DNA of 64,000 bases, from positions 777,662 through 841,661 of the forward strand of contig NZ_FOAF01000001.1 in assembly GCF_900109575.1 (NCBI RefSeq), in the 5' to 3' direction. Under the pieces are notes generated by a model. It searched no databases. It was not told where the DNA came from and saw nothing but the letters and a program-made list of their open reading frames with translations. The DNA is from Olivibacter domesticus (GTDB lineage Bacteria; Bacteroidota; Bacteroidia; Sphingobacteriales; Sphingobacteriaceae). Of the stretch, positions 1 to 64,000 are shown piece after piece. Both the position numbers and the translations under genes were made by a program. Each line of letters begins with the position of its first letter. Position 1 is the stretch's first letter.

Positions 1-1
1 G

Positions 2-172
2 TTACGGAACAGGGTAGTGGCCTATATGGAGGAAGGAGAAAAAATATGGAACACCAACATTCCTGTGATCGTCCTGCGATTGGCAGACCTGACCAAATCC
101 CAATATGCCCTTACCGATCTGGAAGAGAAGGACAATGAAAAGACAAAACGCAGGGGCCAGAAACCTGGCTAA
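2..172 (+). CDS. C-terminal end of a two-module repeat protein (5' cut by window edge)
   Basis: An open frame enters from the left edge and ends at a TAA at 170-172, giving about 56 residues. The sequence RVVAYMEEGEKIWNTNIP, then a hydrophobic stretch and a basic tail ending in KPG, matches the C-termini of the next two genes (NTNIPEAVFKLAGL and NTNIPDAIFKKAGL, with tails ending RPG and KPR). It is therefore a third tandem paralog. The function is unknown. The spacing to the next start is 53 bp, so the three genes are probably one transcript. Confidence 0.8.
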   Translation, partial: LRNRVVAYMEEGEKIWNTNIPVIVLRLADLTKSQYALTDLEEKDNEKTKRRGQKPG

Positions 173-225
173 GGCAGCCCCTTTTTTGAATTGAAAATAG
201 AAGGTTAAAATCAGAAAACAGACAT

Positions 226-1479
226 ATGAATATTGAATTGAAAAATATCCAGCACACCGAGGAGCCTTATCCCGGATACCAACTGCTGCCTCAAAAGGGC
301 GATCTTTACATCAACGGCACCCATGTGGGCGATTTTATCAGCACCGGCATAGGCCGTTCCTGCTTTTACAATGCCAAAGATCAGGAGGCTGCTATGTTAA
401 TTGAAGAGGCAGAAAAAGATTTCAACAGGCAACCTGAAATGTACTTCCCCTCCTTGTCTAATGACACCCGTGGCATCTATTTCCAGCCGTCCATCGAGCT
501 GGAAATCATGAAGGAGCTCTTCAAGTTTAACCAGCAGGAAAGAGAAAACAGCACCCTTGAATATTGGGATCTGGTAGCCGGAAAACAGGCAGACAACATC
601 GTGGTAGGTAATCCTGACAGCTCACTGGTCACCCACTCTCTCCCCAGGCCTACCGCCGTGTTGGTGGAACATCCCTCCCTGACACATATGCTGATGAACT
701 TCATTGAGCACCAGGTCATGCCCACCCTTGGAGAGGGGGATCGGATATTAAATCACAATATCCCTGAAAAGACGTTGGAATGGTGCGGGTTAAAGCCCTA
801 TCAATATCTTTCAGCGATTGGTATAAAGGAAGATAATACCGGCCACCGCATGAAAATTGAAGCTAAAAACATCCAGCATGAAACGTTGTTGCCCCAAGGC
901 CCTCGAGCATTTTGCTGTGATATCTACATTGATGGAATCCCTACAGGATATTGTTCCAAATATGGTACAGGAAAGCAAACCCATATCCTTCCCATAGTAA
1001 CCGGGGATAAGGATGCAGTAGCTATGCTCAAACTGGCAGATGCCATTTGTAGTAAGCTGCCCACAGAGATTGCTCCACGCTCCTTAAATAATAGCAAAAA
1101 AGATTTTCCAACTGCCCTGGCTAGGTTTCTTGAAGGAAAGATCGGTGAGGTAATTGAACAACAGGAAGCAGCCAAGTTTGTCCTGGAAGAGCAGGTAGAC
1201 AGCATCGTGATCGGTAGACCTAGCCTCCCCAACCTGTCATTTAAACTTTCAAGGCCAATTGATATGATTGTAGCAGACCCTTTTCAATGGTACCAGATCA
1301 GTGATGTGCTCCGCAGGAAAGTCCTTCCAAATATGGGAACAGATGAAAAGGTGTTAAACACCAATATCCCCGAGGCTGTTTTCAAATTGGCAGGACTGAA
1401 GGATGGACAATATACCCTATCCAATGGGCACCAAAAGGAGGACAAAAAGGCGAGGCACAGCAGTCAGAGACCTGGTTAA
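226..1479 (+). CDS. Two-module repeat protein of unknown function, paralog 1
   Basis: The 417-residue protein is made of two homologous modules of about 200 residues. Module 1 starts MNIELKNIQHTEEPYPG and module 2, at residue 209, starts MKIEAKNIQHETLLPQG. Each module has an early LYING/IYIDG strand and a late block of the form QxDxIVVGxP...VxPxMGxGxxxLNxNIP...GLK. There is no signal peptide or membrane segment, so it is probably cytosolic. The second module still begins with a Met in the same context as the gene start, which suggests fusion of two tandem genes. I do not recognise the family. The position upstream of primase and mobilization genes suggests a cargo or accessory gene of a mobile element. 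Confidence 0.85.
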   Translation: MNIELKNIQHTEEPYPGYQLLPQKGDLYINGTHVGDFISTGIGRSCFYNAKDQEAAMLIEEAEKDFNRQPEMYFPSLSNDTRGIYFQPSIELEIMKELFKFNQQERENSTLEYWDLVAGKQADNIVVGNPDSSLVTHSLPRPTAVLVEHPSLTHMLMNFIEHQVMPTLGEGDRILNHNIPEKTLEWCGLKPYQYLSAIGIKEDNTGHRMKIEAKNIQHETLLPQGPRAFCCDIYIDGIPTGYCSKYGTGKQTHILPIVTGDKDAVAMLKLADAICSKLPTEIAPRSLNNSKKDFPTALARFLEGKIGEVIEQQEAAKFVLEEQVDSIVIGRPSLPNLSFKLSRPIDMIVADPFQWYQISDVLRRKVLPNMGTDEKVLNTNIPEAVFKLAGLKDGQYTLSNGHQKEDKKARHSSQRPG

Positions 1480-1533
1480 GGCATGTCCTTGCTAAGACAG
1501 AAAATTTAACGTGAACTTTTTGGAACGTGACAT

Positions 1534-2775
1534 ATGAAAATTGAATTGAAAAACATCCAGCATACGGAGGAACCTTATCCTGGACAACACCTGCTGCCCC
1601 AAAGGGGAGATCTATACATCAACAATATCCACGTGGGCGATTTTATCAGCACTGGTATCGGCCGTCCCTCCCTTTACTATGCCAAAGATGAAGATGCGTC
1701 CATTTTAATTGAAGAAGCAGAAAAATATTTCAATAGGCAACTCGAAGTCTTTCACCCCTCCTTGCCTATCGGCAACCGTGGCCTCTATGTGCAGCCGTCC
1801 ATTGGAGTGGAAATCATGCAGCAGCTCGTTAAGCTCCACCGGCAGGAAATGGAAAACAGCATCCTCGAATATTGGGATTTGGTGGCCCAAAAGCAGGTAG
1901 ACAACATCGTGGTAGGTAATCCTGATGGCTCACTAGTCGCCCACGCCCTCCCCCAGCCCATAGCCCTGTTATTGGGTCATTCCTCCCTGGTAGATACATT
2001 GCATTATTCTATCCACCGGGTCATACCTTATATGGGTGAGGGTGACCGGATAGTAAACGACAATATCCCTAAAGAGATGCTGGAATGGTGCGGGTTAAGG
2101 CCCCATGAATATCTTTCAGCGGTCGGTATCAATGAAGATAACACCGGCCACCGCATGAAAATCGAAGCGAAAAATATCCAGTATGAAACGCTATTGCCCG
2201 AGGGAGAAATACTCTACGCCTGCCACCTTTACATCGATGGTATTCATCTGGCCTATGGCTCCAATTTTGTGCCCGGAAGGCAAGCGTTTCTTTATCCTGT
2301 AGAGAAGGAAGCCATCCCCCAGTTGAAACAGGCAGATGCCATTTGTAAATGGCTTCCACAAAGCGTTCAATCCCCTGCTGCAGATCAAACCGAAGGAGGT
2401 CATCTGTCCGCACTTTGCAAACTGATGGAGGAACAGGTGAAAGAACATATTAACCAACAGGCAAGCGTCAGGTTTGTCCAGACCAATCAGGTAGACAGCA
2501 TCCTGTTCGGTACTAATGGGGAACCTAGCTTCTCTGTTAAACTTTTCGCACCTGTTGACGTGATCCTGGCCGATCCCCAGAAATGGCATCAGCTTACTGA
2601 TGTGCTGCACAACGCCGTGCTACCCTACATGGGTCCGGGTCAACGGGTACTGAACACCAACATCCCGGACGCAATATTTAAAAAGGCAGGCCTGCGGGAT
2701 GCGCAATTTACCCCTTCAACGGCTGATCTGAATGCTACCCAAATAAAGAAGCGTGTAGGGATGAAACCCCGTTAA
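1534..2775 (+). CDS. Two-module repeat protein of unknown function, paralog 2
   Basis: The 413-residue protein is a close paralog of the preceding gene. It starts MKIELKNIQHTEEPYPG, and its second module starts MKIEAKNIQYETLLPEG at residue 208. Blocks shared at DNA level include the stretch encoding DNIVVGNPDGSLV and the stretch around the internal ATG, so duplication is recent or the copies exchange sequence. The intermodule region ENTGHRMKIEAKN is nearly identical to that of paralog 1. The gap from the previous stop is 54 bp and both genes have a CATATG start context. The function is unknown; no catalytic motif can be named. Confidence 0.85.
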   Translation: MKIELKNIQHTEEPYPGQHLLPQRGDLYINNIHVGDFISTGIGRPSLYYAKDEDASILIEEAEKYFNRQLEVFHPSLPIGNRGLYVQPSIGVEIMQQLVKLHRQEMENSILEYWDLVAQKQVDNIVVGNPDGSLVAHALPQPIALLLGHSSLVDTLHYSIHRVIPYMGEGDRIVNDNIPKEMLEWCGLRPHEYLSAVGINEDNTGHRMKIEAKNIQYETLLPEGEILYACHLYIDGIHLAYGSNFVPGRQAFLYPVEKEAIPQLKQADAICKWLPQSVQSPAADQTEGGHLSALCKLMEEQVKEHINQQASVRFVQTNQVDSILFGTNGEPSFSVKLFAPVDVILADPQKWHQLTDVLHNAVLPYMGPGQRVLNTNIPDAIFKKAGLRDAQFTPSTADLNATQIKKRVGMKPR

Positions 2776-2831
2776 CCCTTCGCCCTCGCCGCTATCGTTA
2801 AAGGCAGAACCTCCTTAAAATATGTGGAGGA

Positions 2832-2862
2832 TTGCCTTCCGCTTTTCAAGGGTCTATTTTTG
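2832..2862 (+). promoter_or_regulatory. Bacteroidota-type promoter before the primase gene
   Basis: TTG at 2832-2834 is separated by 20 bp from TATTTTTG at 2855-2862. This fits the Bacteroidota housekeeping consensus (TTG around -33, TAnnTTTG around -7). Transcription would begin near 2870, which favours the ATG at 2897 over the upstream in-frame ATG at 2822. Confidence 0.55.
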
Positions 2863-2896
2863 TATGAACATTTGTGTGTGTAAGGATTTAGTGGGT

Positions 2897-3808
2897 ATGG
2901 AAAACAAATCAGAAATTAGCCTGCAAGCTATCAAGGAAATGAGAATGGTGGACTACTTAGCCAGCCTCGGCATCCATCCGGCTAAACCACCCAAAGGAGA
3001 TGATCATTGGTACCTGTCCCCCCTCCCAGGACGCAAGGAGGAAGAGCCCTCCTTTAAGATAGATGATAAAGATAACTGTTGGTTTGATCATGGCCTCGGC
3101 ATAGGCGGCAATCTGGTTGACTTTGGCATCCTCTACCACCGCTGTGACGTGAGTGAATTTAAGGCCCGGATGCAGGGGCCTTCTTCCTTTTCTTTTCATC
3201 AGCCGCCCAAACCATCCGAAAAAGATCGCAGAAAACCGGCACCGAAAATTGAAGTCGTTAACGACAAACCATTGAAAAGGTACCCCCTGCTGCAATACCT
3301 CCAGCAGCGCCACATCGATATCGAAATAGCCCGCCTTTATTGCCGTGAGGTGACCTATCGTTTAGGGGAGAAGGAATACTATGGAATAGGCTTCAAAAAT
3401 AACTCCGGAGGTTTTGAAATCCGCAATAAATATGTGAAGGCGGCCAGCACTCCCAAAGATGTAACAAGCATCTCCAACGGCCATCCACTGGTCAATGTTT
3501 TTGAAGGTCAATTTGACTTTCTCTCCCACATGACCCTTACTAAAAACGACCCCCTGAGCCGACAGGATTTCCTTATCCTGAATGGCACCGGCATGTTCAA
3601 ATATGCCCTCCCCTTTTTAGCAAGTCATATCCGTGGCCACCTCTTTCTGGATAATGGAACGGGAGGGGATCGCCTCACCCAGGATATCAAGAAAATATTC
3701 CCTGAATATGCAGACATGCGCCAGCTCTATAAAAACTACGGGGATTACAATGACTGGCTCTGTGAGGTAGGTATCGTCCAGCGGCAGCGGAAAGGGCTTA
3801 AACGATGA
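2897..3808 (+). CDS. Toprim-domain DNA primase-like protein of a mobilizable element
   Basis: The 303-residue protein has a primase-type N-terminal fold (MVDYLASLGIHP, then EEEPSFKID, CWFDHGLGIGGNLVDF), but the zinc-binding Cys residues of the CHC2 ribbon are mostly gone. The C-terminal half is a TOPRIM domain with the conserved Glu in NVFEGQFDFLS and an acidic strand LFLDNGTGGDRLT. This layout is common in primases carried next to mob genes on Bacteroidota elements, where they may prime the complementary strand after transfer. The start at 2897 (MENKSEISL) was chosen because a promoter lies just upstream and the first 25 residues of the longer frame are Cys-rich and unlike the family. Confidence 0.85.
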   Translation: MENKSEISLQAIKEMRMVDYLASLGIHPAKPPKGDDHWYLSPLPGRKEEEPSFKIDDKDNCWFDHGLGIGGNLVDFGILYHRCDVSEFKARMQGPSSFSFHQPPKPSEKDRRKPAPKIEVVNDKPLKRYPLLQYLQQRHIDIEIARLYCREVTYRLGEKEYYGIGFKNNSGGFEIRNKYVKAASTPKDVTSISNGHPLVNVFEGQFDFLSHMTLTKNDPLSRQDFLILNGTGMFKYALPFLASHIRGHLFLDNGTGGDRLTQDIKKIFPEYADMRQLYKNYGDYNDWLCEVGIVQRQRKGLKR

Positions 3809-3900
3809 ACGCCTTCAGCAATCTCCACATAGCCTGTCCCCCTCAAAAGCTTCAGCAATACCCTGCTGTAGCATTTCAGATTGCCAGCTCCTGCAATCGG

Positions 3901-3963
3901 CAAGATGTCCCGTTGGCTGCCAACGGAATCTTGCCCCGCAATGCCTCGGAACTCGGCGCGGGG
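3901..3963. other. Candidate origin of transfer (oriT) with two inverted repeats
   Basis: Between the primase and MobC lies a nested inverted repeat: CAAGAT (3901-3906) and ATCTTG (3928-3933) enclose a perfect CCGTTGG/CCAACGG stem (3910-3916 / 3920-3926). Immediately after it is a second GC-rich repeat, CCCCGC near 3934 and GCGGGG near 3958-3963. Inverted repeats just upstream of a relaxosome gene are typical oriT architecture. The nick site cannot be assigned from sequence alone. Confidence 0.5.
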
Positions 3964-4011
3964 GGAGCTGAAGCCCTGGAATGTCCTTAAAAACGTAAAA
4001 ATGAATAGCTG

Positions 4012-4401
4012 ATGAATGACAAAGTGAAGAACAGAGACCGACGGGTAACCATCCGGCTGACGGAGCAGGAATACGGAAAAATACACTCCCAATGGACAAA
4101 CAGCACCTGCCGCAAGCTTGCCGATTTTATCCGGCGCAGGCTCTTCGGCAAAGCCATCGTAACGACCTATCGTAACCGCTCCCTGGATGATTTCATGGCC
4201 GAGATGGTGCAACTGCGCAGAGAGCTGAACAGCATCGGCAACAACTTCAACCAGGCCGTCCACAAACTGCACATGAGTGACACCGATGCCGAGGTGAAAA
4301 TGTGGCTCCGCATCTTCAAGAAAGATCGCCTGACCCTGCTCAACCACACCGAAAAGATCAAGGAAAAAATCAACTCAATAGCCGACCAATGGTTGCAATA
4401 A
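4012..4401 (+). CDS. mobC: MobC-like plasmid mobilization relaxosome protein
   Basis: The 129-residue basic protein has a ribbon-helix-helix-like N-terminus (RRVTIRLTEQEYGKIHSQW) followed by CRKLADFIRRRLFGK and the MobC signature region ELNSIGNNFNQAVHKLH. MobC proteins bind oriT and help the relaxase open the DNA. The stop overlaps the start of the relaxase by 13 bp, so the two are translationally coupled. The candidate oriT lies just upstream. Confidence 0.9.
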   Translation: MNDKVKNRDRRVTIRLTEQEYGKIHSQWTNSTCRKLADFIRRRLFGKAIVTTYRNRSLDDFMAEMVQLRRELNSIGNNFNQAVHKLHMSDTDAEVKMWLRIFKKDRLTLLNHTEKIKEKINSIADQWLQ

Positions 4402-5738
4402 TCAATTCCTCCAAATCCTTTCACCGGCCTTTCAATTACAATGAAAATAAAGTGGCCGAAGGGGCTGCTACCTGCATTGCCGCTGAGGGTTATCCCAAGG
4501 ATCTAGCTGATCTCAGCCTTTCCAATAAACTCAACCTGCTGCTGCACCAGTCTGCCCTGCATAAAACGGTAGAACGACCGGCCATTCATATATCCCTCAA
4601 CTTCGATCCCTCGGACAAATTAACAGATGAGAAAATGACCAAGATTGCCGCCGACTATATGCAGCGCATTGGTTTTGGCGGGCAGCCCTACTTGATTTAC
4701 AGACACAAGGATACGGCACACCCCCACATGCATATCGTAACGACCAAAGTCAAGGGCGATGGGATGCTCATCCCTACCCAATACATAGGCCGCGATAAAT
4801 CGGAACCGGCACGTATAGCCCTGGAAAAAAAGTATGGCCTCGTCCCTGCCCAACGCGACCAGCTAAAGGCGCTTTACAGGCCTGAACCCGTGCAGGCAGC
4901 CAAGGTAATTTATAGCAAATCAAAAACACGCGCAGCCATACAGAATGTATTAAATGGAACGCTGAGCGAGTACCGTTACGCTGGGCTGCCGCAATTAAAC
5001 GCCGTCCTCCGACAGTACAACGTGCAGGCCTTCCGTGGATCAGAAAACTCCCGCACCTATAAGCATGGCGGCCTCTATTACCGGGCGCTGCAGGACGGTG
5101 AACCGGCAGGGAAACCTATCAAAGCAAGCGACCTGTTTGTAGAGATGAGCAAAGAGGAAGATGCCTTTAATAATAAACCTACACTGGCCTATCTGCAGCA
5201 CCGCTTTGAAAACTTCCCACCCACCCTCGCTGCTAAGTCGAGATTGAAAAAGACACTCAACCTGGCCCTTCACATGAAGGCTCCTCTTTCCTTAGAGCAG
5301 TTTGCCGAGGATTTAAAGAATGATAAGATAGATACCGTCATCAGACGCAGTGACCAGGGCCTTGTCTATGGGATTACCTACGTTGATCACCGTGACCGTA
5401 ACCTATCGGTATTCAATGGCAGTGAACTCGGTAAAGAATACAGCGCAGCGGCAGTCATGGAAAAATGTTACCAAAACTGGCAGGAACTTGAGAACCGCAT
5501 GAAGGAGGATTCGCCACGGCATCACAGCCCTACTATACACACCTCACAAACATCCCCGGCATCCGACAATGAACCGCCCCTACCACCGCTGGACCTTAGC
5601 CTGGTCCCCAATGAAATCATGTCACTACTCGAAACGCTTTTCGGCGCGGAAGACTATGAAGGCCCCGTGCCCTATGAGCATCGCCTGGATCGCAAAAAAA
5701 GAAAAAAACGTAAACGTAATAATCCGAACGATAACTAA
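4389..5738 (+). CDS. Relaxase/mobilization nuclease
   Basis: The 449-residue protein starts MVAIINSSKSFHRPFNYNE at 4389, inside the end of MobC. It carries the histidine motif of the relaxase family in AHPHMHIVTTKVKGDG, preceded by the conserved HISLNFDPSD strand and YLIYRHKDTAH. The tyrosine nucleophile is expected in the N-terminal region but I cannot place it with certainty. The protein would nick oriT and pilot the strand. The C-terminus ends in a Lys/Arg-rich tail (RKKRKKRKRNN). An in-frame extension to 4302 exists but lies entirely within MobC and is rejected. Confidence 0.92.
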   Translation: MVAIINSSKSFHRPFNYNENKVAEGAATCIAAEGYPKDLADLSLSNKLNLLLHQSALHKTVERPAIHISLNFDPSDKLTDEKMTKIAADYMQRIGFGGQPYLIYRHKDTAHPHMHIVTTKVKGDGMLIPTQYIGRDKSEPARIALEKKYGLVPAQRDQLKALYRPEPVQAAKVIYSKSKTRAAIQNVLNGTLSEYRYAGLPQLNAVLRQYNVQAFRGSENSRTYKHGGLYYRALQDGEPAGKPIKASDLFVEMSKEEDAFNNKPTLAYLQHRFENFPPTLAAKSRLKKTLNLALHMKAPLSLEQFAEDLKNDKIDTVIRRSDQGLVYGITYVDHRDRNLSVFNGSELGKEYSAAAVMEKCYQNWQELENRMKEDSPRHHSPTIHTSQTSPASDNEPPLPPLDLSLVPNEIMSLLETLFGAEDYEGPVPYEHRLDRKKRKKRKRNNPNDN

Positions 5739-5750
5739 ATATTCAACGCT

Positions 5751-7748
5751 ATGGGAATGCAAGGGGACAACGATCAAGCATTGCGCAAAATACTTGACAT
5801 GACGCGAATGATAGCCGTCACCATTTTGTTAATACACTTTTATTACTACTGCTACAACGTGTTCCAGCAACTGGGATATACCACGCCGCTGACAGATCGC
5901 ATCCTGGCGAATGTTGCTGCAACAGGTCTGCTACGGAACTTTCACCTATCTAAATGTTGGGCACTGGGATTCCTGCTCATCTCTCTGATGGGTGCTCAGG
6001 GCAAAAAGGGGGAGAAACATAACTACCGCACAGCACTTGCCTATCTGCTGACTGGCATACTTATTTACTTCCTCACCTTCCCCGTGCTCTACCTGAACCA
6101 GCCTGTTAAGCTGCTGGCAGCGCTGTACATCATCCTGACCTCCATAGGTTTTCTTTTGGTGCTCAGTGGAGGCACCCTGCTCACTCGCATCATCAAAGAG
6201 AAGATGGATGATACCGACATCTTCAATGACGAAAATGAAACCTTTCCCCAAGAGGAACGGCTGCTCATCGATGAGTATTCCTTTAACCTGCCTGCCCGTT
6301 ACAAGCTGAAAGGAAAAATAAGGAACTCCTTCATTAACTGTTTGGCTGTATTCCGTGCTGTCATCGTCTCGGGCAGTCAGGGTTCAGGAAAAACAGCCTT
6401 CTGCATCCGGCACATCATCAGCCAGTTCCTGGCGAAAGAAGAGCCCTACACCATGCTGGTTTATGATTTTAAGTTCCCGGATCTATCTAAGATTGCCTAC
6501 AACCATTGGCTGAAAAATAAACACCGATACAAGAAGGAATCCGGCTGCTTTTTTATCAACTTTGATGACCTCTCCCGCAGCCACCGTGGTAACGTGTTCG
6601 ACCCCCTGGGAATGACCGATATTACCGATGCCACCGAATCGTCAAGAACTATTCTCTTGGGGTTGAACCCAGAGTGGAAACGTAAGCAAGGGGATTTTTT
6701 CGTGGAGAGCCCAATTAACTTTTTCACCGCCATCATCTGGTACCTGCGGCGCTACAAAAATGGGAAATACTGCACCTTGCCCCATGCCATCGAATTTATT
6801 CAGCTCGATTATAACAGCCTCTTCACACTGCTTCGTTCTGGCGTTGCCAAAGAGTGCGAAGTATTGATCAATCCCTTTATTACGGCCTATTTAGCGGACG
6901 TAATGGAGCAGCTCGAAGGTCAAATTGCATCCGCAAAAATAGCCCTCGCCCGCCTTGCTTCCCCGGCATTGTACTACGTGCTTTCCGGCAATGACTTCTC
7001 CCTGGACATCAACAACCCCGAAGCACCCAAGATCATCTGCCTGGGTAACAACCCGCAGAAGATACTAACGTATGGGGCTGTACTTTCACTCTATGTAAAC
7101 CGCCTGCTGAAGATTGTTAACCAAAAGCGCAAACTCAAAACTGCCTTAATTTTCGATGAGTTTCCTACTTTGTCAATAGACATAATTCCAACCATTTCGA
7201 CCGGTCGGTCGAATTTAATTTCAGTCATTTTAGGACTCCAGGATGAATCGCAATTACGTCGTGATTATGGCAAAGAACAGGCCGACGTGATCATGAATAC
7301 CGTAGGTAATATCATCAGCGGACAGGTCACCGGAGATTCTGCACGTCAGCTCTCTGAACGCATCGGGAAAATCAACCAGGACCGGCAAAGCATCTCCATC
7401 AATTCAGGGGATACCTCTATCTCCAAAAACAAACAGCTCGAGTATGCCGTGCCCGCCTCCAAAATAGCCTCCCTCTCTTCCGGGGAGTTCGTAGGCATGG
7501 TAGCCGATACCCCGCACCAGAAGATCGCACTCAAAGCCTTTCACTGTGAAGTGATCAATGATTGGGATGCCATCAATGCCGAAGAGAAAGCCTATAAAGA
7601 AATACCTATCATCCGTCAGGTGGATCAGGCCATGGTAGACCAAAATTATCAGCAGGTACGTCAGGATGTGCAGGACATCGTGCAATCAGAAATTGAACGC
7701 ATGATCAATGATCCCCAGCTCGCGTCCCTCATCATACGGAAACGTTAA
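5751..7748 (+). CDS. VirD4/TraG-like coupling protein with YWFCY domain
   Basis: The 665-residue membrane ATPase begins with an amphipathic segment and HFYYYCYNVFQQLGY, the YWFCY signature found at the N-terminus of Bacteroidota mobilization coupling proteins, followed by several transmembrane helices up to about residue 145. The ATPase core has a Walker A in SGSQGSGKTAF (about residue 207) and a Walker B in TALIFDEFPTLS (about residue 467). It would link the relaxase-DNA complex to a type IV channel, probably supplied by a co-resident conjugative element because none is seen here. It begins 12 bp after the relaxase stop. Confidence 0.92.
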   Translation: MGMQGDNDQALRKILDMTRMIAVTILLIHFYYYCYNVFQQLGYTTPLTDRILANVAATGLLRNFHLSKCWALGFLLISLMGAQGKKGEKHNYRTALAYLLTGILIYFLTFPVLYLNQPVKLLAALYIILTSIGFLLVLSGGTLLTRIIKEKMDDTDIFNDENETFPQEERLLIDEYSFNLPARYKLKGKIRNSFINCLAVFRAVIVSGSQGSGKTAFCIRHIISQFLAKEEPYTMLVYDFKFPDLSKIAYNHWLKNKHRYKKESGCFFINFDDLSRSHRGNVFDPLGMTDITDATESSRTILLGLNPEWKRKQGDFFVESPINFFTAIIWYLRRYKNGKYCTLPHAIEFIQLDYNSLFTLLRSGVAKECEVLINPFITAYLADVMEQLEGQIASAKIALARLASPALYYVLSGNDFSLDINNPEAPKIICLGNNPQKILTYGAVLSLYVNRLLKIVNQKRKLKTALIFDEFPTLSIDIIPTISTGRSNLISVILGLQDESQLRRDYGKEQADVIMNTVGNIISGQVTGDSARQLSERIGKINQDRQSISINSGDTSISKNKQLEYAVPASKIASLSSGEFVGMVADTPHQKIALKAFHCEVINDWDAINAEEKAYKEIPIIRQVDQAMVDQNYQQVRQDVQDIVQSEIERMINDPQLASLIIRKR

Positions 7749-7793
7749 ACGATAGTGAACTGAGCGTATTGAAATCCAAAATTTTTGAAAGAA

Positions 7794-9107
7794 ATGGAAA
7801 AAGAAGTAAATAAAATTTCAGGCGAAAAAATCGTTGCTGAAATCAGGAGCCAACAGTTGGAATACGACTTTGGATTGGAAGACCGGTTGTTCTACGCCCG
7901 TGCGGCTTTTTGTAGCTACCACGAACGGGAACTGCCCATTGCCCTGCTACGCCAGCAGGATCAGGAGCTGGACAAGTGGTTTAGGGAACCAACAACATTT
8001 GATCGGAAAAATCAGCCGCCAGCGTATACACCGCTACCCCCGGACTATCAGCCCATACTGATCGGTACCAAACCGGTTGAGGACGGTTTAGAGAATAGGA
8101 ATGGTGTGATATATGGCTTTTCAACAATTGCCAGTGCGCTGATATCCGGCGCGTCAACCATCAGAGCCTATTTGCCGGAAGGAAGTACCTTGCTCCGTAC
8201 CCTGTGGGAACAGCCGAATGAATCCACCAAAATCAGTGGTGAACAGATAGCAAGGGAAATAAATAACCGGTCAACAGAGTATAATTATTTAATGGAGGAT
8301 AGTTTGCTGGTAGCAGGAGTACACTCCCGGAATTATGTGGAAAGGGAAATTTCAATCAATCTACTCCGCAAACAGGACAGCGCCCTTGAAAATTGGCTGA
8401 ATGATCCATTGGAGGTCGCGCCAGCTGACCTTAAACCTTTTCATACCCCCCTATTCCCCGGCTATACCCCCATCCTTATTGGCACCAAAAATTATTGGGG
8501 CGACGAGGAAATGGTGGATGCTGTAGTAGATGGTTTTGCTCGGATAGCTAGTGCGTTGATCTCGGGCCACGATACGATAAGGGCCTATGTGCCGGACGAC
8601 AGCCTATTGCTCAAAGAAGATTTGATGCGTTTAGATGAGCACTGTATTATTCCAGGTGGTGTCATTGCCGCACAAATAAAATGCATGGACGCGGAACCCT
8701 TTTGTGAGCTCGATGCCTTTCTTGATTTTTTCCGCCTAAAAGAGCAGCAATATATCCGGATGGAGTTCCCGATCAACCTGTTGTGTAAGGAGGATGAAAT
8801 GGTGAACAGGTGGCTGGATCACCCGCTGTCTAAGCCCAATCTAAACACACCTGCTCATTGGCCCCCTTCCTCCGGTTACACACCAATTCTACTTGATACT
8901 GCCGGTGTTGAAGGTAGCGCAAATTGCAAGGCCGTTGTAACGAACGGCTTTTACCGCATTTCCAATGCCCTACACGCTGGGAACACACGTATCGACGCCT
9001 ATGTGCCAGCAGGAAGTTCTCTGATTCCAAAGGCACTACAATTCCTGCAGGAGGAAAAGCAGGGTGAACAGTTAAATCGAAGAAAGAACAAAGGCAATCA
9101 TCTTTAA
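7794..9107 (+). CDS. Triple-repeat protein, each unit with a possible ParB-like VxDGFxRI core
   Basis: The 437-residue protein is three copies of a unit of about 140 residues (approximately 7-140, 146-280, 285-420). Each unit has an I(S/P)GxxIAxEI start, an EFPINLL/REISINLL block, a YTPILIGT strand, then VVDGFARIASALISG and TIRAYVPxxS. The last block resembles the substrate strand of ParB/sulfiredoxin-type folds (DGxHRxxAA), but with Phe-x-Arg in place of His-Arg. That is inference only. The ATG at 7794 was preferred to the TTG at 7785. It follows the coupling protein by 45 bp and may be in the same operon. Confidence 0.75.
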   Translation: MEKEVNKISGEKIVAEIRSQQLEYDFGLEDRLFYARAAFCSYHERELPIALLRQQDQELDKWFREPTTFDRKNQPPAYTPLPPDYQPILIGTKPVEDGLENRNGVIYGFSTIASALISGASTIRAYLPEGSTLLRTLWEQPNESTKISGEQIAREINNRSTEYNYLMEDSLLVAGVHSRNYVEREISINLLRKQDSALENWLNDPLEVAPADLKPFHTPLFPGYTPILIGTKNYWGDEEMVDAVVDGFARIASALISGHDTIRAYVPDDSLLLKEDLMRLDEHCIIPGGVIAAQIKCMDAEPFCELDAFLDFFRLKEQQYIRMEFPINLLCKEDEMVNRWLDHPLSKPNLNTPAHWPPSSGYTPILLDTAGVEGSANCKAVVTNGFYRISNALHAGNTRIDAYVPAGSSLIPKALQFLQEEKQGEQLNRRKNKGNHL

Positions 9108-9118
9108 ATTATACGCAT

Positions 9119-9565
9119 ATGTCAGGCAATAAAAAGGAAATGTTAGTAGTAATTAGTGGAGACGACTTAAGCGCGTTTCAGGCTATCGTAAAGAAAATTG
9201 AGGACACCAACATTTTTCCCCATGTACTTCAGGAAGATGGTTTTGTAAAGGCAGGTGATTCCTTATATAGCAAAGCTTCGGAATATCACGAAAGTTCGGA
9301 TCAATCCATTCAGGTGTTCAACGAAAATGGAAAATGGCAATATAAAAACCTGAACAATGATGGGGATAAGGGCAACCTCATCCAGTTTATTGCCAATCGC
9401 TGGAGCACACCCTTTCCGCTGATCAACAACGACAGCGTTACCATTATCTTGGCCGCAAAGGTTGCCAATACTTATTTTAACGATTACCTGAAAGCACTGA
9501 AAAAAGAGGTAAAGGAAAAGCCTGCAAAGCGGGCCACCTCTGCCCGGAAAAAGCGGAGTAGATAA
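9119..9565 (+). CDS. Small protein with possible Cys-less primase zinc-ribbon-like core
   Basis: The 148-residue protein starts 11 bp after the triple-repeat gene. The central block SIQVFNENGKWQYKNLN, followed by GDKGNLIQFIANRW, has the spacing of a CHC2 primase ribbon (PSFxV...W.C...GGDxxxF), with the metal-binding cysteines missing. The C-terminus is a basic tail (KPAKRATSARKKRSR) suited to nucleic-acid binding. The family is not recognised. Its position within the mobile element suggests a DNA-associated accessory role. Confidence 0.7.
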   Translation: MSGNKKEMLVVISGDDLSAFQAIVKKIEDTNIFPHVLQEDGFVKAGDSLYSKASEYHESSDQSIQVFNENGKWQYKNLNNDGDKGNLIQFIANRWSTPFPLINNDSVTIILAAKVANTYFNDYLKALKKEVKEKPAKRATSARKKRSR

Positions 9566-9771
9566 CATCTTTCATTGGGTACTTTTTTGTACATCGACTT
9601 CTTTCACCGGATAGTCAGCGGGAGAGCTTTAAGTTATGACCGGCAGAAGGAGGGTGGGTTAAGGGCGGGGTATTGGGCTGTTTTTTCTGAATTATTCCAA
9701 AAATTAAAAATAAAATGAGATTTCAACTAGTACATACTCGACTTCTTCCGTTCTTTGTAAAAGTAGCACAT

Positions 9772-10011
9772 ATGGAAAATAGGGATGATCACAATTGGAT
9801 CATGGAACTGATGATTGCAAAACTCTCCCGTAATATTTCGAGGGATGAAGAACGTTACCTGGATGAATTGATAGCAACCGAAGCGCATATACAGGAAAGG
9901 TGGATGCAATTGGTTTCCCGGTTTTCAATTCGGGACATTATAGACAATTTTAAACGTTTCGACAAGCTTTTTAAAGACATGCCCCGTCCCTGGGAAAGAT
10001 CAGTCCAATAG
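9772..10011 (+). CDS. Orphan FecR N-terminal-like small protein
   Basis: The 79-residue protein starts MENRDDHNWIMELMIAKLSRN. The block ELMIAKLSRNISRDEERYLDELI resembles the cytoplasmic N-terminus of FecR anti-sigma factors; compare ELLFRKLAGNLNPDELEYID in the FecR at 19832-20998. There is no membrane segment and no FecR or STN domain, so it would be a free anti-sigma-like domain. The upstream in-frame ATG at 9715 adds 19 hydrophobic residues and is less likely. A terminator follows 55 bp downstream. Confidence 0.55.
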   Translation: MENRDDHNWIMELMIAKLSRNISRDEERYLDELIATEAHIQERWMQLVSRFSIRDIIDNFKRFDKLFKDMPRPWERSVQ

Positions 10012-10066
10012 GGCTTTAAAGTCAAAAGTATGAACGCCGTTAAGGTGACTGATTTTTTCAAAGATA

Positions 10067-10098
10067 GGTGGAGGCAGCCTTCTGCCCACCTGTTTTTC
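10067..10098 (+). terminator. Rho-independent terminator
   Basis: GGTGGAGGCAG and CTGCCCACC form a GC-rich hairpin with a small bulge and a CCTT loop, followed by TGTTTTT. It sits just after the small gene ending at 10011 and closes the mobilization-linked transcript. Confidence 0.75.
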
Positions 10099-10109
10099 CC
10101 ACGATAGTA

Positions 10110-10364
10110 TTACACGAAAAAATCCGTATTATTAATAAAAATAACTGTTCTGATGGAAAAGAAATGACCCGTCGTTGATAAAATTTGGCTACCTGCAATT
10201 ATCGTTTTATCTTCACCGTATTGATTGTTCTTTTTGTTTAAAGGTTTCTGAAAAATATTCATGGGAACCACCGAAGGATCGGACTTCCAAATCCATCCAT
10301 CATCTTTATATTCCTTGATCCCATTCCTCAAAATGAGCAGGAGCGCCCATTCAAAAGAGAAAAT
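10110..10364 (-). pseudogene. Possible remnant of a coding region, no ATG start
   Basis: A - strand frame runs from a stop at 10365-10367 to 10110 and reads IFSFEWALLLILRNGIKEYK, then a segment ending FSIRTVIFINNTDFFV. The composition looks protein-like. The only initiators are a TTG at 10331 or an internal Met 24 residues later. It may be the end of a truncated gene. It is isolated between a terminator and an unrelated + strand gene, and it could also be chance. Confidence 0.25.
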
Positions 10365-10496
10365 TTAGCACAATTGCACGGGTCATGTCTGTCCGTGATA
10401 TAGGGCTATCTACCTCTTTGCTCAGCTGTACCCAATATACTTCGGCAGGTTTTACGGACTGCCGGACATTCGTACACACACACACATTACAAACCT

Positions 10497-11174
10497 ATGG
10501 ACATTCATTCAAAAGCGCAGTTGTTAACAGTGCTGGAGATGCAGCTTAACCTGTTGGAAACACCTGCACTGAAGCCCTGCAGCCAGAGCTTTCCCGCTGC
10601 ACATCTTTGCTTAAAGCTGTTCCAGCATTTTGCCTACCGCCTGCAGGATCAGGGCGACATTGTAGAACTTGTAAAAAAAATACTGCTTCAGGAGCACCTA
10701 CGGATTACCGGACCAATTCTGAAAATGATCTCGCTCAAAGCGCCCTTTGGCTTATCCATTGCAACCCACATCAACAGGGAGCTATTGTTAAGTGAAGTGT
10801 TGCGAAAAAAACATAACGCATCCCTCGACGGGCCAGCGTTTATCGCCTTCACCAAAAAAGAATGGGACGAATACAATGCCTTCATCCTTTTCCGGGCCGC
10901 ATGGGAGTGTTTTACACTTCTGCTCTGGCCCGAGCTCGCCCCAGCCTCATCCAGAAAAGCGCCGTCTCCCGGACAAAATGGGGTAAACAAAGACGATGAA
11001 TCATTCGATGTGTATCAAACACTCCATGAGGTGTCCACTGCCCTGGGACGCAAAGGGTATTATGTGAGTGATTGTTACCCGAAATTGAGGATCGATAGAC
11101 TTCCCTTTTGCAGTTTATTTCCTGCCATAGTTGTCGAAGGGGCAGAACCTTGGTGTTCTGCCCCCATTTTGTGA
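10497..11174 (+). CDS. Hypothetical protein with a terminator embedded in its 3' end
   Basis: The 225-residue protein is not recognised. It is helical in character at the start (LLTVLEMQLNLLETPAL) with aromatic blocks such as FRAAWECFTLLLWPELAP, and has no signal peptide. The last residues (EGAEPWCSAPIL) are encoded by a perfect GC-rich hairpin followed by T residues, so translation would run into a transcription terminator. That suggests that the original stop codon was lost or the tail is not native. The ATG at 10497 is preceded by an A/C-rich stretch. Confidence 0.5.
   Translation: MDIHSKAQLLTVLEMQLNLLETPALKPCSQSFPAAHLCLKLFQHFAYRLQDQGDIVELVKKILLQEHLRITGPILKMISLKAPFGLSIATHINRELLLSEVLRKKHNASLDGPAFIAFTKKEWDEYNAFILFRAAWECFTLLLWPELAPASSRKAPSPGQNGVNKDDESFDVYQTLHEVSTALGRKGYYVSDCYPKLRIDRLPFCSLFPAIVVEGAEPWCSAPIL
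11140..11174 (+). terminator. Hairpin terminator overlapping a CDS 3' end
   Basis: GGGGCAGAAC (11140-11149) and GTTCTGCCCC (11155-11164) form a perfect 10-bp stem with a 5-base loop, followed by CATTTTG. The orientation fits + strand transcription. It lies between two convergent genes. Confidence 0.7.
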
Positions 11175-11178
11175 TGGC

Positions 11179-11442
11179 TTACTGTAATCGATAAAACGGA
11201 GAAGTACAAAGATTGTCCTTAAACCAAGTTCTGGTGGCCGTACCTACCGTGCTCGTACACAGCACACCCGTGGAGAATGGTACGCAGTTACCTGGTATAA
11301 ATTCAGACCCTCCGCAACCTGGCAGACCTGTCTGTGTAAACCAACCAGAGGTGCTCCTTTCTTTTACTGCGGCGCTGGTCAGGGTTCCCAATACAGCCAT
11401 CATGGCTACTACTCTTACTGGTGTCAAAATTGATTTGCTCAT
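11179..11442 (-). CDS. Small secreted Cys-containing protein (DUF6520-like)
   Basis: The 87-residue protein has a signal peptide (MSKSILTPVRVVAMMAVLGT, cleavage near SAA) and a mature part with four Cys and Gly/Thr-rich sequence (GWFTQTGLPGCGG, WFKDNLCTSPFYR). Small secreted proteins with this layout are frequent in Bacteroidota, and I recall them as DUF6520. It resembles the three peptides at 32.9-33.8 kb in architecture but not closely in sequence. It lies 200 bp behind the dual-STN receptor on the same strand, so it may be part of that locus. The function is unknown. Confidence 0.65.
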   Translation of the reverse strand: MSKSILTPVRVVAMMAVLGTLTSAAVKERSTSGWFTQTGLPGCGGSEFIPGNCVPFSTGVLCTSTVGTATRTWFKDNLCTSPFYRLQ

Positions 11443-11642
11443 ACGTTAACAATTTAAAATGAATAAAAAAAAACTAAAGCAATGGGCGATTTTTAAATTC
11501 CTTTTAGCGAATGAAGGATCTTCCGTCGGAAAATACCGACAGACAAATAATCGCGATTTACAGAGTAGCATATGGGAGTAGCAAAGGGGTTGGAGTAGCT
11601 TGTAAAGTGAGGGTATAAGGATTTTAAAAGAATACAGGTGGA

Positions 11643-14600
11643 TCAGAGTGAAATCTGTAGTCCCGCTGTGATTGTACGCAGAGATGGATATACTTCTGCC
11701 GAAGCAGTTGTTTCGGGATCTCTGCCGGGATATCCCGTTATCGTAAACAAGTTAAGTCCCTGTAAATACAATTTACCACTTTTTATCCGAATCCGTTCCA
11801 TAAATTTTTGGGGCAGGCTATAGGATAGTGAAACGGATTGTAAACGTATATAGGAGGCATCGCTAATCTGCCGGTCGCTGCGCATTGCCTGTCCGTAAGC
11901 CAAACCTGCTGCCGACGAATAAGAAGCAGTATAGCGTTGCCACCCTGCCAGGTCGCCCGTACGCTGCCACCTTCCCAAAACGTCCGAAGGCTGATTATTC
12001 ATCATTCCAGGTGGCTGCTGGGAAAACCGGTAATCGTAGTTTTGCTGCCGAACAAAACGGAAAAGCATGCTTAGCTCCATATTTCCGTAAATAAAATGAT
12101 GCTGAACACCACCATATACGGTAGGTCCCAACGCTTTGCCATAGTTGTAATCTTCCAGCGAAATACCGTCATTGCCCGCATCGGCAAATTGATAAATACC
12201 CGCCTTGGAATCCACTCCGAGTAGATGGAATCCCATCACCATATCCAAAGGCATCCCCTCTTGGTAATGAAATCGATAATTGGTGCGATCCAAATGGGGG
12301 AAACCGACTAACCTGTTTTTGGGTAAAGTGACATTAACATTGGTCGTCCATCCAAACTTGTCTTTTTTGATCAGTGATGCTTCGATATCCAGCTCCCACC
12401 CCTTATTTTCAACAATAGCTCCATGGTTGATGGGCACATAGCGATCCTCCGGATAGGCGGGAACCTGCAGGGTAAGCAGCTGGTTCTTACTGCGATTATG
12501 GTAGTAATTGATCGTAACCATTACCCGATCCTCTTTCAGCCCTACATCCAGTCCCACCTCCCGTTTACTTATTTTTTCCCAACTATATACCGGAAGCCCA
12601 TACCGATCCATCCCCCACTGCAAATTCGCATCAGGAGCTTGGATATACGTGCCTTTATCATAATCCCGCAGGTAACGGTCATTCCCCGTCCGCCCTATAC
12701 TGGCCCGTAGTTTGCCGAAACTGATCAGCTTACTGCTGCGTAACCACGGTTCACGACTAAAAATCCAGCCCAGTCCCACCGCGCCAAAGTAGGCAAAGCG
12801 TCGGCCCTGACTCAAACGTGTAGAGCCATCCCTACTGCCGGTTAAGCTGACCAGGTACTTATTGGCATGCCGGTATTCTATACGGCCGTATAAACTTTGA
12901 AAGCGGTCATAGTTATCAATTGAGAGCATGGGATTCACCACCGCTGCAGCTGCCGTATCGCTCAGCTCCGCATCTGCCCCATAGCCCAAGCCCATGTAAG
13001 TTTTCCTCACTTGTCCCTCCCCCTGAAACTTTATCCCCATTAGCAAATGGAACTGCTCCTGGCCGGCCACTGCCTTCCACCCTATCTGTAAATCGGCCAG
13101 CCAGTTACGGTACTGCGTAGCAGAAAAATAAGAATAGCCGGAATCGACACCGCTGGCGGGATTAAAGGCCTTCACAGGGTTGACTTGTACATCGTTTTGT
13201 TGCACGGAATTGACGCCAAAGGTGCTGCGGAATGTCAGATTCGGCAAAGGCTCGGCACTGACCTTCAGATAAGAGCCCAGTTGCTGTGATTTACTGGTAT
13301 AGGTACGAAGCAACTGGCCGTAAGGATTAAAGAAAGTGCTGTCCTCAAAATTGAGATTGCCATTGCGATCATACACAAGCGGCGTATTCGGTGGCGTATT
13401 GGAAAGGATAGTCAAGTCGGTCTGTGGCAAGCGATTCCGGTCAGCAATAAAATTGCCGGAAATAGCTACTTTAAGCCGCTGATCACCGGAAGACAAATTG
13501 ACCTGCACCCTGGCCCCTCCCTTCCGGTACTTGAAATCTGCCGAGGGATACACCGTCCCCTCCTCACGGAACATCCCGCTGACCCTGTAGGCCGCCAGTT
13601 CCCGTCCACCCTGAAGCTCCACACTGGCCTCCCTGATTGCCGCCGCACCGCCGATCATCTCCTTTTGCCAGTCCGTATAGCGGGTAGTGTCCCAACGGAG
13701 CAGGTCATAATCGCCCTTACCGGGCATACTGCCGTCATTGGAAATCCCCTCATGGCGCATCCGTAGGTATTCAGGCGTATTCAGATAGGAAATAAACCGA
13801 CTGGCACGACCAATGCCTGCATTGTAATTCACCCGCAAGCCATTGCTACCTGGTTGTGGCAACTTACTGGTAATCAGGATGACACCATTAGCGCCCTGAC
13901 TGCCATAAATAGCAGTCGCATCGGCATCTTTCAGGATATCCACGCTGGCAATATCATTAATCGAGAGCATGTTGAGCGGGCTGGCTGCCACATTGGCTCC
14001 CATGCCTGAACCACTCCCGACAAGGTTCAGCAGGTTTTCATTGAACGAGGCGGATGGGTACGGAATCCCATCTACCAAGATAAGTGGATCGCTGTCGCTG
14101 TCGATGCTGTTTTTCCCACGGAGGCGGATCTTAAACCCTCCACCGGGAAGTCCTGTTGTCTGACTGAGAAAAAGACCTGGTATCCTCCCCTGCAGGGCAC
14201 TTAACACATTGGAATTGGGCTGGGCAGCGATTTCCTCTGCACGAATGCCACTGGTAGACCCTGTGAGCAAGGTGCGCAGAAATCCCCTTACCCGGACTTC
14301 TTTTAAGGGTGCAATGAGCTCTTCCATCCGTACAAAAACCGAATCCGGGTAATCCGCAAGCTCCTGTACTTTAAAACCGGACTGCCGTACGAGCAGGCGT
14401 ACACCAAAAGGAATACCCGCCAGGTTGAATTTTCCCTCCTTGTCGGTATAGGTACCTTTTAGGCCGTTCTTTACCATCACTCCCACTCCTTCCAGCGGTA
14501 TACCTGCTCCATTTACGACCTTTCCAATGACCGTTCGTGACATCACGGAAGGCAATGGTTCCGAATCAGACGTGCGGGGCCATTGCGGAATAATCGGAAA

Positions 14601-15149
14601 TGTTTCTGCTTCTTCCCGATAGCGCCAAGTCAGCTGCCGATCGCTCAACAGCCATGATAATACCAGGTCAAGGGGCACATCCTTAAAATCAACGTTCAGC
14701 CGCTCATCACTGCTCAGCAGTTCATCATTGTAGAAGGCTTGCAACCCTGTCTGTTTGTATACGATGGCAAAAAAATCGGCCAGCCTGATATTTTTTCGCC
14801 TGCAGTTGACCAGCCGGTTACCCAGTGGCGTTGTAGTAGTTTTGATCAGAAAATTATCTGTATAATAGCCCCAGTACACTCCCCTTCCTTTAAGAATGGA
14901 AAGCAACACATTATCCAATGGCTCCTGATCGAAATTTACTTGGATTACTTCATCCAAGTTTACCTGTTCATGGTTAACAAATGGTGCAACATCGGTCTGT
15001 TTATCAATGACTTCAAAGAATTCTGAAAGCGTTATATTATTGGATTTGTAGCTCACCAGCCGCTTCCCAGGTGGGATGGTCTGCGCTATTAGCCCATGCG
15101 TGAGAGGCAGGGCCAAGAACATGAGGGAAGTCAAAAACTTGTACGACAT
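11643..15149 (-). CDS. SusC/RagA-type TonB-dependent receptor with two tandem STN domains
   Basis: The 1168-residue protein has a signal peptide (residues 1-22, ending LIAQ), then two STN-like segments: LVSYKSNNITLSEFFEVIDK at about 31 and LVNCRRKNIRLADFFAIVYK at about 113, each ending in a DxxPLDxVLS block. A carboxypeptidase-regulatory-like domain (about 207-290, GKVVNGAGIPLEGVGVMVKN), a plug with SALQGRIPGLFLSQTTGLPG and VDILKDADATAIYGSQGANG, and a beta-barrel follow. Receptors of this kind take up ligands in a TonB-dependent way, and the STN domain signals to FecR. One STN is normal; two is unusual. No SusD follows. The FecR/ECF pair at 16.7-18.4 kb is the likely partner. Confidence 0.93.
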   Translation of the reverse strand: MSYKFLTSLMFLALPLTHGLIAQTIPPGKRLVSYKSNNITLSEFFEVIDKQTDVAPFVNHEQVNLDEVIQVNFDQEPLDNVLLSILKGRGVYWGYYTDNFLIKTTTTPLGNRLVNCRRKNIRLADFFAIVYKQTGLQAFYNDELLSSDERLNVDFKDVPLDLVLSWLLSDRQLTWRYREEAETFPIIPQWPRTSDSEPLPSVMSRTVIGKVVNGAGIPLEGVGVMVKNGLKGTYTDKEGKFNLAGIPFGVRLLVRQSGFKVQELADYPDSVFVRMEELIAPLKEVRVRGFLRTLLTGSTSGIRAEEIAAQPNSNVLSALQGRIPGLFLSQTTGLPGGGFKIRLRGKNSIDSDSDPLILVDGIPYPSASFNENLLNLVGSGSGMGANVAASPLNMLSINDIASVDILKDADATAIYGSQGANGVILITSKLPQPGSNGLRVNYNAGIGRASRFISYLNTPEYLRMRHEGISNDGSMPGKGDYDLLRWDTTRYTDWQKEMIGGAAAIREASVELQGGRELAAYRVSGMFREEGTVYPSADFKYRKGGARVQVNLSSGDQRLKVAISGNFIADRNRLPQTDLTILSNTPPNTPLVYDRNGNLNFEDSTFFNPYGQLLRTYTSKSQQLGSYLKVSAEPLPNLTFRSTFGVNSVQQNDVQVNPVKAFNPASGVDSGYSYFSATQYRNWLADLQIGWKAVAGQEQFHLLMGIKFQGEGQVRKTYMGLGYGADAELSDTAAAAVVNPMLSIDNYDRFQSLYGRIEYRHANKYLVSLTGSRDGSTRLSQGRRFAYFGAVGLGWIFSREPWLRSSKLISFGKLRASIGRTGNDRYLRDYDKGTYIQAPDANLQWGMDRYGLPVYSWEKISKREVGLDVGLKEDRVMVTINYYHNRSKNQLLTLQVPAYPEDRYVPINHGAIVENKGWELDIEASLIKKDKFGWTTNVNVTLPKNRLVGFPHLDRTNYRFHYQEGMPLDMVMGFHLLGVDSKAGIYQFADAGNDGISLEDYNYGKALGPTVYGGVQHHFIYGNMELSMLFRFVRQQNYDYRFSQQPPGMMNNQPSDVLGRWQRTGDLAGWQRYTASYSSAAGLAYGQAMRSDRQISDASYIRLQSVSLSYSLPQKFMERIRIKSGKLYLQGLNLFTITGYPGRDPETTASAEVYPSLRTITAGLQISL

Positions 15150-15398
15150 ATTCAGGGGCCTTTGGTTTTAGAAAGTTCCGTGGCTGCCACCTTATACTTA
15201 CGTGCCGGATCACCGGCGGGTTTTGTAAATACGTTTTATGTCCTTTTACTGTCGTAGGGGGCCTTTTACGCCAATTTTAAATTCAGATGGGTAAACTAAG
15301 TAAAGGGACAATAGGCAGGGGTACGCCGCCAGTAAATACTGTTACGGGATAATCGGCAAAAAATAGGCAGATCGGAAATTTCAAAGTGGTATTTAGTG

Positions 15399-15734
15399 TC
15401 ATAAAATCAGTAGTTGTACAGCTAGGGCTGAGCGCATGGTTAATGTTATTCCCTTTTTCTCGTCAACGTCAAAGCAAACACTTTCCCCTTCCGGGAGTAT
15501 TTTAGATAGCCTATTTACATAAAAATCATAATCACGTTCGGCTAAAATATTCCGATACCCCCAGACCTGTTCCAGCATAATTTCCCTGCTGCAGAAGCTA
15601 TTTGCATGCCTTGCCAGATAGACCAGCATGGCCCACTCCATATTCCACAACTTCAAGGTTTTTTCTTCCATCACGCTGCCAGGTTGTGGTCCCCATTTGG
15701 TCAAGTAGTAATTATTATAGGTCATCAACTCCAT
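15399..15734 (-). CDS. OmpR-type winged-helix DNA-binding protein (split response regulator output)
   Basis: The 111-residue protein matches the C-terminal effector domain of OmpR-family regulators: LWNMEWAMLVYLARHANSFC, then REIMLEQVWGYRN and YDFYVNRLSKILPEG correspond to helix 1, the recognition region and the wing. No receiver is attached. The receiver is the preceding gene, which ends 9 bp upstream. The C-terminal tail (MRSALAVQLLIL) is unusually hydrophobic. It probably acts with the receiver as a two-part regulator, perhaps of the adjacent SusC gene. Confidence 0.75.
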   Translation of the reverse strand: MELMTYNNYYLTKWGPQPGSVMEEKTLKLWNMEWAMLVYLARHANSFCSREIMLEQVWGYRNILAERDYDFYVNRLSKILPEGESVCFDVDEKKGITLTMRSALAVQLLIL

Positions 15735-15743
15735 ACAAAATAT

Positions 15744-16118
15744 TTATGCTGCCAGCTGTGCCAATAATTGTGAATGAATGGCCTGAATTTTTTCTTCCGT
15801 TACCGGTTTACTAAAGGTTATACTGGCCCCGGCATCTAAGGCCCGCGCCACCAGGTCGGCGGGAAGAACGGAGGCCAGGAATACGATGGGTACTTTATGA
15901 ATCCCATCTTCCCGCTTCAATTGCTCAATGAGCTCAATTCCCAACATATCGCCTAAACTGGATTCTACAAATATGACATCGTAGTGGAAGGATTTTGCCT
16001 TTTCTAGCCCCTCCCACCCTATTGTTGCCGTAGAGACTTCCATACCAAGACGCTTCAGAAGCGTACAGAGTAACCAGCGATTTTCTGCACAGTTTTCCAC
16101 TACAAGCGCGTTTTTCAT
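15744..16118 (-). CDS. Stand-alone CheY-like receiver with phospho-acceptor Asp replaced by Glu
   Basis: The 124-residue protein has the receiver fold: MKNALVVENCAENRWLLCTL, YDVIFVESSLGDMLGIEL, KVPIVFLASV and the conserved Lys in FSKPV (residue 104). The usual acceptor Asp on strand beta-3 is Glu52, and the N-terminal acidic pair is Glu8-Asn9. A Glu at this site often mimics a phosphorylated state, so the protein may be constitutively active or respond to something else. It sits 9 bp upstream of the winged-helix gene and the two are probably translated together. Confidence 0.8.
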   Translation of the reverse strand: MKNALVVENCAENRWLLCTLLKRLGMEVSTATIGWEGLEKAKSFHYDVIFVESSLGDMLGIELIEQLKREDGIHKVPIVFLASVLPADLVARALDAGASITFSKPVTEEKIQAIHSQLLAQLAA

Positions 16119-16715
16119 ACAAAAGCTTTTATATAAACAATTATAACGGATACTTTTAAAGACCCCGAGTGGATACCCAGGGCGCTATTTAACCAACTAT
16201 GCTGCCCCTATACCACTAGGCGACAACATAAGGAAGGATTCGATTTTATGGTGATAACACGATATCGCAGTACCTCCCGTAAAACTCGTCACTTCCTTTT
16301 AGAACATATCTTAGATTGGTAGACTTCCCTTTAATACCTTCAATGGTCATTTTATTAGCTTTTATCTGCGCATGTTTAAGGGGGGAGTTAACAAAAGCTA
16401 CTCCCTGGTGCTCAGATTGAAAAAAGAACCAGCCCGAGAAGAATCAAGAGCCGGCCTTTCATTCATTTTAATTGTTAACCCCCAAAGGCCCCTAATTGTG
16501 CCCATAGTGGCTAATTAATCCGTTGTAGCCTGGATTATTTCACGTTGTAATGCTAAAAAATGGCCGCACCGAAAATCACATGAAAATCCTTTACGTAATA
16601 AGTACAATGCTCAGCGGGCAAATGGGTGGGATGCTTATAACATATTTATTTATGCGATATATTAAGGGAAGGAAATGACTAGGCTAGGTATTTCTCTATT
16701 GGTAAGTTTTTTACT
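16119..16715. other. Intergenic region, no gene seen
   Basis: About 600 bp lie between FecR and the receiver gene. I see no supported CDS or RNA gene. A promoter for the receiver/winged-helix/SusC run, read on the - strand, probably lies in its left part, because the distance argues against read-through from FecR. Confidence 0.4.
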
Positions 16716-17843
16716 TCATTTGATATACAGGGTATCGCTATGCCATTGGTAGTGAAAGGAGCTATCGTCCTGCTCCATGTTTTTCAGAAATTGTTCAAGG
16801 GTCACTTCTTTAGCGAAGACTACAGAACCGTCAAAGTTACGTCCCTGACTCGCCTCATCAACCACTACCTGAATATGGTAGTGATGACGCATCCGTTCGG
16901 CGATCTCGTCCAACCTAAAGTTTTCCAGTTGAACACCGGCCATAGCCTTCGCTGCGGCAGGTGCATGCGGTTTATCCAGTACAAATCTGCTTCCCCCTTT
17001 CGGCAATAGGGCCGTTTGTCCTGCGGTCAACACGACCGTTTCGTTCCCCACCGATAGACGTACCTTGCCCCGTATCAGTTTAGTACGGAATAGCGCGTTA
17101 CGGGAGCTTACTTCAAAGCGGGTGCCCAGTACGGTAACATTTGCCTGGTCAGTGTGAACGATAAAGGTACTCCGCTTTTCGGGGGCTATCGTGAAGGTAC
17201 CGCTCCCTTCCAGGTATACTTCCCGGTTGGTCTTTTCATGAAAGGAGGCGGGGAATTTCAGTTGGCTTTGCGGATCTAAGGTAATGGTGGAGGCATCCCC
17301 CAGTACAAGGGTGTACCGATGCCCATCCGGCACCTGCAGCACATGCCATCCTTCGGCTTTTTCAGGCATGGAAGAGAACAACTGTAGGGTATCCCGCCGA
17401 ACCTGCAGGAGCCACTGCCCGGAAGGAAACTGCCAGTTGCTGTCTGCAGGCAATGCTATAGGTGCTCCACCTGCCAGCCGTATGGTAACGGCTTTTGATT
17501 CGGGTAATGATAAAATGCTTTCGCTGTTAAGCGATGGGCGCGGAAGTGCCAGCCACCAGGTAACTGAACCGACCAGCATTACAAGCAAACAGGTGAGCAC
17601 ACCCTTTCGTATGATACCTCGGCGCTTCTTCCTCTGTTCAAGCAATTGTTTGATCCCTTGCAAAGAGGCCTGAAGATTGTTTTCCTCCAGAGGGGCGTTC
17701 TCATGATTGTCCAGTAATGCCTCCCAGATGGAACGCACCTCCACATCCTGTTCAATCAGCTGTTCGAGATAATCGTTATCTTCCTTCCCTAGAAGGCCGT
17801 AGAGCTTTAAACAAAGCTTCTCCACCAATTCCGGATGGTTCAT
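16716..17843 (-). CDS. FecR-family anti-sigma factor
   Basis: The 375-residue protein has a cytoplasmic N-terminal anti-sigma region (1-75), a transmembrane helix (about 79-98, VLTCLLVMLVGSVTWWLAL), a periplasmic FecR domain (LPDGHRYTLVLGDASTITLD-type region at about 165-285, including FPASF and LGTRFEV) and a C-terminal STN-contacting domain (LENFRLDEIAERMRHHYHI). It holds its sigma factor inactive until the receptor signals. The ECF sigma gene ends 38 bp upstream on the same strand, so they form an operon. Confidence 0.92.
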   Translation of the reverse strand: MNHPELVEKLCLKLYGLLGKEDNDYLEQLIEQDVEVRSIWEALLDNHENAPLEENNLQASLQGIKQLLEQRKKRRGIIRKGVLTCLLVMLVGSVTWWLALPRPSLNSESILSLPESKAVTIRLAGGAPIALPADSNWQFPSGQWLLQVRRDTLQLFSSMPEKAEGWHVLQVPDGHRYTLVLGDASTITLDPQSQLKFPASFHEKTNREVYLEGSGTFTIAPEKRSTFIVHTDQANVTVLGTRFEVSSRNALFRTKLIRGKVRLSVGNETVVLTAGQTALLPKGGSRFVLDKPHAPAAAKAMAGVQLENFRLDEIAERMRHHYHIQVVVDEASQGRNFDGSVVFAKEVTLEQFLKNMEQDDSSFHYQWHSDTLYIK

Positions 17844-17881
17844 GTATCGCCAATAATGTAAATGGAAAAATTGTTAGCTGC

Positions 17882-18427
17882 TCAAAAATGTCGGATCAGG
17901 AAATCCTCAGCCAATTTCAAAGCTAACCGAAGGTGGTATTTAACGGTATTTGTACTTACGCTCAACTCCTGAGCGACTTCACGATAGCGCTTTCCCTGGA
18001 TGCTCACGCCCTCAAATACCAACTTTTGCTGCGGGGTAAGTTTACGCCCGATCTCGTCCACCACTTCCCTGACCTCAAAATTTTCAAGTATATAGGAAAG
18101 ATCATATACATCGGCAATGGCCTCATAGTTCTTTCTTCTGCTCTTTTCATTTTTCTGCGCCTTCAGCACATTCAGGCAGCCATTTCGGCACAGTAGGCTC
18201 AGATATCCCCAAAGTGACGATTCTACATGCCTCGCTAAGCCCTTTTCATAAAACCTTATGAAAACCTCTTGTACAACATCGTCACCTGCCTGTTTATCAT
18301 TCAGATAGTAAGCCGCCATCTTAGACAGGGGCTCAAAATACTTTAGGTACAGTTGGTCAAAGGCCTCCTGCCGACAGGTGCTGGATCTTAGGTTCAACAG
18401 GATGCGTTCATCTTCCCAATATTGCAT
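17882..18427 (-). CDS. ECF RNA polymerase sigma-70 factor
   Basis: The 181-residue protein has region 2 (EAFDQLYLKYFEPLSKMAAY, DDVVQEVFIRFYEKG) and region 4 (LTPQQKLVFEGVSIQGKRYR, ELSVSTNTVKYHLRLAL). It belongs to the FecI-like group found with FecR in Bacteroidota. It is the first gene of the sigma/FecR pair and probably controls the SusC-type receptor downstream at 11.6-15.1 kb. A TTG-N20-TATATTG promoter-like sequence lies just upstream. Confidence 0.92.
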   Translation of the reverse strand: MQYWEDERILLNLRSSTCRQEAFDQLYLKYFEPLSKMAAYYLNDKQAGDDVVQEVFIRFYEKGLARHVESSLWGYLSLLCRNGCLNVLKAQKNEKSRRKNYEAIADVYDLSYILENFEVREVVDEIGRKLTPQQKLVFEGVSIQGKRYREVAQELSVSTNTVKYHLRLALKLAEDFLIRHF

Positions 18428-18865
18428 TCAGGGTCTGCTTTAAATGAAAATTGTAAAGCTCAATATAAACCCTTTTCCTGCAATTAACAAATGCTTAACA
18501 AAATCACACATAGGTGTGAGCACTCCCCCTAATGGGGACCGCAAAACACGGTCCCGCAGGGGAATTTTGGGGAAAAGATGACCTTATAACATCAACCTAA
18601 CCTCTTATTATAGCGCCCATCGCATCCTGCCTGTTAAACCATTCACCATCAAAAAAGAAGGCGGGGCCAATAAAAGCCCTGCCGAGCTTATTAGATTGTT
18701 CTATTTGTTTAGGGAAACCGGAGCGAACCTATTTCCCTTGATCGGTGGTTCAAGGGCCACCGAAAAGCAATCGTGCCAACAGCAGTCCATCATGGACAAC
18801 GTGGCTATTATCTTTAACGAACTGATCCTCTACCCAGCCAGGTACCCCCACCATAAATACCTGCC
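18428..18865. other. Intergenic region with two hairpins
   Basis: There is no gene. A perfect 7-bp hairpin GGGACCG/CGGTCCC occurs at 18535-18555, flanked by CCCC and GGGG runs that can form alternative pairings. A second hairpin at 18660-18683 is listed separately. Alternative pairings ahead of the sigma gene could act in attenuation, but this is not demonstrated. Confidence 0.4.
18651..18683 (-). terminator. Terminator of the shortened FecR gene
   Basis: Read on the - strand, GGCAGGGC and GCCCCGCC pair with one A.C mismatch, followed by TTCTTTTTTG. It sits about 180 bp behind the end of the gene at 18866-19444. Confidence 0.5.
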
Positions 18866-19444
18866 TTAGTGATCCACTGGCACCGATACCCCTTCGCAGA
18901 AATAAAGTGTTCCTGTCCTGCTAAAATAAAAGTCAATTCCACCGGTGCTTCGCAGTTCCATCAAAAATTCTTTCACGGGCCTATCCGTATGAAGCACCCC
19001 GCTAAAATGATACGCCCTGGATCTGACCTGGTTAAGATTAACCTTCACCTTATACTCCACTTCGATCACCCGCGCCAGCGCTTCCAGACTTTTGTTTTCA
19101 AAGCGGATGACCGGTTCCCGAAAAATGATCCGTATGCTTCCCTGCCGGAACTTGGCATATACCAAGCTACCACCCACCACTAACAACAGCGCCAATGCGC
19201 CGACAAGAACCATCTTTGACCTCCCCCAAAATGGAACTAGGCGTTCACCGGGGCAGGTCTCCTGCAACGAAGCGGCCAATGACCGGGCTTCATGGTTGCG
19301 CCTAAGCTCTAACCTGATATAGGCATTTTCTGCGCTATCCGTTAAACCATCCTTTCTCCATAGCAATAACCGAATAAAGGTTTCATGGTTAAAGGGTACT
19401 CCTGGTGGCGGCCAGCTCCGCTGGCGTGGGGCGAAAATCTTCAA
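18866..19444 (-). CDS. Shortened FecR-like protein lacking the central FecR domain
   Basis: The 192-residue protein has an N-terminal anti-sigma-like helix region (FNHETFIRLLLWRKDGLTDSA), a transmembrane helix (about 77-96, VLVGALALLLVVGGSLVYA) and the C-terminal domain that follows FecR in the family (IRFENKSLEALARVIEVEYK, then FSGVLHTDRPVKEFL and IDFYFSRTGTLYF). The FecR domain of roughly 100 residues that normally sits between them is missing. There is no visible frameshift. It lies between two complete sigma/FecR pairs and could compete for a receptor STN domain or regulate a third sigma factor. Confidence 0.8.
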   Translation of the reverse strand: MKIFAPRQRSWPPPGVPFNHETFIRLLLWRKDGLTDSAENAYIRLELRRNHEARSLAASLQETCPGERLVPFWGRSKMVLVGALALLLVVGGSLVYAKFRQGSIRIIFREPVIRFENKSLEALARVIEVEYKVKVNLNQVRSRAYHFSGVLHTDRPVKEFLMELRSTGGIDFYFSRTGTLYFCEGVSVPVDH

Positions 19445-19831
19445 GGGATATTGGTTTTAAATAACTCTCCAAAATCAGCTCCCGATTGAAAAATAGGTAA
19501 GATCAGGAATGATCCTACCGCTGGCCAATGTTTTTACTTTCTTATCGGCAACCGCTCAGAACGATTGCTTACCGGCTTCGTCTGTCAACCAAAACCGGCT
19601 TTTGAACCGGGCAGGTTCAGGAGCTCACCGCCCGCTGCAATGGAATACATAAGAATTTAATGTGCTATCACAATCAAAGGAAGGCTTAGGTAAATCACGA
19701 CGGAACAGCGCTTACCTGTATTGCTTCCTATAAGAAATCAATACTTATAAGACCATTTTTCTCAAATGATGTACTATGTGATAAAGTATTTTTTTCAGGT
19801 TTAAATTAAAACGGTAGGAAGTGAAGAGTGT
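19445..19831. other. Intergenic region, no gene seen
   Basis: I find no supported coding region or RNA. The right part is immediately downstream of the FecR gene ending at 19832, and the left part must contain the promoter of the shortened FecR gene. No consensus promoter was identified. Confidence 0.3.
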
Positions 19832-20998
19832 CTATCTGAAGTGTAAGGTGCTATCGGGGGAAAAATAATAATTGATACCCATGGTTTCTTTCATGTTCTC
19901 CAAAAATGCCTTTAATGGCCTGTTCCGGTTATAAACGCCGGAAAACAGCTTACCACGCAGGTGATCGCTGTCAAATTTCACCGCATGCCCTGTCCAACGT
20001 GGAAATTTCGTAGCCAAGTCCTCCAGCGTTACATCTGTCATATAATATTGGCCTTTTATCCAGCTCGTTACCTCTTCCTGGTCATACTTCCCCACTACCA
20101 TGCCCTGCCCAACTGAATAGGTAGCCTGCCTCCCAGGCTTTAAAAGCACCTGGTCCCCCGCCACTTTAAAATTCACCGCACCATCCGACAGCGCCACCTT
20201 TAGGGTGCTGCCTTCGTAAGAATTTACGTTAAACTCTGTCCCCAACACTTGGATCGTCCCCTTTTCCAGGTCATTGTCAGTGATGGCGGGCAGCAGATGA
20301 ACGATAAAAGGCTTCTGGGTGTTTTGTGCGATCTTTAGGTAGGCCTCCCCCCGGATGCTTATCTCACGGGTAGGGCCGTTAAAGGTAAAAGGGAACTGCA
20401 GGGACGTAACGGAATTGAGCCAGATTTCAGTTCCATCGGCCAGTAGCACCTTGAAATATTTCCCCGCCGGAACTGTGAGTGTATTAAGGCTGCCAGAGAG
20501 GGCACTATCGCCTTCCTGCACCTGCTCAATATAACTTAAGGTATTGTTAGCATTCCCCAAAAGGGCATTGCCGGCAGTAATGGTATCCGGGTGACGGCCA
20601 AGCGGAACGACTCCCCCACCTGCAAGTCTGAGCTCCACTTCCTTTTCCTGTGCACCTGCAAGTGGATTTATAACATTTTCTTTTCTATTGATCTGATAAA
20701 CAGCGACAAAAATGCCTCCTATTATGGCAGCAATCATTGCCGCATAACCAATGATCCGCGGCCAGCGCCTACGCTGTGAATCTAGGATAAGATCGGGTAA
20801 TGCTGTCCAGTTGGGATCTTCGGCTAGTTGGCTGAACACCACCCCCTGTTGCTGCAATTTACTTTCCAACTCCTCCAACTGGTTGCGCACTTCCTGCCTT
20901 TCGCTGAGCTGTTTGTCAATATACTCCAATTCATCCGGGTTGAGGTTACCGGCGAGTTTTCTGAAAAGTAGTTCGTTTATATCGTAATCGGGTTCCAT
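19832..20998 (-). CDS. FecR-family anti-sigma factor
   Basis: The 388-residue protein has an N-terminal region with LLFRKLAGNLNPDELEYIDK, a transmembrane helix (about 82-102, IIGYAAMIAAIIGGIFVAVY), a FecR domain (LTVPAGKYFKVLLADGTEIW, LNSVTSLQFPF, FIVHLLP, VLGTEFNVNSYEG) and a C-terminal STN-contacting domain (DVTLEDLATKFPRWTG ... FSGVYNRNRPLKAFL). It follows its ECF sigma gene by 41 bp. The divergent SusC gene at 22138 is the natural receptor partner. Confidence 0.94.
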   Translation of the reverse strand: MEPDYDINELLFRKLAGNLNPDELEYIDKQLSERQEVRNQLEELESKLQQQGVVFSQLAEDPNWTALPDLILDSQRRRWPRIIGYAAMIAAIIGGIFVAVYQINRKENVINPLAGAQEKEVELRLAGGGVVPLGRHPDTITAGNALLGNANNTLSYIEQVQEGDSALSGSLNTLTVPAGKYFKVLLADGTEIWLNSVTSLQFPFTFNGPTREISIRGEAYLKIAQNTQKPFIVHLLPAITDNDLEKGTIQVLGTEFNVNSYEGSTLKVALSDGAVNFKVAGDQVLLKPGRQATYSVGQGMVVGKYDQEEVTSWIKGQYYMTDVTLEDLATKFPRWTGHAVKFDSDHLRGKLFSGVYNRNRPLKAFLENMKETMGINYYFSPDSTLHFR

Positions 20999-21039
20999 TA
21001 TCTATAATAAGACGCTAATTCGCGCTTAATGTACTATGA

Positions 21040-21597
21040 CTAATAAAAGTTTTTAAGGTACCCGCGAAATATTTTAACCGCTTTACCAAGTTGATTTTTG
21101 ACTGTATTGGGGCTGATCCCCATTTCGGAAGCAACTTCCAGACGACTTTTTTCCTCAAAGTAGACCAGCTTGAATACCTTGGCACTCATGGGAGGAACTT
21201 TGTCCATGGCCGCATTCAGGGCTAAATTAAGTTCATTGTTTTCAAGACGATTGGCAGGTAACTGATAGGCTTCCGGCCACAGCAGGTATTCGTGCTCCCG
21301 CTTCTGTAGCCGCTCTTTAGATTTCAATTTATTTAGGCAACGATTATAGAAAGCCCGATAGAGATAGCTGTCGAGTGCTTCGGCATGTTCGATTCGCAGA
21401 AACAGGCGTTTCTCCCAAAAATCCACGAAAAAATCCTGCACCAGGTCCTTAGCTTCTTCATCTGCCTCCCTGCCCAGTATAGACACGGCGAGTCCCTTAA
21501 GCCATCCCCTGCTTTTATTGTAAATCGCGCTGACCGCTTCCAAATCGCCGGACTTAAGCGCATTGAATAATTCCTGATCCACTTTGTTATGGGACAT
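21040..21597 (-). CDS. ECF RNA polymerase sigma-70 factor
   Basis: The 185-residue protein has region 2 (LFNALKSGDLEAVSAIYNKS, AKDLVQDFFVDFWEKR) and region 4 (VPPMSAKVFKLVYFEEKSRL, ASEMGISPNTVKNQLGKAV). It is transcribed divergently from the SusC operon across a 540-bp spacer and together with the following FecR gene forms a regulatory pair for that operon. Confidence 0.94.
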   Translation of the reverse strand: MSHNKVDQELFNALKSGDLEAVSAIYNKSRGWLKGLAVSILGREADEEAKDLVQDFFVDFWEKRLFLRIEHAEALDSYLYRAFYNRCLNKLKSKERLQKREHEYLLWPEAYQLPANRLENNELNLALNAAMDKVPPMSAKVFKLVYFEEKSRLEVASEMGISPNTVKNQLGKAVKIFRGYLKNFY

Positions 21598-22137
21598 CTT
21601 ACGCTAGTTGATTATATGTCCTTTAATACATCTCTTTACGAAAAATCGCTTCTCGGAGAAGAACAATTCCATGACTTAGGGTTAACTAGGACAAACATAT
21701 ACAAATAACAATACAAAAAGAAAGAATTAATATAAATTTTAATATAGAAAGTACACGCACTCCGATCCGGGATGGATTGAAATGTTCTAAATGTGAAATT
21801 TATGTTATCACAAAGGGTTTCCCAATAAGACCATAACTAAATTGCTTCCTGATCTAATATCCAATTATCGGGGCCAAATCTGCTACGATTACTTTGATAA
21901 ATTTAACACAAATTGGGTATTTCAAATGTGAATCATCCGTTAACGGGCGCGTGAATACAACGTTAATGTAACCCGCAATAGCGGCTCAATGGCATCAGGA
22001 TAGCCATAACAATTTTTTTTCTAATTCGACATAGTACATAACAAAAGAATAATGGTCTTATCATTAAGCATCCAGAGCATGTGAATGTTATCTGTTTGTT
22101 AACCCGACCAAGAGTATTTAAGAGATTGTAACCAACT
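21598..22137. other. Divergent promoter region between ECF sigma gene and SusC operon
   Basis: The 540-bp AT-rich spacer holds no gene. It must contain the start of the sigma/FecR transcript (-) and of the SusC operon (+). No TAnnTTTG match was found close to 22138, which fits control of susC by the ECF factor rather than the housekeeping sigma. Confidence 0.5.
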
Positions 22138-25100
22138 ATGTTTTCACTTATACCAAAATTAATGTGTATGGCACAACTTAAACCTACCTGGGGCTACGTC
22201 ATTTACAAGCCTCTCCTCCTAATTATTTTCCTATGCCTCTGCAGTCTCAATCCCATACAGGCCAAAAGCAGGCAGGGTAAGAATGTCACCCTTTCGGGTG
22301 TTCAGATTTCCCTTAAAGAAATCTTCACGGCCATCCGAAAACAGACTGGCATGACCGTTATGTACAGCAATTCGGAGCTTAACATTAACCTGAAAGAAAG
22401 ACTAAATGTAAATTTCAAAAACACACCGATAGAGGACGTGATGGATTTTATTCTGCGAAATAAAAATTACACCTACTCCATAGTCGATGACGGCGTTTTG
22501 ATACTAAAAAAAACAAAGGAACCGGCGGCACCTAAAAGTAGGACAGATACCAGCTCAACCGTGTTCGCTCTTCAGGGAAAGGTCACTGATGCGGCGGGAA
22601 CTCCTTTACCTGGAGTTACCGTGTTAATAAAAGGTACCCAACTAGGCTCAACAACAGATGGTAGTGGCATTTTCTCTCTTCCTGGAGTTGCAAACGGAAT
22701 GACTTTACAGGTAAGAAATATCGGGTTTATCACGCGAGAAATTCCTATAACTGGAAAATCAATACAAGTTATTCTACAGATTGATGTGCAAAGTCTGGAT
22801 GAAACGGTAGTCATTGCATATGGTACTACCACTCAAAGATTGAGCACGGGAAATATCAGTTCTGTAAAAGCCAAGGATATCGAAAAGCAACCAATAAACA
22901 ACCCACTATTAGCGCTGCAGGGACGTGTACCCGGCGTATTTATTGAGCAGGCTACTGGGCTACCCGGAAGCGGAGTACGGGTACGTATACAAGGGCAAAA
23001 TAGCATGGGAAATGGGAATGATCCTTTATATGTAATTGATGGAGTTCCTTTTACGAGTCAATTGTTACCGGGAATAAATCCAGAATTACTTGGAAGTTCT
23101 GGCAACTTCAACGTAATGGGGAGCCCATTTAGTTTCATTAACCCCTCCGATATAGAAAGTATTGACGTTTTAAAAGACGCTGATGCTACAGCTATCTATG
23201 GCTCACGTGCGGCAAATGGGGCAATACTGATAACCACAAAAAAAGGTAAATCAGGAAAAACACAAGTGGCAATTAATGTTCAAAATGGATGGGGAGAAAA
23301 TACCAGAAAAATGAACCTCTTGAACACTGAGCAATATCTTAATATGCGACATGAAGCCTTAAAAAATGATGGAATTACATCACCTGGCACTGGGGATTAT
23401 GATCTTAATGGTTTATGGGATAGTACAAAATATACAGATTGGCAAAAAGAACTGATAGGGGGAACAGCACAATATAGAGATCTTAAAGCTTCTATTTCAG
23501 GAGGTAATGATAATACGCAATTTCTTATCGGAACAGGATATCATAAAGAAACAACAGTATTCCCCGGTAATTTCAACGATGAGCGAGGCTCGGTTCACTT
23601 TAATGTTAACCATCTATCCAATAACAAAAAGCTGAGTATACAACTAATCGGGAATTATTTGGTAGATGGAAATAGATTACCAACAATTGATTTAACCTCA
23701 GCGGCCTTGCGCCTCGCCCCTACGGCTCCTCAGTTGCTAACTGAACAAGGTGAGTTAAACTGGATGCCCGGTCCTTCGGGAAATAGTACCTTTGGCCTAA
23801 ATCCTTTACAATACATTGAAACAAAATATAAGAACACAACTTCCAACTTACTGAGTAACCTTCAAATTGGTTATCATTTAAACAAAAGCCTTGAAATAAA
23901 AAGTAGTTTCGGCTATAACTCACTTACCACAGATGAAACCTCGATTTATCCTTCTACCTCATTCATGCCAGAGCAAAGGCAATTCAATCCAAGAGCAGCG
24001 AGATATGGTTCAAACAAAATAAACTCATGGATAATTGAACCACAAATAAACTACAAGAGAAATATATTTGAGGGCGCTTTAGAGGTCTTATTGGGAGGCA
24101 CATTACAAAAAAACAATAATACAAGTACACAATTAGCAGGAAGTGGTTATAACAGCGACTTGTTGTTAGAAAATATACAAGCAGCGAGTGCAATCAATGT
24201 TCTTTCACCTATAAACACCACGTATAAATACGCTGCCATTTTTGGAAGAATAAACTACAACTGGCAGAATAGATATATAATAAATCTGACAGCTCGACGG
24301 GATGGAAGTTCGAGGTTTGGTCCGGAAAATAAATGGCATACATTTGGATCTTTAGGAGCTGCATGGATCTTCACTGAAGAACCATTCTTCTTTCAAAATC
24401 AAAAAATTCTAACTTATGGAAAAATTCGAGCCAGTTATGGTACTACTGGTAGTGATCAAGTTGGCGACTACAGATATCTCAGTCTTTATAGTAATTATTC
24501 TGTTATATCTCCATACCAAGGGATAAGTTCTCTAATCCCAGATAGACTCAGCAACCCATATCTTCAATGGGAGGAAACAAAGAAGATACAATTAGGTGTC
24601 GATATTGGTTTGTTAAATGATAAAATACTACTATCTAGCACATACTTCCTAAACCGATCATCTAATCAACTGTTGAGTTACAACTTACCATTTACAACAG
24701 GATTTACTTCTATTGATAATAATTTTCCTGCAACTGTCCAAAATACCGGTATAGAATTATCGCTCAATATGACAAATTTAGCCAATTCTAAATTCACTTG
24801 GAATAGCGGATTTAACATTACAATACCAAACAACAAACTAATAAATTTTCCAAATATAGAACAGTCTCCATATTACACAAGTTATTTTGTTGGAAAACCA
24901 GTTAGGTTGACGCCGGTATATATATTTCGCGGGGTCAATTCAGAAACTGGCATATTTCAGTTTTTAGATAAAGATGGGAAATTAACATCATCACCAGATT
25001 TAGCTACTGATAGAAGTGAAGTTGTACAGCTTGATCCAAAATTTTACGGTGGATTCCAAAACTCCTTTAATTATAAAGGACTTCAATTAGATATCCTGTT

Positions 25101-25524
25101 TCAATTTGTAAAACAGAATGGTCAAAATTATCAATTTGGTCATATACGACAAGGTGCATTTAATAGTGGATATAGTAATCAGCCAATCGACGTACTTAAT
25201 AGATGGATGTCTCCTGGAGACATAGCTGCTTATCAAAAATTTAGTGCTGGAACATCAGAAATTAGAGCAGCATACACTGCCGCAAGAAGTTCTGATGTTA
25301 TGTATTCAGATGCTTCATATATAAGGTTGAAAAACATCTCTGTTTCATATGAAATTCCTAGTAATTGGAAGAGGCAATTGTCATTAACCAATCTCAAAAT
25401 ATATGCCCAGGGTCAAAACATAATGACGTTCACAAAATACTTTGGCTTAGATCCTGAAAGTAAAAGTTCTACTTCATTACCTCCTTTAAGGGTCCTCACT
25501 ATAGGTATACAAGCAACATTATAA
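22138..25524 (+). CDS. SusC/RagA-type TonB-dependent receptor
   Basis: The 1128-residue protein has a signal sequence (ending NPIQA near residue 42), an STN domain (about 50-120, GVQISLKEIFTAIRKQTGMT), a carboxypeptidase-regulatory-like domain (ALQGKVTDAAGTPLPGVTVL), a TonB box region (VVIAYGTTTQRLSTG), a plug (LLALQGRVPGVFIEQATGLP, VLKDADATAIYGSRAANGAI) and a beta-barrel. It would import a ligand captured by the SusD protein, and the STN domain indicates signalling to FecR. Its 3' two-thirds are visibly more AT-rich than the first third. The SusD gene follows after 28 bp. Confidence 0.96.
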   Translation: MFSLIPKLMCMAQLKPTWGYVIYKPLLLIIFLCLCSLNPIQAKSRQGKNVTLSGVQISLKEIFTAIRKQTGMTVMYSNSELNINLKERLNVNFKNTPIEDVMDFILRNKNYTYSIVDDGVLILKKTKEPAAPKSRTDTSSTVFALQGKVTDAAGTPLPGVTVLIKGTQLGSTTDGSGIFSLPGVANGMTLQVRNIGFITREIPITGKSIQVILQIDVQSLDETVVIAYGTTTQRLSTGNISSVKAKDIEKQPINNPLLALQGRVPGVFIEQATGLPGSGVRVRIQGQNSMGNGNDPLYVIDGVPFTSQLLPGINPELLGSSGNFNVMGSPFSFINPSDIESIDVLKDADATAIYGSRAANGAILITTKKGKSGKTQVAINVQNGWGENTRKMNLLNTEQYLNMRHEALKNDGITSPGTGDYDLNGLWDSTKYTDWQKELIGGTAQYRDLKASISGGNDNTQFLIGTGYHKETTVFPGNFNDERGSVHFNVNHLSNNKKLSIQLIGNYLVDGNRLPTIDLTSAALRLAPTAPQLLTEQGELNWMPGPSGNSTFGLNPLQYIETKYKNTTSNLLSNLQIGYHLNKSLEIKSSFGYNSLTTDETSIYPSTSFMPEQRQFNPRAARYGSNKINSWIIEPQINYKRNIFEGALEVLLGGTLQKNNNTSTQLAGSGYNSDLLLENIQAASAINVLSPINTTYKYAAIFGRINYNWQNRYIINLTARRDGSSRFGPENKWHTFGSLGAAWIFTEEPFFFQNQKILTYGKIRASYGTTGSDQVGDYRYLSLYSNYSVISPYQGISSLIPDRLSNPYLQWEETKKIQLGVDIGLLNDKILLSSTYFLNRSSNQLLSYNLPFTTGFTSIDNNFPATVQNTGIELSLNMTNLANSKFTWNSGFNITIPNNKLINFPNIEQSPYYTSYFVGKPVRLTPVYIFRGVNSETGIFQFLDKDGKLTSSPDLATDRSEVVQLDPKFYGGFQNSFNYKGLQLDILFQFVKQNGQNYQFGHIRQGAFNSGYSNQPIDVLNRWMSPGDIAAYQKFSAGTSEIRAAYTAARSSDVMYSDASYIRLKNISVSYEIPSNWKRQLSLTNLKIYAQGQNIMTFTKYFGLDPESKSSTSLPPLRVLTIGIQATL

Positions 25525-25552
25525 TTTTTCTTGACCAATAAATTCTAAATAT

Positions 25553-27085
25553 ATGACACAACTAAATAAAGTATATAGAAGATACAAGGCAAAGCTTCTA
25601 AAATATATCTCATCCAGCAAACAGGCGTACAGTTTTTGGACACTTTTTAATTATTATTCGGGAAGTGATTTATACATAATAGTCTCATTTCTATTTCTAT
25701 CAATTATAATATCATCCTGCGACAAGCTGATAGAAGTTAACCCGCCCGTAACAAATATAAACTCGGAAAATGTATTTAATAGTGACGATTCTGCTATTGG
25801 AGCGGTAACAGGTATATACGCTAAGTTAAGCAGTGAAAGTTTTCATTCCAGGGATTTAACAAGTACTTCATTCATACTAGGGCTCACCTCAGATGAACTT
25901 ACATTAGATAATAGTATTAGTGACGAAACATATTTGAGTTATTATCAAAATTCACTAACAAGTGCAATATTTTCTGTAGGAAATCAGGATTTATGGAGTA
26001 AAATTTATCCAATAATTTACAAGGCAAATGCAGCAATCGAAGGACTTGAGAAATCATCACTTCTAACCTCTAAAGTAAAAGATCAACTAATGGGAGAAGT
26101 AAAATTTATAAGAGCCTTTTGTTACTTTTATTTAGTAAATCTATATGGAGACGTGCCGAAGATTCTTTCAACTACTTACACACAAAATACCAATATACCT
26201 AGAACACTTAAAAGTGATATTTGGGCACAAATTATTCAAGATTTAATAGATGCAAAATCACTTATGGTTGACGACTATCTCGACGCCTCTTTAACTTTTC
26301 CATCAACAGAAAGAGTAAGGCCGAGCAAATTTGCAGCAACAGCATTGTTAGCCAGATCCTATTTATATATGACAGAATGGCAAAAGGCTGATGCGGAAGC
26401 AAGTGAAATAATTTCGCATAGCGAACGCTTTACCTTATCGCCATTAAGTGACGTTTTTCTAGCCAATAGCTCAGAAGCGATTTGGCAATTGCAACCAGTA
26501 TCGTCGCATTCAACAGAAGATGGAAGATTCTTTATAATTCCAGAAACTGGCCCTAGTGGAGATTGGCCTGTCTATCTAAACCGATCATTATTAAATAGTA
26601 TTGAATCAATTGACCAGAGAGAAATTCTATGGATCAATAAAATTGTTGCTAATGGACAATCATACTATTATCCTTCTAAATACAAAAACAACCAAACCTA
26701 TGATGGACCAATTTCCGAATACTCAATGGTGCTTAGACTAGGAGAACAAATATTGATACGCGCCGAGGCTAGAGCACACGAAGGTAATTTGAGTGGTGCA
26801 ATTGCAGATTTAAATAATATTCGTTCACGGGCGGGTCTTAAATCAACTAATGCGACCACACAAGATGAGCTTATTAATGCAATTCTGCAAGAGCGAAGGA
26901 TAGAATTGTTCTCTGAATGGGGCCATCGTTGGCTTGATCTAAAAAGAACAAATACAATTAATACTGTAATGGAATTTGAGACTGCAAGAAAAGGCGGGTT
27001 ATGGAGTTCACATAGCCAGTTGTTTCCAATTTCTGCATCTGAAATTATATCTAATCCTAGCCTTATACAAAACGATGGCTATTGA
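25553..27085 (+). CDS. SusD/RagB-type nutrient-binding outer-membrane lipoprotein
   Basis: The 510-residue protein has a lipobox LSIIISSC at about residue 57, followed by DKLIEVNPPV. The preceding N-terminus is long for a lipoprotein signal and the true start may be internal. SusD features are AIGAVTGIYAKLSS near the N-terminus, LMGEVKFIRAFCYFYLVNLYGDVP, and the C-terminal LNNIRSRAGLKSTNATTQDE and ILQERRIELFSEWGHRWLDL. It pairs with the upstream SusC. The protein ends a little earlier than usual (SNPSLIQNDGY). Confidence 0.95.
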   Translation: MTQLNKVYRRYKAKLLKYISSSKQAYSFWTLFNYYSGSDLYIIVSFLFLSIIISSCDKLIEVNPPVTNINSENVFNSDDSAIGAVTGIYAKLSSESFHSRDLTSTSFILGLTSDELTLDNSISDETYLSYYQNSLTSAIFSVGNQDLWSKIYPIIYKANAAIEGLEKSSLLTSKVKDQLMGEVKFIRAFCYFYLVNLYGDVPKILSTTYTQNTNIPRTLKSDIWAQIIQDLIDAKSLMVDDYLDASLTFPSTERVRPSKFAATALLARSYLYMTEWQKADAEASEIISHSERFTLSPLSDVFLANSSEAIWQLQPVSSHSTEDGRFFIIPETGPSGDWPVYLNRSLLNSIESIDQREILWINKIVANGQSYYYPSKYKNNQTYDGPISEYSMVLRLGEQILIRAEARAHEGNLSGAIADLNNIRSRAGLKSTNATTQDELINAILQERRIELFSEWGHRWLDLKRTNTINTVMEFETARKGGLWSSHSQLFPISASEIISNPSLIQNDGY

Positions 27086-27127
27086 CTAATCACCATAAAC
27101 AGCCATATTTTCAATTGATAATGTAAT

Positions 27128-27247
27128 ATGCAATATTTTGAATTGGAAAATATTACAGTTGACACATGGCTAAATTGCGGGTCAACAAGTCGGTGGAGGT
27201 ATGAAAAATTAGACGATGGAATTAAACTAATGCCTTTCCCCCATTAA
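27128..27247 (+). CDS. Possible 39-residue small protein between SusD and GH2 genes
   Basis: A small ATG frame encodes MQYFELENITVDTWLNCGST and 19 further residues ending PFPH. It lies in the otherwise empty 213-bp gap of the operon. No family is recognised and it could be a gene remnant or chance. Confidence 0.2.
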   Translation: MQYFELENITVDTWLNCGSTSRWRYEKLDDGIKLMPFPH

Positions 27248-27298
27248 AACATGAAATGAAACTACGAATATAATCCTAAAACAGAACTATCATATAAT

Positions 27299-29998
27299 AT
27301 GGAAATTGCTCTCAAAAACAAATCACTGATTGGAGAATTTATCACAAGCATAACATTTATGTTTTTGCTCTCACCCGTAGGATACGCTCAACAACAATGG
27401 AAAATGCAGGCTTTACAGATGCAATCTAAATGGTCTAAAGAAGTTGACATTGAACATCCGCACAACGTTTACCCAAGACCCCAGATGATTAGATCTGACT
27501 GGTATAATTTGAATGGTCTTTGGGACTATACAATTACTAAATTCAGTTCACCATTACCAACAAATTACTCAGGGAAAGTCCTTGTTCCTTATCCTATTGA
27601 ATCGGCTTTATCCGGAGTAAAGAAATCGTTATTACCAGATGAAATTCTTTGGTATAGACAGAGTTTTAATATGTCGAAGATCAAATTCAATAAACGACTA
27701 TTAATACATTTTGGTGCTGTAGATTATAAAGCCACAGTTTATATCAACAATAAAGAAGTAGGAAGTCACGAGGGAGGGTATACAAATTTTTCGTTTGATA
27801 TCACAAACTATATAATGGAAGGTGAAAATGAAATAATTGTAAAAGTACTTGACCCAACTGATGCAGGGGTAGGGCCGCATGGCAAACAGGTGTTAAGACC
27901 CGAAAACATATATTATACAGCCACAAGTGGGATTTGGCAATCTGTATGGATGGAATTTATACCAGAAATATCAATTTCATCGCTCAAGATTAAACCTGAC
28001 GTGGATAATAGCAAACTTTACCTGCAAGTGAACCTTATGGGAAAAGCTAATGACTATAGCTTGGAGGCAATAGCAAAAGCCTCTGGTAAACTAGTCTGTA
28101 AGCATAGTTCAGGTACATCAAGGATAACAACAAATAAAGATACCAGTTATTCTTCCAGCTTTAGTTTACCTATCAAAAATATGCATTTATGGTCTCCTAA
28201 TGATCCCTATCTATACGATCTTAAAATTCGGCTACTATACAAGGGAGAATTAGTGGATGAAGTAGAATCTTATTTCGGTATGCGAAAAGTTGAAATTAAG
28301 AAGGATTCGTCGGGTATAGACAGAATATTTTTGAATAACACATACACTTTTAATCTTGGAACATTGGACCAAGGATATTGGCCGGAGGGATTATATACAG
28401 CGCCTACAGATGAAGCACTTGCATATGACATCAAAATCATCAAAGAGATGGGTTTTAATACCATTAGAAAACATATCAAAGTTGAACCCGCTAGATGGTA
28501 TTACTATGCAGATTACTATGGTATACTTGTTTGGCAGGACTTTGTAAATCCGAATCAAGGCTTGCCTCCCGGAGCAAAACAAGCTTTTGAAAAGCAAACT
28601 AAAGAAACAATCGATCAGCTATTTAATTATCCTTGTATCACAACCTGGGTATTATTCAACGAGCGATGGGGAGCTTACGATCAGCAGCGTCTTACTGAGT
28701 GGATTAAGAAAAATGATTCCACTCGTTTAATCAACGGCCATTCGGGAGAGATGCTGTATGTCAATGAACAATTAAGGCAGCCTTCAGAAAATCCATACGC
28801 ATCAAGCGATATGGCTGATGTTCATTCTTATCCTAATCCAATGAATGCACCATATCTACCAAATAAAGCACGGGTGCTAGGAGAATTTGGAGGTATAGGC
28901 GTACCTGTTCCTGGACACCAATGGGATGACCTGACTGGCTGGGGTTATATACAAGCAACACCAAAGGAATTATTGAGTAAATATGAACATTTTATAAAAC
29001 TTTTAGGAACCCTTGAGAAAAAAGGTCTAACCGCTTCCATTTATACGCAACCCTTCGATGTCGAAGGTGAAGAAAATGGCTTACTAACATATGACAGATC
29101 AATTATTAAAATCCCAATAAAACGCCTTCGCCAGTTACACGCAACCCTGACTAATTTGGACACTTCATCAATAGATATTTCAAAATTAGTTTTGCCTAAG
29201 ACCTTAGATATCAACGATACAGATGAACGATTTCCACACCTTCTTCAAGAATTCAAAAGTGGTCGACAAGATTCGTGTTTTCTAAGAAGGTTGGTCTTAA
29301 TGGCTCTGAGGTTGAAGGATCAGGAGAATGCAACATTAGTCGGCAACCAATATTTAAATTCATTAACCAATGTATTTCTAAAAGACAATTTAAACTTTAT
29401 TCAACATATAACATCGACATCTCGTGATTCTGGTTTTAAAATGTTTTCAACTGACTCAATAAAAATCTCTAAGATAATTGGAAGGGCATCAGTTATCTCA
29501 ACGCTTAAAAAAGTGATAATATCAGAAGAAATTTCCCCCTTTTTAAATAATTTGTCAGATAGTACAAGAGAAATAATAAATCATAATATACAACAAAAAT
29601 ATAGCGAATTTGGAAGACAATTATTAAACGAAGAACTACTGGGACATTATTGGAACGTAAAGGACTGGGATAATTTCTCAAAATACTACGTAATATATTT
29701 TGGCGAATCAAAGCACAAAAGCAAATATAATATTAATAATGCATCATGGCAGTTATTCCAACATTGTAATGATCATAGGGTTCTACATTTCGCTGCAGAA
29801 ATTGCAAAATATAATATAGAAAGATTTGATAAAAGCCCAAACTCTTTAGATACATATGCGAACATTCTTTATAAAATAGGTAAATCACAGGAAGCACTTA
29901 AATGGCAAGAAAAAGCGGTAGTGGCTTCAAATAATAACAAGAAAATTTTAAACAATTACAATAAAATGAAAAAAGGTGAGCCTACTTGGTCTAAATAG
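27299..29998 (+). CDS. Glycoside hydrolase family 2 enzyme with C-terminal helical extension
   Basis: The 899-residue secreted protein (signal peptide ending VGYAQ, about residue 31) has the GH2 jelly-roll (RPQMIRSDWYNLNGLWDY, then the sugar-binding domain with FGAVDYKATVYINNKEVG), an immunoglobulin-like domain and a TIM barrel. Catalytic candidates are the acid/base Glu in TWVLFNERWG (about 454) and the nucleophile Glu in VLGEFGG (about 527), as in beta-galactosidases and beta-glucuronidases. From about 650 to the end there is a helical segment not expected in GH2, ending in a TPR-like unit (EALKWQEKAVVASNN). It probably works on the glycan imported by the SusCD pair. Confidence 0.9.
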   Translation: MEIALKNKSLIGEFITSITFMFLLSPVGYAQQQWKMQALQMQSKWSKEVDIEHPHNVYPRPQMIRSDWYNLNGLWDYTITKFSSPLPTNYSGKVLVPYPIESALSGVKKSLLPDEILWYRQSFNMSKIKFNKRLLIHFGAVDYKATVYINNKEVGSHEGGYTNFSFDITNYIMEGENEIIVKVLDPTDAGVGPHGKQVLRPENIYYTATSGIWQSVWMEFIPEISISSLKIKPDVDNSKLYLQVNLMGKANDYSLEAIAKASGKLVCKHSSGTSRITTNKDTSYSSSFSLPIKNMHLWSPNDPYLYDLKIRLLYKGELVDEVESYFGMRKVEIKKDSSGIDRIFLNNTYTFNLGTLDQGYWPEGLYTAPTDEALAYDIKIIKEMGFNTIRKHIKVEPARWYYYADYYGILVWQDFVNPNQGLPPGAKQAFEKQTKETIDQLFNYPCITTWVLFNERWGAYDQQRLTEWIKKNDSTRLINGHSGEMLYVNEQLRQPSENPYASSDMADVHSYPNPMNAPYLPNKARVLGEFGGIGVPVPGHQWDDLTGWGYIQATPKELLSKYEHFIKLLGTLEKKGLTASIYTQPFDVEGEENGLLTYDRSIIKIPIKRLRQLHATLTNLDTSSIDISKLVLPKTLDINDTDERFPHLLQEFKSGRQDSCFLRRLVLMALRLKDQENATLVGNQYLNSLTNVFLKDNLNFIQHITSTSRDSGFKMFSTDSIKISKIIGRASVISTLKKVIISEEISPFLNNLSDSTREIINHNIQQKYSEFGRQLLNEELLGHYWNVKDWDNFSKYYVIYFGESKHKSKYNINNASWQLFQHCNDHRVLHFAAEIAKYNIERFDKSPNSLDTYANILYKIGKSQEALKWQEKAVVASNNNKKILNNYNKMKKGEPTWSK

Positions 29999-30104
29999 AA
30001 AAAGCACATCATTATATGTTGGCATCACAACATAGGTTTTTAACTGAAACTAGGATGCAGTATAATTTGGTACCTTGAAAAATATATCCCAAGCTATTCT
30101 GAAT

Positions 30105-32780
30105 ATGAATGATTTAATCAAAAAATTGGCAATCCTCATTTGCATTATTTTATTGGCAGATCAGGTAAATGCGCAAAAACCGAGTTTAAATGTTAAAACT
30201 GATTACGCGGAATGGCCAACTTTGGGATTAGCCGCACTAAGTAACGACGGAAAATTCGCTGCATTTACCTATCAAAATGTTCCTATCAATAGTCAAACTT
30301 TAATAATCGTTTCAACAGATTCAAATTGGAAATTAGAAATACCTAATGGATCTGATATATTTACTACAAGGATAACAGAAGATAGCAAAACTGTTATTTT
30401 TACTTTGCCACATGACAGTATGGGCATTGTTTCACTTGGTAAGTCTGCAATAAAATATTTACATGGAATATCCTCCTTCCAGGTTCCTGAAAATGGAGAT
30501 GGTAAATGGATTGCTTATCAAAAGAATGATTCTACAAAAACTTTAGTCATAGAAAATCTTCATAGTGGCCAAAACTTCTTTTATTTAGGTGTATTGAATT
30601 ATAAATTTTATGATATGGGCAATACCTTGATCGTTACAAAACAGATTAAGCGTGATGATGGTATTATACAGCGTATCAGTCATATAAATCTTAAAACAAG
30701 AAAGGAAATAATAATTTGGGAGGGCACAGAAATAGCTGGTACATATTTCGATGAAAGACATAAACAATTATCGTTCCTTGCAATCCATTCAACGAATCCT
30801 GAACCAAATATATGGCTTTGGAAAATTGGCGACAAAAATGCCGAAATGTTAACAAAATGTGATATTAGCTTAGGTGGAGAAAATTTTAAAATAAAAAGAA
30901 TTGCGAATTTTTCAAATGATGGGCGCCGATTGTTTCTTATCCTAAGAAAGGAAATCAGAAATGAAAAAAAACTTGACAACATTGCTCAGTTAAATGTTTG
31001 GAACTACAAAGATTTAAAACTACAGACACAACAATTAGAAGAAATAAAAGAAGGCATTTTTGATCAGGAGTTTTTAGCTACAATAAATTTAAAAGATGAT
31101 AAAATCACGCAAATAACGAGAGATAATGAAACTTGCCTTGCAATCCATAATGAAACAGCATTTATCCAAAACACATATGGAGATATTGGTTTTGGCGAAA
31201 GAAAATGGCGTAAAAAAAAGGAGAACAATTTAACCCTTTTATCTCTAGTTGACGGAAGGAAACAGTTTGTACCAAATGGAATTATATCTCCTAATGGAAC
31301 TTATATAATATTCTATGATGATGCAAAAGATATCTATAAATACTATAACATCTCAAAAAAAAATACTCGAACAATTCCAAGGAGTCTTAAATCTTCAGGA
31401 TGGAAATTTGGACCAAGGGATGTTTATTATTCTGACCGAGGTATTGCTGGTTGGTTAAGCGATTCCCTTGTGTTAATTTATGATCGTTTTGATATATGGA
31501 AGATTGATTTAGCAGGAAAAACATCAGCAATAAATATAACGAATGGTTATGGAGCGCGAAATGAAATTATATTTAATTTGGTAAGCCAAAATACAAACCA
31601 ACAACTTAATCCCGCTGATACTAATATTCTCCTATTAGCTTTTGATCCGAATAAAAAAAATAATGGAGTTTTTTATGCCAACCTAATGACTAAAAGAGAT
31701 CCAAAGCTCCTTCATTTTGGTCAATTTTTATACGATTTTCCAGGAATAATTGGGGGAAGACAACCTTTGAAAGCGAAAAAAGCAGAAACTTATATTCTTT
31801 GTCAAAGCACTGCTCATGAAAGCCCTAATTACTTTTGTACCTCAGACTTCAAAAACTATAAGAAATTAAGTGATTTATATCCTGAAAAACGGTTCAATTG
31901 GATAACATCTGAACTAATAACTTGGAAAATGAAAGATGGAACCTCAAGAAATGGAATATTGTACAAGCCAGAAAATTTCGACTCGAGTCAAAAGTATCCA
32001 GTTATCATAAACTATTATGAACGAAATTCAGACCGTTTGCATTCATTTATTAAACCAGCTAGCCTATCTAACGGAGGGCAAATCAATATCCCTATGTTTG
32101 CAAGTAATGGTTATTTGGTATTTACTCCAGACATATATTACAACATTGGATCACCAGGAGAAAGTGCCTTAGTTTCGATTGAAACAGGAGTTAAAAGCCT
32201 CTTCAATTTACCATACATTGATACAAATAGATTAGGCCTACAAGGTTTTAGTTTTGGAGGATTTGAAACAAATTACATCGTTACACATAGTAACATTTTC
32301 TCTGCTGCTTGTTCTGCCGCAGGAATATCTAACATGATAAGCCTTTATGGTTCTCTTAGGGAGGGTGGATCATTTCAGGGAATATGTGAGGAAGGACAAA
32401 TTAGAATGGGAAAAACTCTCTGGGAATCTCCAGAAAAATATTTAGAGAACTCTCCCATAATGAGAGTTGATAAACTTACTACACCTATATTAATTATGCA
32501 TAATGTGAAGGATGATGCAGTACCATTTTCACAATCAGTTGAATTTTTTACTGCATTAAGAAGATTGAATAAAAAATCCTGGCTTTTATCTTATGATGAT
32601 GGAAAACATGGTTTGAGAGGAAAATCCGCCATTGATTTTAATATTCGAATGTTTCAGTTTTTTGATCATTATTTAAAAGACGAAGCAGCGCCCAAATGGA
32701 TGACAGAAGGCATTCCTGCAATACGAAAAGGCACTGACCTTGGGTTAGAAATTGACTCGAACTATAAAAGTAATAAGTAA
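30105..32780 (+). CDS. Prolyl oligopeptidase family (S9) serine peptidase, secreted
   Basis: The 891-residue protein has a signal peptide (MNDLIKKLAILICIILLADQ, ending VNAQ), an N-terminal beta-propeller-like half and a C-terminal alpha/beta hydrolase. The nucleophile Ser is in LQGFSFGGFET (about residue 717), the Asp in NVKDDAVPF (about 802) and the His in DDGKHGLRG (about 835). It cleaves peptides, often after Pro, in the periplasm. The TTG at 30075 is an alternative start, but the ATG at 30105 places the signal peptide correctly. It follows the GH2 gene by about 105 bp and ends facing the peptide cluster. Confidence 0.92.
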   Translation: MNDLIKKLAILICIILLADQVNAQKPSLNVKTDYAEWPTLGLAALSNDGKFAAFTYQNVPINSQTLIIVSTDSNWKLEIPNGSDIFTTRITEDSKTVIFTLPHDSMGIVSLGKSAIKYLHGISSFQVPENGDGKWIAYQKNDSTKTLVIENLHSGQNFFYLGVLNYKFYDMGNTLIVTKQIKRDDGIIQRISHINLKTRKEIIIWEGTEIAGTYFDERHKQLSFLAIHSTNPEPNIWLWKIGDKNAEMLTKCDISLGGENFKIKRIANFSNDGRRLFLILRKEIRNEKKLDNIAQLNVWNYKDLKLQTQQLEEIKEGIFDQEFLATINLKDDKITQITRDNETCLAIHNETAFIQNTYGDIGFGERKWRKKKENNLTLLSLVDGRKQFVPNGIISPNGTYIIFYDDAKDIYKYYNISKKNTRTIPRSLKSSGWKFGPRDVYYSDRGIAGWLSDSLVLIYDRFDIWKIDLAGKTSAINITNGYGARNEIIFNLVSQNTNQQLNPADTNILLLAFDPNKKNNGVFYANLMTKRDPKLLHFGQFLYDFPGIIGGRQPLKAKKAETYILCQSTAHESPNYFCTSDFKNYKKLSDLYPEKRFNWITSELITWKMKDGTSRNGILYKPENFDSSQKYPVIINYYERNSDRLHSFIKPASLSNGGQINIPMFASNGYLVFTPDIYYNIGSPGESALVSIETGVKSLFNLPYIDTNRLGLQGFSFGGFETNYIVTHSNIFSAACSAAGISNMISLYGSLREGGSFQGICEEGQIRMGKTLWESPEKYLENSPIMRVDKLTTPILIMHNVKDDAVPFSQSVEFFTALRRLNKKSWLLSYDDGKHGLRGKSAIDFNIRMFQFFDHYLKDEAAPKWMTEGIPAIRKGTDLGLEIDSNYKSNK

Positions 32781-32834
32781 TTTTCATAAAAGAACTACTG
32801 TAATATTCAACAAAGATATCTAACTTATTATAGT

Positions 32835-32874
32835 GTTTCATTGAAAGAGGTACTCAAACCCCCTTCAATGAAAC
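32835..32874. terminator. Bidirectional hairpin between the S9 peptidase and the peptide cluster
   Basis: GTTTCATTGAA (32835-32845) and TTCAATGAAAC (32864-32874) are a perfect 11-bp inverted repeat with an 18-base loop. It separates the converging + and - strand transcripts. Confidence 0.6.
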
Positions 32875-32894
32875 ATATATTTGTTTTAAGTTCA

Positions 32895-33140
32895 TCAAAG
32901 ACTTGCAGTTACGCAGATTACCGGACAGGTAGTTGTAAGGTGTGTAGTGTGAAGCCTTGTTGTTGTAGCAGGCTCTATCAAGCAGTTAGCTGTTCTCAAC
33001 GCTCTAACAGTTGCAACATTACAAATGTTATTAGCACCAGGTTTAAAAAATGTCTGCTCTACTCTTAGTTTATAACTATATACGACTCCCAATCCTGTAA
33101 AGAATGCCATTATTGACAAAAGTATTCTAATTTTTTTCAT
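32895..33140 (-). CDS. Secreted small Cys-containing peptide C (DUF6520-like, candidate precursor)
   Basis: The 81-residue protein starts MKKIRILLSI. It has a Sec signal with probable cleavage after VVYS (residue 22) and a conserved mature start YKLRVEQTFF. Its Cys residues are 40, 53, 72 and 76. The C-terminus TTTCPVICVTASL aligns with those of the two neighbours. The Thr/Ser-rich stretch ahead of Cys72 would suit dehydration and thioether formation, but the Sec signal points to periplasmic disulfides instead. It is the last of three tandem copies in a - strand run behind a lanthionine synthetase. The frame begins earlier at 33161, but the MKKIRI start matches its paralogs. Confidence 0.75.
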   Translation of the reverse strand: MKKIRILLSIMAFFTGLGVVYSYKLRVEQTFFKPGANNICNVATVRALRTANCLIEPATTTRLHTTHLTTTCPVICVTASL

Positions 33141-33224
33141 ACAGAAATTTTTAAGATGCAATAAATTAAGCTCCTAACTTTACTTCCTTTTAAAAGACTT
33201 TTAAGATCTATCTTAGTCATTAAT

Positions 33225-33464
33225 CTAAAGAGCAGCAGTTAATCGAATAAGAGGACAGGGGCCCGTAGTTGCTGCAACCGAAAGCCGGCGCTGTATAATA
33301 TTAGTATCAGTTGTTGGGTACATCATCTTGGTGGTAGCGACATTACATTGTCCATTTGCGTTTTCTTTATAATAGACGTATTCCACTCGAACTTTGTACG
33401 CTAATGTTGTCCCAATAATACCAAAAATCCCTAAAGTAGTTAATAGAATCTTTGCACTTTTCAT
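33225..33464 (-). CDS. Secreted small Cys-containing peptide B (DUF6520-like, candidate precursor)
   Basis: The 79-residue protein starts MKSAKILLTTLGIFG. The signal peptide ends TLA (residue 22) and the mature part starts YKVRVEYVYYKENANGQCNV. Its two Cys (40 and 70) align with Cys40 and Cys71 of peptide A. The C-terminus is PCPLIRLTAAL. The 5' leader is nearly the same as that of peptide A (GCTTTTTT..AAAA.AGCACC before the ATG), so both were duplicated with their upstream region. An in-frame ATG at 33494 is rejected for that reason. Confidence 0.78.
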   Translation of the reverse strand: MKSAKILLTTLGIFGIIGTTLAYKVRVEYVYYKENANGQCNVATTKMMYPTTDTNIIQRRLSVAATTGPCPLIRLTAAL

Positions 33465-33547
33465 GGTAATAGGTGCTCTTTTGAAAAAAGCCAACTTTAA
33501 AAGTTAAGAATTCGAATTTCAATAAATAAGCATCCACCTTATTCCAA

Positions 33548-33574
33548 TAGGGCTAACCAATATGGTTAGCCCTA
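33548..33574. terminator. Perfect 12-bp hairpin between peptides A and B
   Basis: TAGGGCTAACCA and TGGTTAGCCCTA are separated by three bases (ATA). There is no long T-run on either strand. It could be a terminator, a processing site or an RNA stabiliser that sets the relative amounts of the tandem peptides. Confidence 0.5.
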
Positions 33575-33602
33575 AGATTTGAGTTGTTATAACAAAATTC
33601 TA

Positions 33603-33845
33603 CTAAAGGGAAGATGTAACTGTTATAACTGGACAGGTCGTAGTTAACTGAGTGGTTGCAAGACTTGTTGTAATTTGATTGGGTGAAGGAGGAGCAAGTG
33701 TCAAATTCCTCTGAGTTTCTACATTACAAATTCCTTGTGCGTTTGATTTGTAGAAGGTATTCTCAGTACGAACTTTAAATGCCAGAGCTGCACTTACAAA
33801 ACTAACAACACCAAGAGCTGTCAATAAAATTTTTGCACTTTTCAT
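33603..33845 (-). CDS. Secreted small Cys-containing peptide A (DUF6520-like, candidate precursor)
   Basis: The 80-residue protein starts MKSAKILLTALGVVSFVSAA. The signal peptide ends ALA (residue 22), followed by FKVRTENTFYKSNAQGICNV. It has exactly two Cys (40 and 71). The stretch between residues 57 and 71 (ITTSLATTQLTTTC) holds eight Thr/Ser before the Cys, and the C-terminus is TVTSSL. It is the first peptide after the TlpA-like gene, 136 bp away. Possible roles are a secreted peptide stabilised by a disulfide, or the substrate of the nearby lanthionine synthetase. Confidence 0.8.
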   Translation of the reverse strand: MKSAKILLTALGVVSFVSAALAFKVRTENTFYKSNAQGICNVETQRNLTLAPPSPNQITTSLATTQLTTTCPVITVTSSL

Positions 33846-33981
33846 AATAATGGTGCTTTTTTTAAAAAAAAGCTAAACTTTTAATTAAATAAATGCCTAC
33901 TCTGTTCAAATGGTTTTCGGCTTCCCCATTTTTTGACCGCACATACTTGCAAGGCAGAAACGGTCCGTTGCGCAACATTTT

Positions 33982-34548
33982 TTATTTTGTTAGGTTCAAA
34001 ATTTGTTCACTTGAAATATTACCAATAAATACATTTTGAAGCTTTTGATCTTTACGGTAAATTGATATAAATGGAACAGCATCCACGTTAAAGTAATTTT
34101 TAAAAGTCTTTTGATAATCGACTAGGAAAATGACATTTTCTTTCATTTTATTAAATCCGAATTCTTTAGCTATTGAATCGTATTTATCTCCCCCAGATAT
34201 CAATATGTAAAATTGAATACCTTTCAAGCGTTCGAGATTCTCCCTGACTTCGTTTAATTGCTTACTGCAGAATGGGCAGCCAGATTTGACATACAAAAAC
34301 ACAATCGGCTTATTAAAAATAGATGAGCCAGTACTTATTTTCGTAGTACTTTCAACAGAAAGGAAATTAAAAATTGGCATCTCCTTCCCTTCTAGGCCAG
34401 TAATTACAGGTTGATTTATGTAAGACTTATTCTTTAAAATAGTAGCATCTAGTAAACTACTGAGGCAGAAGTATAATCCTAGCGAAATACCTATAAAAAT
34501 AATTGGCCTAAAAATATATTTCGCTCTCATATTCAATCTATATGACAT
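33982..34548 (-). CDS. Membrane-anchored thioredoxin-like protein with CPFC motif (TlpA-like)
   Basis: The 188-residue protein has an N-terminal transmembrane anchor (about 12-32, IFRPIIFIGISLGLYFCLS) and a periplasmic thioredoxin fold: YVKSGCPFCSKQLNEVREN carries the redox pair Cys91-Cys94, and DAVPFISIY carries the cis-Pro. It would reduce or form disulfides in the periplasm. The start is 14 bp from the stop of the FAD/GT gene, so it is in the same operon. The three two- to four-Cys peptides immediately downstream are plausible clients. Confidence 0.85.
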   Translation of the reverse strand: MSYRLNMRAKYIFRPIIFIGISLGLYFCLSSLLDATILKNKSYINQPVITGLEGKEMPIFNFLSVESTTKISTGSSIFNKPIVFLYVKSGCPFCSKQLNEVRENLERLKGIQFYILISGGDKYDSIAKEFGFNKMKENVIFLVDYQKTFKNYFNVDAVPFISIYRKDQKLQNVFIGNISSEQILNLTK

Positions 34549-34562
34549 TGGAAAAATATTTT

Positions 34563-37500
34563 TTATTGAACATTTAACTTCTTCAAATCTATAAATGAAC
34601 TCTCTAAGTCATTGATAGTACTACTCCCCTCGCTTTTCTTTGCTTCCTTTATCATGTGATCGATGATTAGAAAGTTTATGGACAAAAGGCATATAATCGG
34701 AAATAGTTGAAACCTGAGAGCAATAGGTGATGCAAATACACTGAATCCAAAGTTGACAAACCATAATGCCATGGTCAATAAAATCACTTTCCACAGCGCG
34801 GGTCTATGCTGATACCCCTTTAAGATCACGAAACTGATAAAGCCGAATAAAAATATAACGTTAACTGCACCAGCCAATATTGGATAATAGTTAAGAATAC
34901 TAACTTTGGAATCTTTAAAATGGCTTTTAATTTTATTGGTCTTGTATCCGAAAAACACCTGTGCAATCTGATGCACACTGTCAACACCTGTATTATACTT
35001 CTCCAAAAACTCAACTGGAGGGGCATAATATTTCAAGGCATTGGGAATTATATAATATTTCACGAATACTCCTGGGTATTCCTGGATTATGTAAGCACCA
35101 TACTTTGCATACAACGGCGCTACAGTTGACCATTTCTTTACCTCCCCTGCCAATGAATCTTTCTTAAAACGGATCGCCTTGTATTTCTGAAGCGGTGATA
35201 TGGCATCCCACATATATACCGTGCTAGCCACCATTAATTCCTGAGGATGCTTCCGAGTATCCCTTGTTGTATCAAAATAAGTCCTAACCATTTCATCCAG
35301 TTGGCGGAACCTCTTGGGTACTGGTTTAACGTTCACACTATCAACATACCGATATGCGTACATGGCATTGTTTGCCATTTGCCAACCGGTAAATGGGGAA
35401 AATTGCTTCTTCCCTGAAACTTCCAGATATTTATTACTTGTAAATTGGACAAATGCAGATATCATTATAATTCCCAATCCAAATCCAGCAAGTTTGAGCA
35501 TAAGCCGCTGCCTCGATAACAGGATTACTAGGGCTCCAATAACAGGATAATAAAGGGCATTGTATCGGACAGTGAATGCCAAAAACAGGACTACGGCATT
35601 GAGAACGATCAATTTTGCTGATGGCCTATACAAGATCCAAATTAACTGCGTAAACCAGATCAAGCTTAAAGACAGAAAGAATGAATCACTTGAAACATAG
35701 TTCGCTAGGTATAGTAAAACGGGATTGAACAAAGTAACACTGAATAGTAGTATTTTGGTAAGCCTAGCAGGTTTGAAAAAATAAAATAATGAGAATACAA
35801 AAGCCAAAGAGCTTGCCTGTAGAAGGAAATATTGAAAGCCTACTAATAAGGTGTCAGACTTTGTAAAAACACTGAAAAGTCTTAGGAACTTTGAATAGCC
35901 TATTGGGTACGTGTTAATATCAAAATTATGATAGGCAGTTTCCAGGTACACATAGGAATCCCCATTGATAAAACTTGCAAAGGGATATAGAAATTTAAAT
36001 ATCACGAACTGCAGAATAATTCCGAGGATACCTACTCTTAAAAACCATGTATAAGATGGATTCCTAAAAATATAATCCTTTAAGCTCAGCTTTTCTTCAT
36101 TTAAAATAGTGGGCTCCGGAGTAAATACTGATCCTTTTGCACCGGATTCGGATTTCTCTTCATGGTAATCCTGCTCAGTATTGATCGCCCAGATATTCTC
36201 CTTAGCAATAGATCCAGCTATAATATTATCGACAGCTACCATGGCGGTCAGCATCGAATGGTCAGAATTATTGTATTTATGCATCCCGTTCCGTCCTACA
36301 AGGAAAAGATTTTTAAAGCTATCAATGAAATTTCTTATTACATCAAAACGGTTATAAGTACCGAAATACGCCGGATAAGTCTTCTCCATTCTGAGCACCG
36401 TGGAATCCATCACATTAGCTTCTGCAGCCAGCCCTATTTTTACTAGCTCGTTTATCGCCAGTGCTCTGATATCCTCATCCTTCATATTCCAGAAGGAATC
36501 GTTAGAGTTGCAGAAAAACTCCATGCCCACCCATACCGTATCCGGGTCCTTTACCATATAAGGGCTCCAGTTATTAAAAAGTTGTAACCTTCCCACCTTT
36601 ACATCCTTCTCCTGAATATAGATCCAGGTGTCCTTCAGCTCAAGTGCTTTCCATTCGCCAGTTTTCTTGTCCTGAAAGGACAATTTCTTTAACAAAATAC
36701 CTACTGTAATAAAATCCCGGTATTGGAGGCCCGCCGCAACTTCCTTCACATCTTCAGGTATGGTGCCGTCTAGGCCTCCTATCAGTTCCTGGACTGGCAT
36801 TGTCGAAAAGAAATAATCGCCTTCCAGGTAACTGGTTTCACCGGTTATATTGTTGATTGCTGCTATAGCAGTTACTTGATCCCCAGAATCTGACGTGTAT
36901 ATCCTTTTTACATCATGATGCATCATAATCTTACCACCCATGGCCTCTACCTGCCTTGCCACTTCCTCCCACAATTGACCTGGACCAAATTTTGGGTACA
37001 GAAACTGTTCTATCAGGCTGGTCTCGGTATCCTTCTGAGTGATGTCACCCTTAGTTTTATTTTTCCGTTTTGTAGCCGTTTGAATCGCATGCTGGATAGC
37101 TTTGCTGATAGAGACACCCTTAATGCGTTGGGCTCCCCACTCTGCAGATATCTCATGGCAAGGAATGCCCCATACTTTCTCAGTATAATCCCTGAAAAAC
37201 AACATATATAAAACCTTCCCAAACCTGTTAACCATAAAATCTTCCAGATTACTTTCTGGCTTACGGGGAAACAGCTGCGCCTTCAGATAGGAGAACATGA
37301 TTAAAATCGTCGTCCAAAACCCCAATTTGGTAAGGGTATCAATCGATAGCTGGATGGGATAGGTAAAGAATTTTCTCAGAAAATAAATGCGTGATAACCG
37401 TTGCCGAACAAGCATAACTTTGTCATTGTCCTCTCCCGCCCTTTCATCTGACTTAATGGAACCGGTAATTATATTACGTGATTTGTTCTGATAACTGATA

Positions 37501-37754
37501 TTGAGTAGATCCTGGCTATCCGATTCAACCGGTAAAATTTTAAACCACCAGTCCATTACCCGATCTGACTTGGAAAAGAAACGATGCCCGCCAATGTCGA
37601 TACGGTTACCTTTATAATTGACAGTTTTTGATATCCCGCCAATATCACCGCTCTTCTCCAATATAATGGGGGTAACATCCGTTCTTTTTAATAATTCATA
37701 TGCTGCGGTAAGACCGGCGGGACCGGCCCCAATAATGATGGCTGTTTTCTTCAT
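34563..37754 (-). CDS. FAD-dependent oxidoreductase fused to a GT-C-like membrane glycosyltransferase
   Basis: The 1063-residue protein begins with a Rossmann FAD motif ([19 protein letters not shown]) and the flavin-amine-oxidase/UDP-galactopyranose-mutase-type region ([20 protein letters not shown], then [13 protein letters not shown]) to about residue 545. After a short linker come about 10 transmembrane helices with a GT-C-like first loop ([15 protein letters not shown]) resembling PMT/ArnT-type enzymes that use lipid-linked sugars. Each half is known as a separate protein; the fusion is unusual. It is 38 bp downstream of the lanthionine synthetase and 14 bp upstream of the TlpA-like gene. 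It may add or modify a sugar. Confidence 0.85.
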
Positions 37755-37792
37755 AACAGACTACTTTTGAGGGAAAGGAATTATTTTAATTT

Positions 37793-40396
37793 TCAAGAAT
37801 CACCCAACACGGGAAATGATAGTTTATCTGGTTTAAGCCACCTGGCTAGAAAATAAGTTATGCCTATATTTCCAGTCATAAAATCCGGTGTTGCTCTGAA
37901 ATGATCCGTTAGCCAGTAATATGTATTTTCTTCCGATTTTTTCCTCAGATGATAAAGGGAACCTGCAATCCAATCTGCCCTTGTCTTCCATTCTTCACTT
38001 TCCAGAACTTGGTAGGCCTCTAAATATACCTCACCTAATCCGGCAATACCCGACGCCTGACTTGTGTTCCGATATATGACCTCCGATTTATGACTTTTCA
38101 GGGCGCTCTCACAAATCTGTCTGTAAACCGGCTTTCTGAAAATCTGGTATGCCTTTAAAAAGGTCAGTGCGATTCCGGCAATACCGTTATTAAACCAGGG
38201 ATCAACCTCTTTTCTTTTTGAATCGGTATACCAGAAAATACTTTGGCCCCTTTTGCCCGACTGCCTTTGGAGCCATTCCAGCCCACGTGTGGCCGCTGTC
38301 AACGCTTTCTCTTCTGCATAAAATCTGCCGAAGCAAAGAAGGAAATAGACGATTCCACTTACACCGGTTACAATTCCGGTCTCTATTCTTCTATCGACTG
38401 CTGTTTCCCAGCTTCCATCCCTGGACTGATGGGTTAACAGCTGGTCCACGATATTACCAAGTTGCTGTTTTAAAAAATTTGACGGTAGAAAACTTGTACA
38501 TTGTAACAACCCGATACCTGCGCCGGCAATTCCCGCAGAAAGGTTTAAATTCTTTGAACTTTCATGAAAACATGCTTCCATCAGGGCTAGGTTTCCATCG
38601 TTCTTTTCAAAATATCCGCAGGATATTCCTGATGCAAGCAAGACCCCTAGCCCACCCTTGCCGTTATACAGACCGGGAGACATCTCCTGCAACCTGCCAA
38701 AACCTTCCCGCTGCAAATATTCCAAGTTTGCACCTGCACGTTGCTTTAAAATCTCCGAACATTGGTAGCCTGCTTCCTTTAGTCGGAACAATCCATAAAA
38801 TACTCCCGCCGTACCATTGTACAAGTCTGGTAGGTGCCCATATAATGCATTTTGTTCGCTGACCTTGGAAAACCACAACCCATGTTTATCGGTTAGGTGG
38901 ATGCTCGATAGTGAGGCAATGGTCAAATCAACGAGAGAATTTGCTTCCTTACGATTGAGGACCTGACTTTCAGAGATTATTTCAGGTCTGGTTTTATCGT
39001 GAGTATGCTCCTGTATATTTTTCAACCTCTCCTGTACCGTTTCCAGCTCCGGGCGAAGCGCTGGATCAGATTTCATACAGGCACTGATTAAATCTGCTAT
39101 ATCCCGGTCTTTAATAAAGTGATACAAGCTATCGCATAAATCCTTGCCGGAAGACGCCTCGAAATCCTTTGGTAACAGTCCTGTGAAAATCACAATCATC
39201 AGCCCCCCTAGGCCGTAAATATCCTCCTTGATCGTAGGCTTGGAACATTTTTGCTGCTCAGGGGACATATATCCCATCGTTCCTAATGAAAAAGGAGGAT
39301 AGGGCTCATTAGTTATAAGAGAGTAACACAGCTCAAGGTCAATCATCTTTACGGTGCCGTTCTTTAGGATTAGAAAATTGGATGCTGTTATATCCCTATG
39401 AACTATATTATAACTGTGTAGAACAGAGATGATACGTATGATCTTCATGAGATAATCGGTGAGCAACCTGCGAGTTTCAGCGTTCAGACCTGTCCAGTTG
39501 GAACCATCGTAGATTATTTGCACTTTGTCTTCCAGTGCAACACTATCAATAAATTCCATAACGAAATAGGCATCGCCTTCGTCGTAAAAAAAATCTATAA
39601 TATTGGGCAGCGGAAGGAACGATCCTAATTCCTGGTGCAGCTTCAGCTGCCATTTCAACCGGTCCTGTATATCTCTTCCGTGCTCGTCTGAACACATATA
39701 CTGTTTTCCCTCCTTGATTATGCAAGGACTGAAACTAAGCCAAGATTTGACGTATACGGCCCTATATACGTTTCCTCGGAAATCGTCTTTTATCAGGTTT
39801 GCAAATTTGATACGCTTTTTATATAATCGCCTTGCGGAAATATCAGAAATCTTAAGGATAGGGCTAAATGGCCAGGTCAAACCACTGGAGGTATTCAGCA
39901 TACGGGGATTTTTCTTGCAGGTCTCGTAGAGTTTAACGATATAATCTTCCCCATCAATATATTCATGAAAATGTCCGTAGCTTGTGAAGACCGGGCCAGA
40001 TAGCCTAATACCATCGAGTATGGCGGGGCCTTTATAATCGGCCGTAACAGCAATTAGAACGTTAGCCAATTCCAGGGCTTCGTTATCGCCTTTAGGATAT
40101 ATACAGACTACCCTATTTAGGTATTCAGGCCCGTATTTACCATCCAATAGCCCCTCTGCGGCACGCATATCTCTGGCAATCCTAAAATATACTCCGGCCT
40201 TCTTCAGCACAGGAATTATCTTTTCGACTAATGCTGAAACCTGTGTTAGAATAACAGAAACATACAATTTCCAGCCATGGCCGGTCAGCGGCTCACCGAT
40301 TTCTAAGTAAAAACTGTCCAATTTATAATCCAGTCCATTTTCTTTAATGATCTCGGTAAAATCAGCGGTCATCGTGGCAACAACTTCGTTATGCAT
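37793..40396 (-). CDS. Class III-type lanthionine synthetase (LanKC-like): lyase, kinase and zinc-less cyclase
   Basis: The 867-residue protein has the LanKC order. Residues 1-160 resemble the lyase domain (GHGWKLYVSVIL, LNRVVCIYPKGD, GPAILDGIRLSGPVFTSYGHF). Residues 200-460 are a Ser/Thr kinase (HRDITASNF at 333, MIDLE at 351, LGTMGYMSPEQ). Residues 490-855 are a LanC-type alpha/alpha toroid with seven GxxG repeats. The zinc ligands of LanC are replaced: DPWFNNGIAG where WCYG is usual, and NTSQASGIAG where CHG is usual, as in class III enzymes. Such enzymes phosphorylate and eliminate Ser/Thr and form (labionin or lanthionine) rings on a precursor peptide. The likely operon continues with the FAD/GT and TlpA genes. 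Confidence 0.9.
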   Translation of the reverse strand: MHNEVVATMTADFTEIIKENGLDYKLDSFYLEIGEPLTGHGWKLYVSVILTQVSALVEKIIPVLKKAGVYFRIARDMRAAEGLLDGKYGPEYLNRVVCIYPKGDNEALELANVLIAVTADYKGPAILDGIRLSGPVFTSYGHFHEYIDGEDYIVKLYETCKKNPRMLNTSSGLTWPFSPILKISDISARRLYKKRIKFANLIKDDFRGNVYRAVYVKSWLSFSPCIIKEGKQYMCSDEHGRDIQDRLKWQLKLHQELGSFLPLPNIIDFFYDEGDAYFVMEFIDSVALEDKVQIIYDGSNWTGLNAETRRLLTDYLMKIIRIISVLHSYNIVHRDITASNFLILKNGTVKMIDLELCYSLITNEPYPPFSLGTMGYMSPEQQKCSKPTIKEDIYGLGGLMIVIFTGLLPKDFEASSGKDLCDSLYHFIKDRDIADLISACMKSDPALRPELETVQERLKNIQEHTHDKTRPEIISESQVLNRKEANSLVDLTIASLSSIHLTDKHGLWFSKVSEQNALYGHLPDLYNGTAGVFYGLFRLKEAGYQCSEILKQRAGANLEYLQREGFGRLQEMSPGLYNGKGGLGVLLASGISCGYFEKNDGNLALMEACFHESSKNLNLSAGIAGAGIGLLQCTSFLPSNFLKQQLGNIVDQLLTHQSRDGSWETAVDRRIETGIVTGVSGIVYFLLCFGRFYAEEKALTAATRGLEWLQRQSGKRGQSIFWYTDSKRKEVDPWFNNGIAGIALTFLKAYQIFRKPVYRQICESALKSHKSEVIYRNTSQASGIAGLGEVYLEAYQVLESEEWKTRADWIAGSLYHLRKKSEENTYYWLTDHFRATPDFMTGNIGITYFLARWLKPDKLSFPVLGDS

Positions 40397-40946
40397 GATA
40401 GTCGTTTAAATGATTGTTTATTTTCCTGAAGATTATCAAAAGGTAATTCCTATGGAAAGTGAAAGTTGGGACATGGAACTCCCATCAATAAATGATGGAC
40501 AGATGTGAGCCCATAGAATATGTGGAATTACAAAGTACAATAATCTGGCTGTTAGTGAGAGCTTACGATTTAAACAGTCGTATATCAACCCAGATGGTAA
40601 GTATCCATTGGTTCGATGAGCAGTCACCAATTATTGCTTTAAACTATATTAAAGAAGATTCTATCCGTAAACAAAGGTTACAGTTGACATGGTTCAATGG
40701 CATTATGAGGGTTCGTAATTATCCATTCCGGTCTATCTGGTTAACTGGGAATGACCAATTCTTTGCTATTTAACCGATCGTTGTTAAACCAAAGCTAAAC
40801 TATCTAACTGCAATTTACATGCAGTAATAATTTTTTTTAAAACTTTTAAAAAATTCCTGTTCGAGTCGATATAACCAAGTCCTGCGACTGCAATACTGCA
40901 GCAGGGAAAACATTGAACTTAGAATACCTGAACATATTCCCTCAAA
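40397..40946. other. Divergent intergenic region between LanKC-like gene and TonB receptor
   Basis: The spacer must hold the promoters of both flanking genes; only a near-match TACCTTTTG to the -7 element is seen upstream of the synthetase. A + strand frame at 40492-40773 (93 aa, MMDRCEPIEYVELQST start) and an overlapping - strand frame at 40436-40630 (64 aa, GTG start, ending SSMSQLSLSIGITF) are open. Neither is recognised. The - strand frame lies 39 bp ahead of the synthetase with a Ser-rich tail and one Cys and could be mistaken for a precursor; I do not call it. Confidence 0.35.
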
Positions 40947-43589
40947 ATGAAACTGTTTATCTTACTTATCATTATTACATTATGCACTATTGCTTCTCGC
41001 GCTCAGGGAATTAAAGAGATAATTATTACTGGAACAGTAATCGATAAAGAAACCAAGGAACTGCTACCCAAAACGACCATCACGATACTAAACCTACCCG
41101 ACTCGATTGTCATAGCAACGTTTCAGACAAATAATCAAGGGCAATTTAGTATTACTATAGGAAGTGATAAGGCCCTATTGCTATCATTTCGATACATCGG
41201 CTACCGATCATTAAGCAAGGAACTAAAAACTCAATCTGAAAACAGGAAACAAAACCTTCACATTATTGAGCTTCAAAAAACAGGACTTACTTTATCTGTG
41301 GTTGAAATCAAAAGTCCTATAATCGTTAAAAAAGACACGATAGAATTTGATGCCAGCTATTTCAATACCAGAGATAAAGCAGCGGTAGAAGAATTATTGA
41401 GAAAACTCCCAGGAATCACTGTTGACAGAACAGGCAAGATAATAGCCCAGGGAGAATCGGTTAGAAAAATCCTGATCGATGGAAAGCCATTCTTTCTGGA
41501 TGACCCAAGCCTTGCCACCAAAAACCTAACTGCTGACCTTATTTCAAAAGTGCAGGTAATTGATCAAAAATCAGATGAGTCACAATTTACCGGAATTGAT
41601 GATGGAAAGAGAGAAAAGGTAATCAACCTGACTATCAAAGAGGAAAAAAGAAACAAAATTAACGGAAATATATCTGCCGCTTTAGGCACTGACAATCGCT
41701 TTACCAGCAACGCCAACATCAATCGCTTTGGCAAAGGTGAGCAGATGTCACTTATTGCAAAATCCAACAACACCAACAATTATCCAGACAACAGGACAAG
41801 TGAAAGTCCGCCTGGTTTAAATACCATCTCCAATGCCGGCATAAATTACAACAAGGATATAGGGAACAAAATTTCACTTAATACAAGTTATATAGTCGAT
41901 GAAAACAAGAACACTAACACCATACAAACTTTTAGACAAAACTTTCTGGAGGACGGTACATGGACATATGATCAGTATGCAGAATCTCGCAACAGGACGT
42001 TTGCGAATAGATTCCAGCTGGAAGCCAAATATAAAATTGACTCCATCCAGGAACTTGAATTCGCTACTAACGGATTCCTTAATAGCATCAATAACCGCAG
42101 TACAAATATATCAGAATCCAGGAACCAGCTAGACCAGTTGATAAACAATGGACATCAGAATTATCATACATCTGGCAGAACCTCTAACATATTCTCCTCT
42201 TTTTCTTACCGGCGAAAGTTAAGAAAACCTGGTCGTGCCCTTTCAACCGCAGTCAGTTTTGGCATTACAAATGGAAATAATCATAGCTTCAATAATTCAA
42301 TAAATACCTATCATAAACAGGGCGGTGAAATTACTTCCGATAGTTTAGATCAACGGAATATATTGAAATCAAAAGAAAAGTTCCTGCAATATTCATTTGC
42401 CCTTACTGAATCACTGCTAAAATCCAGTAATCTGAGGTTTTCTTACATTTTTACCCGGTATGACAATTCCCCTTCTAAAGAAACAAGCGACTATAATTAC
42501 CTGGTTAAAGACTATACCAATTCCAACGATAGCCTGAGCAATAACTTTAATAACCTTTCCAGTTTCCATGTATTTGCCTTAAAGGTCAGGACCCAAAAGC
42601 CGAAGTACGATTACGGACTTGGCATAACCTATTTATATAACGGCATGAAAAACGCCAATTATACCAGGAAGACAAAACTCGATAAGGATTATAAGATCCT
42701 TTTCCCTTCAGCTTCCATCAACTTCCCCTTTTCAGGAGGCCGAAACCTGCGTTTTGATTATTCGGTAAATATACAGCAACCCACCATCCAAGAACTTCAA
42801 CCGGTTCCCGACAATGCCAATCCCTTATACATTCTGGAAGGAAATCCCGACCTAAAGCCTGCACGTACAGACAAGCTGAACGCCAGTTATTCTTTAATAA
42901 ACCCACAGACTATGCGCAGTTTATCCTTTAAAATCACTGCGGATCTATATTCCAATAGAATAACTTATTCCAATTACTTCGACTCACTAGGCAGGCAGAT
43001 TAGTCGCCCCCAGAACGTCAACGGCGCTTGGAATATCAACTCAGGGCTAGATCAAAGCTTTCAGATAAAATTCATGAATGCAAAAGTAAGTTCCAGTACT
43101 GCGGTAGGTTACCTTAGAAGTGTGAACTTAATTAACGGCAAAACAGGTTACACCAATAATCTCACTGCAGGCCAAATGTTGGCATTTAATGGAGATGCAG
43201 GCAAAGTTATGACCTTGGGGCTGGACTTGGGCATACAGTTCAATAATCTTACCTACTCTCTGCAGGATGAAAGTAACAGGAATTTTTCATACACTGTTAC
43301 GTTGAACACAACTTTTCACTTACCCTATGGTATATCACTGGATATTTATGGTGATTACAGACAGCTCACTGGGCTCTCAGCAGGTTACAATGCGGATTTT
43401 CTTCTGCTTAACGCGGGTATATCTAAATCTTTACTTAAATCAAAAAAAGCATTGATCAAACTTTCAGGCTATGACCTTCTTGACCAGAATCTAAGCGTTG
43501 TAAGAAGTGTTGGGGAGGGCTACATTGAAGATTTAAGAACTTCTGTCCTTCAGCGTTTTTTTCTGCTGAATTTTACTTATTTTTTCTAA
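40947..43589 (+). CDS. TonB-dependent receptor-like outer-membrane beta-barrel protein
   Basis: The 880-residue protein has a signal peptide (ending SRAQG, about residue 20), a carboxypeptidase-regulatory-like domain (ITGTVIDKETKELLPKTTIT), a plug-type region (VEELLRKLPGITVDRTGKII, VRKILIDGKPFFLDDPSLAT) and a C-terminal barrel of the OMP_b-brl_3 type, with ILEGNPDLKPARTDKLNASY. It has no STN domain and no SusD partner. It probably transports a ligand such as a peptide or metal complex. It is divergent from the LanKC-type gene, so it could handle that cluster's product, but this is only positional. Confidence 0.9.
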   Translation: MKLFILLIIITLCTIASRAQGIKEIIITGTVIDKETKELLPKTTITILNLPDSIVIATFQTNNQGQFSITIGSDKALLLSFRYIGYRSLSKELKTQSENRKQNLHIIELQKTGLTLSVVEIKSPIIVKKDTIEFDASYFNTRDKAAVEELLRKLPGITVDRTGKIIAQGESVRKILIDGKPFFLDDPSLATKNLTADLISKVQVIDQKSDESQFTGIDDGKREKVINLTIKEEKRNKINGNISAALGTDNRFTSNANINRFGKGEQMSLIAKSNNTNNYPDNRTSESPPGLNTISNAGINYNKDIGNKISLNTSYIVDENKNTNTIQTFRQNFLEDGTWTYDQYAESRNRTFANRFQLEAKYKIDSIQELEFATNGFLNSINNRSTNISESRNQLDQLINNGHQNYHTSGRTSNIFSSFSYRRKLRKPGRALSTAVSFGITNGNNHSFNNSINTYHKQGGEITSDSLDQRNILKSKEKFLQYSFALTESLLKSSNLRFSYIFTRYDNSPSKETSDYNYLVKDYTNSNDSLSNNFNNLSSFHVFALKVRTQKPKYDYGLGITYLYNGMKNANYTRKTKLDKDYKILFPSASINFPFSGGRNLRFDYSVNIQQPTIQELQPVPDNANPLYILEGNPDLKPARTDKLNASYSLINPQTMRSLSFKITADLYSNRITYSNYFDSLGRQISRPQNVNGAWNINSGLDQSFQIKFMNAKVSSSTAVGYLRSVNLINGKTGYTNNLTAGQMLAFNGDAGKVMTLGLDLGIQFNNLTYSLQDESNRNFSYTVTLNTTFHLPYGISLDIYGDYRQLTGLSAGYNADFLLLNAGISKSLLKSKKALIKLSGYDLLDQNLSVVRSVGEGYIEDLRTSVLQRFFLLNFTYFF

Positions 43590-43647
43590 CCTAGAACCAT
43601 CGGACTATTGGGCGAAATAAAAGTCATTCTTTTGCATTTCACTACAG

Positions 43648-44082
43648 TTACAGGGGAAACCTTTTTTTATCTTTTAATAGTTCAAACACTGTGGCAATAT
43701 TAACATTCTTTACTTTCTCATTATCCATTAAAATTCCTAATTGCTGATCTTCAAATTGGGATTTAAATTGTCCCGGTGTAATATTTTCTACTCTTTTAAA
43801 TGCCGCGATAAAACCGGATTTATCGGAAAATCCAACCTCGTCAGCTATGTCATCAATACTCCAGGTACCTGATTTTAATAAAAGTTTAGCCTTATCCATA
43901 CAAGCTCTTCTTACAAACGAAGCAAAACTGAGGTGATGTACTTCGCTGAATCCCCTTTTTAAACTACTGATACTCATTCCATGTTTTCTTCCAAAGTACC
44001 TAATCCTACAGTTTTTAATGTGCGGATTTCTGCGGATCTCATCTGCTATTATGGTAAATTTTTCTTGCCTTGAATGTTCCAT
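43648..44082 (-). CDS. AraC-type helix-turn-helix protein (HTH only)
   Basis: The 144-residue protein carries both AraC HTH motifs (GRKHGMSISSLKRGFSEVHH and IDDIADEVGFSDKSGFIAAF, then FKRVENITPGQFKSQ). There is no ligand-binding domain. The preceding gene, 11 bp upstream on the same strand, lacks an HTH and looks like the missing sensor part. It would bind DNA as part of a two-protein regulator. A paralog of the same HTH-only type is at 52059-52508. Confidence 0.85.
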   Translation of the reverse strand: MEHSRQEKFTIIADEIRRNPHIKNCRIRYFGRKHGMSISSLKRGFSEVHHLSFASFVRRACMDKAKLLLKSGTWSIDDIADEVGFSDKSGFIAAFKRVENITPGQFKSQFEDQQLGILMDNEKVKNVNIATVFELLKDKKRFPL

Positions 44083-44093
44083 CTCTCAAAGTT

Positions 44094-45422
44094 TCATCCA
44101 CTTCCGAATTTTCCAGGCATATTCCTAATAACATCCTCAAGCGCTACAAATTCTGCTTTGCCTGATATAATTAGATCCCAAGCTCTGTCAAACGACTTTA
44201 TATCTTCCTTTTCTTCGTCGGCCATTAGTTCTGCATCTTCTGGAGAGACTACAGGTAACTTCACTAATTCCTCTTCTATATTACTTTTCAGTTTCATACG
44301 GGCGTCCGAGAACGTTTTAAATCTCTTTTTGCTTCTGGGCTCCTGAATGTATAAATGTATTACCCGTGTAACACCCTCTTGGAACTGAAATATATTTTCC
44401 CCAGGACTTACGCTGAAAAACCTGGCATTTTCCGCCCGAACCTTTATTTCAACACCTGGACGCACACCTACAACAAAATCGTTTATCAACGCTGTCATAA
44501 ATGCGTAATGAATGCTATTTGGAATAATATGGATAGAGCAGGACCTTTCCAGCCTTGAAACAAAATTCCATACAGGCTTTTCTCCTGACCAGGTGGTCTG
44601 CAGCAGCAAACAGCCTAAAGCACCTTTCAATAGAATGGAGTTGCACCCTACTACCGCACCTGCTTGAATTATCGGTTCTGAAAGATATTTCAACCATTGT
44701 AGGTTAAACTGGAAACCAACTGTTTTTTCTTCAAAAGCTCTCCCCTCTTCCTGATTCCGGATGGCGAGCGCAAAAAGATGAACCACTTCATATTTGAAAG
44801 GACTATTGTCATCCATACTGCCCTGCAGCGTGTATTGATATAAAGAGTTTACGATTTGATGTATTTCATTACTTATACTTCCAGAGAAAGGGCTTCTCCC
44901 ATCCATTTTTGATATGATCTGCTTCCGGTGTATTGACCAATAGTTGTACAGATATGGTTTTAACAGGTCCATAGCTGCTGAAGCAATATAAAGCTCTACA
45001 ACAGTGTAATTACCTCTTGTAAATTTTATCTTCTCGCCATTGGTTTTCATGGCTACAACATGGTATTGCCCCTGTTCTAATTCAATGGTTCGTTTGGAGG
45101 ATACATGGTAACGGTTGCTACCTTGGTATTGCACACGAAAGCAAACGGCTAATCTGTTCAATTTATATAGCAGCGTGACTTGCTCAGCCTCGATACTGTA
45201 CGAACAAAAGCGCACTAAAACCCCATCTTTAGTAAGAACCTCTAGGCTGCTCATGTTCCATCCATCACCTTTTATTTCCTTTGAGATAATAAGCGGTTTC
45301 CCGCAAGTAAGTTCCTGGGGAAGAACGATGTCAAAATGGTGAGGGACCACATTTTGATCTGCAACAGTAACGTGCAATAACATTTTATCCCGGTCAGTAT
45401 AATAATGATCCATAGGACACAT
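44094..45422 (-). CDS. Hypothetical protein, possible sensor half of a split AraC regulator
   Basis: The 442-residue protein has no signal peptide or membrane helix. It seems to contain two related segments: LEQGQYHVVAMKTNGEKIKF with TRGNYTVVELYIAS, and SPGENIFQFQEGVTRVIHLY. Both have the look of the beta-rich ligand-binding part of Bacteroidota AraC proteins. An acidic tail (SPEDAELMADEEKEDIKSFD) follows. It ends 11 bp before the AraC HTH gene, so they form an operon. The start may be Met1, Met4 or Met14. The family is not recognised with certainty. Confidence 0.65.
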   Translation of the reverse strand: MCPMDHYYTDRDKMLLHVTVADQNVVPHHFDIVLPQELTCGKPLIISKEIKGDGWNMSSLEVLTKDGVLVRFCSYSIEAEQVTLLYKLNRLAVCFRVQYQGSNRYHVSSKRTIELEQGQYHVVAMKTNGEKIKFTRGNYTVVELYIASAAMDLLKPYLYNYWSIHRKQIISKMDGRSPFSGSISNEIHQIVNSLYQYTLQGSMDDNSPFKYEVVHLFALAIRNQEEGRAFEEKTVGFQFNLQWLKYLSEPIIQAGAVVGCNSILLKGALGCLLLQTTWSGEKPVWNFVSRLERSCSIHIIPNSIHYAFMTALINDFVVGVRPGVEIKVRAENARFFSVSPGENIFQFQEGVTRVIHLYIQEPRSKKRFKTFSDARMKLKSNIEEELVKLPVVSPEDAELMADEEKEDIKSFDRAWDLIISGKAEFVALEDVIRNMPGKFGSG

Positions 45423-45612
45423 TTCAAGGGAATTACAAATTTGTGTCTTAATAAAGTTAAGAGATTTGGGTGCTATACCTTCGCAGTAATTTAACTAATA
45501 TGGATAAATTGAGGTAGATATCTGAATGACTCGAAGTATGCTCCTCCTAGAGGATATGTGTAGGTATTACTATTAGCAAAAAATCACATTCTTCCCTCAG
45601 CCACTTAATTTG

Positions 45613-46068
45613 CTAGTGCTTCGACTCTGCGCTCTGTTGGAATAATGGGCTGTGTGTCATCCATCTTCGCATCCGTACAAGTTGTAACCTCGTATTTAGG
45701 GGGTTACTTTCTTCTCGCATGCTTATGAAATAAAGAAGATATCGCGCGAACCAGCGATCAAACGTCGATACATCTCTACCGGTAAAAACAGCAGCAAGTT
45801 TTTTACGCCCATCTCCGCTGTAACTATAAAGATCTGCAATTCCTATAGAATGTTTATCAGCAAAATGGGGTAAATACTTCAAATAGTTTGGTGAAATGCA
45901 ATCTTGAAGTCTCAACGTGTTTCCACCATTCCTATTCCTGCTTATCCTCCAATTACGATCTGCAGCATATTCATAGAACATGGTGAAAATAAAAACTGAA
46001 ATAGGAAACCAAACACTCATTTCGCTAAACCTCCTTTTTAAGTCTTGTAGATAAGCTTTTCTGAACAT
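45613..46068 (-). CDS. Hypothetical protein
   Basis: The 151-residue basic protein has one possible hydrophobic segment near residues 19-31 (VWFPISVFIFTMF), then a polar region (SYSGDGRKKLAAVFTGRDVS, FDRWFARYLLYF). No family is recognised. It lies alone on the - strand between the split AraC pair and a + strand gene. The long open frame is the main support. Confidence 0.4.
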   Translation of the reverse strand: MFRKAYLQDLKRRFSEMSVWFPISVFIFTMFYEYAADRNWRISRNRNGGNTLRLQDCISPNYLKYLPHFADKHSIGIADLYSYSGDGRKKLAAVFTGRDVSTFDRWFARYLLYFISMREESNPLNTRLQLVRMRRWMTHSPLFQQSAESKH

Positions 46069-46532
46069 AATAGTAAAGATTCAGTCATTAGTCTGTCAAC
46101 AGGAACCTTTCAAACAATAAAATTCAGTTTAATAGATAAACAATCCAATGAATAGTAAGCCCGCCTTACACAGGGATCGGCATCAACCCCCGTAAAAAGG
46201 TAAGCCTCTCCCCGTGCGCTCTTAGACGGACGTTAAAATTATTATCATTGAGATGCCACCATTAGCTATAAAACGTGTAAAAATGAAAAGTGTACTATAA
46301 TCCTAAAATATATTTGTTTTTTTAATGATTAGACAATGACAGGGAATCATTCAGCTAGTCAGTATGAATTTAGATGCTACTTTTGTTAACCCAAATCGGA
46401 CTTTAATACCATACAATAAGAAATTTGCAAAATCGAAAAAATAGCTTTATTTCGCAACGCGTTACGTCCTATCAACCTATTTATTTTAAAATTCTTTTAT
46501 TCCAACGTATTTGTGTTTCTAAATTTTCTACT
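46069..46532. other. Intergenic region with a repeat copy and a promoter-like site
   Basis: The region contains repeat copy 1 at about 46159-46236 (listed separately) and TACTTTTG at 46378-46385, which matches the TAnnTTTG element but lacks a clear TTG partner. If used, it would leave a leader of about 140 bases before the gene at 46533. Confidence 0.4.
46159..46236. repeat. Imperfect ~80-bp intergenic repeat, copy 1
   Basis: The segment shares GCCGCCT-ACACA-GGATC near its start and CTCCC-GTG ... TAGACGG-GTTAA near its end with the copy at 50272-50350. CACAGGGA and CCCCGTG are nearly complementary, so the element can fold on itself. The nature is unknown: it could be a mobile short repeat or a structured RNA. 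Confidence 0.45.
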
Positions 46533-47135
46533 ATGGAAAATATATTACTGAAAAAAGGGATTAAGGTTGTAACCACCATGGATGATACCACCCGTTTGAG
46601 GTTTTTCTTTACCGATAAAATGTTAGCTACTAAAACTTTTATTGTTGTAGAAGACGATACGGTTTTAACAACACTTGATAGCGATTTCCTTTTTGAAGAG
46701 ATTCCTGAAGAAGAGACCTCGGAAGGTGAGATGACAGGATTATCCCTGAAAGAATTCTTAGAAGACAGAAAGGAGGAAGAACCCGTTAAGGATGATTTGA
46801 TAAATGAAATAAGTGTAACATTGATTACCGCTAATAGGTTATTTGCCAATGAATTTGCTCTTTACTACAATGGCCTTATAAATGACGTTAGACCGGTTGC
46901 TTTTCCCTTAGTTCTGTATCGGCTCATACTTGACGCCGTCGAGCTAATTGATAGCGCCGACCCTCTATCTCTTCAGGCTACATACAGTCAGATTTCGACT
47001 GGTTGCATGAATACTCAGATCGTTGGAGATCTCGATTCTAGGAAGCAAATACAGAAGCATGTAGAGGAGCGAATAGAAATGGCTTTAAACTTAATTAAGG
47101 AACAAAATCCCGATGTCGGGAAGGCAGATAGGTAA
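46533..47135 (+). CDS. Hypothetical cytosolic protein
   Basis: The 200-residue acidic protein starts MENILLKKGIKVVTTMDDTT. It has a low-complexity acidic linker (FEEIPEEETSEGEMTGLS) and a C-terminal helical region (QIQKHVEERIEMALNLIKEQ). It has no signal peptide or recognised motif. The frame is open from 46425, but the first 36 residues are basic, phenylalanine-rich and unlike the rest. It is encoded divergently from the gene at 45613-46068. Confidence 0.6.
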   Translation: MENILLKKGIKVVTTMDDTTRLRFFFTDKMLATKTFIVVEDDTVLTTLDSDFLFEEIPEEETSEGEMTGLSLKEFLEDRKEEEPVKDDLINEISVTLITANRLFANEFALYYNGLINDVRPVAFPLVLYRLILDAVELIDSADPLSLQATYSQISTGCMNTQIVGDLDSRKQIQKHVEERIEMALNLIKEQNPDVGKADR

Positions 47136-47265
47136 TGCAACATAATTCTTGTGTCACCTGACAAAAAGTGTTTTTTTTGGAAAGCATCATAAAAAGAGCC
47201 GAAATAAGGTGGTTTCAGATTTACCTATTACCGTAAATAGACTAACTCACCTTTCAATAGCCATT

Positions 47266-48720
47266 CTAATGCTCATGTTTCATTGATTGTTCTATTAATT
47301 CAATCGCTTTGCCAGCTTCGGCATCCTGTCCATTCATGATGCCCTGTAAAGAAAAATTGACCGTGTAATCAGGTAATGTTCCTCTCCCTACATTAACTGT
47401 TGGCTTTACAGCTAGGTAATACGCCTGTAGAGGGACAGTCACTAAAAGGCCGGTATTTGATATCGGCTCTTCGGGTAACATACCACTGTTGTTGCCCTGA
47501 TAGCCTCCCCCCGTTTCCTGGCCTATAAAAATAGATTTTCGGTTATGAGCTAATATGGCTGTTACATTTGCACAAGAGGACATGCAGAAGCCATTGATCA
47601 AAATATAGGATTTTCCTTTGTAATTATTTTTGGCATTCTTCACCACCGCAAATGTGTTCAGGTCCTTCACCCTTCCGTCCTGCCAATACCAAAGGCTGTC
47701 CTTTTGTACAGGCTTCTTATAGAAAATTCGATAAATGCCTTTTATTTGCTTCGCTATTTCTTTGGTTACCAACGTCTTGTCTCCGTAATGAAAGGACTGA
47801 TCAAAAAAATGACTCGTGAAATAAACGGCGTTGGGGTCCGAACCGCCTGTATTATCGCGCAAGTCAACGACCAAGTGCTTAATCTTTTGCTCACCGAGCG
47901 CTGTAAAAGCTTGATCAATGAATTTCCTGAAATTTTGACCTGCCCTTTTAATGTCAGTCTTGGCAAAGGAGTGAATGGCGAGAAAACCGATATTGTTCTC
48001 GATCCGGAAATCTAAAACTTTTTCCCGCACAGGTTCTTTCAGAAACCAGTTACCCGCCAGTTCGGGAAATTTCCTCCCTTTTAAGGCAATCTTAAATATT
48101 TTGGAATTGCGCTTTACAACAAGATCAAAATGTTCAGTGACATTAATAGCGTTCCTATACCACAAAGGGAACTGCAGATACATCGCCCTATACTTTAAGC
48201 TCCTGTTAAATCCATCAGAAGGAATAACCGCTATTAATTGATTTATTATCTCCGGGATTGGACGTTCATTGATACTTAATAATTCATCGCCCTCCAAGAG
48301 ATCAGTGTCCGCAGAAAGGTTTCGTACAATAAAAGCTCGGGCTCCGGCAACATATACCTGCAAGGGTAATAAATTGGGATAACTGTTCAATTCTTCCGAC
48401 TGACTATCAGATAGTCTTAAATCGGTATGGAGGCATTTTGTTTTCGTGGTTATCATTTTGAGCTTACGGTATAGCTCAATCAGGGTAATAGAATCATTCA
48501 CTGATTCTTTTATGGAGTCCGTAAACCTGGAAAACTCTTCTTTACTATTATATCTGTATATCCCAGGGTGGGATTTCTTTAGTTCCCCTACCAGGTCATC
48601 AATGAGCAGGAATGCAGAATCGATCGGATATTTTTTGCGGAGGGACTTAGGAAGTATTTCATCTGCAGAAGCACTGATGGTTAATGAGGTAAGCATAATG
48701 AGGGTTATAATCTTTTTCAT
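47266..48720 (-). CDS. Secreted S41-family (C-terminal processing-like) peptidase
   Basis: The 484-residue protein has a signal peptide (MKKIITLIMLTSLTISASAD), a helical N-terminal region, a PDZ-like segment (LLEGDELLSINERPIPEIIN) and an S41 core: LVVDLRDNTGGSDPNA, then the presumed nucleophile Ser in NGFCMSSCANVTAI, and GQETGGGYQGNNSGM. It would degrade or trim proteins in the periplasm. It stands alone on the - strand and is not clearly linked to neighbours. Confidence 0.88.
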   Translation of the reverse strand: MKKIITLIMLTSLTISASADEILPKSLRKKYPIDSAFLLIDDLVGELKKSHPGIYRYNSKEEFSRFTDSIKESVNDSITLIELYRKLKMITTKTKCLHTDLRLSDSQSEELNSYPNLLPLQVYVAGARAFIVRNLSADTDLLEGDELLSINERPIPEIINQLIAVIPSDGFNRSLKYRAMYLQFPLWYRNAINVTEHFDLVVKRNSKIFKIALKGRKFPELAGNWFLKEPVREKVLDFRIENNIGFLAIHSFAKTDIKRAGQNFRKFIDQAFTALGEQKIKHLVVDLRDNTGGSDPNAVYFTSHFFDQSFHYGDKTLVTKEIAKQIKGIYRIFYKKPVQKDSLWYWQDGRVKDLNTFAVVKNAKNNYKGKSYILINGFCMSSCANVTAILAHNRKSIFIGQETGGGYQGNNSGMLPEEPISNTGLLVTVPLQAYYLAVKPTVNVGRGTLPDYTVNFSLQGIMNGQDAEAGKAIELIEQSMKHEH

Positions 48721-49054
48721 GTTATAAAAATAACTCTTGTACTCAAAATATTTGTAGCTGAAATAGTTAAAATGAGTTAAATAATTCAGGCTTAATTATA
48801 TACTGGACTTTTCGGATTGAAGAGAATTTCTTTGCAAATTTTCGTATCGCTGCCCTCATGTGGCACTGGTAGAAATATTTTCGAAGGGGTGGATCAGGGC
48901 ATAGTCTCCTGAAAAAAACCATAAAATTGTAGATAAGCTTTTAACATCTCCTATGATAAAAGTATCTTTAGGGTAGAAATATTCTAATTGAAAAATGTGG
49001 CAAACAATGGACTAAAATTACCAAAAAACTTAAATAGAAAAAGAGCAATAGAAA
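48721..49054. other. Divergent intergenic region, no gene seen
   Basis: The 334-bp AT-rich spacer lies between the S41 peptidase gene (-) and the methyltransferase gene (+). It must hold both promoters. No confident consensus promoter, RNA or repeat was identified. Confidence 0.3.
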
Positions 49055-49672
49055 ATGGAAAAATCTGAGAAATTTTGGGACAGAAGCGCAAGTAGGTATG
49101 ATAAGGAGGAAATGAAGGATAGAAATGTACGGATGAAGATCCTTGAAAAAATTGAAAAGTTCCTAGCAAAGCAGGACGCTGTTTTAGATTATGGATGCGC
49201 GACCGGAATAATTGCTGGTGAAATTGCCAGCTCTGTAAATTCAGTATTGGGCATTGATATATCCTCTAATATGATCCAAATAGCTCAGAGAAAATCTAGT
49301 GAGCACAAAATTCGGAATGTACGTTATCTGCAGGCTACAATATTTGACGCTGGTCTTACTGCGGGGAGCTTCGATTTAGTCCTCGGCATTTATTTGCTAC
49401 ATCTATTAGATGATATGCCCAGAGTACTGAGCAGAGTGCATGAGCTGTTAAAGCCCGGTGGGGTGTTCATTTCTGTAACACCATGCTTAAGTAAATATTC
49501 ATTTACAGGAATAGCTTTGTCATTTGCTAACAAAATTGGATTAATTCCACATCTTAATTTGTTGAAGTTCGCTGAACTGGAAACGGAAATTAACAAAGCA
49601 GATTTTAAAATTATCGAAACTGAATGCATAAAAACAAGCGGCCAGCAACAATTTATTGCCTCTAGGAAATGA
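49055..49672 (+). CDS. Class I SAM-dependent methyltransferase
   Basis: The 205-residue protein has motif I in VLDYGCATGIIAGEIASSVN, an acidic motif II in VLGIDISSNMIQIAQ, and LVLGIYLLHLLDD followed by LLKPGGVFISVTP. It belongs to the small-molecule methyltransferase group (methyltransf_11/25 type). The substrate cannot be told from the sequence, and no pathway genes are adjacent. Confidence 0.88.
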   Translation: MEKSEKFWDRSASRYDKEEMKDRNVRMKILEKIEKFLAKQDAVLDYGCATGIIAGEIASSVNSVLGIDISSNMIQIAQRKSSEHKIRNVRYLQATIFDAGLTAGSFDLVLGIYLLHLLDDMPRVLSRVHELLKPGGVFISVTPCLSKYSFTGIALSFANKIGLIPHLNLLKFAELETEINKADFKIIETECIKTSGQQQFIASRK

Positions 49673-50563
49673 AGATATCCTCCCGGTGGACTTTTGTGTA
49701 TATCAAATTCTAACTTTCTTCTGGGAATTTTTTTATTTTTCCTTTACCAGTAGTACAAATTAGTAAATGTACTGTATTAAATAGGAGACTCAACGTTAAA
49801 ATTAAAATTATTAAAGCGGCAAAACGCTAACAGCCGAAACCCCAGAATATTTATCTCTTAACAATATTTAAACTTTTGTGCAACCATTTTTTTTAACCCG
49901 AAGTATAGATAGAAAAGGCAGGGCTGCTACTGGTGTAGTAGCCTCCGCTTTTTATGCTAGTTTTCTATTAATTTGGAGATAGCTATGGACAGAAAATGAA
50001 AGCGCTCAGTTCAGTAACTCTTTATCTTTCATAATCTTTCAAGGATAACCCGTCCTGTCTCTAATATTATCGCCTGGTCTGCCCATCTTTAGCATCATCC
50101 CCCACTCTCTGATTTCTACCACTTCGTCCTCCCCTGCACAATTGGCTCCCTGTTTAGTCTGAACTCTCCCTTTCTTTTTCACTAGCCTATAAATTCTTAT
50201 CCGCAGAAAGTTTGATAGGCGCAATCTCCATATTTTTAATTTTAACATGTGTATGGTGGAATTTTGACGGTTAGCCGCCTGACACAAGGATCAGCTCAGA
50301 CCCTCGCTTATAAAAGTCCGGCTTCTCCCTGTGTTGACTAGACGGGTTAATATACATCAATTGGGGCGAAGGCCCCCGGCAATTAAATCGCACAGGAGGG
50401 AAAAACGTACTAGTCACCTTTAGAATTTTTTCAATTTTAATAAAACTCTTTTGGGAAATCGATTGCTGCATAGTACGATTCGTCCGGTTATGCGTTATAG
50501 CAGTAGTCCTTACCTAAAGCATGGCAAGGTATATATAATCTTTTTAAGTAATTGAAATCCTCT
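49673..50563. other. Long intergenic region with hairpin and repeat copy 2
   Basis: About 890 bp hold no convincing gene. GGCTGCTAC (49922-49930) and GTAGTAGCC (49935-49943) form a 9-bp stem with one G.U pair, followed by CTCCGCTTTTT, a terminator-like structure 250 bp behind the methyltransferase; a small RNA upstream of it is possible. Repeat copy 2 is at 50272-50350. Short - strand frames at 50039-50471 overlap these elements and are not called. Confidence 0.4.
50272..50350. repeat. Imperfect ~80-bp intergenic repeat, copy 2
   Basis: It is related to the segment at 46159-46236. ACACAAGGA near the start and TCTCCCTGTGT near the end are almost complementary, giving a long hairpin. A weaker relative on the opposite strand may occur near 54895-54945 (TATTAACC, ACACAGGGAGCCGGA). 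Confidence 0.45.
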
Positions 50564-51127
50564 ATGAAGTCTGTACATCTTCTTTTATTGTGCCTACCAA
50601 TCCTATGTTTTTCATGCACCCAAATTATCGGAACCAATACTTCCGATGCCAAGCTTATTTCAAAAGCAAAAGATTATGTTCTCGGGACTTTGTTCAAGGC
50701 GAATAATCCACATCCATTGAGGGAAAGCATTAATCTCACGGTATCAAACATTGATTGGGATAGTGCCGTGGTTCGAAATCTGGGTTTCGGCACCGTTGTC
50801 GCCGTGCCGGTCATCATACATACCAGTTGCAGAATGGCCCAAGAAAAACACCCATTTCTAAATGCAAAAAAAAATGCCCTTTTAGTCATTAAGGAAAATT
50901 ATATAGGAAAAATGAAGGCTGAGCTGATGGTGGAAACATCAGAAAGTCCGTCTCTAACTGAAAAATCAAAAGGTAGCTTATTTTTTACTGACTCGTTTGG
51001 CAATATAAAAAGAGCCTATAACATTGGCGCCGACAATAACCTGGAGCCTTTAAGAGTAAATGATCTTTTGTCCTCTGCTTCACTTAGTCATTTACCCGAT
51101 TACTATTCTGAATCTTACTCCTGGTAA
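50564..51127 (+). CDS. Hypothetical lipoprotein
   Basis: The 187-residue protein starts MKSVHLLLLCLPILCFSCTQ with a lipobox ending CFSC (Cys18), so it should be exported and lipid-anchored. The mature part has a hydrophobic stretch (LGFGTVVAVPVIIHTSCRMA) and a Ser-rich C-terminus. The family is not recognised. The TTG at 50552 is an alternative start, 12 bases earlier. It probably forms an operon with the next lipoprotein, 32 bp downstream. Confidence 0.65.
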   Translation: MKSVHLLLLCLPILCFSCTQIIGTNTSDAKLISKAKDYVLGTLFKANNPHPLRESINLTVSNIDWDSAVVRNLGFGTVVAVPVIIHTSCRMAQEKHPFLNAKKNALLVIKENYIGKMKAELMVETSESPSLTEKSKGSLFFTDSFGNIKRAYNIGADNNLEPLRVNDLLSSASLSHLPDYYSESYSW

Positions 51128-51159
51128 TAGCAATTTATAAATCCCTAAACAAAATCTTT

Positions 51160-51558
51160 ATGAAACGTTTCCTACTATTTTTAACAATACTACTTCTCTT
51201 CCTTGCCTGCAGGAGCGCCAGAGAAATGAGCGGAAATAGCGATCTGGGTTGTACCTACCAACTGCAGCGCTTAAAAGCCACCTCATCGGATAGCGCCTTA
51301 ATTTTCGGCAAAATATTACTACTAAAAGACCCTTCCGATACCGACAACTTTGAAAAAGTGGTCAGAATCGATGACCAGGTGTTCAAAACCAATATCTATG
51401 GCGTATACAGGATCAAGCTTGCCCCAGGAATTTACCATATTACGGGTGTTGCTATGTCATACAATCCTATGGAAATTCCCAATGTACACCTTCAACAAGG
51501 GGATAGTATAAAGATCAATTTTGCAATAACAGCAAACACGGAGCCCTTACACGATTGA
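51160..51558 (+). CDS. Small lipoprotein with carboxypeptidase-regulatory-like fold
   Basis: The 132-residue protein has a lipobox in LLLFLACRSA (Cys17). The mature part (ALIFGKILLLKDPSDTDNFE, then VFKTNIYGVYRIKLAPGIYH and VHLQQGDSIKINFAITA) looks like a beta-sandwich of the carboxypeptidase-regulatory type. The role is unknown. A strong terminator follows. Confidence 0.65.
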   Translation: MKRFLLFLTILLLFLACRSAREMSGNSDLGCTYQLQRLKATSSDSALIFGKILLLKDPSDTDNFEKVVRIDDQVFKTNIYGVYRIKLAPGIYHITGVAMSYNPMEIPNVHLQQGDSIKINFAITANTEPLHD

Positions 51559-51589
51559 TCAGTCTTTACACTTATTCATAATATACAAT

Positions 51590-51622
51590 GGCCGGATCTC
51601 AAAACAGGTCCGGCCTATTTTT
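51590..51622 (+). terminator. Rho-independent terminator
   Basis: GGCCGGA (51590-51596) and TCCGGCC (51609-51615) form a perfect 7-bp GC-rich stem followed by TATTTTT. It ends the two-lipoprotein transcript. Confidence 0.85.
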
Positions 51623-51747
51623 CCAGGATACCAGCGACACTTCTTATTCTCTTATTAGGAAAGAGATAACGGTTTATTTTTTAACACGTTAAGCCTGTCA
51701 AATTCATTGGGAAACCTTATATTTAACCAGTTTAATGGAACAGCCAA

Positions 51748-52011
51748 ATGTTTATCAAATATGTTCAATATTCCGTGGTTACAGGGCGCAGGACGGATTT
51801 CAAATTTGCCCGTAACCTTGGTCATGCCGATAATCTTGTACAGGAGTTGATCGCGGACGAGCTTCCCGGTAAAAAAATGCTGGAAATATCGTTGGTAGAT
51901 GAAAAACAGACCCACACTCTTAAAATTTATGATCTCAATGATCTGCGTATCGTAAGAGATGAAAGTATCAAAAAGGCAAAAATTATCAGAAAAATGAAAC
52001 GCGGCTATTAA
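51748..52011 (+). CDS. Hypothetical small protein
   Basis: The 87-residue protein has a charged sequence (FKFARNLGHADNLVQELIAD, LEISLVDEKQTHTLKIYDLN) and a basic tail. It has no signal peptide and no recognised family. A - strand frame covers much of the same DNA (51655-51915), but its Phe-rich sequence is less protein-like. Confidence 0.5.
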   Translation: MFIKYVQYSVVTGRRTDFKFARNLGHADNLVQELIADELPGKKMLEISLVDEKQTHTLKIYDLNDLRIVRDESIKKAKIIRKMKRGY

Positions 52012-52058
52012 AATCTATGACCACATTTTTTACCCCCGATCTCACTATACCTGGATGT

Positions 52059-52508
52059 CTATCTCCTACTTTTAATATGCCCATCGACTTTAGAAAGTAG
52101 AGCTATTACTTTTACTATTCTCGCGTTTATATCAGTCTCCTCCCCATCAATTTTGCCACTAGATTGATGCTCTTCAAGATAGCTCCTTAATTGACCAGGT
52201 GAAATACGATATATTCTTTTAAATGCTGCCATAAACCCTGCTTTGCTATTAGAAAATCCAAGTTCTCTGGATATTTCACTTATTTTCATATTGGTGGTCA
52301 ATAACAGTTTTACCGCTTTTGTCATACACTGGTCCCTTACATACATAGCGAAGGTTACTCCATAGTATTCCTTAAATGAGCTTTGAATTGTAGCCTGACT
52401 GACACGATACTTCTTGCAGAAATATTTGATAGAACAGTTAATGATATGAGGATTTTTTTGGATTTCATCACGGATATAATAAATAGTAAAAATACTAGTC
52501 GAAGCCAT
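52059..52508 (-). CDS. AraC-type helix-turn-helix protein (HTH only)
   Basis: The 149-residue protein has the two AraC HTH units (CKKYRVSQATIQSSFKEYYG and KISEISRELGFSNSKAGFMA, then FKRIYRISPGQLRSYL). It is a paralog of the protein at 43648-44082 (shared NPHI.NC.I.YF and FMAAFKR.. ISPGQ) but has no sensor-like neighbour. It ends with a basic tail. It may regulate the local genes or be an orphan. Confidence 0.85.
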   Translation of the reverse strand: MASTSIFTIYYIRDEIQKNPHIINCSIKYFCKKYRVSQATIQSSFKEYYGVTFAMYVRDQCMTKAVKLLLTTNMKISEISRELGFSNSKAGFMAAFKRIYRISPGQLRSYLEEHQSSGKIDGEETDINARIVKVIALLSKVDGHIKSRR

Positions 52509-52560
52509 GCCACGGGGATTTTCGGGATAAGAGAAATTGTTCTCCTAAATATATAAAATA

Positions 52561-52588
52561 TGCCCGAACTTTTTTAAAGTCCGGGCAA
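52561..52588 (-). terminator. Hairpin terminator
   Basis: TGCCCGAACTTT and AAAGTCCGGGCA pair over 12 positions with one mismatch, followed on the - strand by TATTTTATA. It lies 60 bp behind the small membrane gene at 52648-52815. Confidence 0.65.
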
Positions 52589-52647
52589 TTCAGTACTGCG
52601 GAAATTCAATACAAGCTAGGAGTAATCGTGCAAGCTACAACAGATGA

Positions 52648-52815
52648 CTATTCTGTCCTACTTTGTTGATACTTAAGGTAAACCTGTAGAAATAATCCGA
52701 CGATACCTATGACAAGCCCTATGATACTATTTATTGCCAGTCTGTCTATCAATATTTCAATGATAGCGGCTATTAATACGGTAGTGAAAAGTAAAAAATA
52801 AAGTCCATTTCTCAT
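52648..52815 (-). CDS. 55-residue membrane protein
   Basis: An ATG frame on the - strand encodes MRNGLYFLLFTTVLIAAIIE, then ILIDRLAINSIIGLVIGIVG and a polar tail ending QQSRTE. It has two hydrophobic helices with a charged turn (DRLA) between them. The stop is TAG. It lies 30 bp behind the lipoprotein gene at 52846, so it is probably the last gene of that transcript, before the terminator at 52561. The function is unknown. Confidence 0.55.
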   Translation of the reverse strand: MRNGLYFLLFTTVLIAAIIEILIDRLAINSIIGLVIGIVGLFLQVYLKYQQSRTE

Positions 52816-52845
52816 ATATATGACGGTTTTAAGATTACTTGGCTA

Positions 52846-53385
52846 TTATTCAATATGTTTAAGGGTTATTAGAATTGTTGCTTGGGGTAATCTATCCTTT
52901 AATATAATAGTATCCCAACTTATTCTGTAGTCTTCCAGTTTTGAATCGATGTAGAAAATTTTCATGGAATATTCTTTCCGAAGCGGATCATATACTGGAA
53001 AGCGAAATTCGGTGACTTTTAAACTTCCATCAGCTCCCACATTCCCCACGTCCACACCTAAATTCCATCCTTCCATCATTAACGGGATGGTAGACTTATT
53101 GCCTATCATTATTTTAATTGAATCGTTACGTTTTGCGCCTATAACATAAATATTTCCAATAAAGCCGGGGTATAGACTATCTGCAGCTGCCCCTGTCCTT
53201 TCATCTACCACGGAGACTACCTTGTATTTTTGGTTTCCGATAAGTCCGGTGATCCGGTCCTGTTCAGTTCCAAAATCTGGCGAACGGTATTCTGAAGTTA
53301 CCATTGGATCTACACTTGCGGCAGTGGGTAGTTCAAATTTGCTACAGGCAGCTAGAAATGGGAGGAGTAAAATAAAATACTTCAT
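52846..53385 (-). CDS. Hypothetical lipoprotein
   Basis: The 179-residue protein starts MKYFILLLPFLAACSKFELP with a lipobox LAAC (Cys14). The mature part has beta-rich segments (QKYKVVSVVDERTGAAADSL, KIMIGNKSTIPLMMEGWNLG). The frame is open further upstream to 53490, but the MKYF start is the only one that gives a lipoprotein signal. The family is not recognised. Confidence 0.65.
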   Translation of the reverse strand: MKYFILLLPFLAACSKFELPTAASVDPMVTSEYRSPDFGTEQDRITGLIGNQKYKVVSVVDERTGAAADSLYPGFIGNIYVIGAKRNDSIKIMIGNKSTIPLMMEGWNLGVDVGNVGADGSLKVTEFRFPVYDPLRKEYSMKIFYIDSKLEDYRISWDTIILKDRLPQATILITLKHIE

Positions 53386-53663
53386 GGTACAATTTAAGAT
53401 GATACCATAATAACGAATGAAGTACCTAAAGGTACCATTTGATATCTTAATTTTTTGTCCTTTAGTATTGCTTATGCAGAGTGTATACACCTACCACTTC
53501 TTAATACGAAAGCCATAATACCTTCATGGCTGCAGGCATTATCATAACAGGTAGGAATAATAAAAATCAATCCTTACAGGAACTTCCAGAGTCCCCCAGG
53601 AACGATAATTACCTCAAAATCTTTACTTTTTTACATATAACAGCACATGCTAGGTATGCTTAT

Positions 53664-54035
53664 TCAGCTGAGGTTCGGCTCTACGCTTTTCCCAGAATAC
53701 TTACAACTCGGATCAAATTGGTGGGAAAAATCCCCTTCCCCACTGTCTTGATAACTAACTGAAATTTCTAGGAATTTACTTGGGGCTGAATTTCCATCTA
53801 TAAGACGATCATATCTTTTAATCACCACAGCATCATACGGCATAAACTTATTGAATACTTTTAATACATTAGGTGATTGAAGGATATCATTAATTAAGAG
53901 ATCGTTACCTTTTCTTTTTATAATAAAACATTCTTCAGATAGGTAGCCCATATCTTTCAGGGAATCTATTAGAAGATTGCACCTTCTTGATTGACTAAAA
54001 AAAAACAAGCGGAAAAAGTAAAACAGTTGTTTCAT
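53664..54035 (-). CDS. Hypothetical protein
   Basis: The 123-residue protein starts MKQLFYFFRLFFFSQSRRCN, a short hydrophobic start without a clear cleavage site. The rest (LLIDSLKDMGYLSEECFIIK, VLKVFNKFMPYDAVVIKRYD) is soluble in character. The longer frame to 54107 adds 24 residues not typical of an N-terminus. No family is recognised. Confidence 0.5.
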   Translation of the reverse strand: MKQLFYFFRLFFFSQSRRCNLLIDSLKDMGYLSEECFIIKRKGNDLLINDILQSPNVLKVFNKFMPYDAVVIKRYDRLIDGNSAPSKFLEISVSYQDSGEGDFSHQFDPSCKYSGKSVEPNLS

Positions 54036-54320
54036 AACTAGATATTTTATGTTTACGTAATTTTTTAGATTGTGTACACTAATCCAAGCTGAGCCCCTAA
54101 CCGCCAAAGATTAAATCTTTTGATCCTTTTATGTTAAACGTTTTTTTAATCTATTCAATCTGACATTTAGAAGCACCAGCCGTATATAATACAGGGATTA
54201 TGGCAAAACGTACCATTCCCAAAAGAAATACTCTTTCAATTCAAAGCTAAATTTCCAGTTTAGATTTTGGAAGGAGATTGGTACTAATCTTGCTAGTGAA
54301 TCATAACCCATTTACGAGCT

Positions 54321-54869
54321 ATGATAAAATTGTTTACTTTGGCTTCCTCGATTAATCATCCATTGGCAACGGTAGATTTCATGAATAATACTGATCGTAT
54401 TTTTGACTTTTTTATTCTTGACAAAGGTGAGGGCAAGTTTCTTGATTATACTACTCCAACAGCCATGGCACAAACGGGATATTCCAAAAGAAATATTCAT
54501 AACTCAGATTATGTTAAAGCAACCATTGGTATCCCTATCTTTTCTGAACGATTTGTCGAAAGTATGGCGATTGAGTTGAAGGATGATTTACAGTTTTATA
54601 AATGTTTCATTAATTGCCAAGGTGAGCTCTTTACATTTTACCTGGGTAAGATCATTAAAAAAGCGGAAATAATCGATCTTGATAAGTCTGATTTTCGAAG
54701 TCTTACTGACGGTTCCAAACAGCTAGTCAGAGCTCGTTATAGCACTAAGCCATTAGATCAATTTCATATAGCCAGAGACTTCCATTATCAAACGAGAATT
54801 TATGTTTCAGATACTTTTGTTAAAATGATTCAATTCAAAGGATTGAGCATCGAATTTATACCTGCCTAA
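54321..54869 (+). CDS. Imm11-like (DUF1629-like) immunity protein candidate
   Basis: The 182-residue protein has no signal peptide. The region FSERFVESMAIELKDDLQFY, the block YKCFINCQGELFTFY, and the C-terminal RIYVSDTFVKMIQFKGLSIE with a final FIP have the look of the Imm11 family, in which a barrel-like domain ends in an ItGIxFxP-type motif. Such proteins usually neutralise a polymorphic toxin. No toxin gene is next to it, so the call is tentative. Confidence 0.45.
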   Translation: MIKLFTLASSINHPLATVDFMNNTDRIFDFFILDKGEGKFLDYTTPTAMAQTGYSKRNIHNSDYVKATIGIPIFSERFVESMAIELKDDLQFYKCFINCQGELFTFYLGKIIKKAEIIDLDKSDFRSLTDGSKQLVRARYSTKPLDQFHIARDFHYQTRIYVSDTFVKMIQFKGLSIEFIPA

Positions 54870-55059
54870 TAAACCCTTATCTGTGAGATCTGGTATTAAC
54901 CAGAGGGTTAGCCTATAATTTACACAGGGAGCCGGAGCCTGCAGAGGTTAGCAGGTTTCCTCTCATTTCATTCTCCTAAACAATTAATTGTCGAATCACT
55001 TGGTTGAAATTGATAATTTAAATCCCTAATTTCAGCGGAGTCAAAAATTAATAAAATGG

Positions 55060-55539
55060 ATGGTTACATTAACTAGAAAAGAAGCCCTAGCGCTATTGTC
55101 CTTTCACTATCTGATTGGATTAAAAGAGGAAGAAAGGGAGCACGTATTATTGGATATGATAAGCGATTATGAAGAAAACCGAAGAGATACTCCGGAATAT
55201 AATACTTATATTCTATCATATTATCACGAAGTAAATCTGGGCGTAAGGAACGAATACCTTGTCGAAGAAATTGTAAAGATAATCGGTGTTCAGGTGCAGA
55301 TAGTGGGGCGAGAGGAAGAGTTAAACGGATGCCCGTGTTGTGGTTTTAAGACTTTGAAAACTCGGGGGGCTTATGAGATTTGCCGGTTATGCCATTGGGA
55401 AGACGACGGAAACAGAGGACAGGATGAATATAGCAGCGTCAATAGATCTACACTAACCAGTGCCCGAAAGTCATTTACAAATGAGCAGGATAAACATGAG
55501 GGAGACATACGCTTCCGCAAGTTTTTGGTCGACAAGTAG
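55060..55539 (+). CDS. CPCC-family cysteine-rich protein
   Basis: The 159-residue protein has the CPCC signature GCPCCGFKTLKTRGAYEICR followed by LCHWEDDGN, two Cys pairs expected to bind zinc. The N-terminal third (LALLSFHYLIGLKEEEREHV) is helical. CPCC proteins are frequent in toxin/immunity loci. It lies between the Imm11-like gene and the STAND system. Confidence 0.75.
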   Translation: MVTLTRKEALALLSFHYLIGLKEEEREHVLLDMISDYEENRRDTPEYNTYILSYYHEVNLGVRNEYLVEEIVKIIGVQVQIVGREEELNGCPCCGFKTLKTRGAYEICRLCHWEDDGNRGQDEYSSVNRSTLTSARKSFTNEQDKHEGDIRFRKFLVDK

Positions 55540-55752
55540 GATCACCGGTGAGCCGACGCGGTTGCCCGCTATACTATTATTTCGTGAGTAATTTGTTGTT
55601 GTCCTCTTGGCTGGCGACTTAGCATCGCAAAAGGGCTCCATATGGATAATTAAAATCATTAACTTTAGCAAGCTTGAATTAACACTCTATTAATTTCTAT
55701 TTTGCCATGAAAAAATTCAAGTAAAGACGTAAAAAACCTATAACCTTTTATA

Positions 55753-58700
55753 ATGGAACACAAAAATGATATCTTGATATCCCAATTGACGGTGAGGCTT
55801 TTTGATATTCAATCTGAGGAAGCTTGTGGTACAGGTGTAATTTATAAACCCTTAAACAATAAATATAGTATTTACATTTTCACCGCTGCTCATTGCTTGT
55901 TTAGGGAGCCAGAAACATTATCAGAGCCGATAACTAAAATCGGCATTGAGTTGTTTCAATCCAACACCAATAGCTATATCCGTATTGAACATTCCATAAA
56001 CCATAGCCTAGTTAGTACCGATGTTGACAAGGATGTAGCCATTTTGATATTAAACAGAGATGAGATTGAGAAACAGCTTTCTACAATCCCAATTGTTCGC
56101 GTCACTAATACTAGGCAATCAGCCACGCAGTTCATTGTAAAAGGATTTCCTCTTGCAACGCAGGGTAAAGAACTAGATAGTATCAGCCCTACCTGGTCAC
56201 AAGAAATGACAGGTGTCCGTAAGTTCCAGCTCAAATTGGATGCAGACTATGCTGATTGGGCAACCAAAGGTTTTTCCGGCAGTGGCATTTTCCTGCACAC
56301 AAAGACAAATATCTATCTTTTTGGAATATTTGCGCGTATCAGGGTTGAGGGGGCCGGGAAAATTATTTATTGTCAATATATGGACACCATTAATGAATTA
56401 CTCGAGATAAATTATTTACCACCAATATCCTTTTCATACCTGGCTGACCATGGTCTGTCTCCAGATTTTTTCACAAAACATATTGATCTTAAAATTGCCG
56501 ACTTGGGGCCTCGCTTTAATCCCGATCTTAATTTTTCCCTTCCTATTGTACAGGAATTCCATACTATCACTCGGGATTCTCAGTTTAGGACCAAAACTAC
56601 TAAGGTTATTGATACCTTTCTTTCGGCCCGCATCGATCTCTCGTCAAAAGAGGATAATGTCATACTAAAAGCTGAACAAGATTATATTGATTTTCAGAAG
56701 TGGGTTGAAGAATGGTACACTCTCCTGAAATGGGAACCAGAATGCAAAATAAACATTAAGCAATTGAATGACAAACTCGACTCCCTTAACACGGAGTTAG
56801 ACACCATTCGGTTAGAGGTATATAAGAAACAAGGTGAACGACTACGAGAGATAAAGGAAAAAGGAGAAGAATACGATAAGTATCATCCACCATTTAGTGC
56901 CGCACTGAGCAGGTTAAACGACCTCTTTAAAAATTGCGATACTTTTTACACAGGACTTAATAGAATCGATTTCGACCTAACCAACAAGCCGATTTTTATA
57001 ATCAAGGGAGAAGCAGGCTCAGGAAAATCACATTTACTTGGAGATATTGCGACAAGGTGGCAACATGATGGCAAACCAGTAATTCTCCTTCTCGGACAGC
57101 AATTTAAGAAGGAACAGTCTCTCTGGAATAACATTCTTTCCCAGCTAGACCTACATTGCACAAAAAATGAGTTTTTGGAATCATTGGAGAATATCGGCAA
57201 ACAACTCAGCATGCGTGTACCCATGCTGATTGATGCATTGAATGAAGGTGGTGGAGCGGATGTTTGGTACCACCAGTTGGCCGGATTTGTAAAGGAAATT
57301 TCACAATATCCATATATTGCATTGGTACTGACCGTTAGAAGCACCTACTATAGTGCTATTATTCCTGAACAGATCCGTTCTGATCAAAGCATCAAAAAGT
57401 GGACACATCAAGGCTTCAAAGGAAATGAATATGCAGCACTTCGTTTGTTTTGTGAGCATTTTGGCCTTCAACAACCAAATTTTCCAATTCTTGCACCGGA
57501 ATTTACGAACCCCCTCTTCTTACAATTGGTTTGTGCCGGAGTTAAAGAAAGCGGTCAGAAAGCTTTTCCTAAAGGCTTTCTGGGATTTTCTTCAATATTC
57601 GCACATTATCTCAAAGCGATAACAGCGAAGATCATTCCCAGGAGGCCTGAATACAAATATCGAACCAATTTTGTCAGTGATGCAATCTATAAAGTTGCAG
57701 AAAAGATCTTCTTACAGCCAGAAAACCGATATCTCCCCTTCAGTGAGGCAAATGACCTGTTCGATCAGGAATTTCCGAAGCTGCCTCACTTACTTGCAGA
57801 TCTGATTGAAGAAAGTGTTTTTATCCAAAATATGTTCCGAGATTATAAAAGTCAAGAGGAGTATGATGGTTTATTCTTTGCATATGAAAGAATAGGTGAT
57901 TATTATATGGCCAACGAACTTTTAAAGCCGTTTAAGAATATCGAAGATGTAATTCAGGCCTGTCAGGAAAAGCAAGTAATAGGACGTTTGGCGATGGAGT
58001 CCTACTGGCGAAACAATGGCATCCTCGAAGCACTGGCGGTACTTCTTCCTGAACAACACAATTTGGAGATCTTTGAGGCTTTTAACTGGTTATTTTCTAA
58101 TAAGAAACGACGTGAAACGCATTTGGATGCGAATACACTCAATTCTATTCTGCTGGCTAGTTTTAAATGGCGTCGTCCAGAGTCGATTGAAAAAGAGAAA
58201 GTTGTAAAATGGCTTACAGGACCATTTTTTTTCTTTGAATATCACCAGGTTTTCAATACGTTCCTTGGAATCTCGACCTATCCAGGCAACCCTTTCAATG
58301 GTGACTATTTGCACGGCTTATTGTGGAACTATCCATTAGGTGAAAGGGATGCTCTTTGGCTTCAACATCTGTATTATTATACAGGACTTGACGATAATGG
58401 TGATCCGATGCCTATTGAACGCCTAATTGATTGGGCATGGCAAGAAAAAATATCATATGAAGTTGATCAAGAAACAGCAAGGCTGGCAGGTCAAACCTTA
58501 GCCTGGGTGCTTGCTTCTTCAGATAGGAATCTCCGTGACCGAACAACAAAGGCTATGGTTTGTCTACTTCAAGAACAACCACAAGCATTGATTTCCATAT
58601 TAAAGGCGTTCGACAAAATTGATGATCTTTATATTGCAGAACGCCTGATGGCTGTAGCGATGGGTTGTGCGCTAAGAACTACTAAAAAGTCTTCATTATC

Positions 58701-60489
58701 CATAATTGCTAATTATGTGTATGACGAAATTTTTAACAAGCAAAATCCACCTGAACATATACTTTTGAGGGACTATGCCAGAAATATTGTTGAATATGCA
58801 GCCTACAGGAAAAGTGGCGATTCCTTTGATTTAAGAAAGGTACGTCCCCCATATAACAGCAAAATGCCCAATAAATTCCCAACCGAAACACAAATCAAAA
58901 AATTCCACAAGGCCGATCCTGTTAAAGGCACCGAGAAGGGTTATCAACGGGAATTCAACCAGATTCATTTTTCAGTCCTTAGCTGGGATTTTGGTCGATA
59001 TATTGTTGATGCAGCTGTTGGTCATTTTGCACCTACAAGTTTTGTTATCGAAAATGAGATAAAAGCCTTTATCAAGAAGCTTTCGCCCTCATTGCGTAAA
59101 ACTATTAAAGATTGGGAACGATTGACTGAACTAGAGAAAAGTCTTAAGGAGACGCCAACCAACCACCTGACAACAACCGGCAAAAAAATAAAAGCAGCTA
59201 TAAAAATCTATTTAAAGACTAACAATTCAGCCTTAAAAGAAGGACTAAATGAGGAGCAATTTAAATATTTTAAGGAAACGGTAATACCGAACGTCAAGGC
59301 AAAAAATACTGGAACAACTGCAAATCTTCGTTCTTACCCTTCAGGTCCAATTAAAAGATGGATAGTGAGGCGTGCTCACGAGCTTGGTTACAAAGCTGAT
59401 TTACATGGCTCCTATGATCGTCAAATCGATTCAAGAAGGCAATCAAGGTCATTCAAATTGGAACGAATTGGAAAAAAATACCAGTGGATTGCCTTCCATG
59501 AAATAATGGCCAAATTAACTGATAATTTTAAATTTGGCGATGGCTATGGTCAGGATAAAGAGTATAATTTTTATCAAGGACCTTGGGAAATGTATTTACG
59601 GGATATTGATCCGGTATTCATAACCAAAAATCCTGAGGAATCGGAAAATGAGGAAATCATATCATCACCACAACTGCCTAATGAATGGTGGCTTGATGTA
59701 AATTATCGCAATTGGGAAGAGGATGACCTTACCTGGTGCAGGAATGCAAATGATCTTCCAGATCCAGGCAAAATCATCCAATGTATGGATCATGCTGGAA
59801 ATGAATGGCTATACCTTAGGCTTAATGTCAACTGGAAACCTCTTAAGTCTGTTGGCCAGGATAAATACAAATCCAGAAAGAAAGAAATCTGGTATCTGAT
59901 ACAGGGGTATCTAGTCACGCAGAAGGATAAAAAAAGAATCAGTAGTTGGCTATCGAAGAAATCCTTCAAAGGCCGCAATATACCCGAAAGCAGGTCACAG
60001 GTAAGTCTGTTTAACAGGGAACTTTATTGGTCCCCTATTTCTATTGCCTATAAGAAAGAATCCAGACTATGGATTGCCTGGGACGATAACGCTCCGGCAA
60101 AAAATAAGGTGATGGTTGCCACCGATCAAGCGCTTGGTGAAATAAGTGAGGATTCTTCCGGTGCCCATTTCTATTACGATATACCCTGTTCAACACTTTT
60201 CGAAGGGATGCACCTACAGTATGGTCAGAGGGATGGTGAGCTTATTGACAAAAACGGGAAGACCATAGTAAGCAACATAAATCCGCAAGGAACATTGATA
60301 CGAAAAAATGAGCTCCTGGACTTCCTAGATAAAAATGACCTGGATATTGTCTGGATAATCCTGGGTGAAAAGCAGGTTTTTAATGCTTCTTTCTCCCGCC
60401 ATGGAAACTATTTTGGAACAATAAGTGGTACCTACACTTACGAAAATGGTGGAGTTGAAGGAACATTTAAATTACTCGAAGATGAATAG
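55753..60489 (+). CDS. Trypsin-like protease/STAND NTPase fusion, AVAST-like defence protein
   Basis: The 1578-residue protein begins with a trypsin-like domain (about 1-215): His47 in YIFTAAHCLF, Asp94 in DKDVAILIL, Ser175 in KGFSGSGIF. A helical linker with a coiled-coil-like part (335-375) follows, then a STAND/NACHT-type ATPase with Walker A GEAGSGKS (419-426) and Walker B MLIDALNE (491-498). A long C-terminal region of about 900 residues has no recognised repeats and probably senses the target. There is no signal peptide. AVAST type 1 systems combine an MBL hydrolase, a trypsin-like protease and a STAND ATPase; here protease and ATPase are fused and the MBL gene follows. It is likely to trigger cell suicide on phage infection. 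Confidence 0.85.
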   Translation: MEHKNDILISQLTVRLFDIQSEEACGTGVIYKPLNNKYSIYIFTAAHCLFREPETLSEPITKIGIELFQSNTNSYIRIEHSINHSLVSTDVDKDVAILILNRDEIEKQLSTIPIVRVTNTRQSATQFIVKGFPLATQGKELDSISPTWSQEMTGVRKFQLKLDADYADWATKGFSGSGIFLHTKTNIYLFGIFARIRVEGAGKIIYCQYMDTINELLEINYLPPISFSYLADHGLSPDFFTKHIDLKIADLGPRFNPDLNFSLPIVQEFHTITRDSQFRTKTTKVIDTFLSARIDLSSKEDNVILKAEQDYIDFQKWVEEWYTLLKWEPECKINIKQLNDKLDSLNTELDTIRLEVYKKQGERLREIKEKGEEYDKYHPPFSAALSRLNDLFKNCDTFYTGLNRIDFDLTNKPIFIIKGEAGSGKSHLLGDIATRWQHDGKPVILLLGQQFKKEQSLWNNILSQLDLHCTKNEFLESLENIGKQLSMRVPMLIDALNEGGGADVWYHQLAGFVKEISQYPYIALVLTVRSTYYSAIIPEQIRSDQSIKKWTHQGFKGNEYAALRLFCEHFGLQQPNFPILAPEFTNPLFLQLVCAGVKESGQKAFPKGFLGFSSIFAHYLKAITAKIIPRRPEYKYRTNFVSDAIYKVAEKIFLQPENRYLPFSEANDLFDQEFPKLPHLLADLIEESVFIQNMFRDYKSQEEYDGLFFAYERIGDYYMANELLKPFKNIEDVIQACQEKQVIGRLAMESYWRNNGILEALAVLLPEQHNLEIFEAFNWLFSNKKRRETHLDANTLNSILLASFKWRRPESIEKEKVVKWLTGPFFFFEYHQVFNTFLGISTYPGNPFNGDYLHGLLWNYPLGERDALWLQHLYYYTGLDDNGDPMPIERLIDWAWQEKISYEVDQETARLAGQTLAWVLASSDRNLRDRTTKAMVCLLQEQPQALISILKAFDKIDDLYIAERLMAVAMGCALRTTKKSSLSIIANYVYDEIFNKQNPPEHILLRDYARNIVEYAAYRKSGDSFDLRKVRPPYNSKMPNKFPTETQIKKFHKADPVKGTEKGYQREFNQIHFSVLSWDFGRYIVDAAVGHFAPTSFVIENEIKAFIKKLSPSLRKTIKDWERLTELEKSLKETPTNHLTTTGKKIKAAIKIYLKTNNSALKEGLNEEQFKYFKETVIPNVKAKNTGTTANLRSYPSGPIKRWIVRRAHELGYKADLHGSYDRQIDSRRQSRSFKLERIGKKYQWIAFHEIMAKLTDNFKFGDGYGQDKEYNFYQGPWEMYLRDIDPVFITKNPEESENEEIISSPQLPNEWWLDVNYRNWEEDDLTWCRNANDLPDPGKIIQCMDHAGNEWLYLRLNVNWKPLKSVGQDKYKSRKKEIWYLIQGYLVTQKDKKRISSWLSKKSFKGRNIPESRSQVSLFNRELYWSPISIAYKKESRLWIAWDDNAPAKNKVMVATDQALGEISEDSSGAHFYYDIPCSTLFEGMHLQYGQRDGELIDKNGKTIVSNINPQGTLIRKNELLDFLDKNDLDIVWIILGEKQVFNASFSRHGNYFGTISGTYTYENGGVEGTFKLLEDE

Positions 60490-60490
60490 T

Positions 60491-61579
60491 ATGGAAATAT
60501 TCTTTTATCAAGCGGGATGTGGCGATGCAGCAAGGATTCGGTACTTGGGGAATGATGGCAAATACCATAATATAATGATCGACTCGGGATATTCTCGTAC
60601 TTATTCGGAAATTTTAACGGAGCAACTAAACGAAATAGAGCGAAAAAAGGAATGTATTGATGTTTGGATTATTTCCCATATACATGACGATCATATCGAA
60701 GGTGCGGTTGCATACATCAACAGTGTAAAGCGTGGTGAACGCAAAGACATCGTCGATACATGGTTTTACAACGCTCCTAGACAGCCAAAGCACAAAAACA
60801 GCAAAGGCAGAGACAACCTGATAAGCACACCAGCCAGCATTGATAATGGGGATAAATTAGCTGAATACCTCAATAGCATCGGAAAATTGAATACAACGGA
60901 TATGACCACGGAATCGCCAAACATTAACCTGTATGGACTCTCATTAATAGTCCTCTCCCCAGATTCTCACAAATTGAGACGACTAAGAGAAAAATATCCA
61001 CCTGGCTCCGGCAATAGACTGCAACGAATCGAAGATGAAATGACCAGTTTGGTTTCAGCAGCTAGGGGACATGATTATCATAAACCTCTGGAAGCCTTTG
61101 CACTAGACCAATGGATTGAAGACGATTCTGTCGAAAACGGAAGTAGCATCGCCTTTCTTATAAATTATAATGACAAAAACGTACTTTGGCTTGCTGATGC
61201 CCATCCCAGTTTGATCGTAGAAAGCTTAATAAAACTTGGATATAACAGAAAAAACAAACTGACCTGCGAATGGGTAAAGGTAACCCATCATGGCAGCAAG
61301 GGAAATAATAGCAATAAGTTATATGACATAGTAAACTGTTCCAATTATTTAATTAGTGCCAACGGAACTAACCGTCATTGCCTTCCTACCAAAGAGTGCT
61401 TGGCAAGGATTTTAAGAAATGAAAACAGACCCATGGAGACTGAATACAAATTGTACTTTACTTATGATGACACCATTCTGCGAAGAATTTTCGACGTTGA
61501 CTCAACCATTGTATTTAAAAAATATAATTTCCACACTCTTTACCTAAATGGGCAGAAGTATCTAAAGACAACATTATAA
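60491..61579 (+). CDS. MBL-fold hydrolase of the AVAST-like system
   Basis: The 362-residue protein has the metallo-beta-lactamase motif HIHDDHIEGA (His63, His65, Asp67, His68), VLWLADAHPS and VTHHGSKGNN, in the style of ComEC-related hydrolases. The start ATG at 60491 lies one base after the stop of the protease/STAND gene; the ATG at 60482 (MNSMEIFF) would overlap it. Coupled translation indicates a stable two-gene unit. It is probably an effector or regulator that acts with the STAND protein. A metal-dependent nuclease or phosphodiesterase activity is likely but not shown. Confidence 0.88.
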   Translation: MEIFFYQAGCGDAARIRYLGNDGKYHNIMIDSGYSRTYSEILTEQLNEIERKKECIDVWIISHIHDDHIEGAVAYINSVKRGERKDIVDTWFYNAPRQPKHKNSKGRDNLISTPASIDNGDKLAEYLNSIGKLNTTDMTTESPNINLYGLSLIVLSPDSHKLRRLREKYPPGSGNRLQRIEDEMTSLVSAARGHDYHKPLEAFALDQWIEDDSVENGSSIAFLINYNDKNVLWLADAHPSLIVESLIKLGYNRKNKLTCEWVKVTHHGSKGNNSNKLYDIVNCSNYLISANGTNRHCLPTKECLARILRNENRPMETEYKLYFTYDDTILRRIFDVDSTIVFKKYNFHTLYLNGQKYLKTTL

Positions 61580-61833
61580 AAATTTAACGTTATTAGGGGC
61601 TGTATAATATCTGGAATTTTTTTGCTGTTTAATAGGAGGCTGTCTTCTCTATAAAGAGGGCATTCATCGATGAACCACCCGTTTACCGTGCTGCCGCGCC
61701 ACTCTATCGAACCAAAATACTGTCCATTTATTTCCATACGGAAATACAGCCGATCGGGCGAACCGTGTGATGGTTTACTGATCTTAACCGACTACCCATC
61801 GATTATGAATTCCAATTTGATCAATATAGGCAT
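61540..61833 (-). pseudogene. Possible short gene with an in-frame stop
   Basis: On the - strand, an ATG at 61833 starts MPILIKLEFIIDG, then an in-frame TAG, then the same frame continues with SVKISKPSHGSPDRLYFRME and WRGSTVNGWFIDECPLYRED to about 61595, where it runs into the MBL gene end. The protein-like reading on both sides of the TAG suggests a small gene with a nonsense mutation. The family is not recognised. Confidence 0.3.
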
Positions 61834-61934
61834 ATGGACACAACATATCACGTACATAAAAGTTTATGAAAAATATACAACAGGCCTGCAGGCAAGCAAT
61901 CTGCATCAGTGCTTTTAGCTTTATCTATGAATTA

Positions 61935-61968
61935 TATACTAAAGGGAGGCCTTCCCCCCTTTAGTATA
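61935..61968. terminator. Bidirectional hairpin terminator
   Basis: TATACTAAAGGG (61935-61946) and CCCTTTAGTATA (61957-61968) form a perfect 12-bp stem with a 10-base loop. It lies 10 bp behind the lipoprotein gene ending at 61979 and separates it from the defence genes. Confidence 0.75.
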
Positions 61969-61978
61969 ATAAGGTCTT

Positions 61979-62485
61979 TTATGAGGTCCGGCCAACAAAT
62001 TTTTTTATAACCGGTTTTAGCTGATATGAGGGGACTGCCGATCCCTGACTTTTTTTCTCGCGGATTGCTTGTAGCTTTCGTTGAATCCCATCCTCAGTAA
62101 GGGATGTATCATAACAGCCATCCACCTGGAATAAATATCCAAAAGGCAAGGCTATATCGTAATTTTGTTGCCCTTTTGCGGCAGGAAATATTTCATGCCA
62201 TGCGGCAGATTTGAGTACACCGATAGTTTTTGAAAAGGCATGCTGTAAAGTTGCCGGGCAACCGGAATCAAAAATAAGCGCATCGGATACCCGGGCATCT
62301 CTGACCTGTATAGTAACGATAGTAAATACTGATTTACAGGAAGAGTCTACATCGCGGGGGATAAATAGTTTTTTGGATATTTCTTTCAGTAATTTTTGTT
62401 CCTCGCTGCCTGTTTGTTGCTGTCCCAAAATTGAACAGCTGTAAAATACCATGCTAATAAAAAAAAGTAATACGCTCTTTTGCAT
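61979..62485 (-). CDS. Hypothetical lipoprotein
   Basis: The 168-residue protein starts MQKSVLLFFISMVFYSCSIL with a lipobox FYSC (Cys17). The mature part has Cys residues in SSCKSVF, SGCPATL and DGCYDT and a polar C-terminus. The family is not recognised. It follows the metallopeptidase by 10 bp, so it probably works with it. A frame opening at 62518 is less likely because it lacks a signal start. Confidence 0.7.
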   Translation of the reverse strand: MQKSVLLFFISMVFYSCSILGQQQTGSEEQKLLKEISKKLFIPRDVDSSCKSVFTIVTIQVRDARVSDALIFDSGCPATLQHAFSKTIGVLKSAAWHEIFPAAKGQQNYDIALPFGYLFQVDGCYDTSLTEDGIQRKLQAIREKKSQGSAVPSYQLKPVIKKFVGRTS

Positions 62486-62495
62486 ATAATAATAT

Positions 62496-63902
62496 TTAAT
62501 TACAATGTGTTCCGGCACCGCCAGTCCTGTATTGACTGTTGGTATTTACTATTTGATTCGCTTTAGTAGGTGAGCTCCCCACCATTGACTGCCAGGATAG
62601 GGATTCGCGCAGTCCACCCCAGGCCAGAGCTTCAGCAGGGTCTGCAGTTATACCTGGGAAAGTTTCCATTAAGCCGTGCTGCATTTTACTGACGTAAAAG
62701 GCTGCCATCTCCATGTGTTGAAGGTAGTTCTGGTCCTTCAAAGGATTCCCCCTTACGTCCATATACGCGTGGACTACCTCATGCATAATGGTGGCCGCTA
62801 TATATTCTTGGGCTGCGCCGGCCAGCACGTCGCTATTCAGTGCAATCTGAATGGTGTAGGAACCATCGGGGTTGCGCTGTGCTCTGGTATCGCCATCCAA
62901 ATAATTCGGAAGGGGCTCATCATAAAACCGGACCAGGAACAGTTCACTGGTGCCGAACATGCCTGTGAGCACCTGGCTTATAAAATTGTTTAGCTGCCCG
63001 TTGTTAATCCTGCTTAGTACAGCAGAAAAACACGGATTAGAAAACTCATCGGTTACCTCTGAATCCGTTTGATCTCCGTTTTCATAATCTCCTTCCTGTG
63101 GAGAATCTATCGGTCCGCCGCCTCCGCCGCTGCCATTACCTCCCCCACCAACGGGATAAGAAGGCGGATTATAGGGTTCTTCCACTGGCACGTCAGGTCC
63201 GGGGTCCGGCTCTGTCGGCTCGGGATACACATCTACTGGTGGCAGGTTGTATCCGTCATCGTTATTGCCTGTCCACCCATCGGGAAGGCCTCCGTTATCG
63301 CCACCTCCGTCATCATTGCTCTCCTCGTTATCTATCCCGCCGGCCATCCTGGCGCCACTCGCCACTTTGGGAACCAGTCGGTATTTAACAGCTCCCTTCT
63401 CATAGCGCCACCCTTTCAGCAGCTCATTGCTAAGAGGTTCAAAATAATAAATATCCCCCGTAAAGTCACTGTTCTGGATATAATGGCGGATTCCGTGCGT
63501 CCCGCTTTCGGCCGTTATTTTGCCTGTCAGGTAAGTAGAATCGACCCGTACCTCAAGGATAGTGCTATGTACCTGCCCATCGGGCTGCAACTGGAATAGG
63601 ATATCGCGGTAGCCAAACCGGATGGGATAGTTCTCTATCGCTACTTTTAAAATCCCGTTTTCGCCCTGGTTTGATAAAGAATAGCTTCTACCCCAGGAGG
63701 GCACGCCAATATAAGAACGGGCTCTTCTTTGGTTGCCCGCTGATTCCATTCGGTTTTCGAACCACTTTTTTGCCTGGTCGGCCGAAATTACCTGCTGTTG
63801 CCCGCCGGTCACCTCTTCGGGTTTTCTGATCTGGTCAGTTTTCCGGCAATAGGGGAATAGGCAAATACCTATCAGCAGTAGGAAAACAACTCGTTTGTTC
63901 AT
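62496..63902 (-). CDS. HExxH zinc metallopeptidase-like lipoprotein
   Basis: The 468-residue protein has a lipoprotein signal (MNKRVVFLLLIGICLFPYCR, Cys19), an N-terminal region of about 170 residues, a Gly/Pro/Asp-rich flexible linker (about 185-285) and a C-terminal domain with AATIMHEVVHAYMD, a zinc-binding HExxH motif. The third ligand may be the Glu/His in NYLQHMEMAAFYVS. It would act at the cell surface or in the periplasm. The next gene on the strand starts 10 bp after the stop. Confidence 0.8.
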   Translation of the reverse strand: MNKRVVFLLLIGICLFPYCRKTDQIRKPEEVTGGQQQVISADQAKKWFENRMESAGNQRRARSYIGVPSWGRSYSLSNQGENGILKVAIENYPIRFGYRDILFQLQPDGQVHSTILEVRVDSTYLTGKITAESGTHGIRHYIQNSDFTGDIYYFEPLSNELLKGWRYEKGAVKYRLVPKVASGARMAGGIDNEESNDDGGGDNGGLPDGWTGNNDDGYNLPPVDVYPEPTEPDPGPDVPVEEPYNPPSYPVGGGGNGSGGGGGPIDSPQEGDYENGDQTDSEVTDEFSNPCFSAVLSRINNGQLNNFISQVLTGMFGTSELFLVRFYDEPLPNYLDGDTRAQRNPDGSYTIQIALNSDVLAGAAQEYIAATIMHEVVHAYMDVRGNPLKDQNYLQHMEMAAFYVSKMQHGLMETFPGITADPAEALAWGGLRESLSWQSMVGSSPTKANQIVNTNSQYRTGGAGTHCN

Positions 63903-64000
63903 TGGTGAAAATTTGGATTAAGATAATTTGTAAACTTATGATTGGGTGTTGTACTTCAGAGCTGTTTTTGCACTAGGTGGTCATGTTTTGAGAACATTTT

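Follow-up and report, generated by a model that had tools for sequence, protein, structure and literature searches.

Organisation of the locus

Six open reading frames lie together at positions 32895–40396 of the window (the whole 64,000-nucleotide stretch of Olivibacter domesticus DNA analysed here), all on the minus strand (Table 1); their position, their common strand and the tight spacing of the first three (gaps of 38 and 14 bp), as described in the original prediction, were confirmed. P0001, the LanKC-like protein, is considered in detail below. The N-terminal part of P0002 is a PRK07208-type FAD oxidoreductase (E = 3.8e-253); its C-terminal half is a polytopic membrane region without a Pfam match which, by eye, resembles a GT-C glycosyltransferase. 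This half shares 34% identity over 545 aa with a stand-alone protein in another family, and the latter directly adjoins a RamC_N-kinase there, an arrangement which supports a link between the kinase and the glycosyltransferase-like (GT) half. P0003 is a TlpA-like thioredoxin carrying a thioredoxin-like CPFC motif; no MauE was found at the window locus, where P0003 occupies the place that MauE takes in relatives. Of the two hairpins in Table 1, that between peptides 1 and 2 is a possible attenuator or mRNA stabiliser.

Table 1. Features of the peptide operon and of the operon converging on it, with amino acid identities to the congener locus.
Feature	Coordinates	Strand	Identity to congener	Remarks
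P0001, LanKC-like protein, 867 aa	37793..40396	-	38%	Pfam/NCBIfam and residue comparison
P0002, PRK07208-type FAD oxidoreductase fused to GT-C-like membrane half, 1063 aa	34563..37754	-	68%	
P0003, TlpA-like thioredoxin, 188 aa	33982..34548	-	32%	membrane-anchored; CPFC
Secreted peptide 1, 80 aa	33603..33845	-		two Cys; Thr-rich tail
Hairpin between peptides 1 and 2	33530..33600	-		z -3.2
Secreted peptide 2, 79 aa	33225..33464	-		two Cys
Secreted peptide 3, 81 aa	32895..33140	-		four Cys
Strong hairpin at operon end	32820..32896	-		z -6.3; between peptide operon and convergent S9 gene
Exported S9 prolyl-oligopeptidase-type peptidase	30105..32780	+	39%	convergent with peptides; same position in congener
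Glycoside hydrolase family 2 (GH2)-type protein	27299..29998	+	54%	convergent operon
SusD/RagB	25553..27085	+	54%	convergent operon
SusC/RagA TonB-dependent transporter	22138..25524	+	61%	convergent operon

The whole locus is syntenic in a congener (G001), with an identical gene order that includes the convergent operon; the congener locus encodes two peptides, and an ECF sigma/FecR pair lies beyond its SusC gene. As the locus is conserved there as a unit, the gene set to be evaluated is larger than the six genes originally found, and comprises two convergent operons, one for the peptides and enzyme, the other for the transporter, glycosidase and peptidase. Among 100 relatives, the FAD/GT fusion occurs in G000 and G001 only. 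Peptides of the window type were found only in the two genomes with this locus, G001 being the sole one among the 100 relatives.

Domains and active site residues of P0001

Pfam assigns RamC_N (residues 34–147; E = 8.8e-16), Pkinase (265–454; 5e-21) and LANC_like (523–862; 6e-27) domains to P0001 in that sequence, which bears out the lyase-kinase-cyclase order noted previously and is the arrangement of class III/IV (LanKC-type) synthetases. Among solved structures, those nearest to it are of LanKC-type enzymes (8car and 8sao), with 8car matching full-length at E = 3.2e-27. P0001 nonetheless falls well short of the NCBIfam equivalog cut-offs (313 against 650 bits for NF038150, and 199 against 575 bits for NF038151).

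In ThurKC (PDB 8sao), the K65A and R163A substitutions each abolish dehydration (PMC10604976); K51 and H53 of VenL align with K104 and H106 of SpvC (PMC2843593). The GWKxH, FK, GK and YRYG-type lyase motifs are retained in all eight of the plasmid-derived references used for comparison (four annotated LanKC, one LanL and three other homologues). In P0001, the lysine of the first motif (K43) is the sole one retained; the histidine is replaced by Y45, the two other lysines by R72 and R95, and the arginine equivalent to R163 of ThurKC by S139. Judged against VenL K51 and H53 and ThurKC K65 and R163, P0001 lacks the residue set of a phospho-lyase. In the 35 relatives first aligned, the first lyase lysine is present in none and the arginine in one, and the GK lysine is retained. 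The mapping of motifs to residues is that of the sequence alignment; the AlphaFold2 model of P0001, made without an alignment, has a mean pLDDT of 33.

The kinase site, by contrast, is intact. Lys228, the HRD motif (Asp335), Asn340, Asp353 and Glu355 are invariant (Lys228, Asp335, Asn340 and Asp353 in 36 of 36 proteins), with DxE replacing DFG as in class III/IV synthetases. In the LanC domain the zinc ligands that characterise class IV (LanL) enzymes are gone, with DPWFNNG and QASG where WCxG and CHG are expected; they are absent in all LanC-bearing members of the family, and present in LanL and in a Haematobacter homologue (see below). The loss of zinc alone would leave cyclisation possible, since class III cyclases likewise lack the ligands (PMC10604976) and are metal-independent.

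From these residues, the P0001 family looks like an active kinase with a spent lyase, and by the same residue test P0001 is derived from LanKC rather than a competent LanKC. Some residual lyase activity may remain, as P0001 keeps a lyase-site tyrosine in addition to its one lysine, and the congener enzyme keeps other site residues. A scan of the genome collection with P0001 as query returned generic kinases only. PADLOC kinase models (e.g. PD-T4-6, E = 4e-24) match P0001 within the kinase domain alone, and a defence role was therefore dropped.

The secreted peptides

The peptide genes start with ATG at 33845, 33464 and 33140; the longer TTG starts listed for two of them are probably not used. 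The mature parts are alike beyond 2000 shuffles in every pairwise comparison and are clearly homologous by this measure. Three related peptides of about 80 residues had been described, correctly (79–81 aa), although the Cys-Pro motif reported as terminal lies 9–10 residues before the end. Each peptide begins with a Sec-signal-like stretch (judged by eye and from hydropathy), and has two conserved cysteines approximately 30 residues apart and a Thr-rich, basic tail. The LLxLQ/LELQL-type leader helix motif of class III precursors (PMC10604976) was not found in any of the three, which also differ from such precursors in bearing a Sec-type signal. The difficulty that this signal was said to pose for a lanthipeptide assignment is real, and is in keeping with exported peptides of an ordinary, disulfide type that have gained a kinase.

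In size, Sec signal and cysteines in the mature part, the window peptides are like those of DUF6520 (PF20130), which stand beside MauE and a convergent SusC–SusD pair in most loci examined. Membership of DUF6520 was rejected, however, as two of the window peptides score 13.5 and 13.6 bits against a cut-off of 25.4 (E about 0.1) and the third has no match. Profile A2 (CX7C peptides) does not find the window peptides either; by sequence they are a family distinct from the CX7C peptides.

Pairing of kinase and peptide in related loci

Of 400 genomes from the GTDB family of the window, 31 carry RamC_N; phylum-wide, the figure is 3 of 395 genomes. The comparison covered 38 other Bacteroidota RamC_N-kinase loci (35 fetched first and three added later), in which the kinase occurs with LanC (~870 aa), alone (~450 aa) or with a β-propeller (~815 aa). 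In nearly all of them, MauE and a 75–106 aa peptide with a Sec signal follow the kinase on the same strand, and in most, SusC, SusD and a thioredoxin-domain protein converge on the peptide.

When Sec-type ORFs with a CX5-9C motif were sought within 2 kb in four orientations, 35 of 38 loci had one downstream of the kinase on its own strand, against 0 of 38 in each of the three control orientations. The peptides of L131 lie further downstream and that of L164 just past 2 kb, giving 37 of 38 loci with a peptide; L178 is a true exception. With a same-strand peptide downstream in 37 of 38 loci, and none found in the control orientations, the link between enzyme and peptide is real, and the functional pairing that had been proposed, with conserved co-occurrence in homologous loci as its test, is upheld.

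The kinase-associated, MauE-adjacent peptides outside the genus of the window all have exactly two mature cysteines, 6–9 residues apart; peptides at loci lacking the kinase have two cysteines with a gap of 6–8 in 22 of 29 cases, and four cysteines in the other seven. The constancy of this spacing with or without the enzyme, beside MauE or TlpA, suggests disulfides rather than thioethers, and points to a disulfide bond in the two-Cys peptides. The Ser+Thr fraction is 0.247 for peptides beside the LanC-bearing form, compared with 0.187 and 0.188 for those beside other kinases and beside no kinase, respectively (p = 7e-5 and 5e-6, relatedness ignored); this is a hint, confounded by common descent, that the LanC-bearing form acts on serine or threonine residues of the peptide.

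The kinase as an optional component

Loci reached via DUF6520 or weak matches to the peptide profile contain MauE, peptide, SusD, SusC and a thioredoxin or S9 peptidase, without RamC_N; four such kinase-less modules are present in the genome of the window itself. In the 395-genome sample, a significant DUF6520 match and a RamC_N gene never occur in the same genome. A MauE tree, the support for which is modest, implies approximately six changes in kinase presence, with the LanC-bearing form on one side of a single branch; L201, L202 and L214 appear to have lost the kinase, in part or entirely, within a kinase clade. The frequency of the module without a kinase, together with these changes, indicates that the LanKC-like gene is an accessory. 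It had been argued that the RiPP-like reading would be refuted were the peptides to occur mostly in genomes with no LanKC-like gene nearby; this is the case for the wider class of DUF6520-like peptides with the same neighbours, but not for the window-type family. The module itself, defined as a Sec-signal Cys-peptide with a thiol-disulfide enzyme and a convergent SusC–SusD pair with a thioredoxin or S9 peptidase, is present in the window, with TlpA and not MauE, and in most of the approximately 70 loci mapped.

Possible functions of the LanKC-like protein

In our preferred reading, to which we give roughly even odds, P0001 is a degenerate LanKC that has been retained as a kinase associated with peptides, forming an optional part of a secreted disulfide-peptide/SusCD module. 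With the dehydrating site largely destroyed and the kinase intact, P0001 probably tags or controls the peptides instead of making lantibiotic rings. The LanKC-like protein is derived from a lanthionine synthetase and is an optional addition to a widespread Bacteroidota module, of which the window locus is a variant. In the cytosol, P0001 would bind the precursor and phosphorylate Ser/Thr residues of its Thr-rich region prior to Sec export, after which the peptide would be oxidised by the TlpA-like P0003 and, at the outer membrane, recognised or handled by the cognate SusCD pair. The FAD/GT protein P0002 may add a further modification, such as glycosylation; once taken up, the peptide may be broken down by the GH2 and S9 enzymes of the convergent operon. 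Counting against this reading are the separate sequence family of the window peptides, with their wider Cys spacing, the lack of MauE in the window, and the lyase-site residues still present in P0001 and its congener. The more specific proposal of a new kind of peptide-modification system, in which a lyase-less lanthionine synthetase acts as a dedicated kinase and yields disulfide-bonded secreted phosphopeptides, possibly glycosylated, which are recognised by a cognate SusCD, is offered tentatively, as less likely than not.

A role for the LanKC-like protein in signalling or regulation instead, with a regulator or the secretion/oxidation machinery as the kinase substrate and no contact with the peptides, is rather unlikely. 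In many relatives a gene for a Crp/Fnr-type regulator stands ahead of that for the kinase or MauE, the module can do without the kinase, and a β-propeller can replace LanC as the third domain, all of which would suit such a role; yet no Crp/Fnr gene was found adjoining the window locus, the retained RamC_N and LanC folds handle peptides in known enzymes, and the Ser/Thr enrichment of the peptides tracks the LanC-bearing form.

We consider it improbable that the locus encodes a functional lanthipeptide pathway of class III/IV type, with an unusual leader in the form of a Sec signal and with Thr/Ser dehydration and ring formation with cysteine preceding export. In its favour are the canonical arrangement of all three domains, the conserved pairing with Thr/Ser/Cys-containing peptides, the lack of zinc ligands in class III cyclases too, and a nearby prolyl-oligopeptidase gene, which some class III clusters of Firmicutes also have (PMC7268733). 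Against it stand the absence from P0001 of lyase residues essential in ThurKC, the low equivalog scores, the lack of a lanthipeptide leader motif and of a dedicated ABC exporter at the window locus, and a two-Cys spacing that is equally conserved without any enzyme. With a degenerate lyase, no LanC zinc ligands and no LLxLQ-type leader, the dehydration and cyclisation of the peptides originally envisaged is not supported, and lanthionine formation at the locus is not expected on the basis of these sequence features. A non-catalytic escort, with the P0001 domains only binding the precursor and preventing its folding or oxidation ahead of Sec export, is likewise improbable, as the kinase catalytic residues, invariant in all 36 proteins, would be needless for it, even though the other two active sites are degraded and LanKC enzymes bind leader helices (PMC10604976).

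Relation to known systems

P0001 shares the lyase-kinase-cyclase order, full-length homology and kinase core of class III/IV synthetases (ThurKC, VenL) and, as in class III, a LanC domain without zinc ligands. It is unlike LanKC and LanL in the loss of most catalytic and phosphate-binding lyase residues, in its Sec-signal partner peptides, in the missing exporter, and in having relatives with nothing, or a β-propeller, in place of LanC. Genome mining would call such clusters class III/IV lanthipeptides; the residues speak against this for most or all of the family, and with P0001 the repurposing of a RiPP enzyme as a peptide kinase can be put to the test.

RagAB/SusCD systems are peptide-uptake systems, and the convergent operon of the window is like them in its SusC–SusD pair and exported peptidase. 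It differs in being coupled to genes that make their own small exported peptide, for which SusCD transport is putative. The comparison thereby exposes a common Bacteroidota module, composed of a small exported disulfide-type peptide, MauE/TlpA, a cognate SusCD and a peptidase, and yields specific secreted peptides for which a cognate transporter in the outer membrane is likely. No description of the peptide/SusCD module was found in open-access papers (most subscription journals and preprints lay outside the search), and the peptide/MauE-TlpA/SusCD module is apparently undescribed. LanKC and LanL enzymes are reported mostly from Actinobacteria and Firmicutes (Walker et al. 2020; PMC7268733); a 2014 survey notes VenL-like lyase domains in sphingobacteria (PMC4159009).

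The peptide/SusCD module is not annotated around the Haematobacter or Salipiger homologues of P0001. The LanC-family protein encoded on the Haematobacter massiliensis plasmid pOT1-4 (WP_035712020.1) is homologous to P0001 over its full length (28% identity, E = 7e-86) and, unlike P0001, keeps all of the lyase and zinc-ligand motifs.

Mobile elements and the peptide module

The window carries genes of a mobile element. At a dozen other loci (L132, L140, L141, L146–L148, L155, L191, L203, L204, L210 and L215), some with and some without the RamC_N-kinase, the peptide module is adjoined by the same relaxase/coupling protein pair as in the window, from which we conclude that mobile elements often carry such modules. 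Four more peptide–MauE modules lie elsewhere in the same Olivibacter domesticus genome (L257, L258, L259 and L261), all of which are without a kinase; three are accompanied by convergent SusD–SusC genes, one adjoins a TlpA-type gene, and Crp/Fnr or propeller genes accompany some of them.

Features of the window and of compared loci
Feature	Location	Strand	Remark
Toprim protein, MobA-type relaxase, YWFCY coupling protein	window 2822-7748	+	mobile element
Two adjacent ECF-sigma-like/FecR-like pairs	window 16716-21597	-	
442 aa protein	window 44094-45422	-	no Pfam match
Avs2 anti-phage protein and metallo-beta-lactamase-fold gene	window 55753-61579	+	PADLOC models
Full-length homologue of P0001 (LanKC-like protein)	L219 7965-10703		alphaproteobacterial plasmid
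RamC_N-kinase adjoining stand-alone homologue of the glycosyltransferase-like half of P0002 (FAD oxidoreductase fusion)	L178 7981-11055		

Homologues and neighbouring genes

The plasmid-borne P0001 homologue (Haematobacter massiliensis pOT1-4) retains intact lyase and zinc motifs, has no recognised precursor peptide annotated nearby, and is an orphan LanL-like enzyme. Around the L178 kinase, the stretch examined holds no peptide, MauE or SusCD gene.

The 442 aa protein, whose gene adjoins an AraC-type HTH gene, shares 35% identity with a protein encoded upstream of the congener's LanKC gene (L131 7085-8305). The congener also retains both ECF-sigma-like/FecR-like pairs, which in the window are flanked by two SusC genes. 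The Avs2 protein scores 2329 bits over its full length against the PADLOC Avs2 model, and the product of the following gene, of metallo-beta-lactamase fold, matches the LmuA/RTasMBL models.
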